From NCBI RefSeq assembly GCF_000021645.1, contig NC_011661.1, positions 1,148,723 to 1,212,722 on the forward strand: a stretch of DNA of 64,000 nucleotides, in the 5' to 3' direction. The stretch comes from Dictyoglomus turgidum DSM 6724. Lineage in GTDB: Bacteria; Dictyoglomota; Dictyoglomia; Dictyoglomales; Dictyoglomaceae. Made by a program: the position numbers and the translations under genes. The number at the start of each line of letters is the position of its first letter. Positions within the stretch are counted from its first letter, which is position 1. The notes below the pieces were generated by a model. The model was not told the origin of the DNA. It did not search any database and saw nothing but the letters and a program-made list of their open reading frames with translations. This document shows positions 1 through 64,000 of this stretch, one piece after another.

Positions 1-668
1 AGATGGTAGAGATAATCAAATCTCGAAATATTCCATATAAAATCCTCTTTTTAGAAGCCAAAGATGAGGTTATAGTTAAAAGATATAACGAGACCAGGAG
101 AATACATCCTCTTTTAAAAGAAGGGGGAACTATTCTTGAAAGTATTAGGCTTGAGAAGGAAAAACTTTGGGAGATTAGAAATTTAGCTACCGATATTGTA
201 AATACTTCTGATTTCTCTATAAAGGAGCTTAAAGAAGTAATATTAAAAATAGTAACCTCATTAAATACGACTGTTAAGCCTAATTTTCTAATTACAATAA
301 CTTCCTTTGGATTTAAGTATGGAGTACCTATTGATGCTCATTTGGTTTTTGATGTCAGATTTTTACCTAATCCTTTTTATGATCCAAAACTTAGACCTTT
401 TTCTGGTAAGTCTGAAGAGGTAAGAGGCTTTGTGTTAAGTAAAAAAGAAGCACGTGATTTCATTGAACATATAAAGAAACTGCTTGACTTTTTGATACCT
501 CTATATGAGGAAGAAGGAAGAACAGTTCTTAATATTGCAATAGGTTGTACAGGAGGAAGACACCGAGCAGTAGTAATAGCTGATGAGATATTTTTCTATT
601 TAGCTCCAAAGTATAATACTCATCTCCTTCATAGGGATATAGAGAAAGATGTTCATATATTAAAATAA
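1..668 (+). CDS. rapZ: RapZ-family nucleotide-binding protein, 5' end cut by window edge
   Basis: The visible C-terminal 221 or so residues match the RapZ/YvcJ family. The block FGFKYGVP...FDVRFLPNPFY is followed by GCTGGRHR near residue 181, both family hallmarks of the C-terminal domain. Family members are about 285 residues, so roughly 65 N-terminal residues with the Walker A P-loop lie upstream; the ATG at position 3 is very unlikely to be the start. In E. coli RapZ binds glucosamine-6-phosphate and guides RNase E to GlmZ; in Gram-positives YvcJ is a GTP/ATP-binding protein of less clear role. The next gene, glmR, starts 4 bases after the stop, and rapZ-glmR pairing is widely conserved. 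The usual third member, whiA, does not follow here. Confidence 0.92.
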   Translation, partial: MVEIIKSRNIPYKILFLEAKDEVIVKRYNETRRIHPLLKEGGTILESIRLEKEKLWEIRNLATDIVNTSDFSIKELKEVILKIVTSLNTTVKPNFLITITSFGFKYGVPIDAHLVFDVRFLPNPFYDPKLRPFSGKSEEVRGFVLSKKEARDFIEHIKKLLDFLIPLYEEEGRTVLNIAIGCTGGRHRAVVIADEIFFYLAPKYNTHLLHRDIEKDVHILK

Positions 669-672
669 TAAT

Positions 673-1650
673 ATGGAAGGGCGCAGAATTTTAACAGTTA
701 TAGGTGGTGGAACAGGCCTCTCTACAATATTGAGAGGACTAAAGAGGTACAATTTAGATTTGAACGCTATTGTAACTGTGAGTGATGATGGTGGAAGTTC
801 GGGTAGATTAAGTAAGGATTTAGGAGTACTTCCTCCTGGGGATGTAAGAAATTGTCTTGTAGCTTTAGCTGATGAGGAGTCTTTAATGGCAAAGTTGTTT
901 CAGTATAGATTTACTAATGGAGATTTAAAGGATCATTCCTTTGGAAATCTTTTTTTGGTAGCTATGTCGGCTATTTTAGGAGATTTTCTTTTAGGGGTTA
1001 AAGAAACAAGTAAAGTTCTTGCTATAAGAGGGAGAGTCTTGCCTTCAACCTTGAAAAGGGTAAAACTAAAGGCTTATTTTGAAGATGGATCTATAATTTT
1101 AGGGGAGACTTCTATTTCTTCCTATGGAAAAAGCAAAATAAGAAAGATAGAATTGGTGCCTATAGATACTGATGTGAATATATCAGCAACTTCTGAGGCG
1201 GTAGAAGCCCTAGAAAAATCTGATTTGATAATTATAGGCCCAGGAAGTCTCTACACTAGCATAATTCCTAATTTGCTCTTAGAAGAGATTAAAGATACTT
1301 TAAAAAATATAGATAACAAGAGAATTTTGTATATATGTAACGTTATGACTCAACCGGGTGAAACTTTAGGTTATAAGGCTTCAGATCACTTAAGAGCAAT
1401 TGTGGAGCATATGGGATTTAATCCTATTGGATATGTTTTAGTAAATACAAAAAGACCCTCCGAAGAAGTATTAAAGAGATATAGAGAAAAAGGTGCAGAT
1501 TTTGTGGAACCCGACTTGGAAAATCTTAGAAGTCTTGGGGTTGATATTTTAGCTGGGGATTTTATTAATGAAGGAGACTTAGTAAGACATGATCCTTTTA
1601 AGGTAGCGGATTTTATTATGGAGAGGTTTATAAACTCAAAGGAGTTTTAA
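673..1650 (+). CDS. glmR: GlmR/YvcK-type gluconeogenesis factor (CofD-like fold)
   Basis: A 325-residue protein of the CofD/YvcK family. It has the N-terminal nucleotide-sugar binding motif GGGTGLS (residues 11-17), then VSDDGGSSGRL (36-46) and GDVRNCL (56-62). In Bacillus, YvcK/GlmR binds UDP-GlcNAc and directs carbon into cell-wall precursors through GlmS; it is needed for growth on gluconeogenic carbon. It sits directly behind rapZ, so the two are probably co-transcribed. The next promoter starts just past its stop codon, which marks the end of this transcription unit. Family identity is strong; the regulatory role is transferred from Bacillus. Confidence 0.93.
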   Translation: MEGRRILTVIGGGTGLSTILRGLKRYNLDLNAIVTVSDDGGSSGRLSKDLGVLPPGDVRNCLVALADEESLMAKLFQYRFTNGDLKDHSFGNLFLVAMSAILGDFLLGVKETSKVLAIRGRVLPSTLKRVKLKAYFEDGSIILGETSISSYGKSKIRKIELVPIDTDVNISATSEAVEALEKSDLIIIGPGSLYTSIIPNLLLEEIKDTLKNIDNKRILYICNVMTQPGETLGYKASDHLRAIVEHMGFNPIGYVLVNTKRPSEEVLKRYREKGADFVEPDLENLRSLGVDILAGDFINEGDLVRHDPFKVADFIMERFINSKEF

Positions 1651-1653
1651 AAA

Positions 1654-1681
1654 TTGACAAAAGATTGTATATTTCTATAAT
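1654..1681 (+). promoter_or_regulatory. Sigma-70-type promoter for the pgk-tpiA operon
   Basis: TTGACA (1654-1659) and TATAAT (1676-1681) are both perfect consensus hexamers, separated by 16 bases. They lie in the 63-base gap between glmR and pgk. Transcription would start near 1688, about 25 bases before the pgk ATG and just ahead of its ribosome binding site AAGGAAGGGAGG. Confidence 0.8.
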
Positions 1682-1713
1682 ATAAATCTATAAAGGAAGG
1701 GAGGATTTTTTTA

Positions 1714-2904
1714 ATGGCTAAAAAGACGATTTTAGATTTAAGAGATGAAGATTTAAAAGGTAAAAGGGTTCTTGTAAGAGTTGATTTTAATGTACCTTTG
1801 AAGAACGGAGTTATTACTGATGATAGAAGAATAAGAGAGGCCTTACCAACTATAAAATATCTCATGGATAAGGGTGCAAAGGTAATTTTAGTATCTCACC
1901 TTGGAAGACCCAAAGGATTTCAGGATGATTTAAGATTAGACCCAGTAGCTAAGAGATTAAGTGAACTTCTTGGCAAACCTGTGAAAAAACTTAATGATTG
2001 TATTGGCGAAGAAGTGGAGAGAGAAATTTCAAACATGAAAGAAGGAGATGTGATACTATTAGAGAATATAAGATTTTATAAAGAGGAAGAAGCGAATGAT
2101 CCAGAATTTGCTAAGAAACTTGCAAGCCTTGCAGATTTATATGTAAATGATGCTTTTGGAACCGCCCATAGAGCTCATGCCTCTACCGCAGGTGTTGCTC
2201 AATATATTCCTGGTGTAGCAGGGCTTTTAATGAAAAAAGAAATCGAAATTATGGGAAAAGCTTTAGAATCTCCAGAAAGACCATTTATATGTATTCTTGG
2301 TGGAGCAAAAGTATCGGATAAAATAGGAGTTATAAAGAATCTAATGAATAAAGTAGATGGATTTCTTATTGGTGGCGGAATGATGTTTACTTTTTTGAAG
2401 GCTTTGGGTTATGAAATTGGAAAATCCATAGTAGAAGAGGATAAGCTTGATCTTGCAAGAGAGATTATGAATATGGCAAAAGAAAGAGGAATTCAGTTTT
2501 TGCTTCCAAAGGATGCTGTAGTAGTAAAAGAAATCAAAGAAGATGCTCCTACCTCTATAAAGGATATAGATAAATTTGAAAAAGATGATATTGGGGTTGA
2601 TATTGGACCGAAAACAATTGAACTTTTTAGGGAAGAAATTTTAAAGGCAAAAACTATAATTTGGAACGGTCCTATGGGAATATTTGAAATTCCTGCTTTT
2701 GCAAATGGAACTCGCAAAATAGCAGAGGCGATAGCTGAGAATAGAAATTGTGTAAGTATTGTAGGAGGAGGAGACAGTGCTGCAGCTATACAGACGTTAG
2801 GTTTAGAAGATAAATTTACTCATATTTCTACCGGTGGTGGAGCTTCTCTTGAATTCTTAGAAGGAAAAGAACTGCCAGGGGTAGCAGTTTTACAAGATAA
2901 ATAA
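1714..2904 (+). CDS. pgk: Phosphoglycerate kinase
   Basis: Glycolytic enzyme moving phosphate between 1,3-bisphosphoglycerate and ADP. The 396 residues are the usual bacterial length. Visible hallmarks are RVDFNVP (residues 22-28), SHLGRPKG near 61, the hinge and nucleotide region with GGAKVSDK near 196, and the C-terminal GGGDSAAA near 350. A strong SD precedes the ATG. It leads an operon with a Roadblock protein, tpiA and secG. Unlike Thermotoga, no pgk-tpi fusion is present: tpiA is separate, 400 bases downstream. Confidence 0.97.
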
Positions 2905-2926
2905 CTAAATTAAAGAGGGGGAGAAA

Positions 2927-3283
2927 TTGGCTAGTATAAGAGAAACATTAGAAGAAATATCAAAATTAGATGGGGTGCAGGTCTCTGTACTTGTAAGTGA
3001 TGATGGTCTCCTTATTGAAAGTGTTGCGAAGGATAGTTCAAATACTGAGTCATTAGCAGCGGTTGCTTCAGGAAGTTTGAGAGCTTCAGAAATGATAGGA
3101 ATGGAACTTGCAAAGGGTTCCACAAGGGAGATGGTCATAATTTTTGAGGATGGAGCAGTATTTATAGTACCATTAGAGGGAAAGCCTGCAATACTTGTGG
3201 TAGTTTCTAGTAAAGGAGCAAATTTGGGAAAAATCAGAGTGGGTATTAAAAAGGGCGCTTTTCAATTGGCAAGATTGATATAA
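2927..3283 (+). CDS. Roadblock/LC7-domain protein
   Basis: A 118-residue protein made of a single Roadblock/LC7 domain. The N-terminal helix runs MASIRETLEEISKLDGV, followed by the strand pattern VLVSDDGLLIES and a central helix rich in small residues (SLAAVASGSL). The family includes MglB, which acts on the small GTPase MglA, and other dimeric GTPase regulators. The start is TTG at 2927, placed by the SD AGAGGGGGAG. It lies between pgk and tpiA in one operon, with no MglA-type GTPase nearby. Family assignment is good; the partner and function are unknown. Confidence 0.8.
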   Translation: MASIRETLEEISKLDGVQVSVLVSDDGLLIESVAKDSSNTESLAAVASGSLRASEMIGMELAKGSTREMVIIFEDGAVFIVPLEGKPAILVVVSSKGANLGKIRVGIKKGAFQLARLI

Positions 3284-3307
3284 ATCTTTGTTGTAGGAGG
3301 GAATAAA

Positions 3308-4057
3308 TTGAGAAGGAAAATTATTGCTGCTAACTGGAAAATGTATAAAACTTGTGCGGAAACTGAGAGTTTTATAAAAGAATTTAAAGAACTTTCAAAA
3401 GGTTATGAGGAAAAGGAGATTGTAATATGTCCACCTTTCACATCTTTATATGTAGCAAATAAGCTTCTTGAAGACACTCCCATTAAGCTTGGTGCTCAAA
3501 ATATGTTTTGGGAAAAGGAAGGTGCATACACAGGGGAAATTTCTCCTATAATGCTTAAGGATTTAAATTGTAGTTATGTAATAATAGGGCATTCAGAGAG
3601 AAGACAATATTTTTCTGAGACTAATGATATGATAAACAAAAAGCTTAAATCTGCATTTGAGTATGAGCTAATACCCATATTTTGTGTGGGAGAAAAATGG
3701 GAAGAGCGAGAAAAGGGAAAGACAGAGGAAGTTATTACTGAGCAAGTAAAGAAGGGATTACAAGGTTTGGAAAAAGAAAAAGTAGAAAAAATTGTAATAG
3801 CCTATGAGCCAGTTTGGGCCATAGGAACAGGTCATTCTGCAAAAGGGGAAGATGCTAATGAAGTAGCAAAACTAATAAGAAGAATAATTTCTGAAATATA
3901 TGATGAAGAAGTCTCTCAAAAGGTGAGGATACAATATGGTGGAAGTGTAAATCCCCAAAACATTAAGGAATTCTTAGCTCAGAGTGAGATTGATGGGGCT
4001 TTGGTTGGTGGAGCGAGTTTAAAACCGCAGTCTTTTTGGGATATAGTTAGAAGTTAG
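3308..4057 (+). CDS. tpiA: Triosephosphate isomerase
   Basis: Interconverts dihydroxyacetone phosphate and glyceraldehyde-3-phosphate. The 249-residue TIM barrel shows the catalytic set: Asn9/Lys11 in NWKMYK, His95 in GHSERR, Glu167 in AYEPVWAIGTG, and a C-terminal phosphate-binding GGS/GGAS. The start is TTG at 3308 behind the SD TAGGAGGG. It belongs to the pgk operon. Confidence 0.97.
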   Translation: MRRKIIAANWKMYKTCAETESFIKEFKELSKGYEEKEIVICPPFTSLYVANKLLEDTPIKLGAQNMFWEKEGAYTGEISPIMLKDLNCSYVIIGHSERRQYFSETNDMINKKLKSAFEYELIPIFCVGEKWEEREKGKTEEVITEQVKKGLQGLEKEKVEKIVIAYEPVWAIGTGHSAKGEDANEVAKLIRRIISEIYDEEVSQKVRIQYGGSVNPQNIKEFLAQSEIDGALVGGASLKPQSFWDIVRS

Positions 4058-4078
4058 AAAAGAGGTGAATAAGAAATT

Positions 4079-4300
4079 ATGACTATTGTGCTTTATATTT
4101 TACATTTTTTAGTATCCATAGGTATGATAGCGGTGATACTTTTTCAGTCAGAGGTTGGAGAAGGATTAGGTTTTATTGGGGGTGGAGAGACAACTTTTTA
4201 TAAAGCAAAAAGGCAGATGGAGAAGGGATTGAAACAAGCAACAGTGGTCCTTGCTGTATTATTTATGATAACCTCTGTGCTTATCTTTGTTATTCACTAA
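4079..4300 (+). CDS. secG: Preprotein translocase subunit SecG
   Basis: Small 73-residue membrane protein with two hydrophobic segments (about residues 2-22 and 52-72). The connecting loop contains QSEVGEGLGFIGGG, close to the SecG consensus QxxxxxGlgg. SecG is the accessory subunit of the SecYEG channel. It sits at the end of the pgk-tpiA operon, a common position for secG in Gram-positives and Thermotogae. An SD AGAGGTGAA precedes the ATG. Confidence 0.9.
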   Translation: MTIVLYILHFLVSIGMIAVILFQSEVGEGLGFIGGGETTFYKAKRQMEKGLKQATVVLAVLFMITSVLIFVIH

Positions 4301-4328
4301 AAATTTTAGGAATGGGAGGTTAGCAGAG

Positions 4329-5891
4329 ATGCGTAAGATTTATTTGGTGGTTTTGTTAGTTTTTTTAATTTTCTTATTGGCAGGAATCTCTTCCGCAGAA
4401 ACACCTCAGTATGGTGGTGTATTAAGAAGAAGCCTTGTTAATGATCCACCAACTTTGGATCCCGCAATGATAACAGACACTGCTTCCGATGAGGTAGCAA
4501 GGCAAATTTTTGACGGTTTAGTGGAGTATGATCCAGATGGGAAAGTAGTAGGGTCTATAGCCAAAAGATGGACTATTTCTAAAGATGGCATAGTTTACAC
4601 TTTTTACTTAAATAATAATGTATACTTCCACAATGGTAGAAATGTTACAGCAGAAGATTTTGTCTACTCTATCAAGAGAATTATGGATCCTAAGACTGCC
4701 TCTCCAAGAGCGAGCTTTGCAGAACCCATTAAAGATGTAGTAGCAAAGGATAAATATACTCTTGTAATTACTCTTAAGAGACCTTTTGCTCCATTTCTTT
4801 CTACTTTAACTTATTCCTGCTTCTGGGTTGTGCCTAAGGAAGAAGTAGAAAGGCTTGGAAAAGATTTTGCAACAAAACCAGTTGGAACTGGAGCTTTTAT
4901 GTTTGATGAATGGAAACATGATGTGAAAGTAAGATTGAAAGCAAACCCAAAGTATTTCCGTGGGCGTCCCTATGTGGATGCTATTGAGTGGATGATAATT
5001 CCCGATGAAAATGTTGACTTTATGAATTTTGAAAAAGGACAACTTGATATAACTGGTATACCAGATCCAGAGTGGGATAGGGTAAGCAATGATCCAAAGT
5101 ATAAACCATATATTTTAGAGAAACCCATGATTGGGATATACTATTTAGGATTTAATGTACAGAAGAAGCCCTTTGATAACAAATATTTGAGACAAGCTAT
5201 AACCCGCGCAATAAATAAAGAAGCAATAGTAAAAGTTATTAGAAGAAGCAGAGCTCAGGTGGCTTATACCATATTGCCACCATCTATGCCAGGGTTTAGT
5301 AAAGCCAATTATAATTGGGCAAAGGAAAAATTTAGCTATAATGTTGAAGAGGCTAAGAAACTTCTTGAAAAGGCTGGTTATCCAAATGGAAAAGGACTTC
5401 CTGAAATAACTATTTACTACAATAGTAGTGTGGCACATAAAAGGATTATGGAGGCAATTCAGGCTGATCTTCAAAAGATTGGTATAAATGCTAAATTGCA
5501 GAACTATGACTGGGCAGTATATCTTGATCTCCTTGATAAAGGAGAGCTTCCTGTTTATAGGCTTGGGTGGGTAGCAGACTATATTGACCCAGATAACTTC
5601 TTATGGGTTCTCTTCAATTCTTCTAACTTTGGACCTGAGGGGAATCATAGTTTCTATAAGAATCCAAAAGTAGATGAATATACAAACAAGGCAAGAGTTG
5701 AGACCCTCTGGTCTGTAAGAGCTAAATATTATGAAATGGCTGAAAGAATAGTTCTTGAAGATTGTCCGATAGTTCCTATCTATTACTATATTTCCCAAGT
5801 TATTTATCAGCCTTGGGTGCATGGACTCTACTTAGATCCATTAACAGGAATCTCTGGAGTAAGATACAGAGTAGTGTGGCTTTCTAAGTAG
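4329..5891 (+). CDS. Peptide/oligopeptide ABC transporter substrate-binding protein
   Basis: A 520-residue family 5 solute-binding protein (OppA/DppA type). The N-terminus MRKIYLVVLLVFLIFLLAG...SSA is a clear signal peptide with an A-x-A-like cleavage site and no lipobox cysteine, so the mature protein should be soluble outside the inner membrane. The body shows YGGVLRR..LVNDPPTLDPA and the family signature region VTAEDFVYSIKRIMDP. The start is set at 4329 because the SD GGGAGG lies just before it and the signal peptide begins there; an upstream in-frame ATG at 4287 overlaps secG and lacks an SD. Two permease genes follow; the ATPase genes are not adjacent. Confidence 0.92.
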   Translation: MRKIYLVVLLVFLIFLLAGISSAETPQYGGVLRRSLVNDPPTLDPAMITDTASDEVARQIFDGLVEYDPDGKVVGSIAKRWTISKDGIVYTFYLNNNVYFHNGRNVTAEDFVYSIKRIMDPKTASPRASFAEPIKDVVAKDKYTLVITLKRPFAPFLSTLTYSCFWVVPKEEVERLGKDFATKPVGTGAFMFDEWKHDVKVRLKANPKYFRGRPYVDAIEWMIIPDENVDFMNFEKGQLDITGIPDPEWDRVSNDPKYKPYILEKPMIGIYYLGFNVQKKPFDNKYLRQAITRAINKEAIVKVIRRSRAQVAYTILPPSMPGFSKANYNWAKEKFSYNVEEAKKLLEKAGYPNGKGLPEITIYYNSSVAHKRIMEAIQADLQKIGINAKLQNYDWAVYLDLLDKGELPVYRLGWVADYIDPDNFLWVLFNSSNFGPEGNHSFYKNPKVDEYTNKARVETLWSVRAKYYEMAERIVLEDCPIVPIYYYISQVIYQPWVHGLYLDPLTGISGVRYRVVWLSK

Positions 5892-5904
5892 TAGATAAAT
5901 ATTT

Positions 5905-5935
5905 GAGGGAGGAGAAGTTCTCCTCCCTCTTATCT
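5905..5935 (+). terminator. GC-rich hairpin between binding-protein and permease genes
   Basis: GAGGGAGGAGAA (5905-5916) is followed almost at once by its exact reverse complement (5918-5929), then TTATCTTATTT. This forms a 10-12 bp stem with a very short loop and a modest T-rich tail. It lies in the 66-base gap before the permease genes. It may be a partial terminator or a 3' stabilising hairpin that leaves the binding protein mRNA more abundant than the permease mRNA. Confidence 0.65.
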
Positions 5936-5957
5936 TATTTAAGAAAGGAGGACAAAG

Positions 5958-6887
5958 TTGTTAAGGTATATAATAAGAAGATTACTACAAGCTATACCAG
6001 TATTTATAGGTGTAACTCTAATAACTTTTATTCTATTCTTCATCGCTCCAGGAGACCCAGCAAGACTTATTGCTGGACAGAGGGCAGATGCTGAAACCAT
6101 AGCAAGGGTTAGAGCGATGTGGGGATTAGACAAACCTCTTCCTGTACAATACCTTCTCTTTTTAGGTAGGATAGTTAGATTAGATTTTGGTAGATCCTTT
6201 AAGACCAATATTCCAGTAATTGTATCTATTGGGGAGAGATTACAAGCAACAGCTGTACTTGCATTTTTTGCCTTCATAATAGCGGTTTTTTTAGGAGTTA
6301 CTGCAGGTATTATCTCTGCAGTAAGGCAGTATTCATTATTTGATTATACCGCTATGGTTGTTGCTTTATTAGGGGTTTCAGCTCCTGTATATTGGGTAGG
6401 AATAATTTTACTTTTGATTTTTGGTTTTAATTTGGGATGGTTACCCTTAGGTGGTTATATCTCTGAGTATGGTATTAAAGCAGTAATACTTCCTGCTATA
6501 ACCCTTGGAACAAGACCCGCAGCTTATTTTGCAAGATTATCAAGATCTTCCATGTTAGAAGTAATAAGACAGGAATATATTACAACAGCAAGAGCTAAGG
6601 GATTGCCAGAATCAAAAGTTATATTTAAACATGCTTTACGTAATGCTTTAATTCCTGTAGTAACATATGCGGGTATGGTAGTAGGAGATCTATTGACTGG
6701 AGCAGTTTTGACTGAAACCATATTTGCATGGCCAGGAATAGGAAGATTAGTTGTTCAGGCTATACTTGATAGAGATCTTCCTGTACTTCAAGGTGGGGTT
6801 ATTGTTATAGCTCTTATCTATATTTTGGCAAATTTGATTGTGGACTTATCTTATGCTTTAATAGATCCCAGAATAAGGTATGAGTAA
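5958..6887 (+). CDS. Peptide ABC transporter permease, DppB/OppB type
   Basis: A 309-residue inner-membrane permease starting LRYIIRRLLQAIPVFIGVTL, the standard DppB N-terminus. It has about six membrane segments and the cytoplasmic EAA-like coupling loop ARAKGLPESKVIFKHALRNAL near residue 213. It forms the channel with the next gene. The start is TTG at 5958, fixed by the SD AAAGGAGG at 5944-5951. Substrate could be peptides, or possibly sugars, since this family includes oligosaccharide transporters in thermophiles. Confidence 0.93.
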   Translation: MLRYIIRRLLQAIPVFIGVTLITFILFFIAPGDPARLIAGQRADAETIARVRAMWGLDKPLPVQYLLFLGRIVRLDFGRSFKTNIPVIVSIGERLQATAVLAFFAFIIAVFLGVTAGIISAVRQYSLFDYTAMVVALLGVSAPVYWVGIILLLIFGFNLGWLPLGGYISEYGIKAVILPAITLGTRPAAYFARLSRSSMLEVIRQEYITTARAKGLPESKVIFKHALRNALIPVVTYAGMVVGDLLTGAVLTETIFAWPGIGRLVVQAILDRDLPVLQGGVIVIALIYILANLIVDLSYALIDPRIRYE

Positions 6888-6904
6888 TTTTGGAGGTTTA
6901 GAGT

Positions 6905-7786
6905 ATGGCAGCTAAAGCTAAAGCACTAAAAGAGGATAGAAAGCCAAGAAGTTTATGGAGAATCGCCTGGAAGAGATTGTCTAAAAACAAGCTTGCTCTG
7001 TTAGGACTTGGAATAGTTATTTTCTTTGTCATAATTGCTCTTTTCGCTCAATACCTTACGCCCTATTCATGGAATGCAGTTGACCTTTCAAATGCTTTAC
7101 AACCTCCAAGTTGGGAGCATCCTTTGGGAACTGATGAATTTGGAAGAGATATCTTAAGTAGGATTATATATGGGACTAAAATTTCATTGCAATTTGCTTT
7201 TTTTGCACAACTTATTTCTATCTCACTTGGAACAGTTTTAGGCCTTATTGCAGGCTTTTATGGAGGGTGGATTGATGATCTAATAATGAGAATTGTTGAA
7301 ATCCTTTTTGCCTTTCCATTTTTGTTGTTCGTTATTGCTGTTGTCTCTACTTTGGGTACTGGAATCCAAAACTTATATATTGCGGTAGCAATTATTGGAT
7401 GGGCAGGAGTATCAAGGATAGTGAGGGGACAAGTACTCAGTTTGAGAGAAAGAGATTTTGTCGCATCTGCTCAAGCAATTGGAGCTTCTACTTGGAGAAT
7501 TCTTTTCAGACATATATTGCCCAATGCTTTATCTCCGATTATAATTGAGACAACCATTGGAATGGGTGGTATGATTATGTTGGAGGCAGGGCTTTCCTTT
7601 TTAGGATTAGGAGTTCAGGCTCCTACTCCTAGTTTAGGGTCTATGGTACAGGCAGGACTTGCCTATTTAAGGAGCTGTTGGTGGTACCCAATAGCTCCAG
7701 GTCTTGTTATAATGATAATAGTGTTTGGTTTTAATCTTTTAGGAGATGGTCTCAGAGATGCGTTGGATCCAAGACTTTATATCTAA
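6905..7786 (+). CDS. Peptide ABC transporter permease, DppC/OppC type
   Basis: A 293-residue partner permease with a cytoplasmic N-terminus of about 35 residues, then a membrane segment. HPLGTDEFGRDILSRIIYGTK and the EAA loop SAQAIGASTWRILFRHILPNA are typical of DppC. It follows dppB by 17 bases with SD TGGAGG. The end overlaps the start of the Asp23-like gene. Confidence 0.93.
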   Translation: MAAKAKALKEDRKPRSLWRIAWKRLSKNKLALLGLGIVIFFVIIALFAQYLTPYSWNAVDLSNALQPPSWEHPLGTDEFGRDILSRIIYGTKISLQFAFFAQLISISLGTVLGLIAGFYGGWIDDLIMRIVEILFAFPFLLFVIAVVSTLGTGIQNLYIAVAIIGWAGVSRIVRGQVLSLRERDFVASAQAIGASTWRILFRHILPNALSPIIIETTIGMGGMIMLEAGLSFLGLGVQAPTPSLGSMVQAGLAYLRSCWWYPIAPGLVIMIIVFGFNLLGDGLRDALDPRLYI

Positions 7787-8186
7787 GAAAGAAAAGAATA
7801 AGCAAAAATACTTTACAGGGCTTGGATGGGTAGAAATATCCCCAAGTGCAATTGCAACTTTGGCGAGTATTGCTACTCTTCAAAGTTATGGCGTGGTAGG
7901 AATGGCAGCGAGTAATATTGCTGATGGAATAAGTGAGTTGTTAAAGTTAGAGGAAGTTAGCAGAGGAGTTAGAGTGGAAATAGATGAAGATGGTATAAAA
8001 ATTGATCTTTATATAATTGTAGCTTACGGTGTTAGAATCCCAGAAGTAGCGCATAATGTTATGGAGAGAATTAAGTGGAGTTTAGAAAGAACCACAGGTC
8101 TTAATGTGAAAGAGATAAATGTAAATGTGTGGGGTATAAGGGTTAAAGAAGAAAAAGAACCAATAGTGTGGGAAGAAGAGGTATGA
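7758..8186 (+). CDS. Asp23/Gls24 family protein (YloU-like)
   Basis: A protein of about 142 residues with one Asp23/Gls24 domain: GLGWVEISPSAIATLASIA...YGVVGMA, then a basic-acidic linker and VDLYIIVAYGVRIPEVAHNV-type C-terminal strands (IDLYIIVAYG...). In Firmicutes the homolog YloU is encoded directly before the FakA-like YloV, as here. The start is uncertain: ATG 7758 (SD AGGAG 12 bases upstream) or ATG 7746, both inside the end of the permease gene. The reading frame continues into the next gene by an ATGA overlap. Function is poorly defined; Asp23 is a membrane-associated alkaline-stress protein in Staphylococcus. Confidence 0.82.
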   Translation: MRWIQDFISKKEKNKQKYFTGLGWVEISPSAIATLASIATLQSYGVVGMAASNIADGISELLKLEEVSRGVRVEIDEDGIKIDLYIIVAYGVRIPEVAHNVMERIKWSLERTTGLNVKEINVNVWGIRVKEEKEPIVWEEEV

Positions 8187-9817
8187 TGAGTTTATATAAG
8201 ATTGATACTAATCTCCTAATTAAGCTTTTTGAGTATGCCACTTATGAGTTAGGAAAACATAGAGAAGAAATAGATCTGCTAAATGTATTTCCTGTGCCTG
8301 ATGGGGATACCGGAACTAATATGCTTTATACTATGCAGTCTACTTTGAATGAAATTAAAAAAGTAAAAAACTTGACTATAAAAAACATAGCCGATGCAGC
8401 AATAAGAGGATCCTTAATGGGAGCAAGAGGAAACTCTGGAGTGATCCTTTCTCAGATTATAAGGGGATTTTGCGAAGTTATTAAAAATTGTGATGAAATA
8501 GATGCCAAAATATGGGTTAAGAGTTGGCAAAATGCAACAAGAGTTGCTTATAGGGCAGTTCTTAAACCTACGGAAGGAACTATATTGACAGTATTAAGAG
8601 ATGGAGTAAAAGAAGCGGTATTAGCATTAAGGGAAACTCAAGACATTTTAAAGATAATGGAAAGAACCCTTGAAAAAGCTAAAGAATCCCTTCTAAATAC
8701 TCCTAATTTATTACCTATATTGAAAGAAGCAAAAGTGGTTGATGCAGGAGGACAGGGACTTGTTTGGATCTGGACTGGTTTTTATGAGGCACTTTCCGGA
8801 GTTGAATTAAAGTTGGAAGAGAAAGAGAAACCTACAGTGGAAATAAAAGAAAAACCCGAAAAAGAAGTCTTAGAAAGTTATGTGTTAACTTATCAATATT
8901 GTACTGAATTTATAATAAATTCTCATGAAAACGTTGATTTTACAAACTTTAAGAAATGGCTTGAAACTCAAGGAGATAGTATAGTAACTTCAGAGGCCCC
9001 TGGTCTTTTAAAAGTTCACATTCATACTAATCATCCTGGATTAGTACTTGAGAGAGCATTAGAACTTGGGAGTTTGTCGAGAATAAAGATTGATAATATG
9101 GCTGAGCAACATGAAGAGAGATTAAGAGAAGAAATTTCTGAAGACGAAAAAACACCATTGAAGGATGTTGGCTTTGTAGCTGTCTCTTGGGGAAAGGGAA
9201 TAAACGAAATATTTAAGAGTTTAGGGGTAGATATAATCATAAATGGGGGACAAACGTTAAATCCTAGTGTAGAGGCTCTTTCTAATGCGGTTGAAAAGGT
9301 TCGAGCAAGAAAAGTTTTTATTTTACCTAATAACAAAAACGTGATTTTAGCAGCAAAGCAATTAGAGAATATTCATAAAGATAGGGTAGTTATTATTCCT
9401 ACAAAACATGTCCTTGAGGGTATCAGAGCTCTGTATGATTACAATCCAAGAGATACTTGGGAAGTTGTGAAGGAAAAAATGGAGAAAGCTATGCAAAAAA
9501 TTAAAATAGGGGAGATAACAAGAGCTATAAAAGATTCCTTTTTGAATGGATTAGTTATAAAAGAAGGAAATTTCATTGGCTTAGCTAATGATGAAGTAAA
9601 AGTAGCAGGAGATGATATTTTCGAGATTTCTTTAGATCTTTTAAATTTACTTTTAGACGAAACTTCGGAGCTTATAAGTATATACTATGGAGAGGATATA
9701 ACAAAGGAAGAAGCAGAGAATTTATTATTAAAAATAAAAGAACGATATCCAGAGTACTCTATTGACCTTATATATGGAGGTCAACCTTTTTATTATTATT
9801 ATTTCGGCATAGAATAA
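8183..9817 (+). CDS. DAK2-domain protein, FakA/YloV-like
   Basis: A 544-residue homolog of YloV/FakA, the ATP-binding subunit of fatty acid kinase, which phosphorylates fatty acids carried by FakB. The N-terminal DhaL-like (DAK2) domain shows NVFPVPDGDTGTNM (residues 34-47), with the metal-binding Asp cluster, and SLMGARGNSGVILSQI. The C-terminal half is the FakA-specific region, including AVSWGKGINEIFKSLG. ATG 8183 gives an ATGA junction with the upstream gene and has SD GGAAGAAGAGGT. No DegV/FakB gene is seen in the window, so the partner must be elsewhere. Confidence 0.88.
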   Translation: MMSLYKIDTNLLIKLFEYATYELGKHREEIDLLNVFPVPDGDTGTNMLYTMQSTLNEIKKVKNLTIKNIADAAIRGSLMGARGNSGVILSQIIRGFCEVIKNCDEIDAKIWVKSWQNATRVAYRAVLKPTEGTILTVLRDGVKEAVLALRETQDILKIMERTLEKAKESLLNTPNLLPILKEAKVVDAGGQGLVWIWTGFYEALSGVELKLEEKEKPTVEIKEKPEKEVLESYVLTYQYCTEFIINSHENVDFTNFKKWLETQGDSIVTSEAPGLLKVHIHTNHPGLVLERALELGSLSRIKIDNMAEQHEERLREEISEDEKTPLKDVGFVAVSWGKGINEIFKSLGVDIIINGGQTLNPSVEALSNAVEKVRARKVFILPNNKNVILAAKQLENIHKDRVVIIPTKHVLEGIRALYDYNPRDTWEVVKEKMEKAMQKIKIGEITRAIKDSFLNGLVIKEGNFIGLANDEVKVAGDDIFEISLDLLNLLLDETSELISIYYGEDITKEEAENLLLKIKERYPEYSIDLIYGGQPFYYYYFGIE

Positions 9818-9827
9818 ACCTATAATA

Positions 9828-12167
9828 ATGCCTACAGAGATAAAACTTCTTAAGGGACTCAAAAACATTTTAGAAAATGAAATCTCTTCTAATTTTTCTG
9901 ATAAGAGTATTAAATATGGATTAGAAAAGGCACTTGCTGTAGCTCTTAAACAGTTTCCTCTTTGGAATGGTTTTTGGACTCAAAAGGTCTTGGACCTAAT
10001 AAAGGATTATTCCAAAAGGACTTATGAGGAAAGAGCACAAGCGGTAGTAAGGATTAAGGATATTATTGAAAGAGCAATAGAATTCTATACCGATGAAAAT
10101 TTCTGGGAGAAATCTGTTCAGTTTGCAAAAGGGGTTGGTCCTCACAGAGCTAAGCTCTTAAATAGACTTGAAATACATACTATTTATGATTTAATTACCT
10201 ATTATCCACGGGATTATGACGATAGGTCTAAATTAAAGAAGATTTCAGAAATAAAACCTGGTGAGAGGGTGACCATAAAAGTAAAAATTATAGATTATGA
10301 AGAAACAAAAACCCTTTACAAAAAGATCCCTATAATAAAGGCAAAGATAAGCGACAATACAGGATGGGCATATGCAGTATGGTATGGACAGAAGTATATT
10401 AAGCAGGTTCTTCCACCTGGTACAGAGCTTCTTATCTCTGGAGAAGCCAAAAGGCTCCTAAAACACATAGAGTTTGAAAATCCTGAATATGAGACTTTGG
10501 ATGAGGGGGAAGATAAGGAGTTTTTAAACGTAGGAAGAATAGTACCTATTTATTCGTTAACTTCTGGTCTTACTCAAAAAGTCCTGCGAAAAATCATATA
10601 CGATGCATTGACAGATTATTCTATTTTTCTTGAAGATCCTTTACCTAAGTATTTGAGAGAAAAATATAATCTTATGGATAAACCTGTAAGTGTATGGGAG
10701 AAGCATTTTCCAACCTCTTTCCTAACTATGGCAAGTGCATCCAAGAGGATAACCTTTGAAGAATTATTCTTTTTACAGCTTAATCTTGCAAAAAAGAGGA
10801 GAGAGATAGAGGAATTATCTGCTCCTGTCTTTAATATTCAAAGTGAATTGGTAGAAAAATTCTTAGGCTCTTTACCCTTTAAGTTAACAAAAGCTCAGGA
10901 AAAGGTATGGGAAGAGATAAAAAAGGATTTGTCTTCAGGAAGACCTATGCATAGGCTTTTACAAGGAGATGTAGGTTCGGGTAAAACAGTAATTGCAGCT
11001 CTTGCTACAATCCTTGCTTATGATAATGGATATCAGACCGCTTTTATGGTGCCCACAGAAATCTTAGCAGAGCAACATTATAATAGGCTCAAGAATATTT
11101 TTGAACCCTTAGGCATAAAAATAGCATTACTGACTAGCAGTACCCCTAAAAAGGAAAAAACTTATATTTATCTTGATCTTGCAGAAGGGAAACTTCCAGT
11201 AGTGATAGGAACCCATGCTTTGATTCAAGAAGAGGTGACTTTTAAAAAGTTAGGTTTGGTAATCATAGATGAACAACATAGATTTGGCGTAATACAAAGG
11301 GCAAAGCTATGGAAAAAAGGTGAAGCTCCACATCTCCTTGTAATGACCGCAACTCCTATTCCTAGGTCTCTTGCCTTGGTACTTTATGGAGAATTAGATA
11401 TCTCTATAATTGACGAGCTTCCTCCTGGGAGAAAGCCTGTTATAACTTATCTCTTCTCTAAAAAGGAAAGAAGAAAGGTCTATTCTTTTGTAGAAAAGGA
11501 AATTGAGAAAGGCAAGCAGGCTTTTGTAGTGTGCCCATTAATAGAGGAATCAGAGAAGTTAGAGGCAGAATCCGCAAAAAAACTATACGAAGAACTAAAA
11601 AAATTTTTTCCAAGATTTAATATAGGTCTAATTCACGGGTTAGTACCAAGAGAAGAAAGGACAAGAATAATGGAGGAGTTTCAAAAGGGAGAAATACAAA
11701 TTCTTGTTGCTACAACAGTTATAGAGGTGGGTGTAGATATACCTAATGCATCTATAATGGTTATAGAAAACGCAGATAGATTTGGACTTGCCCAACTTCA
11801 TCAATTGAGGGGAAGAGTGGGAAGGGGAAGCGAACAATCTTATTGTTTTCTTATTGCAGATCTGAAGGGTGAAAATGCTAAAGAGAGATTAAAAGTAATG
11901 GTAGAAACTAATGATGGATTTGTTATAGCTAATAAAGATTTGGAAATAAGAGGCCCAGGAGAATTTTTTGGAACAAAACAACATGGTACTTTAGATGTTC
12001 TTTTTGTAGATTTAACAAAAGATATGAAACTTTTTGAGATAGCGAGAAATGAAGCTTTTGAGGTCATAAAAAATCAGAATGAAAGAATAGAGGAATATGA
12101 GAAAGTTTTATTGAATAAATGGCTAAATAAATATCTAAGGGGAGAGTTAAAAGAAATTGTCCTCTGA
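9828..12167 (+). CDS. recG: ATP-dependent DNA helicase RecG
   Basis: A 779-residue branch-migration helicase for stalled forks and recombination intermediates. After an N-terminal extension of about 100 residues comes the wedge/OB region (GVGPHRAKLLNRL, residue 103 onward). The superfamily 2 motifs follow: Walker A GDVGSGKT (380-387), DEQH box (481-484), TATPIPRSLA, and motif VI QLRGRVGRG. The length and N-terminal extension resemble Thermotoga RecG more than E. coli RecG (693). It follows the FakA-like gene by 10 bases, the same order as yloV...recG in Bacillus. Confidence 0.96.
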   Translation: MPTEIKLLKGLKNILENEISSNFSDKSIKYGLEKALAVALKQFPLWNGFWTQKVLDLIKDYSKRTYEERAQAVVRIKDIIERAIEFYTDENFWEKSVQFAKGVGPHRAKLLNRLEIHTIYDLITYYPRDYDDRSKLKKISEIKPGERVTIKVKIIDYEETKTLYKKIPIIKAKISDNTGWAYAVWYGQKYIKQVLPPGTELLISGEAKRLLKHIEFENPEYETLDEGEDKEFLNVGRIVPIYSLTSGLTQKVLRKIIYDALTDYSIFLEDPLPKYLREKYNLMDKPVSVWEKHFPTSFLTMASASKRITFEELFFLQLNLAKKRREIEELSAPVFNIQSELVEKFLGSLPFKLTKAQEKVWEEIKKDLSSGRPMHRLLQGDVGSGKTVIAALATILAYDNGYQTAFMVPTEILAEQHYNRLKNIFEPLGIKIALLTSSTPKKEKTYIYLDLAEGKLPVVIGTHALIQEEVTFKKLGLVIIDEQHRFGVIQRAKLWKKGEAPHLLVMTATPIPRSLALVLYGELDISIIDELPPGRKPVITYLFSKKERRKVYSFVEKEIEKGKQAFVVCPLIEESEKLEAESAKKLYEELKKFFPRFNIGLIHGLVPREERTRIMEEFQKGEIQILVATTVIEVGVDIPNASIMVIENADRFGLAQLHQLRGRVGRGSEQSYCFLIADLKGENAKERLKVMVETNDGFVIANKDLEIRGPGEFFGTKQHGTLDVLFVDLTKDMKLFEIARNEAFEVIKNQNERIEEYEKVLLNKWLNKYLRGELKEIVL

Positions 12168-12714
12168 AATAAAAGTCTCGGGAGGCTTTTTAAAAGATAA
12201 AAAAGTAAAAGTTTTGAGACAAGGAAATTATAGGATTACTATGGAACAAGTAAGAAGGTCTATGTTTAATATTATATCCGAAAAGGTTTTGGGAAGTTTT
12301 TTCCTTGATCTTTTTGCAGGTTCTGGTATTGTAGGTATTGAAGCTATAAGTTATGGAGCAGAAAAATCTGTATTCGTGGAGAATCACATTCATGCAGTAA
12401 AACTTCTAAGGGAAAACCTTAAAAATCTTGGAATACAAGAAAAAACTAAAGTAATATATAAAGATGTTTTTGAATTTCTAAATAAAACTCCAGAGGAGAA
12501 GTATGATATCATATTTGCAGATCCGCCGTATGAATTGAGCGAAAAGATTTTAAATGTGGTAGAATATGTCAATAATTATAACTGGCTAAAGATTGATGGT
12601 ATATTGATCATAGAGCATCATAAAAAGACAATTTTACCAGATGATCTTTTTAATTTGTCTAAATTTTTAGAAAAAAATTATGGTGAGACCGTACTGTCCT
12701 TTTATAAATATTAA
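12157..12714 (+). CDS. rsmD: 16S rRNA (guanine966-N2)-methyltransferase RsmD
   Basis: A 185-residue methyltransferase. It has the RsmD N-terminus (ISGGFLKDKKV-like), the SAM-binding motif FLDLFAGSGIVGIEA, and the catalytic DPPY at residues 122-125. It methylates G966 of 16S rRNA in the assembling 30S subunit. It starts with TTG at 12157, overlapping recG by 11 bases, with SD GGGGAGAG. The order recG/rsmD/coaD is common in Firmicutes. Confidence 0.92.
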   Translation: MSSEIKVSGGFLKDKKVKVLRQGNYRITMEQVRRSMFNIISEKVLGSFFLDLFAGSGIVGIEAISYGAEKSVFVENHIHAVKLLRENLKNLGIQEKTKVIYKDVFEFLNKTPEEKYDIIFADPPYELSEKILNVVEYVNNYNWLKIDGILIIEHHKKTILPDDLFNLSKFLEKNYGETVLSFYKY

Positions 12715-12726
12715 GGGAGATAAAAA

Positions 12727-13209
12727 ATGATAAAAGCTGTTTATCCTGGAAGTTTTGATCCTGTTACTAACGGACATATTGATATCATACAAAGGGGAGC
12801 AAAAATTTACGATGAGGTCATAGTTCTTGTGGCCGAAAATATATCTAAAACTCCTCTTTTCTCTCTTGAAGAAAGACTTGACATGTTGAGGCACTCATTA
12901 AAAGACATACCAAATGTTAAAATAGACCACTTCAGTGGATTGTTAGTAGATTATCTAAAAAAAATTGATGTGAAAATTATAATAAGAGGTCTTAGGGCGG
13001 TTTCTGATTTTGAGTATGAATTTCAGCAAGCTTTAACTAATAAAAAGTTATATCCAGAGTGTGAGACCGTTTTCTTAGTAAGTGATTTGAAATATACCTT
13101 TTTAAGTTCAAGTATGGTTAAAGAGATTGCAAAATTTGGAGGCTGCATAAAGGGACTTGTTCCTGATTATGTAGCTGAAAAACTTTATGAGAAATTTAAA
13201 GTTAAGTAA
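12727..13209 (+). CDS. coaD: Phosphopantetheine adenylyltransferase
   Basis: Converts 4'-phosphopantetheine and ATP to dephospho-CoA, the penultimate step of CoA synthesis. The 160-residue protein opens with YPGSFDPVTNGHIDII, containing the nucleotidyltransferase T/HxGH motif (residues 14-17). A later KYTFLSSSMVKEIA carries the ISSTxIR-equivalent. Standard length and conserved neighbour rsmD make the call secure. Confidence 0.96.
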   Translation: MIKAVYPGSFDPVTNGHIDIIQRGAKIYDEVIVLVAENISKTPLFSLEERLDMLRHSLKDIPNVKIDHFSGLLVDYLKKIDVKIIIRGLRAVSDFEYEFQQALTNKKLYPECETVFLVSDLKYTFLSSSMVKEIAKFGGCIKGLVPDYVAEKLYEKFKVK

Positions 13210-13225
13210 AGAGGTTTAGTAAAAT

Positions 13226-13663
13226 ATGGAAGAAATTATAAAGACTTTAAAGGAGTTAAGAGATATTCTTGAAAATTCACCTGCTATTCCTGTGTGGGAT
13301 AAGGTTCTTTTGGATAAAGACAGATTAATGGAACTAATTGAAAAACTTGATAAATCCATACCTGAGGAATTTTATGAGGCAAAAAAAATAGTGGAAAATA
13401 AAGAGAAGATTATAAATAAAGCCTATATAGAGGCAGAAGAAATAATAAAGCAAGCTCAAAAAGAAGCTGAAATACTTGTAAGTAGCAATAATATCACCCT
13501 TGAGGCTCAAAAAAGAGCAGAGGATATAATTAGAAATGCAAAAAAGGAAGCAGAAGAAATAAAAAAGGAAATGGACGCCTATATTGAGAGTTTATTAACT
13601 AAGGTAGAAGATCTTCTAAAAAAAGAAATAGAGCTTATAAGAAAGTGCAGATCAGAATTGTAA
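13226..13663 (+). CDS. Coiled-coil protein of unknown function after coaD
   Basis: A 145-residue, charged, almost wholly helical protein. From about residue 45 to 140 it has heptad-like repeats rich in E, K, A and I (for example EAEEIIKQAQKEAEILV and AEDIIRNAKKEAEEIKK), resembling the b subunit of ATP synthase or DivIVA-type stalks. There is no membrane segment and no recognisable catalytic motif. Similar small coiled-coil genes follow coaD in some clostridia. It overlaps the next gene by 19 bases, which suggests translational coupling. No function is claimed. Confidence 0.7.
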   Translation: MEEIIKTLKELRDILENSPAIPVWDKVLLDKDRLMELIEKLDKSIPEEFYEAKKIVENKEKIINKAYIEAEEIIKQAQKEAEILVSSNNITLEAQKRAEDIIRNAKKEAEEIKKEMDAYIESLLTKVEDLLKKEIELIRKCRSEL

Positions 13664-14259
13664 TAGTGATTATTGGGTTTTTTTTAATTTTAGAAATTTT
13701 AGCCTCTTTCTTTGTATATTTTGACGAAGGTAAAGTTGTAAATGTTAAAGAATTGTTTTTAAATATTCCAGAAGATTTTCCGTCAAATTTTTACATATTA
13801 GTTCTAAAGGCAAAAAATCCACATTTCTATGATTTCTTCTACCATCTTATTTTGGGAGATCTCTATTCTTACTCTCAAGTTTCTAAATACAAATTAGTAA
13901 AGTTTGAAGGGTTTAATGTAAAAGATGAAGTTCAATTTTATGGTAGATCAGAAATGTTGTGTTTGATTTTAGCTTTTTGGGCTTATAAAAAGGGCCTTAA
14001 ATTCTCTGATAACTTAAAAATAGGCGTAATTGGAGATGTTTCAAAGGAGGGAGAAGTCTTATCTGTGGCGGGAGCAAGTATTAAGTACTCTACAGCCTTA
14101 GAGAATGATATAAATATTTTAATAGCACCTATCCAAAATAAGAAAGAAATAAAAAATTTTGATAATAAAAGTTTATACTGTCTTTTTGTGCGCCATGTAG
14201 AGGATGCAAAAAAGAATTTATTAAAGTTTGTTTCTCCTAAGGTTGTCAATGTTAAATAA
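13645..14259 (+). CDS. Small membrane-anchored Lon-like (S16-type) protein, no PDZ domain
   Basis: A 204-residue protein with one N-terminal membrane segment (about residues 3-25) followed by a region that aligns by eye to the C-terminal half of the Lon protease domain. Ser102 (in GRSEM) sits where Lon has the catalytic Ser, and Lys147 lies 45 residues later; the spacing in E. coli Lon is 43. Between them GDVSKEGEVLSVAG matches Lon GEITLRGQVLPIGG, and IAPIQN matches LIPFEN. Bacillus YlbL, an anchored PDZ-Lon protein, is encoded near rsmD and coaD, so this may be its counterpart without the PDZ domain. The start is GTG 13645 inside the previous gene; GTG 13666 is an alternative. Protease activity is inferred only. 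Confidence 0.68.
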   Translation: MQIRIVIVIIGFFLILEILASFFVYFDEGKVVNVKELFLNIPEDFPSNFYILVLKAKNPHFYDFFYHLILGDLYSYSQVSKYKLVKFEGFNVKDEVQFYGRSEMLCLILAFWAYKKGLKFSDNLKIGVIGDVSKEGEVLSVAGASIKYSTALENDINILIAPIQNKKEIKNFDNKSLYCLFVRHVEDAKKNLLKFVSPKVVNVK

Positions 14260-14272
14260 TTTGTGTTAAAAT
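14243..14272 (+). promoter_or_regulatory. Probable promoter for rpsO-pnp
   Basis: TTGTCA (14243-14248) and TAAAAT (14267-14272), 18 bases apart, overlap the end of the Lon-like gene. A slightly shifted -10, TATAAC, is also possible. Transcription would begin around 14279, right at the foot of the hairpin described next. Confidence 0.6.
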
Positions 14273-14280
14273 ATAACTAA

Positions 14281-14320
14281 CCTATAGTGATGGGTTACCA
14301 TTACTATAGGCGATTTTTTG
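14281..14320 (+). terminator. Hairpin plus T-run in the rpsO leader (terminator or attenuator)
   Basis: CCTATAGTGATGG (14281-14293) pairs with CCATTACTATAGG (14298-14310) through a GTTA loop: 13 pairs with one G-U. It is followed by CGATTTTTTG. This looks like an intrinsic terminator, yet it lies downstream of the likely rpsO promoter. It could end the upstream operon, attenuate rpsO, or be an S15-responsive leader element. Confidence 0.7.
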
Positions 14321-14341
14321 TAATATAAAAGGAGGTAAAGT

Positions 14342-14611
14342 ATGGCTCTAACGAAGGAAGAAAAAAGACAGATCATTGAAAAATTCAGATTAAATGAGAA
14401 TGATTCTGGATCACCAGAGGTACAAATTGCATTACTTACAGAAAGAATAAAAAAGCTTACAGAACATTTAAAGGTACATAAAAAGGATTATCATTCTCGT
14501 GTAGGACTACTTAAAATGATTGGCCGTAGAAGAAAATTACTTAAATATTTACAAGAAAAAGATTTTGAAAGGTATAAGAAACTAATACAAGAGCTGGGGT
14601 TAAGAAAGTAG
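14342..14611 (+). CDS. rpsO: Ribosomal protein S15
   Basis: An 89-residue primary 16S rRNA-binding protein of the 30S subunit. The family pattern is clear: F.....[16 protein letters not shown]...L..HLK.H.KD.HSR.GL..M.GRR..LL.YL. The SD AAAGGAGG precedes the ATG. S15 represses its own mRNA in several bacteria, so the leader hairpin upstream is of interest. pnp follows by 6 bases, the classic rpsO-pnp pair. Confidence 0.98.
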
Positions 14612-14617
14612 TAAATT

Positions 14618-16699
14618 ATGCGACAGACATATTCATTTAAAAAGGATTTTGCAGGAAAGACATTAAAAATTGACATAGGAAAGGTTGCTTGGCAAGCTAC
14701 AGGAGCTGCTCTTGTGCAGTATGGGGAAACCACTGTACTTGTTACAGTAGTTGCCTCTGAAGAGAAGAAAGAAGATGTTGATTTTTTCCCTTTAACGGTC
14801 GAGTATGTGGAGAGATTATATGCTGCTGGGAAAATTCCAGGAGGATTTTTTAAAAGAGAGGGAAAACCTACAGAGCCTGAGATTCTATTTGCTAGGTTAA
14901 TTGATAGACCTCTAAGGCCATTATTCTCAAAGGACTTTAGAAACGAAGTCCAAGTAATAGTAACAGTACTCTCTTACGATCATGAAAACTCTACAGATAT
15001 ACCCTCTATAATTGGTGCTTCTTGTGCCATAATGCTTGCGGGATTACCCTTTAAGGGTCCCATCGGAGCAGTAAGAGTGGGTTGGGATGGTAAAGAATGG
15101 TATATAAATCCGTCGGTTGCTTTAAGTAATTCTTTACTTCTTGATTTGGTTGTAGCTGGCACAAAAGATGCTGTCTTAATGATAGAGGGTGATGGAAAAG
15201 AGGTACCAGAAGAGATCTTCTTAGAAGGAATAATAAGAGCTCACGAACAAATAGGAGAAGTTATTAATTTTCAAGAAGAAATTTTGTCCATGGTAAATCC
15301 TGTTCCTTTTAACTATGAGCCTTTTGTAGTGAATGAAAACTTAAAGAAAGATGTGTTGGAATATGTCACTGTTGATCAGATAAGAGATGCTATTTTCACT
15401 CCAAGTAAGTCTGAAAGACAAAAGGCTCTTGAAGATCTTAAAAAGAGAGTAATAGAACATTTTAAGCCTATTTATGGAGAGATAACAGCGCAGATTGATG
15501 AGATAATCAATCAAGAGGCGAAAGCAATATTAACTAAAGTGATCCTTGAAGAGAAAAGAAGAGTTGATGGTAGAAGACTTAATGAGTTGAGACCTGTAAG
15601 TTGTGAGGTCGGAGTTTTAAGTAGAGTACATGGCTCTGCTCTCTTTCAGAGGGGAGAAACTCAAGTTCTTTCTGTGGTAACTTTGGGGGCTGGAGAAGAA
15701 CAGATAATAGAAAGTGTTATAGAGAGCGAGCCTAAGAGATATATTCACCATTACAATTTTCCACCCTTTTCGGTTGGAGAGGCAAAACCCCTTAGAGGTC
15801 CTAAGAGAAGAGAGATAGGCCATGGAGCTCTTGCAGAAAGAGCATTGCTTCCTCTTATTCCTAAGGAAGAAGAATTTCCTTATACAATTAGAGTTGTCTC
15901 TGAAGTATTAAGTTCCAATGGTTCTACCTCTATGGCAAGTGTTTGTGGTAGTAGTCTCTCTCTGATGGATGCAGGTGTTCCTATAAAAACTCATGTAGCT
16001 GGAGTAGCTATGGGATTAATTAAGGAAGGAGAGAAATTTGAAGTACTTACAGATATCCAAGGACTTGAAGATGCTTTAGGAGGTATGGATTTTAAAATAG
16101 CTGGAACTAAAAATGGCATTACAGCAGTGCAATTGGATATTAAAGTAGATGGACTATCTTATGAAATTATTGAAAAGACTTTGAAACAAGCAAAAGAAGC
16201 AAGATATCAAATTCTTGACATAATGGAGAAAACTATTTCTCAACCGAGACCAGAAATTTCTCCATATGCACCACGAATAATGGTTTTAGAAATTAATCCA
16301 AATAAGATTGGAGACCTAATTGGTCCCAGCGGAAAGAATATAAAAAAGATAATTGAAGAAACTCATACAACTATAAATATAAAACCTGAGGGATTAGTTT
16401 ATATTTCAGCACCAGATCAAGAATCTGCAGAAAAAGCTGCTCAAATGGTACAAGAGTATACAAGAGATATTAAAGAAGGAGATATCTTCTTAGGAAAAGT
16501 TATAAGGGTTACAGATTATGGTGCTTTTGTAGAGATATTGCCAGGTAAAATAGGGCTTCTTCATATCTCAAAATATAAGACTACAGGAACAGGTAAAAAT
16601 CAGACAAGGGAAGAAATTAATTTAGGAGATGAAATTCTTATAAAGGTGGATTCTATAGATCCCAGTGGGAGAATAAGCTTAAGTAGAAAAGACCTTTAA
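14618..16699 (+). CDS. pnp: Polyribonucleotide nucleotidyltransferase (PNPase)
   Basis: A 693-residue 3'-5' phosphorolytic exoribonuclease and RNA-degradation enzyme. It has two RNase PH domains, the first with [12 protein letters not shown] and the second with [13 protein letters not shown] and [17 protein letters not shown] domain follows ([15 protein letters not shown]), then a C-terminal S1 domain ([18 protein letters not shown]). Length and domain order are standard. It has no strong SD and may depend on coupling to rpsO. Confidence 0.97.
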
Positions 16700-16707
16700 T
16701 TTGGTAG

Positions 16708-17970
16708 ATGAATATATCTGAGATTGAGTTAAAAAATGGCCTAAAAATTATTCATGACTATATACTCTCAAGAAAGACCATAAATATAATTGTAGCAATT
16801 AAGGTAGGCTCAAGGCATGAGGAGAAGATAGAACATGGTCTTGCTCATTTTGTGGAACATCTTTTGTTTAAGAATAACTCTGGAAGGGGTATAGATGAGA
16901 TACGAAAGGAAATTGATCGGTTAGGTGGAGAGCTTGATGCTTTCACGACTAAAGAAACCACTTACTTTACATTAAAGATTTTAAGTTATCATTTTGTCTC
17001 AGGAGTAAAGCTTCTTAGTGATATTATTTTAAGGCCAAGGTTCTCTGAAGAAGAGATAAACTTGGAAAAGTCTGTAGTTAGAGAAGAGATTAGAATGTAT
17101 AAAGATTCGCCAGAAGAATTGGTATTTGATAATTTCTTTAAGGCTTCTTGGGATAGTCATCCTTTAGTGAGAGAAATATTAGGTACTGAGAAGTCAGTGT
17201 CAAATTTTAATAAAGATCTCGTAATTTCCTTTTATAATAAACATTATAAATTAAATAACATGATTATTGGGATTAGCGGGGATGTTCCTTCAAAAAGGAT
17301 AGAAGAGGTTCTTGATTTTTATTTTACCCAAAACACCTCAAGTAAATTCTTAATCTCAAGTGCTCAAAAACCACCTAAATATAGACCAAAATCAGTTTTT
17401 TTAAAGCGAAATTTTGAACAAGTACAAATTCTTTGGGGGACAGAGGGATATGTCCCTGGAGACCCTAATAGAGAATCTCTTGCTTTACTTTCGGTAAGTC
17501 TTGGAGGAGGTATTAGTTCGAGACTATTTAGGGAGTTAAGAGAAAAAAGGGGACTTGTTTATAGTGTAGAGACCCATATTTTAAGTTTTAAAGATGCTTC
17601 TTTATTTGGTATTTATACTGCTACTGCACCTCAAACAGTGGTTGAGACCTTTAAAACTTTAGCTCAGGAGAAAGAAAAATTAATTAAAGAAGGTTTATCA
17701 AAAGAAGAGCTAGATCTTGCTAAGAGGCAAACTATAAATAGTATTTTAATGGCTATTGAAAGTCCTTCTCAGCGGTTATTTTATCTTATAGACTCTTATA
17801 TTACTTATGGAAAAATTGTCCCTTGGACTGATAAAATAAAGAAAATAAGAAAAGTGACTTTAGAAGATATCAATAGTACGATAAAAGATATATTTAGTAA
17901 GCCCTTTGCTATGTCTGTGGTAGGTCCTATAAATTCTCAACATAAAGAGATTTTAAAGGGGGAAGTATAA
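16708..17970 (+). CDS. M16-family zinc metallopeptidase (YmxG/PqqL-like)
   Basis: A 420-residue peptidase with the inverted zinc motif HFVEH (His47, Glu50, His51), and a downstream Glu in the [11 protein letters not shown] segment as likely third ligand. The C-terminal half carries the second M16 domain, including [18 protein letters not shown], which completes the substrate chamber. Similar genes follow pnp in many Firmicutes (ymxG in Bacillus). It starts 8 bases after pnp and dapB follows after one base. The substrate is unknown. Confidence 0.92.
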
Positions 17971-17971
17971 A

Positions 17972-18778
17972 ATGATTAAAACAGTCTTATTTGGAGCTTG
18001 CGGAAAAATGGGAAAAGTTATAGGTAAAGCACTTATTGATGCTACTGATATAGAACTCGTAGGTGCTATAGATCCTTATTTTAAGGGAGAAAAATATGAA
18101 AAGATTATTGGGATAGATAAGATTTCTCTTGAAGTTGTGGAAAGTATAGATGAACTCCAAGAAGATTTTGATGTGGCAATAGATTTTACTAATGCAGAGG
18201 CAGCCTATCAGAATATTAAAAAGGTTCTACAAAAAGGAAAAAGAATGGTGGTAGGGACCACAGGACTTACTCAAGAAATGATGGAAGAATTTAAAGATCT
18301 TGCTGTTAAGAATAAAACTGCAATTTTAATCGCTCCTAATTTTGCATTAGGAGCTGTATTAATGATCCAGCTTGCAAAACAAGTAGTAAAGTATTTCCCA
18401 GATGTTGAAATCATTGAATTACATCATAATGAAAAAGCTGATGCACCCTCCGGAACAGCTATATTAACAGCAGAAGTACTTAGAGAGGAGATGAAAAAAT
18501 ACAACTTAACCCATAAAGATGCAACAAAGATTGAGAAATTACCAGGTGCCCGTGGAGGAAAATTAGATTCAATCAATATACATAGTGTAAGACTTCCTGG
18601 TTTAGTAGCTCATCAAGAAGTAATATTTGGGGGGCTGGGACAGACTCTGAGTATAAGACATGATGCCTTGAGTAGGGAATGTTATATTCCAGGAGTATTG
18701 ATGGCTGTTAGAGAGATAGTTAAGAGAGAAGGATTCTTTTATGGACTTGAATCTTTCTTAAATAGGGAGGAGGCTTAG
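17972..18778 (+). CDS. dapB: 4-hydroxy-tetrahydrodipicolinate reductase
   Basis: Second enzyme of the diaminopimelate/lysine branch, NAD(P)H dependent. The 268 residues include the nucleotide-binding GACGKMG (8-14), a GTTG turn, and the DapB signature [15 protein letters not shown] with the catalytic His near 151. It has SD GGGGGAAG at the end of the M16 gene and is followed directly by dapA. Confidence 0.96.
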
Positions 18779-18781
18779 ATT

Positions 18782-19678
18782 ATGGTCCATTTTGGTAGTT
18801 TGATTACAGCCATGATAACTCCTTTTGATGAATATGGGGAGATTAACTGGAGTGAAGTGGATAGGATTGTGGAAAAACTGATTGAAGATGGAAGTGATAG
18901 TATTCTTGTCTCGGGTACTACAGGAGAAGCTCCTACATTGTCTAATAAAGAGAAATTAGCTCTTTTTGAGAGGGTAAAGAAGGTAGCAGGAGATAGAGTT
19001 AAAGTAATCGCAGGGACAACAAATTATTGTACAAAGGAATCAGTAGAACTTACGAAAGAAGCTGAAAAAATTGGAGTAGACGGTATCTTAGCTACTGCCC
19101 CTTACTATAATAAGCCTCCTCAGGATGGGTTATATCTACACTTTGCCAAAATTGCATCAGAGACTTCTCTCCCTATCATAGTTTACAACATACCATCAAG
19201 AACTGCGGTAAATGTTCTTCCTGAGACCTTAAAGAGACTTGCTCAGGATTGTCCAAATATTGTAGGAGTGAAAGAGGCAAGTGGAGATATTAATCAAATT
19301 GCAATGATAAGAAAGCTTCTGCCACATCCCTTCTTACTTTATAGTGGTGACGACTCTATGACTTTACCCCTTCTTAGTGTAGGAGGAGATGGGGTTATAA
19401 GTGTGGCGTCCCACATAGTAGGAAAAGAAATAAAAGAGATGATAAATAGTTATTTTAGTGGAAAAGTGGAAAAAGCCGCAGAGTTACATTTAAAACTATT
19501 ACCTATATTTAAAGGTTTATTCCTAACTACAAATCCCATTCCCCTCAAAGAGGCTTTAAATCTTCTTGGATATAATGTTGGAAAGTGTAGGTTGCCATTA
19601 TCTCCTATAGACAGCAAAAATAGAGCAGAACTAATAAAAATCCTGAAGGAGTACGGTTTTCAAGTAAATGAAACATAG
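18782..19678 (+). CDS. dapA: 4-hydroxy-tetrahydrodipicolinate synthase
   Basis: Condenses pyruvate with aspartate semialdehyde. The 298-residue TIM barrel shows GTTGEAPTL, the catalytic Tyr135 in YNIPSRTAVN, and the Schiff-base Lys164 in GVKEASGD. The order is reversed from the pathway (dapB then dapA). The last bases overlap the start of rnj by 11. Confidence 0.96.
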   Translation: MVHFGSLITAMITPFDEYGEINWSEVDRIVEKLIEDGSDSILVSGTTGEAPTLSNKEKLALFERVKKVAGDRVKVIAGTTNYCTKESVELTKEAEKIGVDGILATAPYYNKPPQDGLYLHFAKIASETSLPIIVYNIPSRTAVNVLPETLKRLAQDCPNIVGVKEASGDINQIAMIRKLLPHPFLLYSGDDSMTLPLLSVGGDGVISVASHIVGKEIKEMINSYFSGKVEKAAELHLKLLPIFKGLFLTTNPIPLKEALNLLGYNVGKCRLPLSPIDSKNRAELIKILKEYGFQVNET

Positions 19679-21314
19679 ATTGAAAGTTATACCCATTGGT
19701 GGTTTCGGAGAGATAGGGAAAAATATGCTTCTTCTCCAGTATGGAGATAGTATTATTGTAATAGATGCCGGCTTAATGTTTCCTGATGGAGATATGCTTG
19801 GTATTGATTTTGTTATTCCTGACATTTCTTATTTGTTAGCTAATAAAGATAAAGTTAAGGCTTTAATTCTTACCCATGGACATGAGGATCATATAGGAGC
19901 ACTTCAATATATATTAAAGGATTTGAATGTACCCATATATGGTACTTCATTAACTCTTGGTTTAGTGGAGAAAAAATTAGAAGAATTTAGACTCAAAGCT
20001 AATCTTAATAAAATTAAACCTAATGAGACTATAAATATAGGTCCTTTTACCATTGAGACTTTTAGACAGACTCATAGTATTCCTGATACCATTGGACTTG
20101 CTATAACTACCCCTATAGGTTTGATCGTAATAAGCGGAGACTTTAAACTTGATCAAACTCCTATAGATGGTAATCCTCCAGATTTTAATAAATTAGTAGA
20201 GCTTGGAGAAAGAGGAGTTCTTGCCCTATTTTGTGATAGTACAAATGTGGAACAACCTGGAATAACCCCCTCAGAGAGTTTAGTGAAAAGCACTTTTGAA
20301 GGTATATTTAGTTCTACAAAAAGCAGAATATTTCTTGTTACTTTTGCCTCCAATTTTCATCGTATTCAGCAAGCTATAGATATGGCATTAAAATTTGGAA
20401 GAAAGGTTGCTATAGCTGGAAAAAGCTTGATAAATAATATAGAAGTTGCCACAAAATTAGGATATTTACACATTCCCGAAAATATACTAATAAACATTAA
20501 AGACGTAAACAATCTTCCTGATGAAAAAGTTCTTGTCCTTACCACAGGAAGCCAGGGAGAGCCATACTCAGCTCTGTCTCTTCTTACTAATCATTCGTAT
20601 AAACAACTTTTTCTTAAACCAGGAGATACAGTAATATTATCCACCAAGCCCATACCTGGAAATGAAATTATGGTTTATAAGATGGTGGATCAATTGTTCA
20701 GAAAAGGTGTAGAGGTTATATATGGAAAGGATGCAGGAGTCCATGTTTCAGGACATGCTGCCCAAGAAGAAATAAAGATGTTTATAAATCTCTTAAAACC
20801 TAAATATCTCATACCTTATCATGGAGAATATAGACATTTAGCTTTGCTTAAAAAAATAGGTTTAGAGTTAGGAATTTCAAAGGAACACATAATAATAATA
20901 GAGAACGGTACAGTTCTTGAATTTGATGAGGAAAAAGCCATAATAAATGGTAGGATTAACTTAAATAATATATATGTAGATGGGCTTAGTATTGGAGACA
21001 TAGGAAATATCGTGTTGATGGAACGTAAGAAGCTAGCTGAAGACGGAGTATTAATTGTAGGGGTACTTGTAGATGGTGAGACAGGCCTAATTTTGGAAGG
21101 GCCAGAGATTATTTCAAAAGGATTTATTTTTGTAAAAGAATCAGAGGAATTGATAGAAACAGCAAAAGAAAAAGTAAGAGAAGCTTTTAAGAAGAAAGTT
21201 GGAAGAAATGGGGGTATAAATAAAGAGACTCTTGTTAGAGAAGTTCTTGAGAACTTTTTCAATGAAGAGTTAAAAAGGAAACCTGTAGTAGTCCCTTTAG
21301 TATGGGAGATTTAA
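19668..21314 (+). CDS. rnj: Ribonuclease J
   Basis: A 548-residue metallo-beta-lactamase/beta-CASP ribonuclease with 5'-3' exonuclease and endonuclease activity in mRNA decay and rRNA maturation. The zinc motif HGHEDH is at residues 70-75, and the N-terminus VIPIGGFGEIGKNM is typical of the family. The beta-CASP region includes SGHAAQEEI and PYHGEYRHL. The dapA/rnj/ftsK order is found in several Firmicutes. Confidence 0.95.
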   Translation: MKHRLKVIPIGGFGEIGKNMLLLQYGDSIIVIDAGLMFPDGDMLGIDFVIPDISYLLANKDKVKALILTHGHEDHIGALQYILKDLNVPIYGTSLTLGLVEKKLEEFRLKANLNKIKPNETINIGPFTIETFRQTHSIPDTIGLAITTPIGLIVISGDFKLDQTPIDGNPPDFNKLVELGERGVLALFCDSTNVEQPGITPSESLVKSTFEGIFSSTKSRIFLVTFASNFHRIQQAIDMALKFGRKVAIAGKSLINNIEVATKLGYLHIPENILINIKDVNNLPDEKVLVLTTGSQGEPYSALSLLTNHSYKQLFLKPGDTVILSTKPIPGNEIMVYKMVDQLFRKGVEVIYGKDAGVHVSGHAAQEEIKMFINLLKPKYLIPYHGEYRHLALLKKIGLELGISKEHIIIIENGTVLEFDEEKAIINGRINLNNIYVDGLSIGDIGNIVLMERKKLAEDGVLIVGVLVDGETGLILEGPEIISKGFIFVKESEELIETAKEKVREAFKKKVGRNGGINKETLVREVLENFFNEELKRKPVVVPLVWEI

Positions 21315-21316
21315 AA

Positions 21317-23257
21317 ATGCATAAAGAGAAATTAATTGGGATTTTTTTGCTCTGTATAAATATATTTGGCTTATTATCTTGGGTATTTCCAGAATCAAGC
21401 GGAGTTTTAGGGAGAAGTTTTGTCAATTTTATAAAAAACTTCTTTGGTGTATATTTAATTCTTTTCATTGTTTTCGAGGGATTTATAATGTATTATCTTC
21501 TATTTAAAGAAATTGAAAAGCAAAAACTAATCTCTTTAAGTTTGTACTTCCTCTCTTTTTTAGGTGTTTTTTCTCTTCTTATAAAGGTTTTGAATCTATC
21601 AAAGTATCAAGGACAAATAGGAAGTCTTTTGTTAGAACTTTTTCCATATATTGGGTTTTCAGGATACATTATATTTTCCTTTATTACCCTTGTTATAGCT
21701 GTGTTTTTATCTCCTTCTCTTAAAGATATTTCAAAAAAAAGGGTTAGAAATTTAAATACGGAGACCCTAAGAAAGCCTGAAAGATCACCAAAAAAAGTTG
21801 TAAAAGAGGTATCGAAGGAAAATCTTTCAATGACATTTCCTAGGGAGAGAAAATTAAAGTGTGATTTTGCAATTCCTACCTCTATATTATCTTATTCCCA
21901 AGCTAAATTTGAGAATGAGGACTATGAACAAATGGCAAAGAATTTAGAGGAGACCTTAAAAAGTTTTAAGATAGAGGCAAAAGTAAAGGATTGGAATGTG
22001 GGACCTTCTGTGATCAGGTATAATATTGTTCTTTCCCCTGGTATTAGAGTGAGTAAAGTTTTGAGTCTATCAAATGATATTGCTCTTGCCCTTGCTGTTC
22101 CAAGTGTAAGGTTTGAAGCGCCTGTTCCTGGAAAATCGGTAATAGGAGTAGAAATTCCAAGAAGTAAGCCAGTGAAAGTATATCTTAGAGAAATACTGGA
22201 GAGTGATGTTTTTACTGAGTCAAAGCATCCGTTAACTTTTGCCCTCGGTAAAGATCTCATAGGTAATATAAAAGTTGCAAACTTATCTGAAGTATTACAT
22301 CTTCTTATTGCAGGAACTACGGGTTCTGGCAAAAGTATGTTTATAAATTCTCTAATTATAAGCCTTCTGTATAAGAATACCCCTGAAACGTTGAGCTTAT
22401 TAATGATTGATCCTAAAAGGGTAGAACTTTCCATCTATAATAAACTTTTAGGTAGGTATCTAAGACATCCAGTAGTAACGGAACCTAAAAAGGCAGTATT
22501 TGCTCTTAGATGGGCTGTTGGGGAGATGGAGAGAAGATATGAAATTTTTGAAAGAAAGGAAGTAAGAAACATAGAGGAGTATAAGAATTTAAATGATGAA
22601 GAAAACTTACCTTACATTGTGATAATTATTGATGAGTTAAATGATTTAATGATGACATCTCCAAAAGAAATAGAAGATTTAATATGCAGATTAGCTCAAA
22701 AAGCGAGAGCTGCTGGAATTCATTTAGTGGTAGCTACCCAAAGGCCCTCAGTAGATGTAATAACTGGCTTAATAAAAGCTAATATTCCATCAAGAATTGC
22801 CTTTGCAGTGTCGTCTCAGATTGATTCAAGAATAATTTTAGATGATGGTGGTGCAGAAAAACTAATTGGTAAGGGAGATATGCTTTATCATCCTATAACC
22901 AGTAGCCATCCTGTAAGGCTTCAAGCTCCTTATGTAGATGAAAAGGATATTAAAAACGTGGTTAATTATATTTTAGAAAACACCTCAGAGCTTTTAATGG
23001 AGCCCATATCTCTTGAAAGTTTAGATAAAGAAGAGGAGAAAGGAGAAATCTCTGATTTTAACGATCCCCTGCTTCCTCAAGTAATAGAGCTCTTAAAAGG
23101 AAGAAAAGTTATCTCTACTTCATATATTCAAAGAAAGTTTAGTATAGGTTATAATAGAGCAGCACGACTTTTAGATACATTAGAAGAGAAAGGATACGTG
23201 GCATCTCAGGGAGAGGGAAAACCAAGAAAAGTTTTGCGGGGAGGTGATGAGGTTTAA
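21317..23257 (+). CDS. ftsK: FtsK/SpoIIIE-type DNA translocase
   Basis: A DNA pump acting at the division septum during chromosome segregation. About 646 residues: four or so N-terminal membrane segments, a linker, then the motor with Walker A GTTGSGKS (about 333-340) and Walker B IIIIDELNDLM. A C-terminal gamma winged helix (SYIQRKFSIGYNRAARLLDTL) reads polar DNA signals. ATG 21317 is preferred because SD GGGAG precedes it; ATG 21302 overlaps rnj. It is smaller than E. coli FtsK, with a short linker. Confidence 0.94.
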   Translation: MHKEKLIGIFLLCINIFGLLSWVFPESSGVLGRSFVNFIKNFFGVYLILFIVFEGFIMYYLLFKEIEKQKLISLSLYFLSFLGVFSLLIKVLNLSKYQGQIGSLLLELFPYIGFSGYIIFSFITLVIAVFLSPSLKDISKKRVRNLNTETLRKPERSPKKVVKEVSKENLSMTFPRERKLKCDFAIPTSILSYSQAKFENEDYEQMAKNLEETLKSFKIEAKVKDWNVGPSVIRYNIVLSPGIRVSKVLSLSNDIALALAVPSVRFEAPVPGKSVIGVEIPRSKPVKVYLREILESDVFTESKHPLTFALGKDLIGNIKVANLSEVLHLLIAGTTGSGKSMFINSLIISLLYKNTPETLSLLMIDPKRVELSIYNKLLGRYLRHPVVTEPKKAVFALRWAVGEMERRYEIFERKEVRNIEEYKNLNDEENLPYIVIIIDELNDLMMTSPKEIEDLICRLAQKARAAGIHLVVATQRPSVDVITGLIKANIPSRIAFAVSSQIDSRIILDDGGAEKLIGKGDMLYHPITSSHPVRLQAPYVDEKDIKNVVNYILENTSELLMEPISLESLDKEEEKGEISDFNDPLLPQVIELLKGRKVISTSYIQRKFSIGYNRAARLLDTLEEKGYVASQGEGKPRKVLRGGDEV

Positions 23258-23316
23258 AAGATTAGTTTTTCAATTTAATTTTCCCAAAACTCTACTCAAT
23301 GAAGGAGGTTTTAAGT

Positions 23317-24330
23317 ATGCGTAAAATTTTTGTGCTATTTTTGATTCTTTCCTTTGTGGGCTTAATGAGTATTGGATTTTCAGCTAAGACTGTAAGAGTA
23401 GGTATTGTCTATGATGTAGGTGGAAGAGGTGATAAATCTTTTAATGATGCTGCATATGCTGGACTTCAAAGGGCTATTAAAGTTCTTAAGGTAGAGGGGA
23501 AAGATTTAGAGCCTGGTCCTGGTGGAGCCAACAGAGAGGAACTTCTTAGAACTCTCGCAGAACAAAACTATGACTTAGTAGTAGGCGTAGGTTTCTTATT
23601 TACTGATGCTATTACTGCGGTGGCAAAGGATTTTCCGAAAGTAAAGTTTGCTATTGTAGATGGAGTAATAGAAGGATTGCCAAATGTTTCTTCCTTGGTA
23701 TTTAATGAGCATGAAGGATCTTTTCTTGTGGGAGTTGTCGCAGGGTTAATGACCAAAACTAACGTCATAGGATTTGTAGGTGGTATGGATATGCCATTGA
23801 TCCATAAATTTGAGGTAGGATATAAAGCTGGAGCTATGTATGTAAATCCAAAAGTAAAGGTTTTAATAAACTACATAGGAGTTACTGGAGAAGCATTTAA
23901 GGATCCTGTTAAAGGAAAGGAATTGGCATTAGCTCAATATAAACAAGGAGCAGATATAATTTATCATGCTTCTGGAGCATCGGGGGAGGGAGTTTTTGAG
24001 GCAGCAAAAGAAACCAATAAATACGCTATTGGTGTGGATTCTCCCCAGTCCTGGATAATGCCTGATAGAATTATTACAAGTATGTTAAAGAGAGTAGATG
24101 TAGCAGTATATGAAACTATAAAAGACGTGAAAGAAGGAAAATTTAAGAGTGGAATAAGAGTGTTCGGTTTACAGAATAACGGTGTTGACTATGAGAGAAC
24201 AAAGCTTCTTCCTCTTGGTGTAGTACAAAAAGTTGAACAAATAAAGAAGGAGATTATAGCAGGAAAAATAGTAGTGCCATACGATGATAAAACTTTTGAG
24301 GAGTTTAAAGCAAAATATTTGAAGAAATAA
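23317..24330 (+). CDS. BMP-family ABC transporter substrate-binding protein
   Basis: A 337-residue basic membrane protein (BMP)/PnrA-family binding protein, usually for purine nucleosides. A signal peptide (MRKIFVLFLILSFVGLMSIGFSA) is followed by KTVRVGIVYDVGGRGDKSFND, the family hallmark. No lipobox Cys is present, although many BMP proteins are lipoproteins, so it is probably soluble outside the membrane. Start 23317 has SD GGAGG; an upstream in-frame ATG at 23299 precedes that SD. ATPase and permease genes follow. Confidence 0.92.
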   Translation: MRKIFVLFLILSFVGLMSIGFSAKTVRVGIVYDVGGRGDKSFNDAAYAGLQRAIKVLKVEGKDLEPGPGGANREELLRTLAEQNYDLVVGVGFLFTDAITAVAKDFPKVKFAIVDGVIEGLPNVSSLVFNEHEGSFLVGVVAGLMTKTNVIGFVGGMDMPLIHKFEVGYKAGAMYVNPKVKVLINYIGVTGEAFKDPVKGKELALAQYKQGADIIYHASGASGEGVFEAAKETNKYAIGVDSPQSWIMPDRIITSMLKRVDVAVYETIKDVKEGKFKSGIRVFGLQNNGVDYERTKLLPLGVVQKVEQIKKEIIAGKIVVPYDDKTFEEFKAKYLKK

Positions 24331-24349
24331 TAAAATTCTTATTAAGATT

Positions 24350-24379
24350 AGCCCCCTCTTGTTTAAGGAGGGGGCTTTT
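24350..24379 (+). terminator. Intra-operon terminator-like hairpin
   Basis: AGCCCCCTC (24350-24358) pairs with GAGGGGGCT (24368-24376) across a 9-base loop and is followed by TTTTAT. This 9-bp, GC-rich stem sits in the 65-base gap between the binding protein and the ATPase gene. As in the peptide transporter at 5905, it would let only part of transcription continue into the membrane components. Confidence 0.75.
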
Positions 24380-24395
24380 ATAAGGAGGTTTTTCT

Positions 24396-25928
24396 GTGGA
24401 AGAAATCATAAAACTTGAGGGCATTACAAAAACTTTTCCTGGAGTTTTGGCAAATGATAATATAAATCTTTCCATATATCAAGGTGAGATTCATGCTATT
24501 GTAGGAGAAAATGGGGCAGGAAAGTCCACTTTAATGAAAATTCTTTATGGACTTTATAAGCCTGACAAAGGAAATATCTATATCAAAGGGAAAAGAGTGG
24601 TTTTTGACTCTCCAAAAGATGCAATAGAGAACGGAATTGGTATGGTGCACCAACATTTTATGTTGATTCCACCATTTTCTGTAATTGAAAATATAATTTT
24701 AGGATCTGAAGTAAAAAATGGAGTCTCTCTTAATTTTAAAAAGGCCGAAAGTTTAATAAAAGAATTGATGGAAGCTACGGGTTTTAAAGTAGAGCTTTAT
24801 ACAAAAGTCGAAAATTTATCTGTAGGAGAAGCTCAAAGAGTAGAAATATTGAAGCTTCTTTATAGAAGAGCAGAGGTTTTAATCTTAGATGAACCTACCG
24901 CTGTTCTTGCTCCTCAAGAGGTAGAGGAACTTTTTAAGGTTTTGAGAAGATTGGCTTCTCAGGGTAAAACGATAATTTTTATATCTCATAAGTTAAATGA
25001 GGTTTTAGAGATCTCTGATAGAGTTAGTGTAATGAGAAGAGGTAAATTAGTTGAGACTCTTGAGACTAAAAATACTAATAAATATCAACTTGCTCAACTC
25101 ATGGTAGGAAGAGAAGTGTTCTTAAGAGTAGAAAAAGAGAAAATAGAAAAAGGAGAAGAGATCTTTAGGGTAGAGAATCTTTGGGTAAAAGGGAGAAAAG
25201 GAATTGAGGTAGTAAAGGGGATCTCTTTTAATATTAGAGCAGGGGAGATTGTAGGTATAGCAGGTGTAGAAGGAAATGGCCAAACAGAGCTTATAGAGAG
25301 TATAGTAGGATTAATTCCCATACAGAAGGGAAGAATTTACATAAAGGGTAAAGATATAACATTGAAAAACATAAGACAAAGACGTCTGCATATAGGTCAT
25401 ATTCCTGAAGATAGACATAAAAGAGGGCTTATACTTGACTTTTCTGTTGCTGAAAATTCTATTCTTGGTTTACACTTCTATAAAGATTTCTCAAAGGGAG
25501 TCTTTTTAGACTATAAAAAGGTAAATTCACATGCAGAAAGAATTGTAAAAGAATTTGATGTAAAAACTCCTAATATAAAAACACCTATTAGGCATCTTTC
25601 GGGCGGTAATCAACAAAAAGTAGTAGTGGGAAGGGAGATTAGCTTTTCTCCTGAGTTTTTAATAGCTTCTCAACCTACAAGAGGTTTAGATATTGGAGCT
25701 ACAGAATTTATACATCAATTATTAATTAATTTAAGAAATCAGGGTAAAGCAATCTTATTAGTATCAGCAGATCTTGATGAAATACTAAGCTTAAGCGATA
25801 GGATTATTGTGATGTACAATGGAGAGATTGTAGGATCTTTCTTGGAAGGTGAGGTAGACGAAAAAGAGCTGGGTTATTATATGATGGGTGTTAAAAAACA
25901 AAAAGAGTTAAAGGAGGCTCTAATTTGA
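24396..25928 (+). CDS. Nucleoside/BMP-type ABC transporter ATPase, two nucleotide-binding domains
   Basis: A 510-residue tandem ATPase of the sugar/nucleoside class (RbsA/NupO-like). Domain 1 has Walker A GENGAGKST, signature LSVGEAQR, Walker B VLILDEPTAVL and an ISHK switch. Domain 2 has the degenerate Walker A GVEGNGQTE usual in this class, plus signature LSGGNQQK and Walker-B-like IASQPTRGLD. So only the first domain is expected to be fully catalytic. The start is GTG at 24396 with SD AAGGAGG. It overlaps the next gene by 4 bases. Confidence 0.94.
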   Translation: MEEIIKLEGITKTFPGVLANDNINLSIYQGEIHAIVGENGAGKSTLMKILYGLYKPDKGNIYIKGKRVVFDSPKDAIENGIGMVHQHFMLIPPFSVIENIILGSEVKNGVSLNFKKAESLIKELMEATGFKVELYTKVENLSVGEAQRVEILKLLYRRAEVLILDEPTAVLAPQEVEELFKVLRRLASQGKTIIFISHKLNEVLEISDRVSVMRRGKLVETLETKNTNKYQLAQLMVGREVFLRVEKEKIEKGEEIFRVENLWVKGRKGIEVVKGISFNIRAGEIVGIAGVEGNGQTELIESIVGLIPIQKGRIYIKGKDITLKNIRQRRLHIGHIPEDRHKRGLILDFSVAENSILGLHFYKDFSKGVFLDYKKVNSHAERIVKEFDVKTPNIKTPIRHLSGGNQQKVVVGREISFSPEFLIASQPTRGLDIGATEFIHQLLINLRNQGKAILLVSADLDEILSLSDRIIVMYNGEIVGSFLEGEVDEKELGYYMMGVKKQKELKEALI

Positions 25929-27028
25929 GAAATAGGGAGTTTATAGAAAACTTGATCTTAAATATAATAAGTCCGACAATTTCCATATTTATTGCTCTGT
26001 TTTTTGGAGGTATCATCATATACCTGTTGGGGCATAATCCCATAGAAACTTATAAAGAGGTAATAAATTTTGCTCTTGGAAACCCTAATGGGTGGGGATA
26101 TGTTCTATTTAACGCTACTTCTTTTATATTTGCTGGACTTGCTGTGGCTGTAGCCTTTAAAGCTGGACTTTTTAACATTGGAGCTGAGGGACAGATTCTT
26201 GTTGGAGGATTTGTATCGGCAATTGCAGGTCTCTATATTGCTCCTTTATTTCCACCTTTTTTACATTTATTTATAACTCTTCTTTTTGCAGCTATAGGAG
26301 GAGCTTTATGGGCTTTTATTCCTGCAATTTTGAAGGCAAAATTAGGGGCTCATGAAGTGATAAATACCATCATGATGAATTGGATAGGTTATGCTCTTAC
26401 TAATTATCTTGTGATAAATACCTTTAGAGAGAAAGGTGTAGTATATCCTCTCCCTCAGACAGCTAAATTACCAGCTTCTGCCACTTTGCCAAAACTTTTT
26501 GCTCTCTTTCAGAAAGTTGGCATAAATATTCCTGAAAGTAATCCTTTAAATAGCTCATTAATATTCGCTGTTCTTGCCGTCTTGTTTACTTATTATCTCC
26601 TTTGGAGAACAAAATTAGGATATGAGATAAGAGCCTTAGGGTTAAACCCTTATGCCTCAGAAAATGCTGGAATAAGTTCTCAAAAGATAATCTTCGTATC
26701 TATGTTAATAAGTGGTGCTTTAGCGGGGCTTGCTAGTATTAATGATGTTTTAGGTTATAGATATCGCTTCCTTGATAACTTTACCCATGGAATGGGATTT
26801 ACTGGAATAGCGGTAGCCTTGTTGGGGAAAAATCACCCTGCGGGTATAGTATTTTCTGCGTTTCTTTTTGGGGCATTAGATAGAATGGCTATAGGAATGG
26901 ATGTTTTTACTCATATTCCCCGTGAGATAATATCTGTACTCCAAGCAGTCATAATATTGACTATTGTGGTTAGCAATGAGGTTCTTATCCGCTTCTTAAA
27001 GAGAAGGAGGAAAACTATATATGCTTGA
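25925..27028 (+). CDS. Nucleoside-type ABC transporter permease (NupP-like)
   Basis: A 367-residue membrane protein of the BPD_transp_2 family with eight or so hydrophobic segments. The cytoplasmic motif GAEGQILVGGF and TKLGYEIRALGLNPYASENAGI are typical of the larger permease of BMP transporters. The start is TTG 25925 within the end of the ATPase gene, with SD AAAGGAGG. It pairs with the next permease to form the channel. Confidence 0.92.
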   Translation: MRNREFIENLILNIISPTISIFIALFFGGIIIYLLGHNPIETYKEVINFALGNPNGWGYVLFNATSFIFAGLAVAVAFKAGLFNIGAEGQILVGGFVSAIAGLYIAPLFPPFLHLFITLLFAAIGGALWAFIPAILKAKLGAHEVINTIMMNWIGYALTNYLVINTFREKGVVYPLPQTAKLPASATLPKLFALFQKVGINIPESNPLNSSLIFAVLAVLFTYYLLWRTKLGYEIRALGLNPYASENAGISSQKIIFVSMLISGALAGLASINDVLGYRYRFLDNFTHGMGFTGIAVALLGKNHPAGIVFSAFLFGALDRMAIGMDVFTHIPREIISVLQAVIILTIVVSNEVLIRFLKRRRKTIYA

Positions 27029-27947
27029 GTCTATATTTGCTTGGGAAACTATAGTTTCAGCTATTCGAATGGCAACACCCCTCACCTATGCTTCCTTAGG
27101 AGGAGTTTTTTCAGAAAGAAGTGGGGTAGTTAATATTGCGTTAGAGGGGATAATGTTATTTGGAGCTTTTTTTGCTACAGTAGGGACTTACTTTTTTAAA
27201 AGCCCAATGGTGGGAATTATATTTGCTATCCTTGCTGGTATGACTATTTCTTTAATCCATGCAGTGGTTTCTATAAGATTTAAAGTAAACCAAATAATAA
27301 GTGGTACTGCATTAAATATGTTGGCAGCCGGAGGTACTACTTTTCTTTCTAGATTAATATTCAAAGCTGCAGGATCTTCTCCTCATATTGAAGGATTTAG
27401 CCCTATTAATATTCCTATGTTATCTTCTATTCCAGGGATTGGTTTATTATTTAGAGATCTATCACCTCTTATCATTTTGATGATAGTTTTAGTATTCTTC
27501 TCTAATTATGTGCTGTATAAAACGGTTTTTGGTTTGAGGCTTAGGGCTGTAGGAGAAAATCCTCAAGCTGCGGATACCTTAGGAGTAAACGTATACAAAT
27601 ATAGATATATAGGAGTGCTAATAAGTGGTATCTTAGGTGGACTTGGAGGAGCTTTTCTTTCCTTAGAGCACGCCAGAGTTTTTGTAGAAAATATGACAGG
27701 TGGTAGAGGATTTATTGCTCTTGCTGCTATGATTTTTGGTAATTGGAATCCTGTAGGTGCTTTTGGAGCATGTCTACTTTTCGGTATAGCTGAGGCTATA
27801 AGAATAAGGCTTGAGGGGGTTGGAATTCCCACTCAATTTATTCAAATGATACCTTATATATTAACCATGCTTGTTCTTGCTGGTGCTGTTGGAAAATCTA
27901 CGCCTCCTGCTTGTGATGGAATTCCTTATGAAAAGGAGGAAATATAG
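27021..27947 (+). CDS. Nucleoside-type ABC transporter permease (NupQ-like)
   Basis: A 308-residue membrane protein, the smaller permease of the same system. Features are ATPLTYASLGGVFSERSGVVNIALEGIMLFGAF near the N-terminus and VFGLRLRAVGENPQAADTLG in the coupling loop. It overlaps the preceding gene by 8 bases. The following acyltransferase gene overlaps its 3' end but belongs to another function. Confidence 0.92.
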   Translation: MLESIFAWETIVSAIRMATPLTYASLGGVFSERSGVVNIALEGIMLFGAFFATVGTYFFKSPMVGIIFAILAGMTISLIHAVVSIRFKVNQIISGTALNMLAAGGTTFLSRLIFKAAGSSPHIEGFSPINIPMLSSIPGIGLLFRDLSPLIILMIVLVFFSNYVLYKTVFGLRLRAVGENPQAADTLGVNVYKYRYIGVLISGILGGLGGAFLSLEHARVFVENMTGGRGFIALAAMIFGNWNPVGAFGACLLFGIAEAIRIRLEGVGIPTQFIQMIPYILTMLVLAGAVGKSTPPACDGIPYEKEEI

Positions 27948-28590
27948 TACGAAATTTCAGTTTTTCGTATATAAAAGTATAGCAGGCGTTATAAAGGTAC
28001 TTCTTAAAAGAATATATAAATTAGAAATAAATGGCCTTGAGAATGTACCTTTGGAGGGACCTGTTATTATTGCCCCAAATCACAGAAGTAGCCTTGATGT
28101 CTTGGCTATTGCTGTAAGCTTACCAAGGCCTATAAAGGCACTTGGTAAAGTTGAAAGATTTAAATATCCCTTATTAGGAAGATTTGCTCAATATCTTGGT
28201 GGAATTCCTGTAGAGAGAGGACATGCAGATCTTTCTGCTGTAAAGGGTGGTATAGAAGTCTTAAAAAGAGGAGAAATTTTGTTAATTTTTCCTGAAGGAA
28301 CAAGATTAAGATTGGAAAAGAAAGATATTAAGCCTAAGAGGGGAATTGGATATTTTGCAGCTAAGATGAAAGTTCCTGTTGTTCCTACTGCTATCATTGG
28401 AGCTGACTGTATATGGCCTCCTGAGAAAAAGCTACCAGCTCTTAAGGGAAGAATAAAGGTGATTTTTTTGCAGCCTGTTTATTATGAAGGAGAACCTGAT
28501 AGAATTAAAGAAGAAGAATTTACAAATAAAATAATGAGTCAAATAGAGGAGGTATTAAGGAGAGAATCTTTAAATCATGAGGCAAATTAG
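27931..28590 (+). CDS. PlsC-type 1-acyl-glycerol-3-phosphate acyltransferase, copy 1
   Basis: A lysophosphatidate acyltransferase-like protein of about 219 residues. It has the HX4D motif in APNHRSSLD and the FPEGTR motif, plus an N-terminal hydrophobic patch. It would add the second acyl chain to form phosphatidic acid at the inner membrane. The start is uncertain: ATG 27931 or ATG 27919, both inside the previous permease gene. A second, divergent plsC overlaps its end by 14 bases. The two may differ in acyl specificity, or one may act on another lipid. Confidence 0.86.
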   Translation, partial: KRRKYSTKFQFFVYKSIAGVIKVLLKRIYKLEINGLENVPLEGPVIIAPNHRSSLDVLAIAVSLPRPIKALGKVERFKYPLLGRFAQYLGGIPVERGHADLSAVKGGIEVLKRGEILLIFPEGTRLRLEKKDIKPKRGIGYFAAKMKVPVVPTAIIGADCIWPPEKKLPALKGRIKVIFLQPVYYEGEPDRIKEEEFTNKIMSQIEEVLRRESLNHEAN

Positions 28591-29212
28591 AAAGTCTATC
28601 TCTCATTTTTTCTACAAAATCTTAATAGTTGTGGTAAGATTTTTATTGAATATCCTATGGGGATACAAGGTAGAAGGAAAGGAGAATATTCCTAATCATT
28701 CTTTTATCCTTGTAGCAAATCATGTAAGTATATTAGACCCCATAGTGATTGGTGCTGCTTTTGACAAGAGGTTATTTTATCTTGCTAAAAAAGAACTCTT
28801 TAAATCAAAAATATTTAATCCTTTTTTAAGATGGCTTGGAGCAATTGATGTAGATAGAAAGGATTTTAAATACGAAACTTGGAAAAAAATAAACAGACTA
28901 ATTAAAGAGAATGAAATAATAGTAATATTTCCAGAGGGAACAAGAAATGATCATCCTGAAAAGGGACTTCTTGAACTTAAAGATGGTGCTGCTTCTCTCG
29001 CATTAACTCATGGACTTCCTATTCTTCCTGTAGCAATAAAGGGCACCGAGAAAATATGGAAAAGAAAATGGATCTTTCCTCAATTAAGGGGACGAATAAA
29101 TATTAGAATAGGTAAAGTAATAAATGTATCTAAAATTAAAAAGCCTTCAAAAGAGGATATAAAAGAGGTAAATAATAAAATAAAGGCAAGTTTAATAGGG
29201 CTTTTAAGATGA
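28577..29212 (+). CDS. PlsC-type 1-acyl-glycerol-3-phosphate acyltransferase, copy 2
   Basis: A 211-residue acyltransferase with HX4D in VANHVSILD and FPEGTRND, and a membrane segment near residues 10-28. It is clearly a paralog of the preceding gene but far from identical, so not a recent duplication. It lies directly before ispH with a 4-base overlap; a plsC-ispH neighbourhood is common in Firmicutes. Confidence 0.88.
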   Translation: MRQIRKSISHFFYKILIVVVRFLLNILWGYKVEGKENIPNHSFILVANHVSILDPIVIGAAFDKRLFYLAKKELFKSKIFNPFLRWLGAIDVDRKDFKYETWKKINRLIKENEIIVIFPEGTRNDHPEKGLLELKDGAASLALTHGLPILPVAIKGTEKIWKRKWIFPQLRGRINIRIGKVINVSKIKKPSKEDIKEVNNKIKASLIGLLR

Positions 29213-30060
29213 AGGTGTATATTGCTACTCCTTACGGATTTTGTTCGGGAGTAAAAAAATCCATATCTCTTGCTGAAAAAATACTGTCCTTAAAAGGTGA
29301 AGTATATACTTTGGGAGCATTAGTTCATAATCCAAAGGTAATAGAGGAATTGTCGAAAAAGGGCATAAAGGTGCTTGGGAAGGATGAAATTGTAGAGGGT
29401 AAAGCTTTGATCGTTAGGGCTCACGGTTTACCTCAAAGAGATATAGATTTTTATAAAAGCTTAGGAAATGAAATCTATGATGCAACTTGTCCTCTTGTTA
29501 AAAAAGTACAGGTTCTTGCAGAGTATCTTAAGAATAACAAATATAAAGTAATAATAATAGGAGAAAAAAATCATCCTGAAGTGATAGGAATATTGAGTTA
29601 TACAGATAATCAAGGTATAGTGATAGAATATGAGAGTGATATAGAGAAAGTAGAATATTATCCTAAAATTGGGATAGTTTTTCAAACTACGCAAAGTTTT
29701 GATAATGCTATTCAAAAAGTAAATCTGATAATGAATAAGGGTAAAGAGATCAGGATATTTAATACCATATGCCCTGAAACTATTGAGCGACAAGAAAAAG
29801 CTAAAAAACTCTCAAAAATAGTAGACGTTGCTCTGGTTCTAGGCGGGAAAAATAGTGCCAACACGAGGAGGTTATATATAACATTGAGTCTAAAGGTACC
29901 AACATATCATATTGAAAATTTGGAAGAGATAGATAAAAATTGGTTTAAAGAAGACAGTAAAGTAGGCATAATTACGGGCACATCTACTCCTAATAACTTT
30001 GTAGAGGAGGTATTAGCATTATTAAAGAGTCTTTATCCCTTAGAGATTCATTTGGTATAA
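29209..30060 (+). CDS. ispH: 4-hydroxy-3-methylbut-2-enyl diphosphate reductase
   Basis: Last enzyme of the MEP isoprenoid pathway, reducing HMBPP to IPP and DMAPP with a [4Fe-4S] cluster. The three cluster cysteines are Cys12 (GFCSGV), Cys94 (ATCPLVKK) and Cys188 (ICPETIERQ). RAHGLPQ and GTSTPNNFVEEV complete the family pattern. The 283 residues are the standard single-domain length, with no fused S1 domains. Its 3' end overlaps the proposed der start by 43 bases. Confidence 0.95.
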   Translation: MKVYIATPYGFCSGVKKSISLAEKILSLKGEVYTLGALVHNPKVIEELSKKGIKVLGKDEIVEGKALIVRAHGLPQRDIDFYKSLGNEIYDATCPLVKKVQVLAEYLKNNKYKVIIIGEKNHPEVIGILSYTDNQGIVIEYESDIEKVEYYPKIGIVFQTTQSFDNAIQKVNLIMNKGKEIRIFNTICPETIERQEKAKKLSKIVDVALVLGGKNSANTRRLYITLSLKVPTYHIENLEEIDKNWFKEDSKVGIITGTSTPNNFVEEVLALLKSLYPLEIHLV

Positions 30061-31367
30061 AGAAAGGAGTTCCAGTAGTAAGTATAGTTGGAAGACCTAA
30101 TGTAGGAAAGTCTGTACTTTTTAACAGGATTGTGGGAGAAGAAAAGGCTATTGTAGCGGATGAACCAGGAGTGACAAGGGATCCCCTTGTTCACTTGTGT
30201 GAACATGAGGGAAAATATTTTTATTTAGTAGATTCCGCAGGATGGGGTTTAACTGATGATTTAAGTGAGCTTATCCAAGAAAAAATACAAGAAGTTATAA
30301 ACATAAGTGATCTTATACTTTTTGTCGTAGATGGTAGATCGGAGTTAACAGCCTTGGATCATGAATTTGTAGATATTCTGAGGAAGTCTGGGAAAAGAGT
30401 TATATTAGTAGTAAATAAAATGGAAGGAAGGATTGATCGGGAAGAATATCTTGCTCCTTTTACCGCCTTAGGACTTGGAGAGCCTTTCCCGATTTCAGCA
30501 CTACATAAACAAAATCTATATGAGCTTTTAGATCTAATAATATCTTTAATACCAGCTCCCGAAGAAGTTTCTTCTGAGGACAAATCTATAAAACTTGCTT
30601 TTGTAGGAAGACCTAATAGTGGTAAGTCTTCTCTTCTAAATGCCTTAATTGGCAGAGATAGAAGTATAGTAAGTGAAATTCCTGGTACCACAAGGGATGC
30701 TGTTGACCTAATTTGGGACTTTAATGGCAAAAAATACATCATTGTAGATACGCCGGGATTAAGAAGACCAGCAAAAGTAGAGGAAGGCTTAGAAGAACTT
30801 TCAGTTCAGAAGACTCTACAGACCATAAGAAGAATTGACATTGCTATTATGGTGATCGATTTATCGGTAGGAATAAGGGAGCAAGAAAAAAGAATATTGC
30901 ATTATATAGAAGATAAAGGAAAATCTTGTTTAATTGTTTTTAATAAGACAGATTTAATCCCATCTCTAAAGGAAAGAAGGGAATTTGAAAAGATAGTACC
31001 TCAAATTTTGCAGCCTTTTGACTATTTTCCATTTATTTTTACTTCAGCCATTAGAAATTATAATGTAAAGAAGATATTGCCCTGGGTTGATAAGCTTTTT
31101 GAGCTTAGAAATATGAGAATACCTACTTCTCAAATAAATAGGGCTATAGGAGAAGCTCTTTCTAAGACCAACTTTTCTAAAAAAGGAAAGATTTTAAAAA
31201 TTTACTATGCTACACAAGTTGATGTGGCACCACCAACTATAGTGTTTTTTGTAAATGAACCTGAAATAATGAACAAAAATGTGGTCAAATATTTTGAGAA
31301 ATTCCTCAGGAATTACTTTGGCTGGGTAGGAACACCTATAAAGATTGAAGTAAGAAAGAGGGAATAG
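30018..31367 (+). CDS. der: Ribosome-assembly GTPase Der, probably using an ATT start
   Basis: A double-GTPase that helps mature the 50S subunit. Domain 1 shows VSIVGRPNVGKS, DEPGVTRD and DSAG; domain 2 shows AFVGRPNSGKS, EIPGTTRDA, DTPGLRR and NKTD. A KH-like C-terminal domain follows. The first ordinary in-frame start, GTG 30132, would delete the first P-loop. Upstream the frame is open only from 29997 and has no ATG, GTG or TTG. An SD GAGGAGG (30004-30010) lies 7 bases before ATT 30018, giving about 449 residues, so I place the start there; ATT 30021 is possible. Identity is certain, the start is inferred. Confidence 0.9.
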   Translation: MIKESLSLRDSFGIKKGVPVVSIVGRPNVGKSVLFNRIVGEEKAIVADEPGVTRDPLVHLCEHEGKYFYLVDSAGWGLTDDLSELIQEKIQEVINISDLILFVVDGRSELTALDHEFVDILRKSGKRVILVVNKMEGRIDREEYLAPFTALGLGEPFPISALHKQNLYELLDLIISLIPAPEEVSSEDKSIKLAFVGRPNSGKSSLLNALIGRDRSIVSEIPGTTRDAVDLIWDFNGKKYIIVDTPGLRRPAKVEEGLEELSVQKTLQTIRRIDIAIMVIDLSVGIREQEKRILHYIEDKGKSCLIVFNKTDLIPSLKERREFEKIVPQILQPFDYFPFIFTSAIRNYNVKKILPWVDKLFELRNMRIPTSQINRAIGEALSKTNFSKKGKILKIYYATQVDVAPPTIVFFVNEPEIMNKNVVKYFEKFLRNYFGWVGTPIKIEVRKRE

Positions 31368-31368
31368 T

Positions 31369-31974
31369 ATGTTTCTAAAAATACTACTTGTGATACTATC
31401 TTATCTTATTGGCTCTATTCCAAGTGCCTTGATTGTAGGGAAATTATGGAAGGGGATAGATGTTAGAAACTATGGAAGCGGAAATCTTGGAGCTACAAAT
31501 GTATTGAGGGTATTAGGGTGGGGACCAGCGGTTATAGTTGCTGTGATGGATGTAGGTAAAGGTATCCTTGCAGTATACTTAGCTCAAAGTTTTTTACATA
31601 GTGATTATCTTTTTGTACTTTTATGTGTTATTGCGGCTGTAATTGGACACTCTTTTCCCATATTTGCAGGATTTAGAGGTGGGAGAAGTGTTGGGGTTTC
31701 CTTTGGAATACTTTTTTACCTTTTTCCTAAGTCTTCACTGATCATCTTTTTTATTGCTATAATTATAGTAGCAGTTACTCAATACAAATCTGTGGCATCT
31801 ATTACCTCTGCTCTTATTTATCCTTTTTTGCTTTATCATATAGAAAAGCCTCCGATGGAATATTTTATTGGAGTAATTTTAGTATGCCTTTTTATAATTT
31901 ATAGGCATATTCCTAATATAAAAAGACTCATAAAAGGGGAGGAACATAAAATAAGTTGGAAGGTAAGAAGATAA
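31369..31974 (+). CDS. plsY: Glycerol-3-phosphate acyltransferase PlsY
   Basis: A 201-residue inner-membrane enzyme that transfers acyl from acyl-phosphate to glycerol-3-phosphate. It has about five membrane segments. Motif 1 [15 protein letters not shown] and motif 2 [13 protein letters not shown] are clear, although the second is followed by RSVG where KGVAT is usual. It sits between der and gpsA, an arrangement conserved in Bacillus. PlsX, which makes the acyl-phosphate donor, is not in this window. Confidence 0.92.
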
Positions 31975-32996
31975 AAATTGCTGTGTTTGGCAGTGGCAGC
32001 TGGGGAACAGCACTTGCAAATGTATTATGTGAAAAGAATTATAAAGTTGTACTATGGGGTAGAGACAAAGAGAAGGTAAAGAAAATAGAAGAATTAAGAG
32101 AAAATATATATTATTTACCTGGTTATAAGCTTGCTCCATCACTTGAAATTACTTCTAATATAGATTATGCTACAAAAGATACAGATATTGCTATTTTAAG
32201 CATTCCTATTCAAGGATTGAGGGAGTTTTTAAAGGGAAATAATACCTATTTGAAGAGAGCAGGATTTTTTGTTAATACAGGAAAAGGTATAGAAATTCTT
32301 ACTTTGAAAAGACCCTCTGAAATAATAAAAGAAGAACTCGATGTAGATTTTAATCAAATTGCAACTCTCTCGGGTCCAAGTTTTGCAAAAGAGGTTATGG
32401 AAAAAAAACCTTTAGCTATTGTAATTGCGTCCTCTGACTTAAATACAGCAAAATATTTACAAGACATTCTAAGTCTATCTTTTATGAGAATATATAGAAG
32501 TGATGACATAGTAGGAGTTGAAATCGGCGGAGCTTTAAAAAACGTAATAGCTATTGCAGCGGGCATTTCAGATGGTCTTGGTTTTGGATATAATGCAAAA
32601 GCAAGCCTTATTACTCGAGGGCTTGTTGAGATAAATAGAATGGCAATTTTATATGGGGCTCATCCCTTTACCATATTAGGACTTTCAGGCTTAGGAGATC
32701 TGATTTTAACCTCTACGAGTGCTCTTAGTAGAAATTGGACTGTAGGTAAATTAATAGGTGAGGGTCTAAGTTTAGAAGAGGCTATGAATAAGCTTAATGG
32801 TATGGTAGCGGAAGGGGTCTATACTGCTAAATCTGCTTATTATATATCTCAAAAAACTAATGTGTATATGCCTATTACTCAGGAAGTTTATAAGGTGCTT
32901 TATGAAAATAAACCCCCCCATGAGGCTCTATCTTCATTACTTTCAAAAGAATTAAAACATGAGATAGATGAGGATTTTCAATTCAACTTGTTATAA
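31956..32996 (+). CDS. gpsA: Glycerol-3-phosphate dehydrogenase [NAD(P)+]
   Basis: Makes the sn-glycerol-3-phosphate backbone used by the upstream PlsY and PlsC enzymes. The 346-residue protein has the Rossmann motif [10 protein letters not shown] near residue 11, the GPSFAKEV segment, and the catalytic-lysine region [21 protein letters not shown]. The start is TTG 31956, overlapping plsY by 19 bases with SD AGGGGAGG. Confidence 0.95.
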
Positions 32997-33016
32997 AATT
33001 TTTGAATTGATATAAT
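32988..33016 (+). promoter_or_regulatory. Promoter of recA
   Basis: TTGTTA (32988-32993) and a perfect TATAAT (33011-33016) are 17 bases apart and overlap the gpsA stop codon. No Bacillus-type LexA box (GAAC-N4-GTTC) or E. coli-type CTGT-N8-ACAG is visible between the promoter and recA. Confidence 0.75.
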
Positions 33017-33054
33017 TAACTTAAAGAAAAAATCAGAGGTGAGGTATTTAGTGT

Positions 33055-34125
33055 ATGGAGAAAGAAAAAGCTTTAGAGTCAGCTATATTTCAGATTGAAA
33101 AACAGTTTGGTAAAGGCGCTATAATGAGATTAGGAAGTCAAGAAAGATTTCAGGTCCCTGTTATTCCCACAGGTATTCTTACTTTAGATTATGCTCTTGG
33201 AGTTGGTGGAGTACCAAGGGGAAGAATAATAGAACTTTTTGGTCCTGAAGGATCAGGTAAGACTACTGTTGCACTACAAATTATAGCTTCTGCTCAAAAA
33301 ATGGGTGGAGTCGCAGCTTTTATTGATGCAGAACATGCCTTTGATCCTAACTATGCAAGGAAAATTGGGGTAAATCTAGAAAATCTTTTAATATCACAGC
33401 CAGATACAGGTGAACAAGCCCTTGAGATTGCAGAAATACTTGTGAGAAGTGGAGGGGTAGATGTAATAGTCATAGATTCAGTTGCTGCTCTTGTCCCTCG
33501 AGCTGAGCTTGAAGGAGAAATGGGAGACGCCTTTATTGGCCTCCAGGCAAGATTAATGTCTCAAGCATTAAGAAAATTGACAGGAGTAATAAGCAAATCT
33601 AAAACTGTTGCTATTTTTATTAACCAATTAAGGGAAAAGGTGGGAGTATTTTTTGGAAATCCTGAAACTACACCAGGTGGTAGAGCATTAAAGTTTTATG
33701 CATCAGTGAGAATAGATGTAAGAAAAGCTGAATCTATGAAAGAAGGAAGCGAGGTCACGGGTACAAAAGTCAAAGTTAAAGTAGTAAAGAATAAGGTTGC
33801 TCCACCCTTTAGAGAAGGGGAATTTGAACTTATTTATGGGGAAGGAATATCAAGAGAAGGCTGTATTTTAGATGCAGGAGTTGAGGCAAAGGTAATAGAA
33901 AGGAGTGGAACGTGGTATATTTACAAAGATATCCGATTGGGACAAGGAAGAGAGAATGCAAAGACATACTTGAAAGAGCATCCTGAAATTGCTGATGAGA
34001 TAGAAAGAGAAGTAAGAAAGCTATGGGGATTTGAGGAGACGCAAGCGGAAGGTAATAAAGAAAGTTCTAAAGAAGAAGAGAAGGAAGTAAAAGAAGAGAA
34101 AACTATAAGAAAGTCTACAAAATAA
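33055..34125 (+). CDS. recA: Recombinase RecA
   Basis: A 356-residue strand-exchange protein that forms filaments on single-stranded DNA. Walker A GPEGSGKT is at 63-70. [33 protein letters not shown] and GREN.KTYL follow in the usual order. The C-terminal tail is highly charged (runs of E and K), as is common. SD GAGGTGAGG precedes ATG 33055. The gene has its own promoter and the tRNA promoter follows 2 bases after its stop. Confidence 0.98.
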
Positions 34126-34127
34126 TC

Positions 34128-34156
34128 TTGACAGGCAAAATAAAGCTTTATATAAT
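34128..34156 (+). promoter_or_regulatory. Perfect consensus promoter for tRNA-Leu
   Basis: TTGACA (34128-34133), 17-base spacer, TATAAT (34151-34156): an exact sigma-70 consensus ending 12 bases before the tRNA, consistent with strong constitutive expression. Confidence 0.85.
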
Positions 34157-34168
34157 CTTTAAAGAAAT

Positions 34169-34256
34169 GCCGAGGTGGTGGAATTTGGCAGACACGTAGC
34201 ATTGAGGGTGCTATGGGCATAAGCCCGTCCGGGTTCAAATCCCGGCCTCGGCACCA
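34169..34256 (+). tRNA. tRNA-Leu (anticodon GAG)
   Basis: An 88-base class II tRNA with encoded CCA. The acceptor stem GCCGAGG pairs with CCTCGGC, then discriminator A and CCA (34254-34256). The anticodon arm is TAGCA-TTGAGGG-TGCTA, with GAG in positions 3-5 of the loop, reading CUC and CUU. A long variable arm (TGGGCATAAGCCCG) and a T-arm CCGGG-TTCAAAT-CCCGG are intact. It is the cognate of the CUC specifier proposed in the T-box leader at 56405. Confidence 0.97.
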
Positions 34257-34268
34257 AACCTTAAAAAT

Positions 34269-34302
34269 AAAACTCTTCCCATCTTGGGAAGGGTTTTATT
34301 TT
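34269..34302 (+). terminator. Intrinsic terminator after tRNA-Leu
   Basis: AAAACTCTTCCC (34269-34280) pairs with GGGAAGGGTTTT (34286-34297), 12 pairs with one G-T, over a 5-base loop. The tail is TTTTATTTT. Confidence 0.88.
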
Positions 34303-34319
34303 AAAAGGAGGAAACACTT

Positions 34320-35309
34320 GTGAACGATCTACTTCTTGAAGTAAAGAACTTAAAAACGTATTTTTTTACTGATGAAGGGATTGTAAAAGCGGTAGATGAT
34401 GTAAGTTTTAATCTCCACAAAGGAGAGAGCTTAGGTATAGTGGGAGAATCAGGTAGTGGGAAAAGTGTAACAGCTCTCTCTATAATGAGATTGATTCAAG
34501 ATCCTCCGGGAAAGATTGTTAGTGGTGAAGTCTGGTATAGGGGAGAAGATCTCCTTAAGAAGAAAGAGAGCGATATGAGAGAAATTCGCGGTAATAAAAT
34601 CTCTATGATATTTCAAGACCCAATGACTTCTCTAAATCCTGTATTTACTATTGGTGATCAAATAATGGAAGCAATTATTTTGCATCAGAAATTAGATAAG
34701 GCTTCAGCAAGAAAAAAGGCTATAGAGATGTTAGAACTTGTTAGGATCCCTGAAGCAAATAAGAGGGTAGATGAGTATCCTCATCAATTTAGTGGTGGAA
34801 TGAGACAAAGGGTTATGATTGCTATGGCTCTGTCTTGTAATCCTGAAATACTTATTGCAGATGAGCCTACCACAGCTCTTGATGTAACTATTCAAGCTCA
34901 GATTTTGGATTTAATAAAACAGCTTCAAAGGGAATTAGGTATGTCCTTAATACTCATAACCCATGATATGGGAGTAGTAGCAGAAACCTGTCATAATGTC
35001 CTTGTGATGTATGCAGGAAAAGTAGTAGAATACGCCGATGTTAAAACCATATTTAAAAAACCTGCTCATCCTTATACTATAGGTCTCTTAGAATCGGTTC
35101 CTAGACTTGATATAAGAAAAGAGAGATTAAAGGCAATAGAGGGTCAACCACCCGATTTGATATCTCTCCCTAATTACTGCTATTATGCAGAAAGGTGTCC
35201 GTATAGAACTTCTGAATGCTTTGAGCAAATACCAGAGCTCGTAGAAGTTGAACCAGGACATTATTCTCGCTGTATATATGCTAAAAACCTCGGGAGGTCC
35301 TATGAATAA
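34320..35309 (+). CDS. Peptide ABC transporter ATPase, DppD/OppD type
   Basis: A 329-residue ATPase with Walker A GESGSGKS, signature FSGGMRQR, Walker [13 protein letters not shown] and the H-loop ITHD. The C-terminal oligopeptide domain has the cysteine set [14 protein letters not shown]...C, the site of a [4Fe-4S] cluster in DppD structures. The start is GTG 34320 with SD AAAGGAGG. It probably energises the permeases at 5958-7786, which lack nearby ATPases, but other permeases elsewhere in the genome could be the partner. Confidence 0.93.
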
Positions 35310-36291
35310 CTTTTCAGAAGAAATTATAATAGAGGTAAAAAATCTTAAGAAGTACTTCCCTATAAAGAGAGGAATAGTTTTATCTAAACATGTAGGTGAT
35401 GTAAAGGCTGTTGATGATGTGAGTTTTTATATACGTAAAGGGGAAACCCTTGGTCTTGTGGGAGAATCAGGTTGTGGTAAAAGTACTGTGGCAAGAACCA
35501 TTATAAGACTTCTTGAACCAACAGATGGACAGATTATTTTTGATGGTATTGATATTACAAAACTTCCCTCAAGAGATTTAAGAAAAATTAGAAAAGATAT
35601 GCAGATAATATTCCAAGATCCATATTCTTCTTTAAATCCAAGAATGACCGTGAGTGAAATCATAGGAGAGCCATTAAAGGTTCATGGTATTGTTAAGAAT
35701 TCTAAAGAGAAGGAAAGAAGAGTGCAAGAGCTTTTAGATCTTGTAGGACTTGCTCCCTACCATGCCACAAGGTACCCCCATGAGTTTTCAGGTGGACAAA
35801 GACAAAGAATAGGAATAGCAAGAGCTCTTGCTTTAAATCCTAAATTCATAGTGGCTGATGAGCCAACTTCGGCATTGGATGTTTCCATAAGATCTCAGAT
35901 AATCAACCTAATGCAGGATCTACAAAAAGAGTTTAAATTAACTTATCTTTTTATCTCCCATGATTTAGCAGTTATAAGGCATATATGCGATAGAATTGCA
36001 GTAATGTACTTAGGAAAAATTGTAGAAATAGCTAATAATGACGATCTATATAATTCTCCTTTGCATCCCTATACTCAAGCCCTACTTTCCGCAATACCTA
36101 TTCCAGATCCTGAAATGGCAAAAAAGAGAAAAAAAATAGTACTTACGGGAGATGTGCCAAGTCCTGTAAATCCTCCTTTGGGTTGTAGATTTCATCCCAG
36201 ATGTCCCAATGTGATGGATATATGCTCTAAAGAAGAACCAAAGTTAAAAGAAATTAAGCCGGGCCATTTTGTGGCCTGTCATCTTTATTGA
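35302..36291 (+). CDS. Peptide ABC transporter ATPase, DppF/OppF type
   Basis: A 329-residue partner ATPase. Walker [10 protein letters not shown], signature FSGGQRQR, Walker [13 protein letters not shown], and the C-terminal [14 protein letters not shown] are all typical of OppF. ATG 35302 is preferred over ATG 35248: it has SD GGGAGG and matches the family N-terminus. It overlaps the previous gene by 8 bases. Confidence 0.93.
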
Positions 36292-36295
36292 AGCT

Positions 36296-36598
36296 ATGGA
36301 AAAAAGAGATTTTAAAGAACAACTTAAGAAAACTGCTCATCTTGCAAGATTATATCTTACTCCTGAAGAGGAAGAGCTTTATGCTAAGCAATTACAGGAT
36401 ATTCTTGACTACTTTAAAAAATTACAGGAAGTGGATACTTCAAATATAGAACCTATGGCTCATGTATTGTCTCTTTCTAACATTTGGAGAGAGGACGAAC
36501 CCAAAGGGAGTATATCTCAAGAAGAAGCCTTTAAAAATGCTCCTGAGATTGAGAATTTGGGATTTAAAATTCCAAGAATAATAAAGAGGGAAGAATGA
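36296..36598 (+). CDS. gatC: Asp-tRNA(Asn)/Glu-tRNA(Gln) amidotransferase subunit C
   Basis: A 100-residue GatC. The pattern KTAHLARLYLTPEEEELYAKQLQDILDYF is followed by V.T..I.PMAHV and LREDEP-like REDEP. GatC stabilises the GatA-GatB contact. The start is ATG 36296, 4 bases after oppF; an in-frame upstream candidate at 36269 overlaps oppF. Its stop overlaps the gatA start (ATGA). Confidence 0.92.
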   Translation: MEKRDFKEQLKKTAHLARLYLTPEEEELYAKQLQDILDYFKKLQEVDTSNIEPMAHVLSLSNIWREDEPKGSISQEEAFKNAPEIENLGFKIPRIIKREE

Positions 36599-38046
36599 AA
36601 ACTATAAAAGAGATAAAAGATCTTTACAAAAATAAAGAGGTAAGTATTAAAGAAGTTGTTGAATACTACATTAACAAGATAAAAGAATGGGAACCTTATA
36701 TCAAAGCCTTTCTATATGTACCTTATGATAATATAGAAGAGCAAGTTAAAGATCTGGAGAAAAAAGATTCTAAACTTCCTCTTTATGGTGTTCCCATTGC
36801 CATAAAAGACAATATTTTGACAAAGGATATAAGGACTACTTGTGCATCAAAAATCCTTGAGAACTTTATACCACCTTATGATGCTACAGTGATCAAAAGA
36901 CTAAAAGAAAATGGTGCTATTATAATCGGCAAAACTAATTTAGATGAGTTTGCCATGGGATCTTCTTGTGAAAATTCTGCCTTTGGACCTACAAAAAATC
37001 CTTGGGATATAGAGAGAGTTCCTGGAGGATCCAGCGGAGGATCTGCTGCGTGTGTCTCTGCAGGCGAAGTTCCTGTATCCTTAGGATCCGATACAGGAGG
37101 ATCCATTAGGCTTCCTGCATCTTTTACGGGAGTTATTGGCTTAAAACCGACTTATGGATTAGTTTCCAGATTTGGACTTGTTGCTTTTGCATCATCCTTA
37201 GATCAAATAGGACCCTTTGGAAGAACAGTGGAAGATATAGCAATAGTACTTCAGGTTATTGCAGGACATGATCCTATGGATTCTACTTCGTCTCCATATG
37301 AAATTCCTAATTATTTGGAATCTTTGGGAAAAAGTGTAAAAGATTGGAAGGTGGGGATTCCAAAAGAACTTTGGCAAAAAGGGGTTTCAGAAGAGGTACT
37401 TATCATATTGGAGAAGTCTTTTGATGTTTTTAAAGAAATGGGTGTAAAAGTTGAAGAAATATCTCTACCTTCTTTAGAATATGCTCTTCCTGTTTATTAT
37501 ATAATCTCTACCTCGGAGGCAAGCTCAAATCTTGCTCGTTATGATGGGGTAAAATATGGTTATAGAGATTTTTGGGCTGAAGATCTCATATCTATGTATA
37601 AACAAACCCGAGGAAAGGGATTTGGGAGTGAGGTAAAAAGAAGAATAATTCTTGGCACCTATGCTTTAAGTGCAGGATACTATGATGCATATTATTTAAA
37701 GGCTACAAAAGTAAGAAGATTGATAAGAATGGAATTTGAAGAAGCATTTAAAAAGGTGGATATTATAGCATCACCTACAAGTCCTGTTTTGCCTTTTAAG
37801 CTTGGAGAAAGAATTTCAGACCCATTACAAATGTATTTAACAGATATAATGACTATTCCTGTAAATCTTGCAGGAATTCCAGCTATATCCATGCCTGCTG
37901 GTTTTTATAATAATCTTCCTGTAGGAATCCAATTTATGAGCCCCTTCTTTACAGAAGATAGGTTACTACAATTTGCCTATATTTATCAACAGTTCATGAA
38001 TTTTTCAGAAAAATATCCTGACCTTCCTAATAAGGAGAGAGTATAG
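36595..38046 (+). CDS. gatA: Asp-tRNA(Asn)/Glu-tRNA(Gln) amidotransferase subunit A
   Basis: A 483-residue amidase-signature enzyme that frees ammonia from glutamine for tRNA-dependent transamidation. The Ser-cisSer-Lys triad region is visible: GVPIAIKDNI (Lys), PGGSSGGSAA and GSDTGGSIRLPASF (Ser residues). A GatCAB operon suggests that Gln-tRNA (and perhaps Asn-tRNA) is made indirectly; whether GlnRS or AsnRS is encoded elsewhere cannot be seen here. Confidence 0.97.
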   Translation: MKTIKEIKDLYKNKEVSIKEVVEYYINKIKEWEPYIKAFLYVPYDNIEEQVKDLEKKDSKLPLYGVPIAIKDNILTKDIRTTCASKILENFIPPYDATVIKRLKENGAIIIGKTNLDEFAMGSSCENSAFGPTKNPWDIERVPGGSSGGSAACVSAGEVPVSLGSDTGGSIRLPASFTGVIGLKPTYGLVSRFGLVAFASSLDQIGPFGRTVEDIAIVLQVIAGHDPMDSTSSPYEIPNYLESLGKSVKDWKVGIPKELWQKGVSEEVLIILEKSFDVFKEMGVKVEEISLPSLEYALPVYYIISTSEASSNLARYDGVKYGYRDFWAEDLISMYKQTRGKGFGSEVKRRIILGTYALSAGYYDAYYLKATKVRRLIRMEFEEAFKKVDIIASPTSPVLPFKLGERISDPLQMYLTDIMTIPVNLAGIPAISMPAGFYNNLPVGIQFMSPFFTEDRLLQFAYIYQQFMNFSEKYPDLPNKERV

Positions 38047-38048
38047 AT

Positions 38049-39494
38049 ATGTATAAACCTGTTATTGGGCTTGAAGTACACGCTCAACTTTCTACAAAAA
38101 CCAAATTATTTTGCTCTTGTAGTACTGAACATGAGAACCTACCTCCAAACACTAATGTTTGTCCTATTTGTATGGGATTTCCTGGGACTTTACCAGTGGT
38201 GAATAAAAAGGCAGTGGAATATGCTATAAAAGCTGGAATTGCTTTAAATTGTGAAATATCTAATTATTCTAAATTTGACAGAAAGAATTATTTTTATCCT
38301 GATCTTCCTAAGGGGTATCAAATTTCTCAATATGATTTACCTCTGTGCAGAAATGGATATATAGACCTTTATGTGGATGGAGAGATAAAAAGAATAAGAA
38401 TAAAAAGAATTCATCTTGAAGAAGATGCAGGAAAGCTTCTTCATATAGGTTCTGGTGATAGACTTTCTGAATCTGATTATAGTCTTGTAGATTTCAATAG
38501 GGCAGGTATACCTTTAATTGAAATAGTTACAGAACCTGATATAAATTCTCCAAAAGAAGCAAGACTCTTCTTACAAGAGTTAAGATTAATACTAAGATAC
38601 CTTGGTATAAGTAGCGGTGACATGGAAAAAGGCTCACTACGGTGTGATGCTAATATATCTATTCAGACAGAAGAGGGTAAATTTGGAACAAGAACAGAGA
38701 TTAAAAATGTGAACTCTTTCTTCTCTCTTGAGAAGGCTTTGGAGTATGAAATAGAGAGACAAGTTGAAATATTAAAAAGGGGAGAAGAAGTTATTCAAGA
38801 GACAAGACATTGGGATGAAAAGAATCAAAAAACTATAAGTTTAAGAAGTAAAGAAGAAGCTGAGGATTATAGATATTTCCCAGAGCCTGATCTTCCCCCA
38901 TTAATTGTAACAGAAGAGATGAGGGAGAGATTAAAGAATGAAATTCCAGAACTCCCATCTAAAAGAAGAGAGCGATACTTAAATTTAGGACTTTCTCCCA
39001 TAGAAGTGGAGATTCTTGTCTCCGATAAAGATCTTTCAGAGTTTTTTGACAAATCTCTAAGGATCTATAACAACCCTAAAAATCTTCATAGTTGGTTATC
39101 GGTAGAGATATTAAGTTATTTAAATGAAAACAAAATTGAATTTAAAGATTTGGAAATTGAGCCTGAAAAATTTATAAGGCTTATAGAGATGGTGGATAAA
39201 AATGAAATAACAAGACCTGTTGCCAAAGAAGTTTTAAAAAAATATCTCTTCCAAAAAGAAGATCCTTTGGTTATAATAGAAAAAGAGGGGTTAAAGACTG
39301 TTTCCGATACTTCTTATTTACAAGACGTAATTAAGAGGGTTATATCAAATAATCCGAAGGCGGTGGAGGATTGGAAGAAGGGTAAAAAGCAAGTTATAAA
39401 CTTTTTGGTAGGGCAGGTGATGAGGGAAACTAAGGGCAGAGCGAGTTTGGATATAGTTAAAAATCTTCTTGAAGAAGAATTAAATAAATTATGA
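38049..39494 (+). CDS. gatB: Asp-tRNA(Asn)/Glu-tRNA(Gln) amidotransferase subunit B
   Basis: A 481-residue subunit that activates and transamidates the misacylated tRNA. The N-terminus PVIGLEVHAQLSTKTKLFC is diagnostic. Cysteines in CSCSTEHE...CPICMGFPG likely bind zinc. The kinase-like region contains GSLRCDANIS, and the C-terminal YqeY-like tail is present. It ends with a 4-base overlap into pilB. Confidence 0.97.
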   Translation: MYKPVIGLEVHAQLSTKTKLFCSCSTEHENLPPNTNVCPICMGFPGTLPVVNKKAVEYAIKAGIALNCEISNYSKFDRKNYFYPDLPKGYQISQYDLPLCRNGYIDLYVDGEIKRIRIKRIHLEEDAGKLLHIGSGDRLSESDYSLVDFNRAGIPLIEIVTEPDINSPKEARLFLQELRLILRYLGISSGDMEKGSLRCDANISIQTEEGKFGTRTEIKNVNSFFSLEKALEYEIERQVEILKRGEEVIQETRHWDEKNQKTISLRSKEEAEDYRYFPEPDLPPLIVTEEMRERLKNEIPELPSKRRERYLNLGLSPIEVEILVSDKDLSEFFDKSLRIYNNPKNLHSWLSVEILSYLNENKIEFKDLEIEPEKFIRLIEMVDKNEITRPVAKEVLKKYLFQKEDPLVIIEKEGLKTVSDTSYLQDVIKRVISNNPKAVEDWKKGKKQVINFLVGQVMRETKGRASLDIVKNLLEEELNKL

Positions 39495-41176
39495 AAGAAA
39501 AAAAGCCTTTAGGTGAATACTTATTAGAACAGGGGCTAATTACTAAGGAACAGTTAGAAAAAGCCCTTGAAGAGCAGAAAAAAACAGGTGCAAAACTTGG
39601 ACAAATTCTCATTGAAAGAGGATATGTAAAACCAGAGGATATAGGAAAAGTTTTAGAGAGGCAAAGTGAGATTCCATATATTTCTCTTACCGAAGTTCAG
39701 ATAGATGAAAAGCTTGCAGGAAGCTTTTCGGAAAATCTGCTGAGAAGATATAAATTTATCCCTATAAAAAGAGAAGCAGGAGTTTTGCATGTAGCAGTTG
39801 TTCCTCCTATTGACCCTGCAATCATAAACGAGATAAGACGAATTGTCAAATCTCCCATAAGAATTTTTATTACCACTGATAAGGAATTTAACCAAATAAT
39901 ATCAAGGCTTTTCCCCTTAGAAAAAACTACTCTTTCCGTGGTACAAGATTTTCAGAGAACTGCACCAGAACCCATGGTAGAGACTCTACCTGCTATAGGA
40001 GTAGAGGAAGCCCCTATTGTAAGGTTGGTTTCTTCCATAATAAATGAGGCAATAAATAGAAATGCCAGCGACATCCATTTAGACCCTCAAGAGAAAGAAA
40101 TGAAGGTAAGATATAGGATACATGGAATACTTTACGATATAATGGCTATTCCAAAGGAGATCCAAGATGCAGTAGTTACAAGAATAAAAGTAATATCGGG
40201 AATGGATATAGCGGAAAAAAGAAGACCCCAAGATGGGAGAGCTACTTATAGATATGAGAATAGGATATTTGATCTTCGTGTAGCATCCATAGGTACCACC
40301 TATGGTGAGATGGTGGTAATAAGACTTTTAGATAAGACAAAGGTGCTTATTGAACTTGATAGATTAGGGATGTCAGACTATGATCTGAAGATTTTTGAAA
40401 ACCTTATAAGAAGACCTTTTGGGATGATACTTGTTACAGGTCCTACAGGGAGTGGAAAAACTACTACTTTATATTCAGCCCTTAATGTATTAAACAAACC
40501 TGAGGTGAATATAATTACCCTTGAAGACCCTGTAGAATATGCTTTACCAGGAATAAACCAAATTCAAATACAACCCAAAATAGGCATTGATTTCGCAGTA
40601 GGACTTAGAAATATCTTGAGACTTGATCCAAACATAATTATGGTAGGTGAAATAAGGGATACTGAGACATTAAATACATCCATTGAAGCTGCGTTAACAG
40701 GACACCTGCTTTTGAGTACCTTTCATGCTAACGATTCTGTGAGTGCTATAGCAAGACTTGTTCAAATGGGAGTTGAACCTTTCCTTATAGCTTCATCCTT
40801 AATTGGTATTGTAGCTCAAAGGTTAGTAAGAACCATTTGTCTCTCTTGTAAGGAAGAATACTATCCTTCACCAGAAGAAGCAGAAGAGCTTGGCTTAACA
40901 AAAGAAGAGAGTAAAAACATAACCCTTGCTCGAGGGAAAGGGTGTCTCTTTTGCAATTACACAGGATATACAGGTAGAACAGGAGTTTTTGAGATTCTTA
41001 GAATTACAAAGAATATAAGAAACCTAATAACCTCAGGTGCATCTATTGATGAGATAAGAAGTGCAGCTCTTAATGAGGGAATGAAAACCCTATTCATAAA
41101 TGCAAGAGAAAAGGTCTTAAACCAAATTACTACTATTGATGAAGTAAGAAGAGTTATAGCCTGGGAGGAAGATTAA
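39491..41176 (+). CDS. pilB: Type IV pilus / type II secretion assembly ATPase (PilB/GspE)
   Basis: A 561-residue hexameric ATPase that drives polymerisation of pilin at the inner membrane. An N-terminal MshEN-like domain (LGEYLLEQGLITKEQLEKAL) is followed by the N2 domain. Walker A GPTGSGKTTT is near 317, with Asp/His boxes and Walker B IIMVGEIRD. A C-terminal zinc motif has Cys450/Cys453 and Cys485/Cys488. The zinc motif and N-terminal domain favour an extension ATPase over a PilT retraction ATPase. It lies at the end of the oppDF-gatCAB run. Confidence 0.95.
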   Translation: MKEKKPLGEYLLEQGLITKEQLEKALEEQKKTGAKLGQILIERGYVKPEDIGKVLERQSEIPYISLTEVQIDEKLAGSFSENLLRRYKFIPIKREAGVLHVAVVPPIDPAIINEIRRIVKSPIRIFITTDKEFNQIISRLFPLEKTTLSVVQDFQRTAPEPMVETLPAIGVEEAPIVRLVSSIINEAINRNASDIHLDPQEKEMKVRYRIHGILYDIMAIPKEIQDAVVTRIKVISGMDIAEKRRPQDGRATYRYENRIFDLRVASIGTTYGEMVVIRLLDKTKVLIELDRLGMSDYDLKIFENLIRRPFGMILVTGPTGSGKTTTLYSALNVLNKPEVNIITLEDPVEYALPGINQIQIQPKIGIDFAVGLRNILRLDPNIIMVGEIRDTETLNTSIEAALTGHLLLSTFHANDSVSAIARLVQMGVEPFLIASSLIGIVAQRLVRTICLSCKEEYYPSPEEAEELGLTKEESKNITLARGKGCLFCNYTGYTGRTGVFEILRITKNIRNLITSGASIDEIRSAALNEGMKTLFINAREKVLNQITTIDEVRRVIAWEED

Positions 41177-41177
41177 C

Positions 41178-42380
41178 TTGCCTTCTTATAGATATGTAGC
41201 AAAAGATCTCCAAGGGAAAATATATAAAGGTATATTAGAAGCTTCTTCTGAAAGAGAAGTAAGAAAACTTTTAAAGGCAAGAAAATTATATGTAGTTTCT
41301 ATAAAAAAAGAAACAGGACTTTGGAAAACCCTCACTTATAAGAAAAAAGTTACCCTTCCTGAATTAGTACTTTTTACTTCTCAATTTGCCACTCTCCTTA
41401 GATCTGGGATTATCTTAACTGAGTGTTTATCAACCCTTGCATCTCAAACTGATAATGCCTACTTTAAAGATGTACTCCTTGATGTGAGAAAGAATGTAGA
41501 CGCTGGGTTGAGCCTTTCTGAAGCCCTATCTAAATATCCTGATGTATTCCCAAAAATATTTATAAGCCTTGTGAGAACAGGAGAGGTTACAGGAAGCCTT
41601 GATTTAATGTTGGATAGACTTTCCAAATATTTTGATTCCCAACATGAGCTTAGAGAGAAAATAAAATCTGCAACTACCTATCCCACCATTGTTATAATTG
41701 CAGCCATAGTGGTGGTAATCTTTATGTTGACTTTTGTGGTCCCAACCTTCCAAAGAATTTATGGAAGAACCAATGTTCCTCTTCCTTTTCCTACAAGAAT
41801 TACCATTTTTCTTGGCAATTTTGTAAAAAATAATATCTTGATTATATTAGTCCTTTTAGCTCTTCTTATTGCGGGAGCAAGACAAAGTTTAAGAAACAAA
41901 AAAATAAAAAGATGGTGGGATGAAAATAAGTTGAAAATCCCTAAGATAGGAAAATTATGGAGACAAGTGCTTCTTACAAGATTTTCTGGTACCTTTTATG
42001 TCCTTCTCACAGGAGGTATTTTGATAACCCAATCTTTGGAAATATTAGAGGATGTAATAGGAAATCTATATTTTTCAGAACATTTAAGAAAAATACTCTC
42101 GGGAGTCCTCGAGGGAAGAAACCTATCGGATATGATGGACGAAGAAGTTTTTACTCCTCTCTTAAAACAGATGGTAGTAATAGGGGAGAGAAGTGGTAGA
42201 CTTGATACCATGTTAGAAGAATATACAAAATTTGCAGAAAGAGAAATAGATATAGCTACAAAAAGACTTACCGCTATGATTGAGCCTGCCTTGACCATAT
42301 TCTTGGGGGTTGTGGTATTCTTTATTGCCATCTCCATGTATCTTCCCATGTTCAATATGGTAAGACTCTTTAGAAGATAA
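41178..42380 (+). CDS. pilC: Type IV pilus / type II secretion platform protein (PilC/GspF)
   Basis: A 400-residue inner-membrane platform protein with two GspF domains. The first begins LVLFTSQFATLLRSGI with RTGEVTGSLD, and the second LLTRFSGTFYVLLTGGI with GERSGRLD. Three membrane segments follow the usual layout (about 166-186, 215-232 and 370-390). The N-terminal SYRYVAKDLQGKIYKGILEA is characteristic. The start is TTG 41178, one base after the pilB stop. Confidence 0.95.
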   Translation: MPSYRYVAKDLQGKIYKGILEASSEREVRKLLKARKLYVVSIKKETGLWKTLTYKKKVTLPELVLFTSQFATLLRSGIILTECLSTLASQTDNAYFKDVLLDVRKNVDAGLSLSEALSKYPDVFPKIFISLVRTGEVTGSLDLMLDRLSKYFDSQHELREKIKSATTYPTIVIIAAIVVVIFMLTFVVPTFQRIYGRTNVPLPFPTRITIFLGNFVKNNILIILVLLALLIAGARQSLRNKKIKRWWDENKLKIPKIGKLWRQVLLTRFSGTFYVLLTGGILITQSLEILEDVIGNLYFSEHLRKILSGVLEGRNLSDMMDEEVFTPLLKQMVVIGERSGRLDTMLEEYTKFAEREIDIATKRLTAMIEPALTIFLGVVVFFIAISMYLPMFNMVRLFRR

Positions 42381-42381
42381 A

Positions 42382-42409
42382 TTGAAAGCTATTAAAAATG
42401 TGTTATAAT
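42382..42409 (+). promoter_or_regulatory. Promoter of the major pilin gene
   Basis: TTGAAA (42382-42387) and a perfect TATAAT (42404-42409), spacing 16, in the 76-base gap after pilC. The leader then carries AAAGGAGGTGA (42440-42450), a near-perfect anti-SD match, so both transcription and translation look strong. Confidence 0.75.
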
Positions 42410-42456
42410 AAAAAAAATTTTAAAAATATAATAAGTACGAAAGGAGGTGAATAATT

Positions 42457-42846
42457 TTGAAGAACAGTAAAGGTTTCTCCCTTTTAGAACTCTTAGTAGT
42501 AATTGCAATTTTAGGAATTCTCGTAGCTATTGCTCTACCAAGATATTTTGATGCAGTAGCAGACGCAAAGAAAGCAGCTCAAAAATCTAACGTAGCAATT
42601 ATAAGAACAAGCCTTGAATATTATAGAAACAAAAATAATAAATATCCACAATTAACAGAATTCAATTCATTTATATCAAGCCAAACCTATTTTGCAGAAC
42701 CTCTTGTATGTCCATATAACAACAAAACTTATTCAGTAGTTGATCTTACAGCAACTTCTACATACTGGGGAACATCAGGTAATGAACATTATCTAGGATA
42801 TACAAGCACAGATAACTCATATACTTTAGTCTATACTGCTCCTTAA
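42457..42846 (+). CDS. Type IV major pilin / major pseudopilin
   Basis: A 129-residue prepilin with the class III leader MKNSKG/FSLLELLVVIAILGILVAIALP. Cleavage after Gly6 would leave N-terminal Phe and Glu5. After the helix (to about residue 55) a short globular domain ends in CPYNNKTYS...WGTSGNEHYLGYTSTDNSYTLVY. The size resembles GspG/TppA-type pseudopilins. A dedicated promoter, strong SD and immediate terminator mark it as the abundant subunit. The start is TTG 42457. Confidence 0.93.
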   Translation: MKNSKGFSLLELLVVIAILGILVAIALPRYFDAVADAKKAAQKSNVAIIRTSLEYYRNKNNKYPQLTEFNSFISSQTYFAEPLVCPYNNKTYSVVDLTATSTYWGTSGNEHYLGYTSTDNSYTLVYTAP

Positions 42847-42854
42847 AAAACTAC

Positions 42855-42882
42855 AACCCGGGGAAACTCCCCGGGTTTTTAT
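42855..42882 (+). terminator. Terminator after the major pilin
   Basis: AACCCGGGG (42855-42863) pairs with CCCCGGGTT (42869-42877) over a 5-base loop, with a TTTTTATT tail. A strong GC stem isolates the pilin mRNA from the minor-pilin genes downstream. Confidence 0.9.
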
Positions 42883-42894
42883 TAAATTTAGTAA

Positions 42895-43356
42895 ATGAAG
42901 ATTTTCTCAATCTTTTCCCTTAGAAGATACAAGAGAGGTATAATTTATGTTATACTTATCAGTGTTCTTCTTTTTTCGTTATCCATGCTTTTTCACATCT
43001 TCTATTGGCTAAGGGTAAACACTTTTATTTTATCCCATGAAGTTATTATAAATTCCAAATATGCTTTGGAATTATCTATAACTAAAGGAGAAAGAATAAT
43101 ATATTCCTTTGAATATTCACCTAAACTAAATACTATACTTTTTTATTGGATTTATGGAGAAAAAAGTAAAAAAGTATATCTTCAACCTCAGCTTTTACCT
43201 TCGGAAATAAAGGGGATAAGTCCTACAAATACTTATACTTTTTATTTTGACAATGGGAATTTATATCCTGAAGGAGAGATTCTTTTTTCTACGTATTTTT
43301 ATAAAAAAGGAGTAAAGTTTTATAAAAACGGAAGAGTTGTTTTTGTGGACAAATGA
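42895..43356 (+). CDS. Unrecognised membrane-anchored protein in the pilus locus
   Basis: A 153-residue protein I do not recognise. A basic N-terminus (RRYKRG) is followed by one hydrophobic segment (about residues 16-38) and then a Tyr/Phe/Lys-rich, probably all-beta, exported domain with FDNGNLYPEGEILFS and VKFYKNGRVVFVDK. The RG/IIYVIL junction resembles a prepilin cleavage site without Glu5, but this is weak. Only 12 bases separate it from the pilin terminator, so its promoter is unclear; read-through is possible. Position suggests a pilus-related role. Confidence 0.6.
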   Translation: MKIFSIFSLRRYKRGIIYVILISVLLFSLSMLFHIFYWLRVNTFILSHEVIINSKYALELSITKGERIIYSFEYSPKLNTILFYWIYGEKSKKVYLQPQLLPSEIKGISPTNTYTFYFDNGNLYPEGEILFSTYFYKKGVKFYKNGRVVFVDK

Positions 43357-43398
43357 TTTCTCTTGTGTAATATTTATTTTTTTATTAAAATTAAAAAT

Positions 43399-43848
43399 AT
43401 GAAAAGGGGTTTTAGCTTCATTGAGGTTATTGTAATAGTTAGCATTCTTGCTATTCTGCTTGGAATAGCTCTTATATCCTTTAGATCTTCGCCTGACAAA
43501 AAACTGATTTTGGAGAACATAGTAAACCAATTTAAAGAAGATATTAGATTCGTAAGACAAAGGGCAATTATAAATAAAACTACTTGGACTCTATCTCTAA
43601 TACCTTCTCCCACCTATACCACTTATACTTCTTATACTTTTTTAGATGATAAAAATAAAACGGTCTTAAGAACTCTAACAAATCTTGATCAAGTAAAATC
43701 TACAGCAACTCTTTTTTCCTTTGACAAAGATGGAATTTTTACAGCGGATGCTTTGGAAACTTCTGCTACTTTAACTTTTCAAATTGAAACCTATTCTGCC
43801 ACAATAAGGATAAACCCTATGGGCTATATTGAGGTTACAGGATTATGA
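43399..43848 (+). CDS. Minor pseudopilin, FimT/GspH type
   Basis: About 149 residues. The leader MKRG/FSFIEVIVIVSILAILLGIALI gives Glu5 after cleavage. KLILENIVNQFKEDIRFVRQRAI, just after the helix, is the typical GspH/FimT feature. The C-terminus INPMGYIEVTG matches the family's last strands. Start 43399 gives a normal short leader; an in-frame TTG 43363 would add 12 residues. It begins an H-V-W-X-like run of minor pilins. Confidence 0.85.
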   Translation: MKRGFSFIEVIVIVSILAILLGIALISFRSSPDKKLILENIVNQFKEDIRFVRQRAIINKTTWTLSLIPSPTYTTYTSYTFLDDKNKTVLRTLTNLDQVKSTATLFSFDKDGIFTADALETSATLTFQIETYSATIRINPMGYIEVTGL

Positions 43849-44231
43849 GGAAAGGTTTAACCTTTTTAGAGGTTCTTATTGCAGTACTTCTTTTAGGTAT
43901 TATTATGTCGTCAGTAGGTGTTGCAATCTCTTACATATTAAGAGCTGATGAGTATGAAAACATGATGAATATCTGTTTATATCTTACGGAAAAGAAATTA
44001 GAAGAATATAGAAAAGCAGTTCTTGCCAATTGGAACATTTCTTTTACTTACTCAGGAAACTTTGCAAATATTGGATATACTGATTTTTTTTACAGTCTAA
44101 CGGTATTTAATACTACCTATTCTTTAAAACAAATATTTTTACAAGTATGGAAAGAGGAAAACAATAATAATAAATTAGATGATTTTGAGCCAGAGACTAT
44201 AATTATTACTTATATTTCAAGAAGGAATTAG
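43845..44231 (+). CDS. Minor pseudopilin, PilV/GspI type
   Basis: A 128-residue prepilin with leader MRKG/LTFLEVLIAVLLLGIIMSSV, so Glu5 is retained. The short globular part (YENMMNICLYLTEKKLEEY..) fits GspI/PilV. It overlaps the previous gene by 4 bases (ATGA) and is followed after one base by the lamin-tail pseudopilin. Confidence 0.84.
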   Translation: MRKGLTFLEVLIAVLLLGIIMSSVGVAISYILRADEYENMMNICLYLTEKKLEEYRKAVLANWNISFTYSGNFANIGYTDFFYSLTVFNTTYSLKQIFLQVWKEENNNNKLDDFEPETIIITYISRRN

Positions 44232-44232
44232 T

Positions 44233-45825
44233 ATGAAAAAGGGATTAACTTTTATTGAGATTTTAATAACCATACTTATATTAGGGCTTATAGCCATCTT
44301 GCTGGTAAATATTTTTTTTAATACTAACGGGTTGTTCTCACAAAAGTTGCAAGAAAGAGAGTCAATAAGTAATCTTCAAATCATTATAGATAAACTTACA
44401 AGGGATATAAGACAAGCAAAAGAAGTTTTAGATATAGGTTCTTCTACTCAAACTCTGGGTTACGTAGTTTTATCTTTTCCCTCAGGAGATCAAAGTACTT
44501 ATTCTTATACTTATTACAACGGAAAGTATTATTTTACTGTTGATGGAGAAATTCTTGCAGGGCCTATAAAAGAAATAATATTTACAGGACTTGATGATAA
44601 CTTGACATATACCATGTTAACTTCCTCTATAAGAACCCTCTCCATAAGTGTTACTATGGACGATGGAAGGTATATGAGTACTATGGTGGCTTTGAGACCT
44701 CAAATAGTTCCTCAAATTACAGGAATATTCATCTCCGAGATCATGTATTATCCTGCTCTAAGAGATAGACAAGGAAATAATGTAAATGAGAACCTAATGG
44801 AGTTTATAGTAATTAACAATGCAACTAATTCTCCGCTAAATCTTTTTAATTGGAAGATTAATAACCATGCAATATCTAACACTAGAAGTGGTACTTATAC
44901 GGTACCAGCCTATGGTTGCGCTATTATAGGGGTTTCAGGCTCAAACTTATCCACTCATTATTTTGTTCCCAAGAATTATATTATCCTTGAAGTAGCTGAT
45001 GCATATTTAGGTCAGGGGAACAACCCCCTAAACAATAATAGTGATACATTAGTACTTCAAGATAGTAATAATGTAACTATAGATAAATTAACTTATAGTA
45101 GTAGCTGGGGAGGACAACCTCAAGGAAATAGATATTACTCTTTGGTAAGAAAAAGCATACAAAATCCATCTCAGGATCCATCTAATTGGATAAGTAGTAT
45201 CTTTAAGAATTACTCTGTTCAAAATATTGATGTATATTGCCTTGTTCCTCCCGTTTTAATAAACGAAATAATGTATTATCCAGCTCCTTATGATAAAAAT
45301 CGAAGATCTAGAAATGAAAGAGATATGGAATTTATAGAAATATACAACGCCTCAAATCAGACTATTAATATTCGAAACTGGCGAATAAACGGCAATACAT
45401 TATCTAACCTTGTTTCTGGAAACTGGGATCTTTCTCCAGGAAGTTATGCAATAATAGGAGGAAGTTGGTCTAGATTAAATAATTATTATAATTTACCGGC
45501 AGGTACTACTTACATAAAAGTGAATAACAGGGGGCTTGGTGCAGGTGGAATAGAGCTTTCTGATAGTGGAGCAACTATAACCTTGTCCGATGCTAATAAC
45601 TTGGTTGTAGATCAGGTAAGTTATTCCTATACTTGGGGAGGTTCTCCTTCAAGTTCTGGAAATTATAGGAATTATTATTCTCTTGAAAGGGAAAAGTGGG
45701 ATGCATCTCCTAATGATCCTTCTAATTGGGGAAGTAGTAGCAATTTAAATTATTCTGTTTTTATTAATCCTTTAACTTATTATGTATATTGCACTCCGGG
45801 AGGAAAGAATTCCAATTCACCATGA
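44233..45825 (+). CDS. PilW/GspJ-type pseudopilin with two lamin-tail domains
   Basis: A 530-residue chimera. The N-terminus MKKG/LTFIEILITILILGLIAIL is a prepilin leader with Glu5, followed by a GspJ-like head to about residue 160. Then come two homologous beta domains, at about 164-330 and 341-528. Each opens with EIMYYPA and continues MEFI.I.NA....NL.NW.IN, a small-residue turn, IIG, D.L.L.D.NN..ID, and W. The second ends in CTPGGKNSNSP, like the TPG-x-N end of bacterial lamin-tail domains (LTD). GspJ proteins are usually about 200 residues, so the C-terminal 370 are an added module. The function is unknown; surface display at the pseudopilus tip is likely. Confidence 0.85.
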   Translation: MKKGLTFIEILITILILGLIAILLVNIFFNTNGLFSQKLQERESISNLQIIIDKLTRDIRQAKEVLDIGSSTQTLGYVVLSFPSGDQSTYSYTYYNGKYYFTVDGEILAGPIKEIIFTGLDDNLTYTMLTSSIRTLSISVTMDDGRYMSTMVALRPQIVPQITGIFISEIMYYPALRDRQGNNVNENLMEFIVINNATNSPLNLFNWKINNHAISNTRSGTYTVPAYGCAIIGVSGSNLSTHYFVPKNYIILEVADAYLGQGNNPLNNNSDTLVLQDSNNVTIDKLTYSSSWGGQPQGNRYYSLVRKSIQNPSQDPSNWISSIFKNYSVQNIDVYCLVPPVLINEIMYYPAPYDKNRRSRNERDMEFIEIYNASNQTINIRNWRINGNTLSNLVSGNWDLSPGSYAIIGGSWSRLNNYYNLPAGTTYIKVNNRGLGAGGIELSDSGATITLSDANNLVVDQVSYSYTWGGSPSSSGNYRNYYSLEREKWDASPNDPSNWGSSSNLNYSVFINPLTYYVYCTPGGKNSNSP

Positions 45826-46256
45826 ATAAAGGCCAAATTCTTATTACAGTTTTATTAATTATTGCCATGTTGAGTCTTATCTTCTCAGGACTTATCATCT
45901 TCTGGGAAGGTAATATATCTAAGGTCTCCGCCCAGATTGCGGAAAAGCAAGCTCTCTATTTGGCAGAAGGTATGGCTGAGATGGCTATTTATAGTTTAAT
46001 CTGGTTTACTGGTATTCCTACCTATACCACTTTTGGTCCTATAACTTTTTCCTATACTAATTTTTACGGTATTGCAAAATCTGATTTTACTTATAGTCCT
46101 ACAGAGAGCTCCTTTATAATAACTTCTAATGCAATTGTTACTGTTATATATACTGGACAAACTTATACCTATTATAGGTCCTTAAGATTAGAAGGGATAA
46201 GAATTGGAACTTCGGTTCCTTATTCTCTTACTATAATAAACTGGGTGGAGGAGTAA
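45822..46256 (+). CDS. Tip-like minor prepilin, PilX/GspK type, no Glu5
   Basis: About 144 residues with leader MNKG/QILITVLLIIAMLSLIFSGLI. After cleavage the first residue is Gln and position 5 is Thr, so the conserved Glu5 is missing, as in GspK tip subunits. AEKQALYLAEGMAEMAIYSL matches the PilX helix (QA..LAE...E.A). Start 45822 gives an ATGA overlap with the lamin-tail gene; an in-frame start at 45789 gives a poor leader. It is short for a PilX. Confidence 0.78.
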   Translation: MNKGQILITVLLIIAMLSLIFSGLIIFWEGNISKVSAQIAEKQALYLAEGMAEMAIYSLIWFTGIPTYTTFGPITFSYTNFYGIAKSDFTYSPTESSFIITSNAIVTVIYTGQTYTYYRSLRLEGIRIGTSVPYSLTIINWVEE

Positions 46257-46257
46257 T

Positions 46258-47646
46258 ATGATTGGAATTCAATGGCTTAATGGAAAATTAAGGATTGCGA
46301 GGATTTCTAAAAAAGGAAAAAAAGTAGAGCTGAGAGATTATATTGAAGTAGAAATTCCTACGGGAGATTTTTGGAATAGAGGATTAGAAGAAGTAAATTT
46401 AGTTAAAGAGAGAATTGAGAAGGTCTTTAGGGAAAACAAAATAAAAGACAAAGAAATTGTTATGCTTTTTGAAAGCAAAGATATATCTCTAAGGACCTCA
46501 GAATACCCTTATATGTCTATAAAAGAGCTTGAAATGGCAATTCTTGATGATCTTGAAGAGTATCAAGCCTTTGATGAAAATTATAGTCTGTTTACCTTTT
46601 CCATGCTTGATCAGGATAAAAGTAAGATAAGAACTACTGTAGCCACAATTCCTAAGGTAATAGTTAATACTTGGGAGAGCATCTTTAAGAATTTAGGATG
46701 TAAGCTTGTTTCTTTTGAGCCATCTTTTGTCTCAGGGACAAGGTATATTCTTTGGTCGGGTAAAAATAAGTATCCCAATGGAATTATATTTATAGGTAAT
46801 GAGACCACAGATTTAGTTTTTATAAAGGAAAAAAAGATTAATTCTATTATAAACTTAAGTGTGGGAATTAATGATTTCTATAACTTAGATGAACTATCCT
46901 TTGATACTACCTTTTTAAGCTGGCAAGAAGAGTTGATTACTTATTTAAACAGTGCTTTTTATGAACTTGGAGATAAAAATATAGTAATATTTGGAGAAGA
47001 TGAAAGATATTTTAAGGTTGCAGAGAATTTTGTAAAAAATCTATCCTTAGATTACAAAGTAGATATCATAGAAAATCTCAATATTTCCCTTTTGGGAACA
47101 GCATTGTATGACGTAAATATACTAAGGATCAATTTTATAAAAGAGAGGATTCTTATAGATAGAGAATTAATCATAAGATCCCTTATTTCCTTTCTTCTTG
47201 CTCTTTCTTTAATCTTTCCTATAAATTTCTATTTTGATTTAAAAATTAGAGATTTGGATAGGAAAATAAACTATCTACAAAGCGAAATTCTCAAATACAA
47301 TGATCAAATTTCTAATTTGAGGAAAGAAGTTGACAATCAAAATGCAATGGTACAAATACTAGAAAAATGGCTTGAAGAAAGATCTGCAGTATCTCTTCCT
47401 TTTATCTTTCTTTCCGACTTAAGATATTTTATCCCTAAAAATGTATGGCTTACAGCTCTTGATATTGGAATTGATAAAAAATTAATTATAGAGGGATACA
47501 GTCTTGATACCGAAGGAGTTGCGGATTTTTTGCTTGCATTGTCTCGTTATGAGAGGATTAAAAGTATTAAATTAGAAAGCGCTATTTTAGAAATTATGGA
47601 AAACAAGGAAGTACAAAAATTTAGGGTGGTGGGGTATATAAAATGA
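46258..47646 (+). CDS. PilM-PilN fusion (GspL-like platform protein)
   Basis: A 462-residue protein joining two normally separate parts. Residues 1-300 look like an actin-fold PilM (IGIQWLNGKLRIARI, EYPYMSIKELEMAI, VSFEPSF, GIIFIGNETTDLVFI). One membrane segment (about 305-325) and a coiled coil (328-365) follow, then a PilN-like periplasmic domain with FIPKNVWLTALDIG and the ferredoxin-like strand region. GspL of type II secretion has the same topology. PilO and PilP follow with overlap or near contact, so the M-N-O-P alignment complex is complete in three genes. Confidence 0.85.
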   Translation: MIGIQWLNGKLRIARISKKGKKVELRDYIEVEIPTGDFWNRGLEEVNLVKERIEKVFRENKIKDKEIVMLFESKDISLRTSEYPYMSIKELEMAILDDLEEYQAFDENYSLFTFSMLDQDKSKIRTTVATIPKVIVNTWESIFKNLGCKLVSFEPSFVSGTRYILWSGKNKYPNGIIFIGNETTDLVFIKEKKINSIINLSVGINDFYNLDELSFDTTFLSWQEELITYLNSAFYELGDKNIVIFGEDERYFKVAENFVKNLSLDYKVDIIENLNISLLGTALYDVNILRINFIKERILIDRELIIRSLISFLLALSLIFPINFYFDLKIRDLDRKINYLQSEILKYNDQISNLRKEVDNQNAMVQILEKWLEERSAVSLPFIFLSDLRYFIPKNVWLTALDIGIDKKLIIEGYSLDTEGVADFLLALSRYERIKSIKLESAILEIMENKEVQKFRVVGYIK

Positions 47647-48185
47647 GAAACAAAATACATCTATACATTTTTACCATCGTTTTACTTCTTGGCTTGATTT
47701 TATTTGTAATGCCAAAATATTCTCAGGTAAGTAAGAAAGAAAGGGAGTATAACACAAAAAGATTAGAGTTAGAAAATGCCATAGAAAGCATAGCCACATT
47801 AAGGGATACCTTAAATAAAATAGAAGAAAGAAGAAGGGTTATTTTTGCGGAGAGAAATCTTCTTTTTTTAAGAGAAGAGGAAATTCCCATATTTTTTAAA
47901 GATCTGAGCATAGTGATAAAAAGAAACAAAATAACGAGCTTTGAGATAAAACCTTCTGATTTTGAGGAGATACAAGATCTTCCTGAAAATTTCCCTTTGA
48001 AGCTCAAAAAATTGCCTATTAACTTAAAGCTCATAGGAAATTACAATCAATTTATAGACTTCTTTAGGGATCTTTATGACGAGAGTTATCCTATAAGCTT
48101 TAATCAAGTTCAACTCATGAGTAGCGAGAACCTGTTAACTCTTAATGTAATTTTTGACGTATATGTCCTTGAAGGAGGGGAATAA
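47643..48185 (+). CDS. PilO-like alignment complex protein
   Basis: A 180-residue protein with one N-terminal membrane segment (about 6-24), a coiled coil (about 28-75) and a small C-terminal alpha/beta domain (LPINLKLIGNYNQFIDFFRDLYDESYPI). This topology and position after PilN identify PilO by context; sequence motifs are weak in this family. It overlaps the PilM-N gene by 4 bases. Confidence 0.8.
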   Translation: MRNKIHLYIFTIVLLLGLILFVMPKYSQVSKKEREYNTKRLELENAIESIATLRDTLNKIEERRRVIFAERNLLFLREEEIPIFFKDLSIVIKRNKITSFEIKPSDFEEIQDLPENFPLKLKKLPINLKLIGNYNQFIDFFRDLYDESYPISFNQVQLMSSENLLTLNVIFDVYVLEGGE

Positions 48186-48186
48186 T

Positions 48187-48726
48187 ATGAAGAAGATAGA
48201 CTATTTATTAAGTACTTTTCTAATTGCCTCCTTAGGATTAAATACTTATCTTGTAGTTAATGTTGACAGACTCTTAAGGGAGGATTTTGAAGAGATAGTA
48301 TTAGCAAAAAAAATATCCTTTGTTAAACAAGATGCAGAAAAAATAGAAGATATTAAGGCAATAAAAACTATGGATGGCATTAGAAAAAATTATAGGTTAT
48401 CTTTAGGAAGAGATGATCCTTTTAAACCACTAATAAAAGTGGAAAAAGAAAAGATTAGTATCAAGAATTCTGTATCCATTGATAAGACTGTTCCAAAGGT
48501 TGTATCTGAACTTGAAAAGCCACCCTTTATCTTAAGAGGAATACTAAAGGGAGAGTATAGCGAAGTAGCAATTTTAGAAAGAGTTGGAAGGGAAGAGAGT
48601 TTTGTGGTTGAAAAAGGTAAAGAAATAGATGGATATCATATAATTAAGCTTGATATTAACAATAACACTATTACTCTACGCAAAAATAATAAAGACTACA
48701 TCCTGAAATTAGTAGGAGATAGGTAA
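48187..48726 (+). CDS. PilP/GspC-like protein
   Basis: About 179 residues with one membrane segment (6-24), a linker (about 25-115), and a C-terminal HR-like beta domain. LRGILKGEYSEVAILERVG...SFVVEKGKEIDGYHIIKLDINNNTITLRK matches the PilP/GspC homology region. Start 48187 has SD GGAGGGG. In other systems this domain contacts the secretin, so a secretin gene is expected elsewhere in the genome. Its last 18 bases overlap the 3' end of the convergent gene on the other strand. Confidence 0.78.
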   Translation: MKKIDYLLSTFLIASLGLNTYLVVNVDRLLREDFEEIVLAKKISFVKQDAEKIEDIKAIKTMDGIRKNYRLSLGRDDPFKPLIKVEKEKISIKNSVSIDKTVPKVVSELEKPPFILRGILKGEYSEVAILERVGREESFVVEKGKEIDGYHIIKLDINNNTITLRKNNKDYILKLVGDR

Positions 48727-49491
48727 TTCCTCTAAGAATACCGTTCCATTGAAGGTAACGTCTCTTGTTCTTACTATATTTTGATACCTTCTTTGAATGC
48801 TTAAAGAAACTTGCACCTGTTGAATATTTGTATTTCTTGAAGGAATAGTATCGGTATAAGTAGTTAAAGAGTATGTATTGTTTGACGGATCCAGAGTACT
48901 ATAATCAATTACATAATAGCTTACAGTAAAGCCGTTGGGTACTATGTAATCCGCAATTATTTTTGGAAATTCTCCAGAAGTAAAGGTTATATTTGTAGGA
49001 TAATTAGTGATTTTTCCTATCTTTAGAGTCTTAGATGTGCCTGTAAAAGCGACAGTAATGGTATAAGTAGCGTATTGAGGGCTCCAATTTATAAATTTTC
49101 TATAATATAAAAGCATTCTTGCATTTGGAAGAGCACTATCTGTAGGAACTCTTGGTCTTGTTAAGTAGACATTTAAAAAGTAACCTCCTGAGGAGGCAGG
49201 GGTGATTGTAAGAAGTTTATCATAACCAATTCTTTCATTTATATTAAGATTAAAATTTGAACTATCGGAAAGCCTTATATTTACATTTGGAGGATATATA
49301 AAAATACTCTTTAGCACAGAATCAAGGATGTTGGTTTTTGCTGAATTAAGATACTCGTATATTTCTCTATCAAGTTTTTGAGAAATAAAATCCCTCTGTA
49401 CTGACATCCATATGGCGAAGGTTAATGCAAGTATAATAAATAGTATGAAGAGAGAAATGATTAATTCAACTAAGCTCATTCCTTTTTTCAT
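48709..49491 (-). CDS. Minor pseudopilin, PilW/GspJ type
   Basis: A 260-residue prepilin with leader MKKG/MSLVELIISLFILFIILALTFAIWMSV, so Glu5 is kept and the +1 residue is Met. A long helix (to about 60) precedes a beta-rich, Tyr/Thr-rich head. Size and position after a V-like gene suggest a PilW/GspJ role. It is the last gene of the - strand block and ends inside the convergent pilP-like gene. Confidence 0.78.
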   Translation of the reverse strand: MKKGMSLVELIISLFILFIILALTFAIWMSVQRDFISQKLDREIYEYLNSAKTNILDSVLKSIFIYPPNVNIRLSDSSNFNLNINERIGYDKLLTITPASSGGYFLNVYLTRPRVPTDSALPNARMLLYYRKFINWSPQYATYTITVAFTGTSKTLKIGKITNYPTNITFTSGEFPKIIADYIVPNGFTVSYYVIDYSTLDPSNNTYSLTTYTDTIPSRNTNIQQVQVSLSIQRRYQNIVRTRDVTFNGTVFLEELPISY

Positions 49492-50045
49492 GGTCTTGTA
49501 ACTACCCCCGCAAGTTCTGCCAAAGGATTTTCATACCTTTTTGGCGGTGCACCACTTCCAGGCTTATGTATACTGGTATTAATTTCTCCATTTGGCTTCG
49601 CATAGTACACCCTCACCGTAATTCTCTTCATTATGGCAATAGAAGATCCCGGACTTTGATAATCTTTGACAAGAAATTGTACTACATATTTAGGTGCTCC
49701 ATTTACCTTAGGAATGTTATAAAAATCCGTATATAGTCTGTCATTTTCAGGTGGATCTGCAGGAATTGCAGGTCTTATGGTAGGTATTGCAGGGATTGCT
49801 CTTGTACTATTTACTTCATTTTCTACTAATGCATCAAAGTTTGCTTCGCTACTTCCCGCCCAAATTTTTGTTGTCTCAATAATATTTTTGGCAATATCCT
49901 GAGCTTCAGCTCTATCTCTTGCTCTTTTGTTTAAGGCATAGCTCCAAATAGTAGCCCCCGTTAAACTAAGTACTAATATCATCAAGATAATGGTGAATAC
50001 CACTACTCCCACTAAAGATTGTCCTTTTTCCTTATCTATTCTCAC
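49488..50045 (-). CDS. Minor prepilin without Glu5, PilV-like position
   Basis: About 185 residues. The leader MRIDKEKG/QSLVGVVVFTIILMILVLSLTG places Gln at +1 and Gly at +5, so Glu5 is absent. The following helix (RARDRAEAQDIAKNIIETTK) resembles PilV. The middle has a run of Ala/Ile/Pro (AIPAIPTIRPAIPADPP), perhaps an extended linker. The start is GTG 50045, set by SD GGGGGGTGATG; TTG 50060 lies inside that SD. It overlaps the next gene by 4 bases. Confidence 0.72.
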   Translation of the reverse strand: MRIDKEKGQSLVGVVVFTIILMILVLSLTGATIWSYALNKRARDRAEAQDIAKNIIETTKIWAGSSEANFDALVENEVNSTRAIPAIPTIRPAIPADPPENDRLYTDFYNIPKVNGAPKYVVQFLVKDYQSPGSSIAIMKRITVRVYYAKPNGEINTSIHKPGSGAPPKRYENPLAELAGVVTRP

Positions 50046-50064
50046 ACCATCACCCCCCAAGATT

Positions 50065-50313
50065 TTATTCTACAAACTCCACAAAGGGAGGATAAGGACC
50101 CTTTTCAGGTGTGTTATTAATATTTAAAGTGTTGGTTGACTTAACTGTGCTTTCAATCTCCAAATTTATATCCTTTTCCACTCTTTCCTTCATCTCCTTT
50201 GGTGATGTATATTCATTGAAATTCCTAATTGAAAATATTTTAAAGATCAATATGACTATGAAAATAGCTATACTTATAATTAACAAAACTTTGTCAATAT
50301 TTTTTATTTCCAT
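50065..50313 (-). CDS. Small single-pass membrane protein in the pilin block
   Basis: An 82-residue protein I do not recognise. A basic start (MEIKNIDK) is followed by a strongly hydrophobic segment (about 9-27) and a polar, charged tail ending in PEKGPYPPFVEFVE. There is no prepilin cleavage site. SD GGAGGG precedes ATG 50313, which overlaps the end of the previous gene by 10 bases. Coupling to the pilin genes suggests an assembly or anchoring role, but nothing in the sequence defines it. Confidence 0.6.
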   Translation of the reverse strand: MEIKNIDKVLLIISIAIFIVILIFKIFSIRNFNEYTSPKEMKERVEKDINLEIESTVKSTNTLNINNTPEKGPYPPFVEFVE

Positions 50314-52010
50314 ATTTCCCTCCAAGAGTCAATGAAAATCCATCTTTGGGTTTGAGGATTGCCTTCTTGTATAGTTCTTCCTGTGGTTGGGAAATAGGGT
50401 GGAGCATAGCCTGATCTCATTCTATAATCGTACCAAAAATCTCTACCATAACCACTTGTTGGAATTGGGTTTCCATTTCTGTCTGTGGAAAAGGTACCAA
50501 AAGCTCCATAGTTTTTAGAGATAATACCTCCTAAAAGATGTACATCCCCAGCTGGGGGTCTCGTGCTATAATTTGCTACCTGTACCACACCGTTTGGAGC
50601 CATAAGTACTGCATGAATATTTGGATCTCTCAATACATTTCCACTACTATCTTTTGGATCAATAATTATATTGCCAGTTTCTGCAAGAAGTCCGAGCACA
50701 TTTACAGCATCTGGATTGTTTCTTGGATCATCCTCATAGGTCAAATGATTTGTAATGGTAATGTTACTTTTAGCAACCACTGTAATCCTTTGATCTTTCT
50801 GTACCATACCTTTTATACTTGTGACATTTCCATTAACATAAATAACTCCATTAGGGGCTTTATTTATCTCTATAATTTGATTTCCTATTTTTACATAGGT
50901 TTTGTTATTTTTGACATCAACTGTAAATACATAAGTACTCGATCCCTGGGTTATAGTATAAACTGATCTACCCAAGGAATCCTTTCCAAATTCTATACTG
51001 GTATCACCCTGTATATATATTCCACCGCCATTGGCTATAGTTATGGTATATATTCCGTTAGGAGGGGCAGTGTTTCCAGGAGGCAGTCCAAGATAGTTTC
51101 TTATTACCGAATAAGTGGGACTGTACGTAGGAAAATTATCATTTGGAAAGTAGGAAAGGGCAGCATAAAGCTGAGTATAAGCTACAGTAGGAAGATTGAT
51201 TGCAGGAGCTCCCCTTGTAAATCCCTTCGCAAAATAAGGGATATCTCTTGGAGGATTGCTATCTGCTGCAAGTTGTCTTGGATTTCCACCATTATAGAAG
51301 TATGCGGTTGTAGCTACCGATGAAACTTCATCAAAAAATTGTGGAGTATAAGCAAAAGCAAATTGTCCATTAGTATGAACAGGTCCATAGAACTTTGTTC
51401 TATCAGTAAACCAGACCCTTGAACCATCGCTCATTAAGTGTCTATCGGTAAACAATGCAAACCTAGCAAAATTTTCTTTTCTTAGCACTCCTTCGATTTT
51501 TCCCGTGACGGTAACTTGAAGGGTTATGGTAGGATTAAAATTTACTTTTTGTCCGAGACAGGTTATAGTATATACATAAGTATAGCTAACTTCGTCGGTT
51601 GTTCCACCTCTTGTTATTGCAGTGTAGTTTGCTAAACTAAAAGAGTAATCTAAAATGGAGTAAACAGTATTAGGATCTACCTGGGAAGTATTTGTATAAA
51701 TATAATTGATAGTATTAATAAAATTGGTATTATTTTTTGATAAAAGGGAGGATAAAAAATTCTCATCTATGTCTGTTAATTTTCTTCTTGTTAATTGGTC
51801 TTTTAAGTAGTATCTTGCAGTGGTGAGAACGGTTTTAATTCCTACTTGAGTAGCGTATAGTACTTGATCTCTTGCTTGACTTCTACGGGTAAAGAAGGAC
51901 TGTTCAATGGGGAAATTTACCACAAGAGCAATCAAAGCAGTTATAAAAATGGCAAAGGTTATAGCTGTTATCAGGCTAATATCACCCTTTTCCCCTTTTT
52001 TGATTCTCAT
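50304..52010 (-). CDS. Large prepilin-like protein with DUF4900-type region
   Basis: A 568-residue protein. The N-terminus MRIKKGEKG/DISLITAITFAIFITALIALVV is prepilin-like but has Asp at +1 and no Glu5. A helix with SQARDQVLYATQVGIKTVLTTAR, PilX-like, follows. Around residues 199-220 WFTDRTKFYGPVHTNGQFAF resembles the DUF4900 pattern (GPVHTNG), which I recall from Deinococcus/Thermus-type envelope proteins. Later parts are beta-rich, with GIYIQGDTSIEFG, GVIYVNGNVTSIKG and a Tyr/Pro-rich end. It is probably a tip-type subunit with a large exported head. The DUF assignment is from memory. Confidence 0.7.
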   Translation of the reverse strand: MRIKKGEKGDISLITAITFAIFITALIALVVNFPIEQSFFTRRSQARDQVLYATQVGIKTVLTTARYYLKDQLTRRKLTDIDENFLSSLLSKNNTNFINTINYIYTNTSQVDPNTVYSILDYSFSLANYTAITRGGTTDEVSYTYVYTITCLGQKVNFNPTITLQVTVTGKIEGVLRKENFARFALFTDRHLMSDGSRVWFTDRTKFYGPVHTNGQFAFAYTPQFFDEVSSVATTAYFYNGGNPRQLAADSNPPRDIPYFAKGFTRGAPAINLPTVAYTQLYAALSYFPNDNFPTYSPTYSVIRNYLGLPPGNTAPPNGIYTITIANGGGIYIQGDTSIEFGKDSLGRSVYTITQGSSTYVFTVDVKNNKTYVKIGNQIIEINKAPNGVIYVNGNVTSIKGMVQKDQRITVVAKSNITITNHLTYEDDPRNNPDAVNVLGLLAETGNIIIDPKDSSGNVLRDPNIHAVLMAPNGVVQVANYSTRPPAGDVHLLGGIISKNYGAFGTFSTDRNGNPIPTSGYGRDFWYDYRMRSGYAPPYFPTTGRTIQEGNPQTQRWIFIDSWREIWK

Positions 52011-52053
52011 TTGTTAACACTCCTTATTAAAAATTAAGATTTTTCTAAAATAA

Positions 52054-52083
52054 ATTATACACCTAAAAACGTAAAAATAAACA
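52054..52083 (-). promoter_or_regulatory. Possible internal promoter of the - strand pilin block
   Basis: On the - strand a perfect TATAAT occupies 52059-52054, with a weak -35 TGTTTA at 52083-52078 (18-base spacing). It lies in the only sizeable gap (136 bases) of the block and would drive the 568-residue protein and the three genes after it. SD AAGGAGTG precedes that gene. Confidence 0.5.
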
Positions 52084-52146
52084 CAGTTATTTCCAAACTA
52101 ATAGGGTTTGAAGTTTAGATTTGGTTTTTTAAGTTTTAAAATATAT

Positions 52147-52722
52147 CTATAGAGATATTTTACCTGTTGCCATTATTTTAATTGAATAGGATAAATTTAT
52201 ACTCATACTCTTGCCTGTTATCACCACCCCATTATTGTCTATATTGCTATCTGAATACAAAGTTCTACCACTTAATAAATTAACAATTTTAGCTTGTCCT
52301 CTAATTTCATTAGCATTTCCTCCAGCTTTAAACACAACCCCTAAATAATTTTTGCCGTTAATACTCACAGTAGGAGAAATAAATTGTAACTTTATATTCT
52401 TAGGCAGTTTTACAATTTTAAAATAACGAGAATTAGCATCTCCTGGTACAAAATGTATATTGTAAATTTGAGGATTTTGTAACATTCCATATTGCATGAA
52501 CTCAATATAATACTCATCCTCTCCTATGTAGGCAATAAGATCTTGCTGCTGAACAATTGCCTTTTCTCTTGCAATCCTTAAATCTTGAGCAAGTTGCCAC
52601 ATTATATTTTCCAAAGTCTTTCTCTCATAGAAATTTCTTAGAGTTGGAATACTCGCTATTGCAATAATGGCTAAAACTGCAATGACAATATATAACTCTA
52701 TTAGACTGAACCCTTTTCTCAT
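52147..52722 (-). CDS. Minor pseudopilin, FimT/GspH type
   Basis: A 191-residue prepilin with leader MRKG/FSLIELYIVIAVLAIIAIASIPTL (Glu5 present). NIMWQLAQDLRIAREKAIVQQQ is the typical GspH/FimT stretch. The C-terminal part contains LGVVFKAGGNANEIRGQAKI and SLSYSIKIMATGKISL, close to the GspH end. It follows the 639-residue NG-repeat protein by 10 bases. Confidence 0.83.
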   Translation of the reverse strand: MRKGFSLIELYIVIAVLAIIAIASIPTLRNFYERKTLENIMWQLAQDLRIAREKAIVQQQDLIAYIGEDEYYIEFMQYGMLQNPQIYNIHFVPGDANSRYFKIVKLPKNIKLQFISPTVSINGKNYLGVVFKAGGNANEIRGQAKIVNLLSGRTLYSDSNIDNNGVVITGKSMSINLSYSIKIMATGKISL

Positions 52723-52732
52723 AGCTCGGTCC

Positions 52733-54652
52733 TTACATCTTTATATTTATAATAGGATTTAGAGAGCTTACATAATTCTCAGAAACAGTCTTAGTTATAA
52801 TCTCTGCCCATCTGTTTCTTAATACTTTTCCTGAAGAGGAAAAGGCTTCAAAAGAAACATTAACATACTTCAATGGCTCTCCCATCAATGGTGGTGGAGA
52901 AACAGTATTATTAGCGAGTCTGTTATCATAAACAATATTTTGGCTCCCGTTGAAGGTAACTCCTTGAGTAGTTCCATAACCACCTCCAATAACAGCTCCA
53001 AATATGGTAGAGCTTCCATTAAAGGTAATGTTACTGTATGGAGCATACATTAAACCGTGATATTCTACGCTTCCATTAACTACTATTCCTCCATTTGTTC
53101 CTTGCCCTAAGGAAACAAGAGCTGAAATACTTTTATCGTCAAGATATTTAATTCCTTGTGCTCCATTGAATTGAATCTTCTTGGTTGATATTATGGTTCC
53201 TGAGCCTTTTATCTTAACTATTCCGTTAAAAATTACATCTCCATTTACCCAAATAACTCCAGGAGAATTAAACTCAAGGGTACAATCACCATTAAAAGTG
53301 AGATCTCCATTAACATATAGAGCTACAGGAGGATTAGATGAGGTGGAGTTTATTTTTACATTTCCAGTAGCATTTAAGGTCAAGCTACCGTCTATGTAAT
53401 AAGGAACGTTTGTTCCATCATATTTTCTTCCATTTACTACAAGGGTATAGTTACTATAAGTAGATAGTGATCCTTTTTGGATTGCACCGTAAGAACTTGC
53501 TATCTGTTTTATTTGCTCCTCTAAGGGAAGGGGAATTTCTGGTAATGATTCCTTTTGGTTGTAAATTATTTGTCCTTGAATATATGGTGCTCCAGTTATA
53601 GTGATAGGATTTACCTCTTGAGGCTGTGAAGTTATCAGATTCCCATATATTCTTGGAGCTCCATTTAAAACTATTTTTCCATCTACATATAAATCTCCAT
53701 TAGTATATGTAGATGTATAGGTTCCATTTGGAGATATGTTGCCTGAGTATATATCTAAGGCTCCATTTATGGTTAAGCCATTTCCAGACCAAACTGCATG
53801 AGTAAAAGCAGGAGGTGTTATAGTGTTAGTATAATCCTTAATAATCTGGGCTAAGATGCTTCCAATTTTGGCAGAAGAATAGATAGATCTAATTCTATTT
53901 GGACTACTTAAATAGTAGGCTGTAATTCTTATCTGAAACTCGCCATTACTTCCATTATCATCATTGTATTGCACATTTGTTCTTATTACTATCCATCGAG
54001 AATTTATTTTAAAATTATAATCAAGGTCAGAAAGCCTATAAACGTTGCTTGAATAAAACTCCTGCAGCAATGTACTCCCATTTATTTCAGATAAGTTAGG
54101 AACTAAATAATATATCCCATTACTATTTAATCCAACTACTTTATACAGCCTTTTATCAGATAAATCGTATAAATATGTTCCATAATTGTCTAAAATATCC
54201 CATAATGATCCAGGAGTTTTATTTGCTTGAATATAATTACTATAACTTGCTCCTATATCCTGATAGGGATTTAAGCTGTTGTTTAAATTAACTACTTCGC
54301 CACCATTAATTTTTGAGAGCAAAAAGCTCAAAACGTAATATGCTGATGCTTTTTTAATCATGTTTTCATCAGTTAATTTTGTAGATATGATACTCAGGTT
54401 TTTATAAATATCTGAATTAACATTACGGGCAGATAGAGATAAAAATTTAGGGAAATCACTTATAGTAAGGAGTGTGTTATCAAGCATTAAATCACAAGCG
54501 ACAAGGAGATTATCTGACATTTTTTCTTCACTAAAAATGGTATCCTTGGTTAGGGCTGTATTAAGAAGAGTTATTGAGATTCCAAGAAATATTAAACCCA
54601 AAACCAATACTAACACAATAGTAGAGTATCCTTTTTCTGTAATTTTAATCAT
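52733..54652 (-). CDS. Tip-like prepilin with NG-rich beta-solenoid-like region
   Basis: A 639-residue protein. The N-terminus MIKITEKG/YSTIVLVLVLGLIFLGISITLL is prepilin-like, with Val at +5 and no Glu5. From about residue 280 to 575 there are many short repeats ending in N-G, such as LTINGALDIYSG, LYVDGKIVLNGA, LYVNGDLTFNGD, VIWVNGDVIFNGI, ITFNGSSTIFG and VTFNGSQNIVY. This periodicity suggests a stacked beta structure like polymer-forming (bactofilin/CcmA-like) or DUF7305-type domains; the fold is inferred. It probably forms a large surface head on a pseudopilus tip. Confidence 0.75.
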   Translation of the reverse strand: MIKITEKGYSTIVLVLVLGLIFLGISITLLNTALTKDTIFSEEKMSDNLLVACDLMLDNTLLTISDFPKFLSLSARNVNSDIYKNLSIISTKLTDENMIKKASAYYVLSFLLSKINGGEVVNLNNSLNPYQDIGASYSNYIQANKTPGSLWDILDNYGTYLYDLSDKRLYKVVGLNSNGIYYLVPNLSEINGSTLLQEFYSSNVYRLSDLDYNFKINSRWIVIRTNVQYNDDNGSNGEFQIRITAYYLSSPNRIRSIYSSAKIGSILAQIIKDYTNTITPPAFTHAVWSGNGLTINGALDIYSGNISPNGTYTSTYTNGDLYVDGKIVLNGAPRIYGNLITSQPQEVNPITITGAPYIQGQIIYNQKESLPEIPLPLEEQIKQIASSYGAIQKGSLSTYSNYTLVVNGRKYDGTNVPYYIDGSLTLNATGNVKINSTSSNPPVALYVNGDLTFNGDCTLEFNSPGVIWVNGDVIFNGIVKIKGSGTIISTKKIQFNGAQGIKYLDDKSISALVSLGQGTNGGIVVNGSVEYHGLMYAPYSNITFNGSSTIFGAVIGGGYGTTQGVTFNGSQNIVYDNRLANNTVSPPPLMGEPLKYVNVSFEAFSSSGKVLRNRWAEIITKTVSENYVSSLNPIINIKM

Positions 54653-54683
54653 ATTAAACTCCCCCCAGTCAGAAAAGATTAAT

Positions 54684-55253
54684 TTACTGTCTTAAAGAGA
54701 TCAAAAAAATCCTGTACATATTTATTGTATTTCCGTAGGGAAGAAGAGACTCTGCGAAGATCTCCACCTCCACAACTTTTGGATCCCAATAAGGTCTTCT
54801 TATGATTATGTTTTTGAACACCTTATTAGTTAAAGGTTGACTGCTGATGACACTTTGATATGTAAATCCACCATCGGTAGATAGATTTAGACTATAAAGC
54901 ACCTCTCTCATTCCTTTAGAGTTAGGAGCTCCAAAAGAGTAGATTATTTTTCTGATCTGATTTTTATCATCTCTACTATTGAATTCAATTAATTTATTTT
55001 GACTAAAATCAGCGAAGTTATCAGAATATGTAGAATATGCCGGAAAGGTTATAGTATAAGCCTGTCTTAACTCATTGGACAATTGTTGAATAAAAATATT
55101 TATATCATCAAGAATTTCATCATATACTTGTTGAGATCGAGATATTTGAAAAGAGTAGAGAAGAGCACCAAAAATAAGGGAGAAGATAATCATAAATATG
55201 ATAATAACTATCAATGTTTCTATAAGAGTAAATCCCTTTTCTCCTTTCCTCAT
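54684..55253 (-). CDS. Minor pseudopilin, PilW/GspJ type
   Basis: A 189-residue prepilin with leader MRKGEKG/FTLIETLIVIIIFMIIFSLIFGALL and Glu5. IFIQQLSNELRQAYTITFP after the helix is the typical GspJ/PilW segment, and the length is normal for GspJ. It lies one base after the previous prepilin gene on the - strand. Confidence 0.83.
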   Translation of the reverse strand: MRKGEKGFTLIETLIVIIIFMIIFSLIFGALLYSFQISRSQQVYDEILDDINIFIQQLSNELRQAYTITFPAYSTYSDNFADFSQNKLIEFNSRDDKNQIRKIIYSFGAPNSKGMREVLYSLNLSTDGGFTYQSVISSQPLTNKVFKNIIIRRPYWDPKVVEVEIFAESLLPYGNTINMYRIFLISLRQ

Positions 55254-55254
55254 G

Positions 55255-56058
55255 TTATTCTCCCCAGGTCATTATTTGGCTTGATACCTCATAAGAATAT
55301 TCTCTATTCCCATAAACCCAAAAAACTTTCACAAGAACATCATAAAATTGCACATGGTCTGGCTCGTTGGGGTATCTTTTTCTTGCCACTATTCGGGTAA
55401 GAACCCTAAAACCCTCATAATTTGTTGTGTTCTTTAGTAAATTACTATCATTTGTGTAGTGAGGATCATAATCAAAGGAAGTAGGATCAGTTTTTCGTGT
55501 GTCATCTGTGTAGATCTTTGGAGTATAATTTTCTTTTGCCCTAAAAATATATTTTGGTATATTTTTTGAGTACTTAATTATGGGGAGTAAGTTGGTGCTT
55601 TTATCTCTATTATTATTAAGATTGGGATCAGAAACTCCATAGGGTACAAAACCTTGTAATACAGAGTAAAAAGCTTGAGGATTATTGTTATAAGTTTGGT
55701 AGGGAAGGCTAGGGCTAATATTAATACTTAAAGGATTTCCATTTATGTCTACCAATCCAGGATAATAATGAGAAGAGTCATTTCCTAAAGTATAACTGTT
55801 TCCATAGCTTAAGCCATATTTAGCATCTATAATAGATCCTTTTTCAGGATTGTTTTGACAAGTTATGTTTCTTGCCTTTATATACTCCATTGTATAAAAA
55901 GCTATGTTTTTAGCTATTTCTGAAAGTTCAGTCTTTTTAATTTTCTCTCCAGAGGAGACAAAAACTGGAAGAGAAAAACTCATAATGATAAGTAGTATGG
56001 TCATACTAACGAGAAGTTCTACTAAGGAAAAGCCTTTCAAATTTTTAAATAAGCTCAC
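55255..56058 (-). CDS. Minor pseudopilin, first gene of the - strand block
   Basis: A 267-residue prepilin with leader MSLFKNLKG/FSLVELLVSMTILLIIMSFSLPVFVSSGE, retaining Glu5. AKNIAFYTMEYIKARNI after the helix is PilV/GspI-like, but the protein is twice the usual length, with a Tyr/Asn/Pro-rich middle. SD GGAGGAAAG precedes the ATG. It starts the divergent transcript facing the ilv T-box leader. Confidence 0.8.
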   Translation of the reverse strand: MSLFKNLKGFSLVELLVSMTILLIIMSFSLPVFVSSGEKIKKTELSEIAKNIAFYTMEYIKARNITCQNNPEKGSIIDAKYGLSYGNSYTLGNDSSHYYPGLVDINGNPLSINISPSLPYQTYNNNPQAFYSVLQGFVPYGVSDPNLNNNRDKSTNLLPIIKYSKNIPKYIFRAKENYTPKIYTDDTRKTDPTSFDYDPHYTNDSNLLKNTTNYEGFRVLTRIVARKRYPNEPDHVQFYDVLVKVFWVYGNREYSYEVSSQIMTWGE

Positions 56059-56117
56059 ATCTTTCCTCCGATTTGTATCTGTTTTCTTATGGAACTGATT
56101 TCTTTCTTTTTTTAATT

Positions 56118-56148
56118 TATACCCAAAATTTTTAAAATTTATTCAACT
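56118..56148 (-). promoter_or_regulatory. Possible promoter for the - strand pilin block
   Basis: On the - strand TTGAAT (56148-56143) and TATAAA (56123-56118) are 19 bases apart, about 60 bases before the first pilin ATG. The region is very AT-rich, so chance matches are likely. Apart from this and the ilv promoter I see nothing else in 56059-56261. Confidence 0.4.
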
Positions 56149-56261
56149 ATTTAAATAAATAAAGAAAATTGACTTATTGTTCTATAACTTTACATAATAT
56201 ATATTATCGGAAGTAAAATAGAAAATTTGAAAATTCTTTTATAAATTTATCTCATACCCTC

Positions 56262-56290
56262 TTTACAAAAAAAACATACTATGATATCAT
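56262..56290 (+). promoter_or_regulatory. Probable promoter of the ilv-leu operon
   Basis: TTTACA (56262-56267) and TATCAT (56285-56290) are spaced 17 bases. Transcription would start near 56297, just ahead of the T-box Stem I. Confidence 0.6.
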
Positions 56291-56309
56291 TACTGACTAA
56301 AATAAATCC

Positions 56310-56558
56310 TAAAAATCAATGGCGATGAAGAGGAGTAGTACGTAATTTCCCATATTTACAGAGAGCCAGCATAAGGTGAAAGCTGGTAATATGGGATTAC
56401 GGAACTCGCCTCGGAGCTGAGATCCTGAATGAGTAAAGTAGGGATCTCCGTATACCTGCGTTAAAGGTTAGAGTTGCCTTGAGTTCTTTAACTTGAGGCA
56501 AGAAAGGTGGTACCGTGGGAAAGCTTCTCACCCTTTATGGTTGAGAAGCTTTTATTTT
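56310..56558 (+). promoter_or_regulatory. T-box riboswitch with Leu (CUC) specifier before ilvB
   Basis: A tRNA-sensing leader that lets transcription continue when tRNA-Leu is uncharged. Stem I elements are GGCGATGAAGAGGAGTAGTA (56321-56340), AGAGAGCC and GGAACTCGCC, which places the CUC specifier at 56405-56407. The T-box proper is AAAGGTGGTACCG, with UGGU at 56508-56511 to pair with the tRNA acceptor end; its last U fits discriminator A. The terminator is AAGCTTCTCA (56521-56530) with TGAGAAGCTT (56542-56551) and a T-rich tail. An SD GAAGGGAGG follows before ilvB. Confidence 0.93.
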
Positions 56559-56577
56559 AAGAAGGGAGGTAAAAAAA

Positions 56578-58251
56578 ATGTTAATGACTGTTGCCGAAGC
56601 AATCATAAAGTATATGCAGGAAGAAGAAGGCATAGAAGTAATATTTGGATATCCAGGCGGCGCAGTAATAGGTTTTTATGATGCCCTTCATAATTCCACT
56701 CTAAAACATGTTCTGGTAAGGCATGAACAAGGTGCGGCTCATGCGGCAGACGGATATGCAAGATCTACCGGTAAGGTTGGAGTTTGCATAGCCACATCTG
56801 GTCCTGGTGCTACAAATCTCACCACTGGAATAGCTACTGCTTATATGGATTCGATACCAATCGTAGCTATAACAGGACAAGTTAAAACTTCTGCTATTGG
56901 AAAGGATTCTTTTCAAGAGGTAGATACAAGAGGCATAACCATGCCAATTACGAAGCACAATTATCTTATTACTAATCCCCACGAAGCTCTAAGAATCATA
57001 AAGGAAGCTTTTTATATTGCAAAAACAGGAAGAAAAGGTCCTGTACTTGTAGATATACCTTCAGATGTTTTCTTATCTAAAATAGAATATTCTGTCCCCT
57101 CAAAGGTTGACCTTTTGGGATATAAACCTAACTATGACCCTCATCCTTTGCAAATAAAAAGAGCTGCTCAGTTAATTAAGGAGGCAGAAAGACCAATAAT
57201 TCTTGCAGGAGGTGGAGTGATAGCATCAGAAGCCTCACAAGAATTAATAAAATTTGCCGAGAAAATAAATGCTCCTGTGGTTACAACTCTGATGGGAAAG
57301 GGTTCAATTCCGGAAACCCATGAACTGTCTTGCGGATTCATAGGAATGCATGGCGCAGCTTATGCAAACTACGCGATTAATGATAGTGATCTTATTATTG
57401 CCATTGGCGTAAGATTTTCCGATAGATCTACGGGAAAAGTAGAAACCTTTGCTCCTAATGCCAAAATTATACACATAGATATTGATCCTGCTGAAATAGG
57501 TAAAAACGTTAATCCTTACGTTCCTATTGTGGCCGATGCTAAGAGAGCTCTAGAAAGACTTGTAGAAGTGGTTGAACCAAAGATAAATGCTATGTGGTGG
57601 GAGAAAATAAAGGAATGGAAAACCAAATATCCATTAAGATATAGAATGAGTAATGATATAATCAAACCTCAATATGTTATAGAAAGAATATATGAACTTA
57701 CCAAGGGCGAAGCTATAGTAGTAACAGAAGTAGGACAAAATCAAATGTGGGCTGCTCAATATTATAAAGTGAAAAGGCCAAGACAATTTATAACATCTGG
57801 CGGACTTGGCACTATGGGGTTTGGATTTCCAGCGGCTATTGGAGCACAAATTGGTAATAGAGATAAAATTGTTATTGATATTGCTGGAGATGGAAGTATT
57901 CAGATGAATATTCAGGAGCTCGCCACAGCAGCCTCAGAGAGACTTCCAGTTAAGATTTTTATTCTTAATAACAGTTGCCTTGGTATGGTAAGACAATGGC
58001 AAGAATTATTTTATGAAAAAAGATATTCTTGTACTCTTCTTGATGTTGCTCCTAATTTTGAAAAACTCGCAGAGGTTTATGGAGCATACGGAAGAAGAGT
58101 TGAAAAAATAGAAGAATTAGATGAAGCCATTGAATGGGCATTAAATATTAATGATTCCCCTGTAATAGTAGACATCCAAGTTAATAGAGAAGAAAATGTA
58201 TTTCCTATGATTCCTGCAGGCGGGTCTATTGACAAAATGCTTATTGATTAG
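56578..58251 (+). CDS. ilvB: Acetolactate synthase large subunit
   Basis: A 557-residue thiamine-diphosphate enzyme, first common step of valine, isoleucine and leucine synthesis. Catalytic Glu50 is in RHEQGAAHAADGYAR. The central FAD region is followed by the ThDP/Mg motif GDGSIQMNIQELATA...LNN near 437-464. It is the first gene behind the T-box, with SD GAAGGGAGG. ATG 56584 is a second possible start. Confidence 0.96.
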   Translation: MLMTVAEAIIKYMQEEEGIEVIFGYPGGAVIGFYDALHNSTLKHVLVRHEQGAAHAADGYARSTGKVGVCIATSGPGATNLTTGIATAYMDSIPIVAITGQVKTSAIGKDSFQEVDTRGITMPITKHNYLITNPHEALRIIKEAFYIAKTGRKGPVLVDIPSDVFLSKIEYSVPSKVDLLGYKPNYDPHPLQIKRAAQLIKEAERPIILAGGGVIASEASQELIKFAEKINAPVVTTLMGKGSIPETHELSCGFIGMHGAAYANYAINDSDLIIAIGVRFSDRSTGKVETFAPNAKIIHIDIDPAEIGKNVNPYVPIVADAKRALERLVEVVEPKINAMWWEKIKEWKTKYPLRYRMSNDIIKPQYVIERIYELTKGEAIVVTEVGQNQMWAAQYYKVKRPRQFITSGGLGTMGFGFPAAIGAQIGNRDKIVIDIAGDGSIQMNIQELATAASERLPVKIFILNNSCLGMVRQWQELFYEKRYSCTLLDVAPNFEKLAEVYGAYGRRVEKIEELDEAIEWALNINDSPVIVDIQVNREENVFPMIPAGGSIDKMLID

Positions 58252-58264
58252 AGGAGGCGATATT

Positions 58265-58750
58265 ATGCAACATACCCTTTCCTTAATTGTGGAAAACAAA
58301 CCAGGGGTACTCGCAAGAATAGCTGGTTTATTTAGTAGAAGAGGATATAACATTGAGAGTCTTGCAGTAAATACTACTGAAGTTCCTCATCTTTCAAGAA
58401 TAACCCTTGTAGTTAAGGGTGATGAAAAAGTATTAGAACAAATCACAAAACAAGCCTACAAGTTAATTGAAGTAGTTAAAGTTAATGATTTTACTGGAGT
58501 TCCTGTAGTGGAGAGAGAGTTGGCTCTGATTAGGGTTAAATCCGATGCTACCACGAGAAGAGCGATAATTGATCTTGTAGAAATTTTTAGAGCCAACATT
58601 GTAGATGTTAGTGATAAGGATTTGATAATTGAAATTACAGGTGATAGCGAGAAAATTGACGCTTTTAAAAAGAATTTAGAACCTTATGGGATTAAAGAGA
58701 TGGTAAGAACAGGAAAGATCGTTATGGAGAGAGGATTAAAACTCTATTAA
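58265..58750 (+). CDS. ilvN: Acetolactate synthase small (regulatory) subunit
   Basis: About 161 residues. An N-terminal ACT domain ([30 protein letters not shown]) should bind valine for feedback inhibition, and the ALS_ss C-terminal domain follows. ATG 58265 has SD GAGGAGG and matches the family N-terminus; an earlier in-frame start at 58229 would overlap ilvB. Confidence 0.95.
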
Positions 58751-58767
58751 TTAGGGAGGGTTTAAAA

Positions 58768-59766
58768 ATGGCAAAAGTGTATCATGACACAGAAGTTAGT
58801 CTTGAGGCCTTAAAGGATAAAATTGTCACCATTATAGGATATGGAAGTCAAGGAAGAGCCCATGCCTTAAATTTAAGAGATAGTGGAATAAAGGTTATAG
58901 TCGCAGTAAGACCTAATGGAGAGTCCTGGAAAAGAGCTCTTGAAGAAGGTATGACGGTAGAAAAAATAGAGGATGCCGTTCAAAAATCTGATGTTTTAAT
59001 GTTCCTAATACCAGATACTGAACAGCCTACAATTTATAAAGAAAAGGTTCTCCCCTATTTGAGACCAAATCAAGCATTAGGTTTTGCTCATGGTTTTAAC
59101 ATTCACTTTTCTCAAATAGTACCACCCCCATTTTTAGATGTATTTATGGTAGCCCCTAAGGGCCCTGGACCGTTAGTAAGAGATTTATATGTAGAAGGGA
59201 AAGGAGTCCCTGCCCTTTTTGCTGTGTATCAAGATTATACTCAAAAATGTAGAGATATAGCTTTAGCTTATGCTAAGGGAATTGGTGCAACTCGAGCTGG
59301 AGTTCTGGAGACTACTTTTAAGGAGGAAACTGAAACTGACCTCTTTGGAGAACAAGTGGTACTTTGTGGTGGGGTGACAGCCCTCATAAAAGCTGGTTTT
59401 GAAACTTTGGTAGAAGCAGGTTATCAACCAGAGGTGGCTTATTATGAGTGTCTCCATGAAATGAAACTCATTGTAGATTTAATAAACCAAGGTGGAATAA
59501 GTTTTATGAGGAAAGCTATTTCTGATACGGCAAAATATGGAGATATTACTAGAGGTCCAAGGATCGTAAATGAAGAAACAAAGAAAGAGATGAGGAAAAT
59601 ATTAAACGAAATTCAGAGCGGACAATTTGCTAAAGAATGGATATTAGAGAATCAGGTCGGAAGACCTGTTTTTAATGCTCTATTGAAAAAAGATGAAGAT
59701 CATCTTATAGAAAAGGTTGGAAAGGTTTTAAGAGAAATGATGCCCTGGTTAAAACCTAAGAAATAG
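58768..59766 (+). CDS. ilvC: Ketol-acid reductoisomerase
   Basis: A 332-residue class I enzyme converting acetolactate to dihydroxy-isovalerate. [17 protein letters not shown] is the nucleotide-binding turn, and AHGFNIHF and E..TDLFGEQ carry metal ligands. The C-terminal knotted domain includes [24 protein letters not shown] precedes the ATG. Confidence 0.97.
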
Positions 59767-59779
59767 GGTGGTGATTTTG

Positions 59780-61291
59780 ATGGGTAAGTTGTATATCTTT
59801 GATACTACTTTAAGAGACGGAGAGCAAACACCTGGGGTAAACCTGAATAAAGAAGAAAAATTAGAGATCGCAAAACAACTTGCAAAACTTAATGTAGATA
59901 TTATTGAGGCGGGATTTCCTATTGCTTCTCCTGGTGAATTTGAGGCAGTCAAAAACATTGCGGAAAAGGTAAAGGGACCTATTATTGCAGCCTTAGCAAG
60001 AGCAATTCCTATGGATATTGACAGAGCCTGGGAAGCTATAAAATATTCTGAGTCTCCAAGAATCCATACTTTCATTGCTACTTCTGATATTCATATTGAG
60101 AAAAAATTAAAGAAAACCCGTGATGAAGTTTTAGAGCAAGCGGTCTCTGCAGTAAAATATGCAAAAAGATATTGTAGCGATGTGGAATTTTCTGCGGAAG
60201 ATGCAGTAAGAAGCGACTTTAATTTTTTAGTAAAAATCTTTGAGGCAGTTATTGAAGCAGGAGCAACAGTCATTAATGTGCCAGATACGGTTGGTTATGC
60301 CCTACCCTGGGAATTTGGGGAATTGATAAGGAGGTTAAAAGAAAACATCAGAAACATTGACAAAGCTAGAGTGAGTGTTCATTGTCATAATGACTTGGGT
60401 TTAGCTACTGCTAATTCTCTCTCTGCTATAGTAAACGGAGCTGAGCAGGTAGAGTGTACCGTAAATGGACTTGGCGAAAGGGCTGGAAATGCAGCTATGG
60501 AAGAGATTGTTATGGCAATAAAAGTAAGAAGACTTCCCTTTGAGGTTAGTATAAAAACCGAAGAGATATATAAAACAAGCAAGTTAGTGAGTAATCTCAC
60601 AGGCATACCTATACAACCCAATAAAGCAATTGTAGGTGAAAATGCTTTTGCTCATGAATCAGGAATACACCAACATGGGGTAATTCAAGATCCAAGTACC
60701 TATGAAATAATTGATCCAAAAACTATTGGAATTCCTGAGAGCAAAATTGTTCTTGGAAAACATTCGGGCAAACATGCCTTTGAAAAAAGACTGCAAGAGC
60801 TTGGATATTCTTTACCTCCTGATCAATTAGAAGAGGCTTTTAGAAGATTTAAAGAACTTGCTGATAAGAAAAAGGAAATTACTGATAAAGATATAGAAGC
60901 TTTAGTATCCAATCAAATAAGAATAATACCTGAGTATTATAAATTGCGTCATTTACAAGTAGTAAGTGGAATTGGTATTGTACCTACTGCAACTATAATA
61001 ATTTCTGAGAATGGAGAAGAAATAAAAACTGTAGAAATTGGTAATGGGCCTGTAGATGCAGTTTATAAAGCTATAACAAAGGCAGTTAAAGTTCCCCACT
61101 CTCTTGAAGACTTCTCTTTAAAATCTGTGACTGGTGGAACCGATGCACTGGGAGAAGCTATGGTGAAATTATCTGATAAGGATGGGAACATATATGTAGG
61201 GAGAGCTACCAGTACTGATGTTATTGAGGCAAGTGCTTTGGCTTACTTAAGGGCATTAAATCAATTGGTAATGTTAAAAGGAAAAGATTAA
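59780..61291 (+). CDS. leuA: 2-isopropylmalate synthase
   Basis: A 503-residue enzyme committing 2-ketoisovalerate to leucine. The catalytic barrel begins [16 protein letters not shown] and includes HCHNDLG and [11 protein letters not shown]. The C-terminal LeuA dimer/regulatory domain (from about 390) implies leucine feedback. ATG 59780 is chosen because the family motif begins a few residues later; GTG 59768 is an alternative and overlaps the likely SD. Confidence 0.93.
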
Positions 61292-61308
61292 AAGGAGGAA
61301 ATGGATTC

Positions 61309-62583
61309 ATGGGAATGACTATTACAGAAAAAATATTGGCTGATCATTCAAGCAAAAAAGAAGTATTTCCTGGTGAATTGATATTTGTTAAATTAGATTT
61401 TCTATTAGCTAATGATATAACTGGTCCCCTTGCTATAAAGGAATTTGAAAAAATTGGAGTGGAAAAGGTTTTTGATAATGAGAAAATAGCATTAGTACCT
61501 GATCATTCTACGCCAAATAAAGATATAAAATCAGCTATGCAAAGTAAAATACTGAGGGAATTTGCTAAAAAGCAAGGTATAAAATACTACTACGAAGTAG
61601 GTAGAGTAGGAATAGAACATGCATTGCTTCCTGAAGAAGGCTTAGTCCTTCCTGGAGATGCTATAATTGGCGCTGACTCCCACACTTGTACCTATGGTGC
61701 CCTTGGTGCCTTTTCTACTGGTGTTGGAAGTACGGACCTTGCTTATGCGATGGCAACGGGAGAAATATGGTTAAAAGTGCCTGAAAGCATAAAATTTGTG
61801 TATTATGGAAAACTTTCTCAGTGGGTTACAGGTAAAGATCTAATACTTTATACCATTGGACAAATAGGAGTGGATGGCGCAAGGTATAAAGCTATGGAGT
61901 TTACTGGTGAGGTAATAAGGAATTTATCTATGTCCGATAGGTTAACTATATGTAATATGGCTATAGAGGCGGGAGCTAAAAATGGAATAATTGAGCCTGA
62001 TGAAATCACCTTGGAGTATGTAAGGAATAGAGCTAAGAGAAACTTTAAAGTATATAAGAGTGATGAGGACGCTCATTATAAAGAAATCTATGAGTGGGAT
62101 GTTACAAATTTGGAGCCTATTGTTGCTTTTCCTCATCTTCCTAGTAATATTAAAAAGATCTCTGATATAGGGAAAGATATCTATATTGATCAAGTATATA
62201 TAGGATCATGCACTAATGGAAGAATTGAAGACCTAAGACTTGCAGCAAAAATCTTAAAAGGACATAAAGTTCATAAGGATGTGAGATTAATAGTAACTCC
62301 TGCTACTCCTAATGTATATATGCAAGCATTAAAGGAGGGTTTAATAGAAATATTCCTTGAGGTAGGAGCCTCCATAACTCCTCCAAGTTGTGGTCCATGT
62401 TTGGGAGGTCATTTAGGAGTTTTAGCAGAGGGAGAGAAGGCAGTAGCTACAACCAATAGAAATTTTGTGGGAAGAATGGGACACCCAAAGAGTGAGGTTT
62501 ATTTATCAAATCCTGCAGTTGCAGCAGCCTCAGCTATTTTAGGAAGAATAGCTGCTCCTTGGGAAGTGGAGGTGAAGGAATGA
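61309..62583 (+). CDS. leuC: 3-isopropylmalate dehydratase large subunit
   Basis: A 424-residue [4Fe-4S] hydro-lyase subunit. Cluster ligands are Cys301 (GSCTNG), Cys361 and Cys364 (CGPCLGG). [23 protein letters not shown] is characteristic. The length matches the archaeal/thermophile LeuC2 (HacA-like) class, shorter than E. coli LeuC at 466. SD AAAGGAGG precedes the ATG. Confidence 0.95.
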
Positions 62584-63086
62584 TGATATATAAGGGTAAA
62601 GCATTAAAGTATGGAGACAATATAGATACTGATGTTATTATTCCTGCAAGATATTTGAATACTACGGATCCAAAAGAACTTGCAGAACATTGTATGGAAG
62701 ATTTGGACTTAAATTTTAAAGAGAAAGTAAAAGAAAAAGATATTCTTGTAGTAGGAGAAAATTTTGGTTGTGGATCTTCAAGGGAACATGCACCCATAGC
62801 TATAAAAGCTTCAGGGGTGAAGTGTATAATTGCAAAGTCTTTTGCAAGAATCTTTTATAGGAATGCTATAAACATAGGACTTCCTATACTTGAGATTTCA
62901 GAAGCAGTAGATAGGATTAATGAGGGGGATGAGTTAGAAGTAGATTTTGATAAAGGTGTTCTCAAAAATTTAACTACAGGGGAAACTTTTACCACTTTCC
63001 CCTTCCCTCCCCTTATTCAAGAGATAATAAAAAAGGGTGGATTGATTAATTTTGCAAGGGAGAGGGTAAAAGGAGGTAGTTTATGA
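62580..63086 (+). CDS. leuD: 3-isopropylmalate dehydratase small subunit
   Basis: About 168 residues, the swivel domain that completes the LeuC active site. [17 protein letters not shown] and [18 protein letters not shown] are family signatures. ATG 62580 overlaps the leuC stop and follows SD GGAGGTGAAGGA. The short form again matches the LeuC2/LeuD2 class. Confidence 0.95.
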
Positions 63087-64000
63087 GGGTAAAGATAGCT
63101 GTACTTCCTGGTGATGGTATAGGTCCTGAAGTGGTAAAACAAGCAATAAAAGTAATAAACGTGCTTTCTAAAAAGTTCCACCATCAGGTAGAAATAAAAG
63201 AAGGTATTGTAGGAGGTGCCGCCATAGATAAATTTGGAGACCCCCTTCCCGAAGAAACCTGGAAAATATGCGAAGAAAGTGATTCAATATTATTAGGTGC
63301 TGTTGGAGGACCAAAGTGGGATAACCTTCCTGGAGACAAAAGACCTGAAAAAGCATTGTTAAAATTAAGATCAGGATTTAATCTTTTTGCCAACCTAAGG
63401 CCAATTTCTATTTTTGATGAATTGATTTTTTCCTCTCCAATTAAAGAAGAATACTTAAAGGGAGTTGATTTTATAATTGTAAGAGAACTTACTGGGGGTC
63501 TATATTTTGGAAAACCTAAGGAAACCAGAATAGAAAATGGTGAAGAAATTGCTATTGATACCATGATATATAGGACTTCTGAGATTAGAAGAATAGCACA
63601 TGTCGCCTTTAAGATGGCCCAAAAAAGAAAAAAGAAAGTGACCTCTGTTGATAAAGCAAATATCCTTGAATGCTCAAGACTATGGAGAAAAATTGTGGAA
63701 GAAGTGGCTAAAGAATATCCTGATGTAGCTCTCGAACATATGTATGTGGATAACTGTGCTATGCAAATAGTGAGAAATCCTAAGCAATTTGATGTGATTC
63801 TTACGGAAAATACTTTTGGAGATATATTGAGTGATGAAGCTGCAGTGATTACAGGTTCTATTGGAATGTTGCCTTCTGCAAGTCTTGGAGAAACCAAAAA
63901 GGGATTGTATGAGCCTATTCATGGTTCAGCTCCAGATATAGCGGGTCAAAACGTAGCAAATCCCATTGCTACTATTTTGTCTGTAGCTTTAATGTTCAGA
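63083..64000 (+). CDS. leuB: 3-isopropylmalate dehydrogenase, 3' end cut by window edge
   Basis: The frame opens with ATG 63083, overlapping the leuD stop by 4 bases with SD AAAGGAGG, and stays open for 306 codons to the window end. It reads [20 protein letters not shown], then [10 protein letters not shown], the substrate-binding arginine region [13 protein letters not shown], the [11 protein letters not shown] segment, and [25 protein letters not shown] with the NAD site [15 protein letters not shown]. About 50 residues are missing at the C-terminus. It oxidises and decarboxylates 3-isopropylmalate with NAD+. Confidence 0.95.

Follow-up and report, generated by a model that had tools for sequence, protein, structure and literature searches.

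The gsp operon of type II secretion systems (T2SS) follows the order E-F-G-H-I-J-K-L-M-C, and in Caldicellulosiruptor the tapirins, which bind cellulose, adjoin a type IV pilus locus. Minor pilins can also come in several sets: M. xanthus carries three minor-pilin clusters (FimU-PilV-PilW-PilX-PilY1) for one T4aP machine, and clusters 1 and 3 are each described as sufficient for pili (PMC7541494). In Thermus thermophilus, ComZ is a GspK-like pilin in which a beta-solenoid is inserted before the last strand; it binds DNA, and a position at the filament tip has been argued for it (PMC6561018). Several minor-pilin sets per machine, as in M. xanthus, and solenoid tip pilins, as in Thermus, are therefore already known.

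Here, we compare with these systems a locus of Dictyoglomus turgidum that spans positions 42457-56058 of a 64-kb window, by which we mean the whole stretch of DNA that was analysed, itself part of the complete 1,855,560-bp genome. Of the papers listed by a literature search, none was seen to join Dictyoglomus with this locus, and the word 'pilus' is absent from the main text of the D. turgidum genome paper (PMC5167688). The sequence-only reading had counted eleven prepilin-like minor genes beside one major pilin and had sorted them into three sets, and all of them are present as open frames at the coordinates given below. A class III leader whose +5 residue is Glu is present in seven of the eleven (on the + strand H 43399, V 43845 and W-LTD 44233; on the - strand V 55255, W 54684, H 52147 and W 48709), while X 45822, X639, X568 and V190 are without Glu5. 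Scanning the 64 kb for strict leaders returned eight matches, the major pilin and the seven Glu5 genes, all within 42457-56058, and none in the remaining ~50 kb. When the whole genome was searched with PF07963 (E<=10), 17 places were found, 15 of them above the cut-off of 21.2, and 8 of the 17 lie in 42457-56058. We will call set B the + strand H-I-J-K genes, set C the genes for X568, V190, W260 and an 86-aa protein, and set D the genes V267-W189-X639-H191. As in M. xanthus, several complete sets of minor-pilin genes are found in one genome. Unlike M. xanthus, which has a PilY1 adhesin per set and a single machine, Dictyoglomus has two machines and heads that are built into the K/X and J pilins; no PilY1-like protein was recognised among the ORFs read.

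The + strand genes between 39491 and 48726 begin with a PilB/GspE-type assembly ATPase that has an MshEN/c-di-GMP-type N-terminal domain (39491..41176; T2SSE 6e-127, MshEN 2.6e-19), a PilC/GspF-type inner-membrane platform (41178..42380; best NCBIfam match GspF, 339.6 bits, below cut-off) and a GspG-like major pilin (42457..42846; N_methyl 5e-10; best NCBIfam match gspG, 50.8 bits, below cut-off). They are followed by a conserved signal-anchored protein of 153 aa (42895..43356), for which orthologues exist in three other genomes (G003, G004 and G001) and in which neither a prepilin cleavage site nor a Pfam match was seen. Both this gene and that of the 86-aa one-TM protein at 50065 had been missed in the sequence-only reading. 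Then come the minor pilins of set B: an H-type (H149; 43399..43848; GspH 6.4e-5, above cut-off), a V/I-type (43845..44231; leader; ComGE 0.001), a W/J-type with two lamin-tail domains (44233..45825; LTD 1.1e-24, two stretches) and a K/X-type (X144; 45822..46256; GspK 8.4e-5, below cut-off). The last three genes, also on the + strand, encode a fused PilM-PilN of GspL-like architecture (46258..47646; PilN 2.5e-7, above cut-off, PilM_2 0.003, pilM 4.9e-7), a PilO/GspM-like protein (47643..48185; PilO 0.0008, just below cut-off) and a PilP/GspC-like protein (48187..48726). The latter has no HMM match and was named from its position and from an LGRxDPF motif, which we take to be a mark of PilP/GspC-like proteins.

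These genes form one operon whose order, E F G H I J K L M C, is T2SS-like, so the H-I-J-K genes inside it are the own set of the window machine, which we call system B. The hallmarks of the type IV filament superfamily are there: an assembly ATPase, a platform and prepilins, with a prepilin peptidase encoded in the genome. We file system B neither as T2SS nor as T4aP but as a type IV filament system whose gene order is T2SS-like, because most of its scores stay below the curated cut-offs and its operon has no secretin. The likeness to a gsp operon is nevertheless considerable, as it includes the order E-F-G-H-I-J-K-L-M(-C), the PilM-PilN fusion as in GspL (PilMN has been described as an orthologue of GspL; PMC4471445), the GspG-like major pilin and the best matches to GspF and GspG. 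With an operon that has no PilT and an organism reported to secrete polysaccharide-degrading enzymes (PMC5167688), these traits would suit a T2SS-like secretion pseudopilus working as a piston, whose extra sets would be cargo-recognition tips, or secreted or anchored cargo, rather than adhesive tips. We consider this somewhat unlikely. The ATPase scores higher with the TIGR pilB model than with gspE (580.9 and 562.6 bits, both below cut-offs), its nearest solved relative is Thermus PilF, which is partly a length effect, and the L subunit matches pilM/PilN and not the GspL domain. Moreover, no GspK (T2SSK) domain is found above cut-off in system B (X144 reaches 22.2 bits for a cut-off of 130), no GspD belongs to it, the sole secretin of the genome being in the cluster of another machine (system A), and, unlike in a T2SS, lamin-tail domains are carried by J. 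For the lack of an own secretin, the unmatched GspK and GspL domains and the missed cut-offs, the label of T2SS was rejected; that of T4aP through the PilB equivalog was also rejected, as 580.9 bits fall short of the 675.65 required.

On the - strand, the order is V267-W189-X639-H191 (set D), then a gap of 136 bp, then X568, the 86-aa gene, V190 and W260 (set C). Set D consists of a V/I-type minor pilin (V267; 55255..56058; ComGE 3.8e-10), a W/J-type (W189; 54684..55253; ComGF 1.8e-10), a K/X-type pilin with a probable beta-solenoid head (X639; 52733..54652; DUF7305 4.9e-11, beta-helix structural matches) and an H-type (H191; 52147..52722; ComGD 7e-9, gspH 3e-7), the ComG and gspH matches all being below cut-off. 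Set C consists of a K/X-type candidate tip pilin with a putative ComZ-like beta-solenoid head (X568; 50304..52010; DUF4900 1.3e-12, ComZ 6qvi), the 86-aa protein (50065..50325; orthologue in G003), a V/I-type minor pilin (V190; 49488..50060; PilV 0.002, below cut-off) and a W/J-type (W260; 48709..49491; leader GMSLVE; N_methyl 0.0008). V190 has Q at +1 and no Glu5, and its copies in the sister genus read GFSLIS; W260 is ambiguous, with ComGE as its best match (7e-4); X639 does not end in the W-x-E that other K/X pilins have at their C-terminus. The assignment of H, V, W and X roles thus received real support from HMM typing, but nearly all of it below curated cut-offs: H149 alone passes (Pfam GspH, 23.9 bits vs 21), and the other roles combine sub-cut-off best matches with gene order.

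The proposal that the three sets expose different exported heads was supported, with a lamin-tail pair on the J/W pilin of set B, long, rod-shaped beta-solenoids on the two large X pilins and purifying selection on all. The lamin-tail J has an orphan relative in the genome, at 346.4 kb, which also has lamin-tail domains and is 43% identical to it. The lamin-tail domain matches in 153 genomes, and in the 30 loci given for the best matches no strict prepilin leader was found in any frame (0/30; some frames are cut at locus ends and in some the wrong frame was taken), which suggests that the fusion of lamin-tail and prepilin is rare elsewhere. A literature search for the lamin tail domain and pilin gave one archaeal biofilm paper, along with type II secretion papers with no mention of lamin tails, and a search for DUF4900 gave nothing.

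The two solenoid candidates belong to different sequence families: X568 is a DUF4900 protein (PF16241, 48.3 bits vs a cut-off of 29.4) and X639 a DUF7305 protein (PF23981, 43.3 bits vs 27). Their AlphaFold models are poor overall (mean pLDDT 40.3 and 46.6, respectively), but each shows a solenoid, at residues 320-480 in X568 and at 420-500 in X639, where block means rise as high as about 83. In VIA-align, ComZ (6qvi) is the top match of X568, with Z 7.0 and an rmsd of 4.4 over 177 residues, the next row being at 4.3 and the rest of the list made of ordinary rows of Z 3.5-4.3. A Z below 8 may mean a mere common arrangement, and the pLDDT of this model is low; we favour the ComZ match because of its margin over the next row and of the region that matches (296-541 of the model on 278-511 of ComZ). 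The X639 model matches many beta-helices, with ComZ at rank 50 (Z 7.0), and resembles beta-helices in general. Among them is the tapirin domain 4wa0 (Z 10.5), a likeness to the Caldicellulosiruptor proteins that is generic, comes from a low-confidence model and has no counterpart in sequence, so a tapirin relation of X639 was rejected. With Foldseek, neither model had a match at E<=0.001, ComZ being 14th for X639 with E 0.41. Homology to ComZ by sequence was also rejected, as three profiles and one single protein gave no match, and none was found between X568 or X639 and any solved structure. In the ComZ-PilA2 tip of T. thermophilus, a K-type pilin with an inserted beta-solenoid has minor pilins adjacent (PMC6561018), a build that X568 and its neighbours may share. 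X568 shows no detectable sequence similarity to ComZ, its fold match comes from a poor model and, unlike in Thermus, two solenoid sets lie beside one machine while a third putative solenoid (X400) is encoded elsewhere.

Both families extend beyond this locus. DUF4900 was found in 27 of 290 genomes, and among 16 loci examined, from 15 of the 22 genomes outside the phylum, one or more strict prepilin genes lie within 3 kb, on the same strand, in eight, and two or more in five. In several members, as in X568, a TM helix at the start leads into a stretch of the QALYxAxxG type and the C-terminus reads PPxFPTT...W, while some weaker matches differ. DUF7305 was found in 32 of 290 genomes. Out of 30 loci, 14 have a strict prepilin gene nearby, the present locus and its G003 orthologue making up two of the 14; the central frame was picked by length here, which did not always give the matched frame. 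SWxE is the ending of several members. For both families, the loci examined are part of those found. Together, the prepilin neighbours and the K/X-type N- and C-termini make it likely that DUF4900 and DUF7305 proteins are K/X-type tip pilins with solenoid heads.

We compared the locus (the genome of the window being G000) with G003, from the second Dictyoglomus species, and with G004, G005 and G006 from the sister genus. All eleven genes are syntenic in G003, with reading frame and amino-acid sequence kept. Between G000 and G003, dN/dS is 0.036-0.140 for the eleven minor-pilin genes, 0.25 for the 86-aa gene and 0.023-0.054 for ilvB, gatB, PilB and PilC taken for comparison, values that are rough since dS is ~1 or more throughout, near saturation. 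Set C lies tail-to-tail with system B in the five genomes, from two genera, in which the junction is assembled (5/5), the 3' ends of the PilP and W260 genes overlapping by 18, 18, 11, 11 and 11 bp, the first of these in the window; in G004, G005 and G006, both are present and convergent. By this conserved linkage, set C would be tied to system B. Five of the seven phylum genomes searched have DUF4900, and the two in which it was not found (G001 and G002) are incomplete drafts; in G001, the system B contig stops inside J. A scan of genome contigs gave one locus, on a G006 contig. Set D is absent beside set C in G004, G005 and G006, and a protein search for X639 found it in three of seven genomes, namely G000, G003 and G002 (a contig-end fragment). 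So far as found, set D is therefore restricted to the genus of the window, and sets C and D appear to have different histories. The G+C of set D is not aberrant, and lateral acquisition, of which it gives no sign, was rejected. That the sets on the minus strand are paralogues gone silent or in decay could be argued from this absence of set D and from G004, where set C is broken (X is missing its pilin part at the N-terminus, and V is merged with the small gene into one short frame), but every prepilin gene has a low dN/dS between G000 and G003 and the frames of set C are intact in four of five genomes. We hold this to be very improbable; the values point to purifying selection on all three sets, and decay in the Dictyoglomus genus is not supported.

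The sequence-only reading had placed no secretin, PilD or PilT in the window, and a genome search located all three outside it. The genome has one PilD (1045.7 kb), one secretin (PilQ) and two PilT-like genes (902.4 and 1464.4 kb), neither of them linked to the window machine. Most of these belong to system A, another type IV filament machine that is itself complete and is encoded at 901-907 kb (PilB of 871 aa, PilT and PilC, with a sigma factor and three major pilins) and at 1045-1056 kb (PilD, H159, V129, W184, X400, PilM, N, O, P and a PilQ of 1424 aa), whose PilB passes the equivalog cut-off (690.8 bits vs 675.65). The PilD-H-V-W-X-PilM cluster recurs in all six genomes read at that place, out of seven from the phylum, the seventh being G002 (72% complete), and orphan GspG-like pilins also exist elsewhere in the genome. 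The claim that all sets share one machine is thus unsupported as it was put: since a second machine has its own H-V-W-X and PilT, a single shared machine is unproven. As single-copy genes, PilD and PilQ must be common to both systems or dispensed with; diderm envelope genes have been reported for D. turgidum (PMC5167688), so any surface filament would need a secretin, and PilQ is the only one.

System A opens the way to another explanation, in which sets C and D would be alternative tips, for instance for DNA uptake or adhesion, of this retractile machine, and would merely adjoin system B. System A has PilT and PilQ, and its X400 may itself be a solenoid K/X pilin related to DUF7305 (17.9 bits in G000 and 26.7 in G004, both below the cut-off of 27) that aligns with X568 over 164 columns (82.6%). 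ComEA and ComEC are also encoded, and ComZ serves DNA uptake (PMC6561018). In profile comparison, H191 scored 96.7 against the H of system B and 95.9 against that of system A, and W260 scored 95.5 against the W of system A and 90.1 against the J of system B, scores that are dominated by the N-terminal helices and do not assign sets C and D to a machine. Set C, however, is tail-to-tail with system B in 5/5 genomes and never with system A, and we regard a role as system A tips as unlikely. Set D, being genus-restricted, could serve either machine.

The regulation signals bear on how the sets of system B might be expressed. A promoter-like site with TG before the -10 lies just 5' of the major pilin gene (42382..42409, + strand, 11/12 consensus), but such sites number 72 against 77.7 expected from shuffling and carry no weight alone. 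A terminator-like hairpin of 10 pairs, 7 of them G-C, separates the major pilin from the minor pilins (42855..42877, + strand). Terminator-like sites number 15 vs 10.8 +/- 4.0 by shuffling, and this hairpin is the only one that we use, since its position is conserved: each of the genomes examined (4/4, G003, G004 and G001 included) has a hairpin there, with differing stem sequences. It is a probable attenuator, which would allow an excess of major pilin over the minor pilins. In the gap between sets D and C, a TGTATAAT box was seen by eye in both Dictyoglomus species, so set C probably has its own promoter. No terminator-like site is found on the + strand at 46.3-53.4 kb, making read-through into set C possible. 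Read-through of either of the overlapping system B and set C operons would be antisense to the other, in the manner of the excludon concept (PMC7154746). System B could then be a filament with exchangeable caps, namely the lamin-tail cap, the two solenoid caps and the orphan lamin-tail J, and from this overlap the caps would alternate; we give this version little credence.

The reading that we prefer, in which the three sets beside system B are alternative priming and tip complexes, like those of Myxococcus except that their heads are solenoids and lamin-tail domains, has in our view about an even chance of holding along its whole chain. Each set would serve both to prime assembly and to cap the filament. 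The J subunit of set B would present two lamin-tail domains; set C (X568, V190, W260) would be the match of the K-I-J trimer that caps T2SS pseudopili, would present the ComZ-like solenoid and would use system B, whose H it could borrow; set D, which has all of H, V, W and X, would bring a further solenoid. The single PilD would cut the prepilins, and the only PilQ, that of the system A cluster, would serve any filament leaving the cell. The sets would in this way give one filament different binding heads. The genes and their leaders, their conservation and linkage, the sequence families of the solenoids and the single copies of PilD and PilQ are observed, whereas tip position, the use of system B, alternation of the sets and what the heads bind are what we infer.

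With respect to the systems described so far, three features are new: the lamin-tail domains on a J-type pilin, the presence of two solenoid sets next to one machine, and a tail-to-tail layout that is fixed. If the sets are alternative tips, this small-genome thermophile would offer a compact system for how one filament machine picks its cap, and a model for caps with unrelated heads (lamin-tail, beta-solenoid) on the same pilin stalk. It would also give a likely role, as K/X tip pilins, to the unnamed Pfam families DUF4900 and DUF7305, which are found beyond the phylum.

Between the major pilin and the minor pilin H of the window lies a conserved, signal-anchored protein of 153 aa (window 42895-43356, + strand), the C-terminal part of which looks GspH-like by eye; some of its orthologues have no cleavage glycine. 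The ilvB operon is preceded by a T-box leader (window 56316-56538, +; Rfam RF00230, 150.5 bits). In the sister-genus genome G004, the junction of PilC and the major pilin is interrupted by a gene pair that appears by eye to be HEPN/MNT-like (L056:15710-16415, -), and set C, one of the two minus-strand minor-pilin sets of the window, is broken (L056:7605-9246, +): X lacks its N-terminal pilin part, and the small gene and V form one short frame.

Orphan pilins are also found elsewhere in the D. turgidum genome. A second J-type pilin (L015:12403-14121, +, genome 346.4-348.1 kb) carries two lamin-tail domains and is 43% identical to the lamin-tail J of the window; similar-sized frames with lamin-tail matches occur in the second Dictyoglomus species, G003 (88.7 kb), and in the incomplete draft G001. 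A GspG-like orphan (L015:6645-7070, -, genome 340.6-341.1 kb) is similar to the major pilin of the window, and another GspG-like pilin (L016:7844-8380, +, genome 373.8 kb) bears an Ada metal-binding domain at its C-terminus (PF02805, 6.6e-12).

In system A, the second machine of this genome, a gene that seems by eye to be sigma-factor-like (L017:8670-9377, +) sits between PilC and the major pilins. Its PilQ (L018:13491-17765, +, 1424 aa) shows by eye a near-identical repeat, its unit very roughly 150 residues long, N-terminal to the secretin domain. Finally, ComEA adjoins ComEC (L014:348-2262, +), which makes DNA uptake plausible in D. turgidum.

Follow-up and report, generated by a model that had tools for sequence, protein, structure and literature searches.

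The window analysed here, a stretch of 64,000 nucleotides from the genome of the hot-spring bacterium Dictyoglomus turgidum DSM 6724 (one contig of 1,855,560 bases), carries a pilus operon with the gene order E-F-G-x-H-I-J-K-MN-O-P (Table 1). Its neighbours from H to PilP overlap by 4 bases or sit 1 base apart, and the 4-base overlap of the K-slot frame with J takes in the J stop codon. The J slot is occupied by ORF 44233-45825(+), a single unbroken frame of 530 residues with an ATG start and zero internal stops, opposite a strand riddled with stops. Its product, hereafter named the J-LTD protein, is a complete J/PilW-like minor pilin fused to two lamin-tail domains (LTDs), a domain best known from the nuclear lamins.

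Table 1. Genes of the pilus operon and domains of the J-LTD protein, with positions in the window
Feature	Position	Strand	Evidence and remarks
Assembly ATPase, PilB/GspE type, with MshEN domain	39491..41176	+	TIGR02538 580.9 bits (cut-off 675.65); T2SSE 423.7; MshEN 69.4
Platform protein PilC/GspF	41178..42380	+	TIGR02120 339.6 bits (cut-off 424, not reached)
Major pilin, GspG-like	42457..42846	+	N_methyl 38.9 bits; gspG 50.8 vs cut-off 88.85
153-aa protein with one TM segment (x)	42895..43356	+	No NCBIfam match; conserved in the operon, present in G001, G002 and G004
Minor pilin, GspH-like	43399..43848	+	GspH 23.5 bits vs 21
Minor pilin, I slot, Glu5 present	43845..44231	+	TIGR02532 19.9 vs 16.3
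J-LTD protein, pilin module, residues 1 to ~157	44233..44703	+	MKKG leader, Glu5, long N-terminal helix, small beta domain; ends ...STMVALRPQ
J-LTD protein, lamin-tail domain 1 (LTD1), residues 162-339	44716..45249	+	Second Pfam LTD stretch; genome scan 44.8 bits; Foldseek lamin LTDs
J-LTD protein, lamin-tail domain 2 (LTD2), residues 340-530, C-terminus CTPGGKNSNSP	45250..45822	+	Best Pfam LTD stretch 340-464; genome scan 54.6 bits
Short minor pilin, K slot, 144 aa, without Glu5 (MNKG/QILIT)	45822..46256	+	NF037980 GspK 22 bits, weak
PilM-like and PilN fusion, one 462-aa ORF	46258..47646	+	PilN 31.1 bits vs 22.8; PilM_2 17; pilM 29.1
PilO-like	47643..48185	+	PilO 20.0 vs 22
PilP-like, by position and gene order	48187..48726	+	No family match

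The J-LTD protein begins with MKKG/LTFIEILITILILGLIAILLVNIFF, read by eye as a class III prepilin signal with Glu5, although this leader falls slightly below the curated cut-offs (Pfam N_methyl 14.4 vs 21.2; TIGR02532 15.7 vs 16.3). The N_methyl cut-off is passed by a paralogue in the congener G001 (L048, 22.6 vs 21.2). Free-standing J/PilW-type pilins from other genomes could be aligned across all of the first 150-160 residues; several of them stop at ...LRN/LRQ, where the J-LTD protein reads ...VALRPQIVPQITG followed directly by IFISEIMYY. Because the free-standing proteins end at this junction, the pilin module is complete, with the LTDs, about 370 extra residues, appended to it. The protein displays two features of modular pilins (PMC8179133), a class III prepilin signal and a whole pilin module that continues, in the same chain, into a domain foreign to pilins. 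It resembles GspJ/PilW minor pilins in the position of its gene between I and K, its Glu5 and its pilin module, and differs from them in the added residues and in the absence of the GspJ model TIGR01711 from its family matches up to E 0.1.

The Pfam LTD profile (PF00932) matched the J-LTD protein in two stretches with 87.4 bits (E=1.1e-24, cut-off 34.3), and both domains individually exceeded the cut-off in a whole-genome scan. The two domains share 43% identity across 169 residues, and the boundaries first proposed for them from sequence, 164-330 and 341-528, proved essentially correct. A phmmer search of the whole protein against PDB returned nothing beyond a weak match to the pilin helix, and PADLOC gave no match. 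When a profile built from LTD rows was compared with PDB, lamin-B1 tails were the best four of five matches, at non-significant values (E 0.23-0.42).

Structure prediction by AlphaFold2 was carried out with a shallow alignment of the window and related-locus sequences. The full-length model reached a mean pLDDT of 62, with 10-residue blocks of the LTDs ranging from about 47 to 87, many of them at 70-87. Its pilin part consists of a helix (7-69) and strands (75-118), with a good helix start, a poor junction and low confidence in the module except the helix. The model of LTD2 alone was better (pLDDT 78, pTM 0.83). For each model, 14 of the 15 first Foldseek matches in PDB were the tails of lamins A/C, B1 and B2. 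The probabilities ran from 0.94 to 1.00 with the full model and from 0.99 to 1.00 with LTD2 alone, which matched lamin A/C at 1.00, and the E values from about 1e-3 to 8e-2. Since all but one of these first matches were lamin tails, the immunoglobulin-like fold that the original prediction called for was recovered, and both LTDs are predicted with moderate model confidence to adopt it.

The same fusion is found in orthologues from G002 (76% identity) and G001 (52%, cut near the C-terminus by the contig end). In the sister genus, both LTDs are present in G005, where the contig ends before the pilin start, and one LTD in G004. The operon gene order is retained in G002 and G004 and, up to J, where the contig stops, in G001. 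The dN/dS values between the window and G002 were 0.14 for the whole gene, 0.12 for the pilin part, 0.09 for LTD1 and 0.18 for LTD2, rough figures because synonymous sites are near saturation; the gene, including both LTDs, is under purifying selection. The orthologues and this constraint exclude a chance fusion or a missed frame break, so the prepilin-LTD fusion first noticed from the sequence is intact. In G003 and G006, no more than about 1.5 kb separates the GspF gene from a contig end, past which the downstream genes run off, and the draft assemblies G001, G003, G005 and G006 (also L050) break in or near this operon; genes absent there are therefore no evidence of loss.

D. turgidum also possesses an orphan paralogue of 572 aa (L014:8403-10121) with the same architecture and two LTDs, located at 346 kb outside any pilus operon, and its counterparts are present in G001 and G002. 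It is a possible alternative tip subunit. In a tree of the LTDs, drawn open, the LTD1 rows stood apart from the LTD2 rows with support of 82/88, a split that was blurred when two more distant rows were added, and the single LTD of G004 was an LTD1, sister to that of G005. Judging from this grouping, the duplication of the domain probably predates the genus split, and G004 probably lost LTD2.

The operon appears more akin to a type IV pilus system than to the pseudopilus of type II secretion. The type IVa slots (PilB, PilC, PilM-P and minor pilins) are filled by gene order and by weak-to-strong matches, the ATPase and PilC lying below the equivalog cut-offs and PilP having no match. No recognisable GspD, GspC or GspL is encoded in the operon, and PilM-N- and PilO-like genes stand in their stead. 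Because of these PilM-N-, PilO- and PilP-like partners, the J-LTD protein is better described as a minor pilin of a type IV pilus-like system than as a T2SS pseudopilin. The GspJ/PilW pseudopilin of the original prediction accordingly survives as a minor pilin in J position, but its GspJ label lacks a model match and the pseudopilus assignment gives way to a type IV pilus-like one. In known tip complexes, K caps H-I-J, and J has Glu5 while K does not (PMC9934059); the same pattern of Glu5 is seen here.

A secretin, a prepilin peptidase and a retraction motor are not encoded in the operon; the genome carries them elsewhere, as single or remote genes. The sole secretin (1424 aa, with an AMIN domain) and the sole prepilin peptidase both lie some 130-140 kb away, in a second pilus locus whose J protein has no LTD, and three more ATPases of the PilB/GspE family are found elsewhere. 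The secretin (L053:13491-17765) repeats an N-domain block about three times in near-identical form, which makes for an unusually long periplasmic stack.

The breadth of the architecture was surveyed in a sample of 386 genomes from 326 genera. The LTD itself is common, being found in 172 of the 386 genomes at E<=1e-8, whereas, among the matches listed for a whole-protein profile, only those in Dictyoglomaceae spanned pilin and LTD, and the others covered one part. A set of 142 LTD frames was then drawn from this sample and from other loci, a redundant and non-random collection with some frames cut at locus edges. Within it, a prepilin signal outside Dictyoglomaceae was seen only in a tandem pair from genome G321, of an unrelated lineage; a third, related protein occurs in the same genome. 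The pair (L163:1402-2160 and 2179-2898, minus strand; LTD 61-63 bits, N_methyl 34-35 bits) sits between ABC-transporter genes and outside any pilus operon, and the related protein (L189) is a third GspG-type pilin with one C-terminal LTD (36 bits). Like the J-LTD protein, the L163 proteins combine a prepilin signal and an LTD within one chain; unlike it, the G321 pilins have a GspG major-pilin module and a single LTD. The pilin parts of the pair are GspG-like, with 36-38% identity to the G pilin of the window, and their LTDs fall on a long, deep separate branch. On these grounds an independent graft in G321 is the simplest reading, and the LTDs of its pilins were apparently acquired apart from the Dictyoglomus fusion. 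The idea that LTD-bearing pilins are unique to Dictyoglomus was rejected because the GspG-type pilins of G321 carry the domain.

Modular pilins form a recognised class, for which InterPro has 264 architectures (PMC8179133), and the LTD is an added entry among the modules carried by type IV filaments. As such a module it is new to the literature searched, which contained nothing joining a lamin tail to a prepilin or pilin; the LTD is unnamed in the main text of PMC8179133, and the 264-architecture dataset of that study might list the combination. The large modular pilins among the pilin-part matches (L088-L092) have fn3, SdrD_B, Big and other domains or no known domain, and none has an LTD. In Streptococcus sanguinis, the tip-predicted pilins PilB and PilC carry extra modules that bind ligands, a vWA domain (PMC8179133) and a lectin (PMC9934059), respectively. 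The J-LTD protein has the same layout of a class III signal, a pilin module and then a C-terminal domain that is not pilus-specific, with a predicted tip location, but its module is a tandem LTD on a J-slot pilin from another bacterial lineage. Its extended LTD (NEIMY...EWIE...SLER...NW...TPGxxN) is shared with proteins of Bacteroidetes, Ignavibacteria, Planctomycetes and Verrucomicrobia (L005-L011). Those read in this analysis are large (frames of 495-2202 aa), several have tandem LTDs, and, in contrast to the J-LTD protein, none has a prepilin signal.

On balance, the J-LTD protein is somewhat more probably than otherwise a modular minor pilin of a type IV pilus-like filament, whose tip-displayed LTD pair mediates attachment outside the cell. 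For this role, the prepilin peptidase would cut the pilin module, which would join the H-I-J-K set, start the filament and remain at its tip. The LTD pair, grafted directly after the complete pilin module, would then project as a binding ('effector') module and attach to an extracellular polymer or protein, possibly a plant polysaccharide or the surface of a neighbouring cell. A location near the filament tip, as already proposed from the sequence, is likely by analogy with the modular pilins (PMC8179133, PMC9934059) and from the J slot, and the same analogy suggests an outside target for the LTDs. Rich in Asn/Ser/Thr/Tyr and aromatics, the LTDs have a composition that fits polymer or protein binding without proving it. 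Several points weigh against tip binding: the missing GspJ match, the lack of a secretin, peptidase or retraction motor in the operon, the low confidence of the pilin model, and the case of Vibrio cholerae Xds, whose LTD is dispensable for activity and localisation (PMC6746945). No direct test of a bacterial LTD other than the Xds study was found, and the literature searched contains no demonstrated ligand or function for any bacterial LTD.

The LTD pair could instead serve as a structural cap that replaces the bulky domain of GspK and stabilises or plugs the tip, or, in a secretion-like piston, docks the substrate to be secreted. A long J beside a K-slot protein without a bulky domain would suit such a cap, as would the GspG- and GspH-like subunits of the operon and the remoteness of the sole secretin. 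However, the second full J-LTD gene stands alone without a K partner, the G004 orthologue makes do with one LTD and the J of the second pilus locus with none, and we regard this reading as conceivable but doubtful. Envelope docking, in which the LTDs anchor a short pseudopilus or the tip of the filament to the wall or outer layer of the producing cell, draws on a suggestion that LTDs are membrane tethers of bacterial proteins (Mans et al. 2004, as cited in PMC6746945). This tether idea failed in the Xds test, where deletion of the LTD left localisation unchanged (PMC6746945), and a tip module would have to act prior to its exit from the envelope; among the functions weighed here we give docking very little credence.

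The original prediction had named DNA, glycans and the cell envelope as ligands. A DNA-capture receptor, with the LTDs binding extracellular DNA for uptake through ComEC, is quite unlikely. ComEC is encoded in the genome, but it is also present in 10 of 14 control genomes and its presence therefore says little. The overall charge of each LTD is close to neutral (pI 5.0-7.6, K+R about equal to D+E), whereas known DNA-binding pilins employ electropositive patches (PMC12153270), so DNA is weakly disfavoured as a ligand. The charge of the domains thus lends no support to the proposed DNA binding; glycans, proteins and the envelope are the other candidate ligands.

Tip attachment would make the J-LTD protein a candidate attachment factor for thermophiles living on plant matter. 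The tapirins offer a habitat parallel only (PMC7142884), since no link of tapirin to type IV pili was found in the literature searched. The presence of the LTD on a tip-slot pilus subunit, and on a pilin of another lineage, is a position suited to a binding module. A bolder proposal, speculative and on the whole improbable, is that the LTD is a recurrent adhesion module of pilus tips, grafted at least twice on different pilins, and that Dictyoglomus swaps the operon J and the orphan J' as tips of one filament, thereby changing what is held. The J-LTD proteins offer small thermophile proteins for testing bacterial LTD function.

Additional features were observed around the operon and its relatives. 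The MshEN-type domain of the assembly ATPase (also matched by NF053729 with 76.8 bits) suggests that cyclic di-GMP controls the filament. Downstream in the window, a second, convergent cluster (48709-56058, minus strand) encodes pilins along with large proteins of pilus-like type; a DUF4900 protein (50304-52010) and a DUF7305 protein (52733-54652) are among its products. In the G004 operon, a toxin-antitoxin-like HEPN/nucleotidyltransferase pair (L049:14210-14915; HEPN 112.9 bits, NTP_transf_2 49.9 bits) lies between PilC/GspF and the major pilin.
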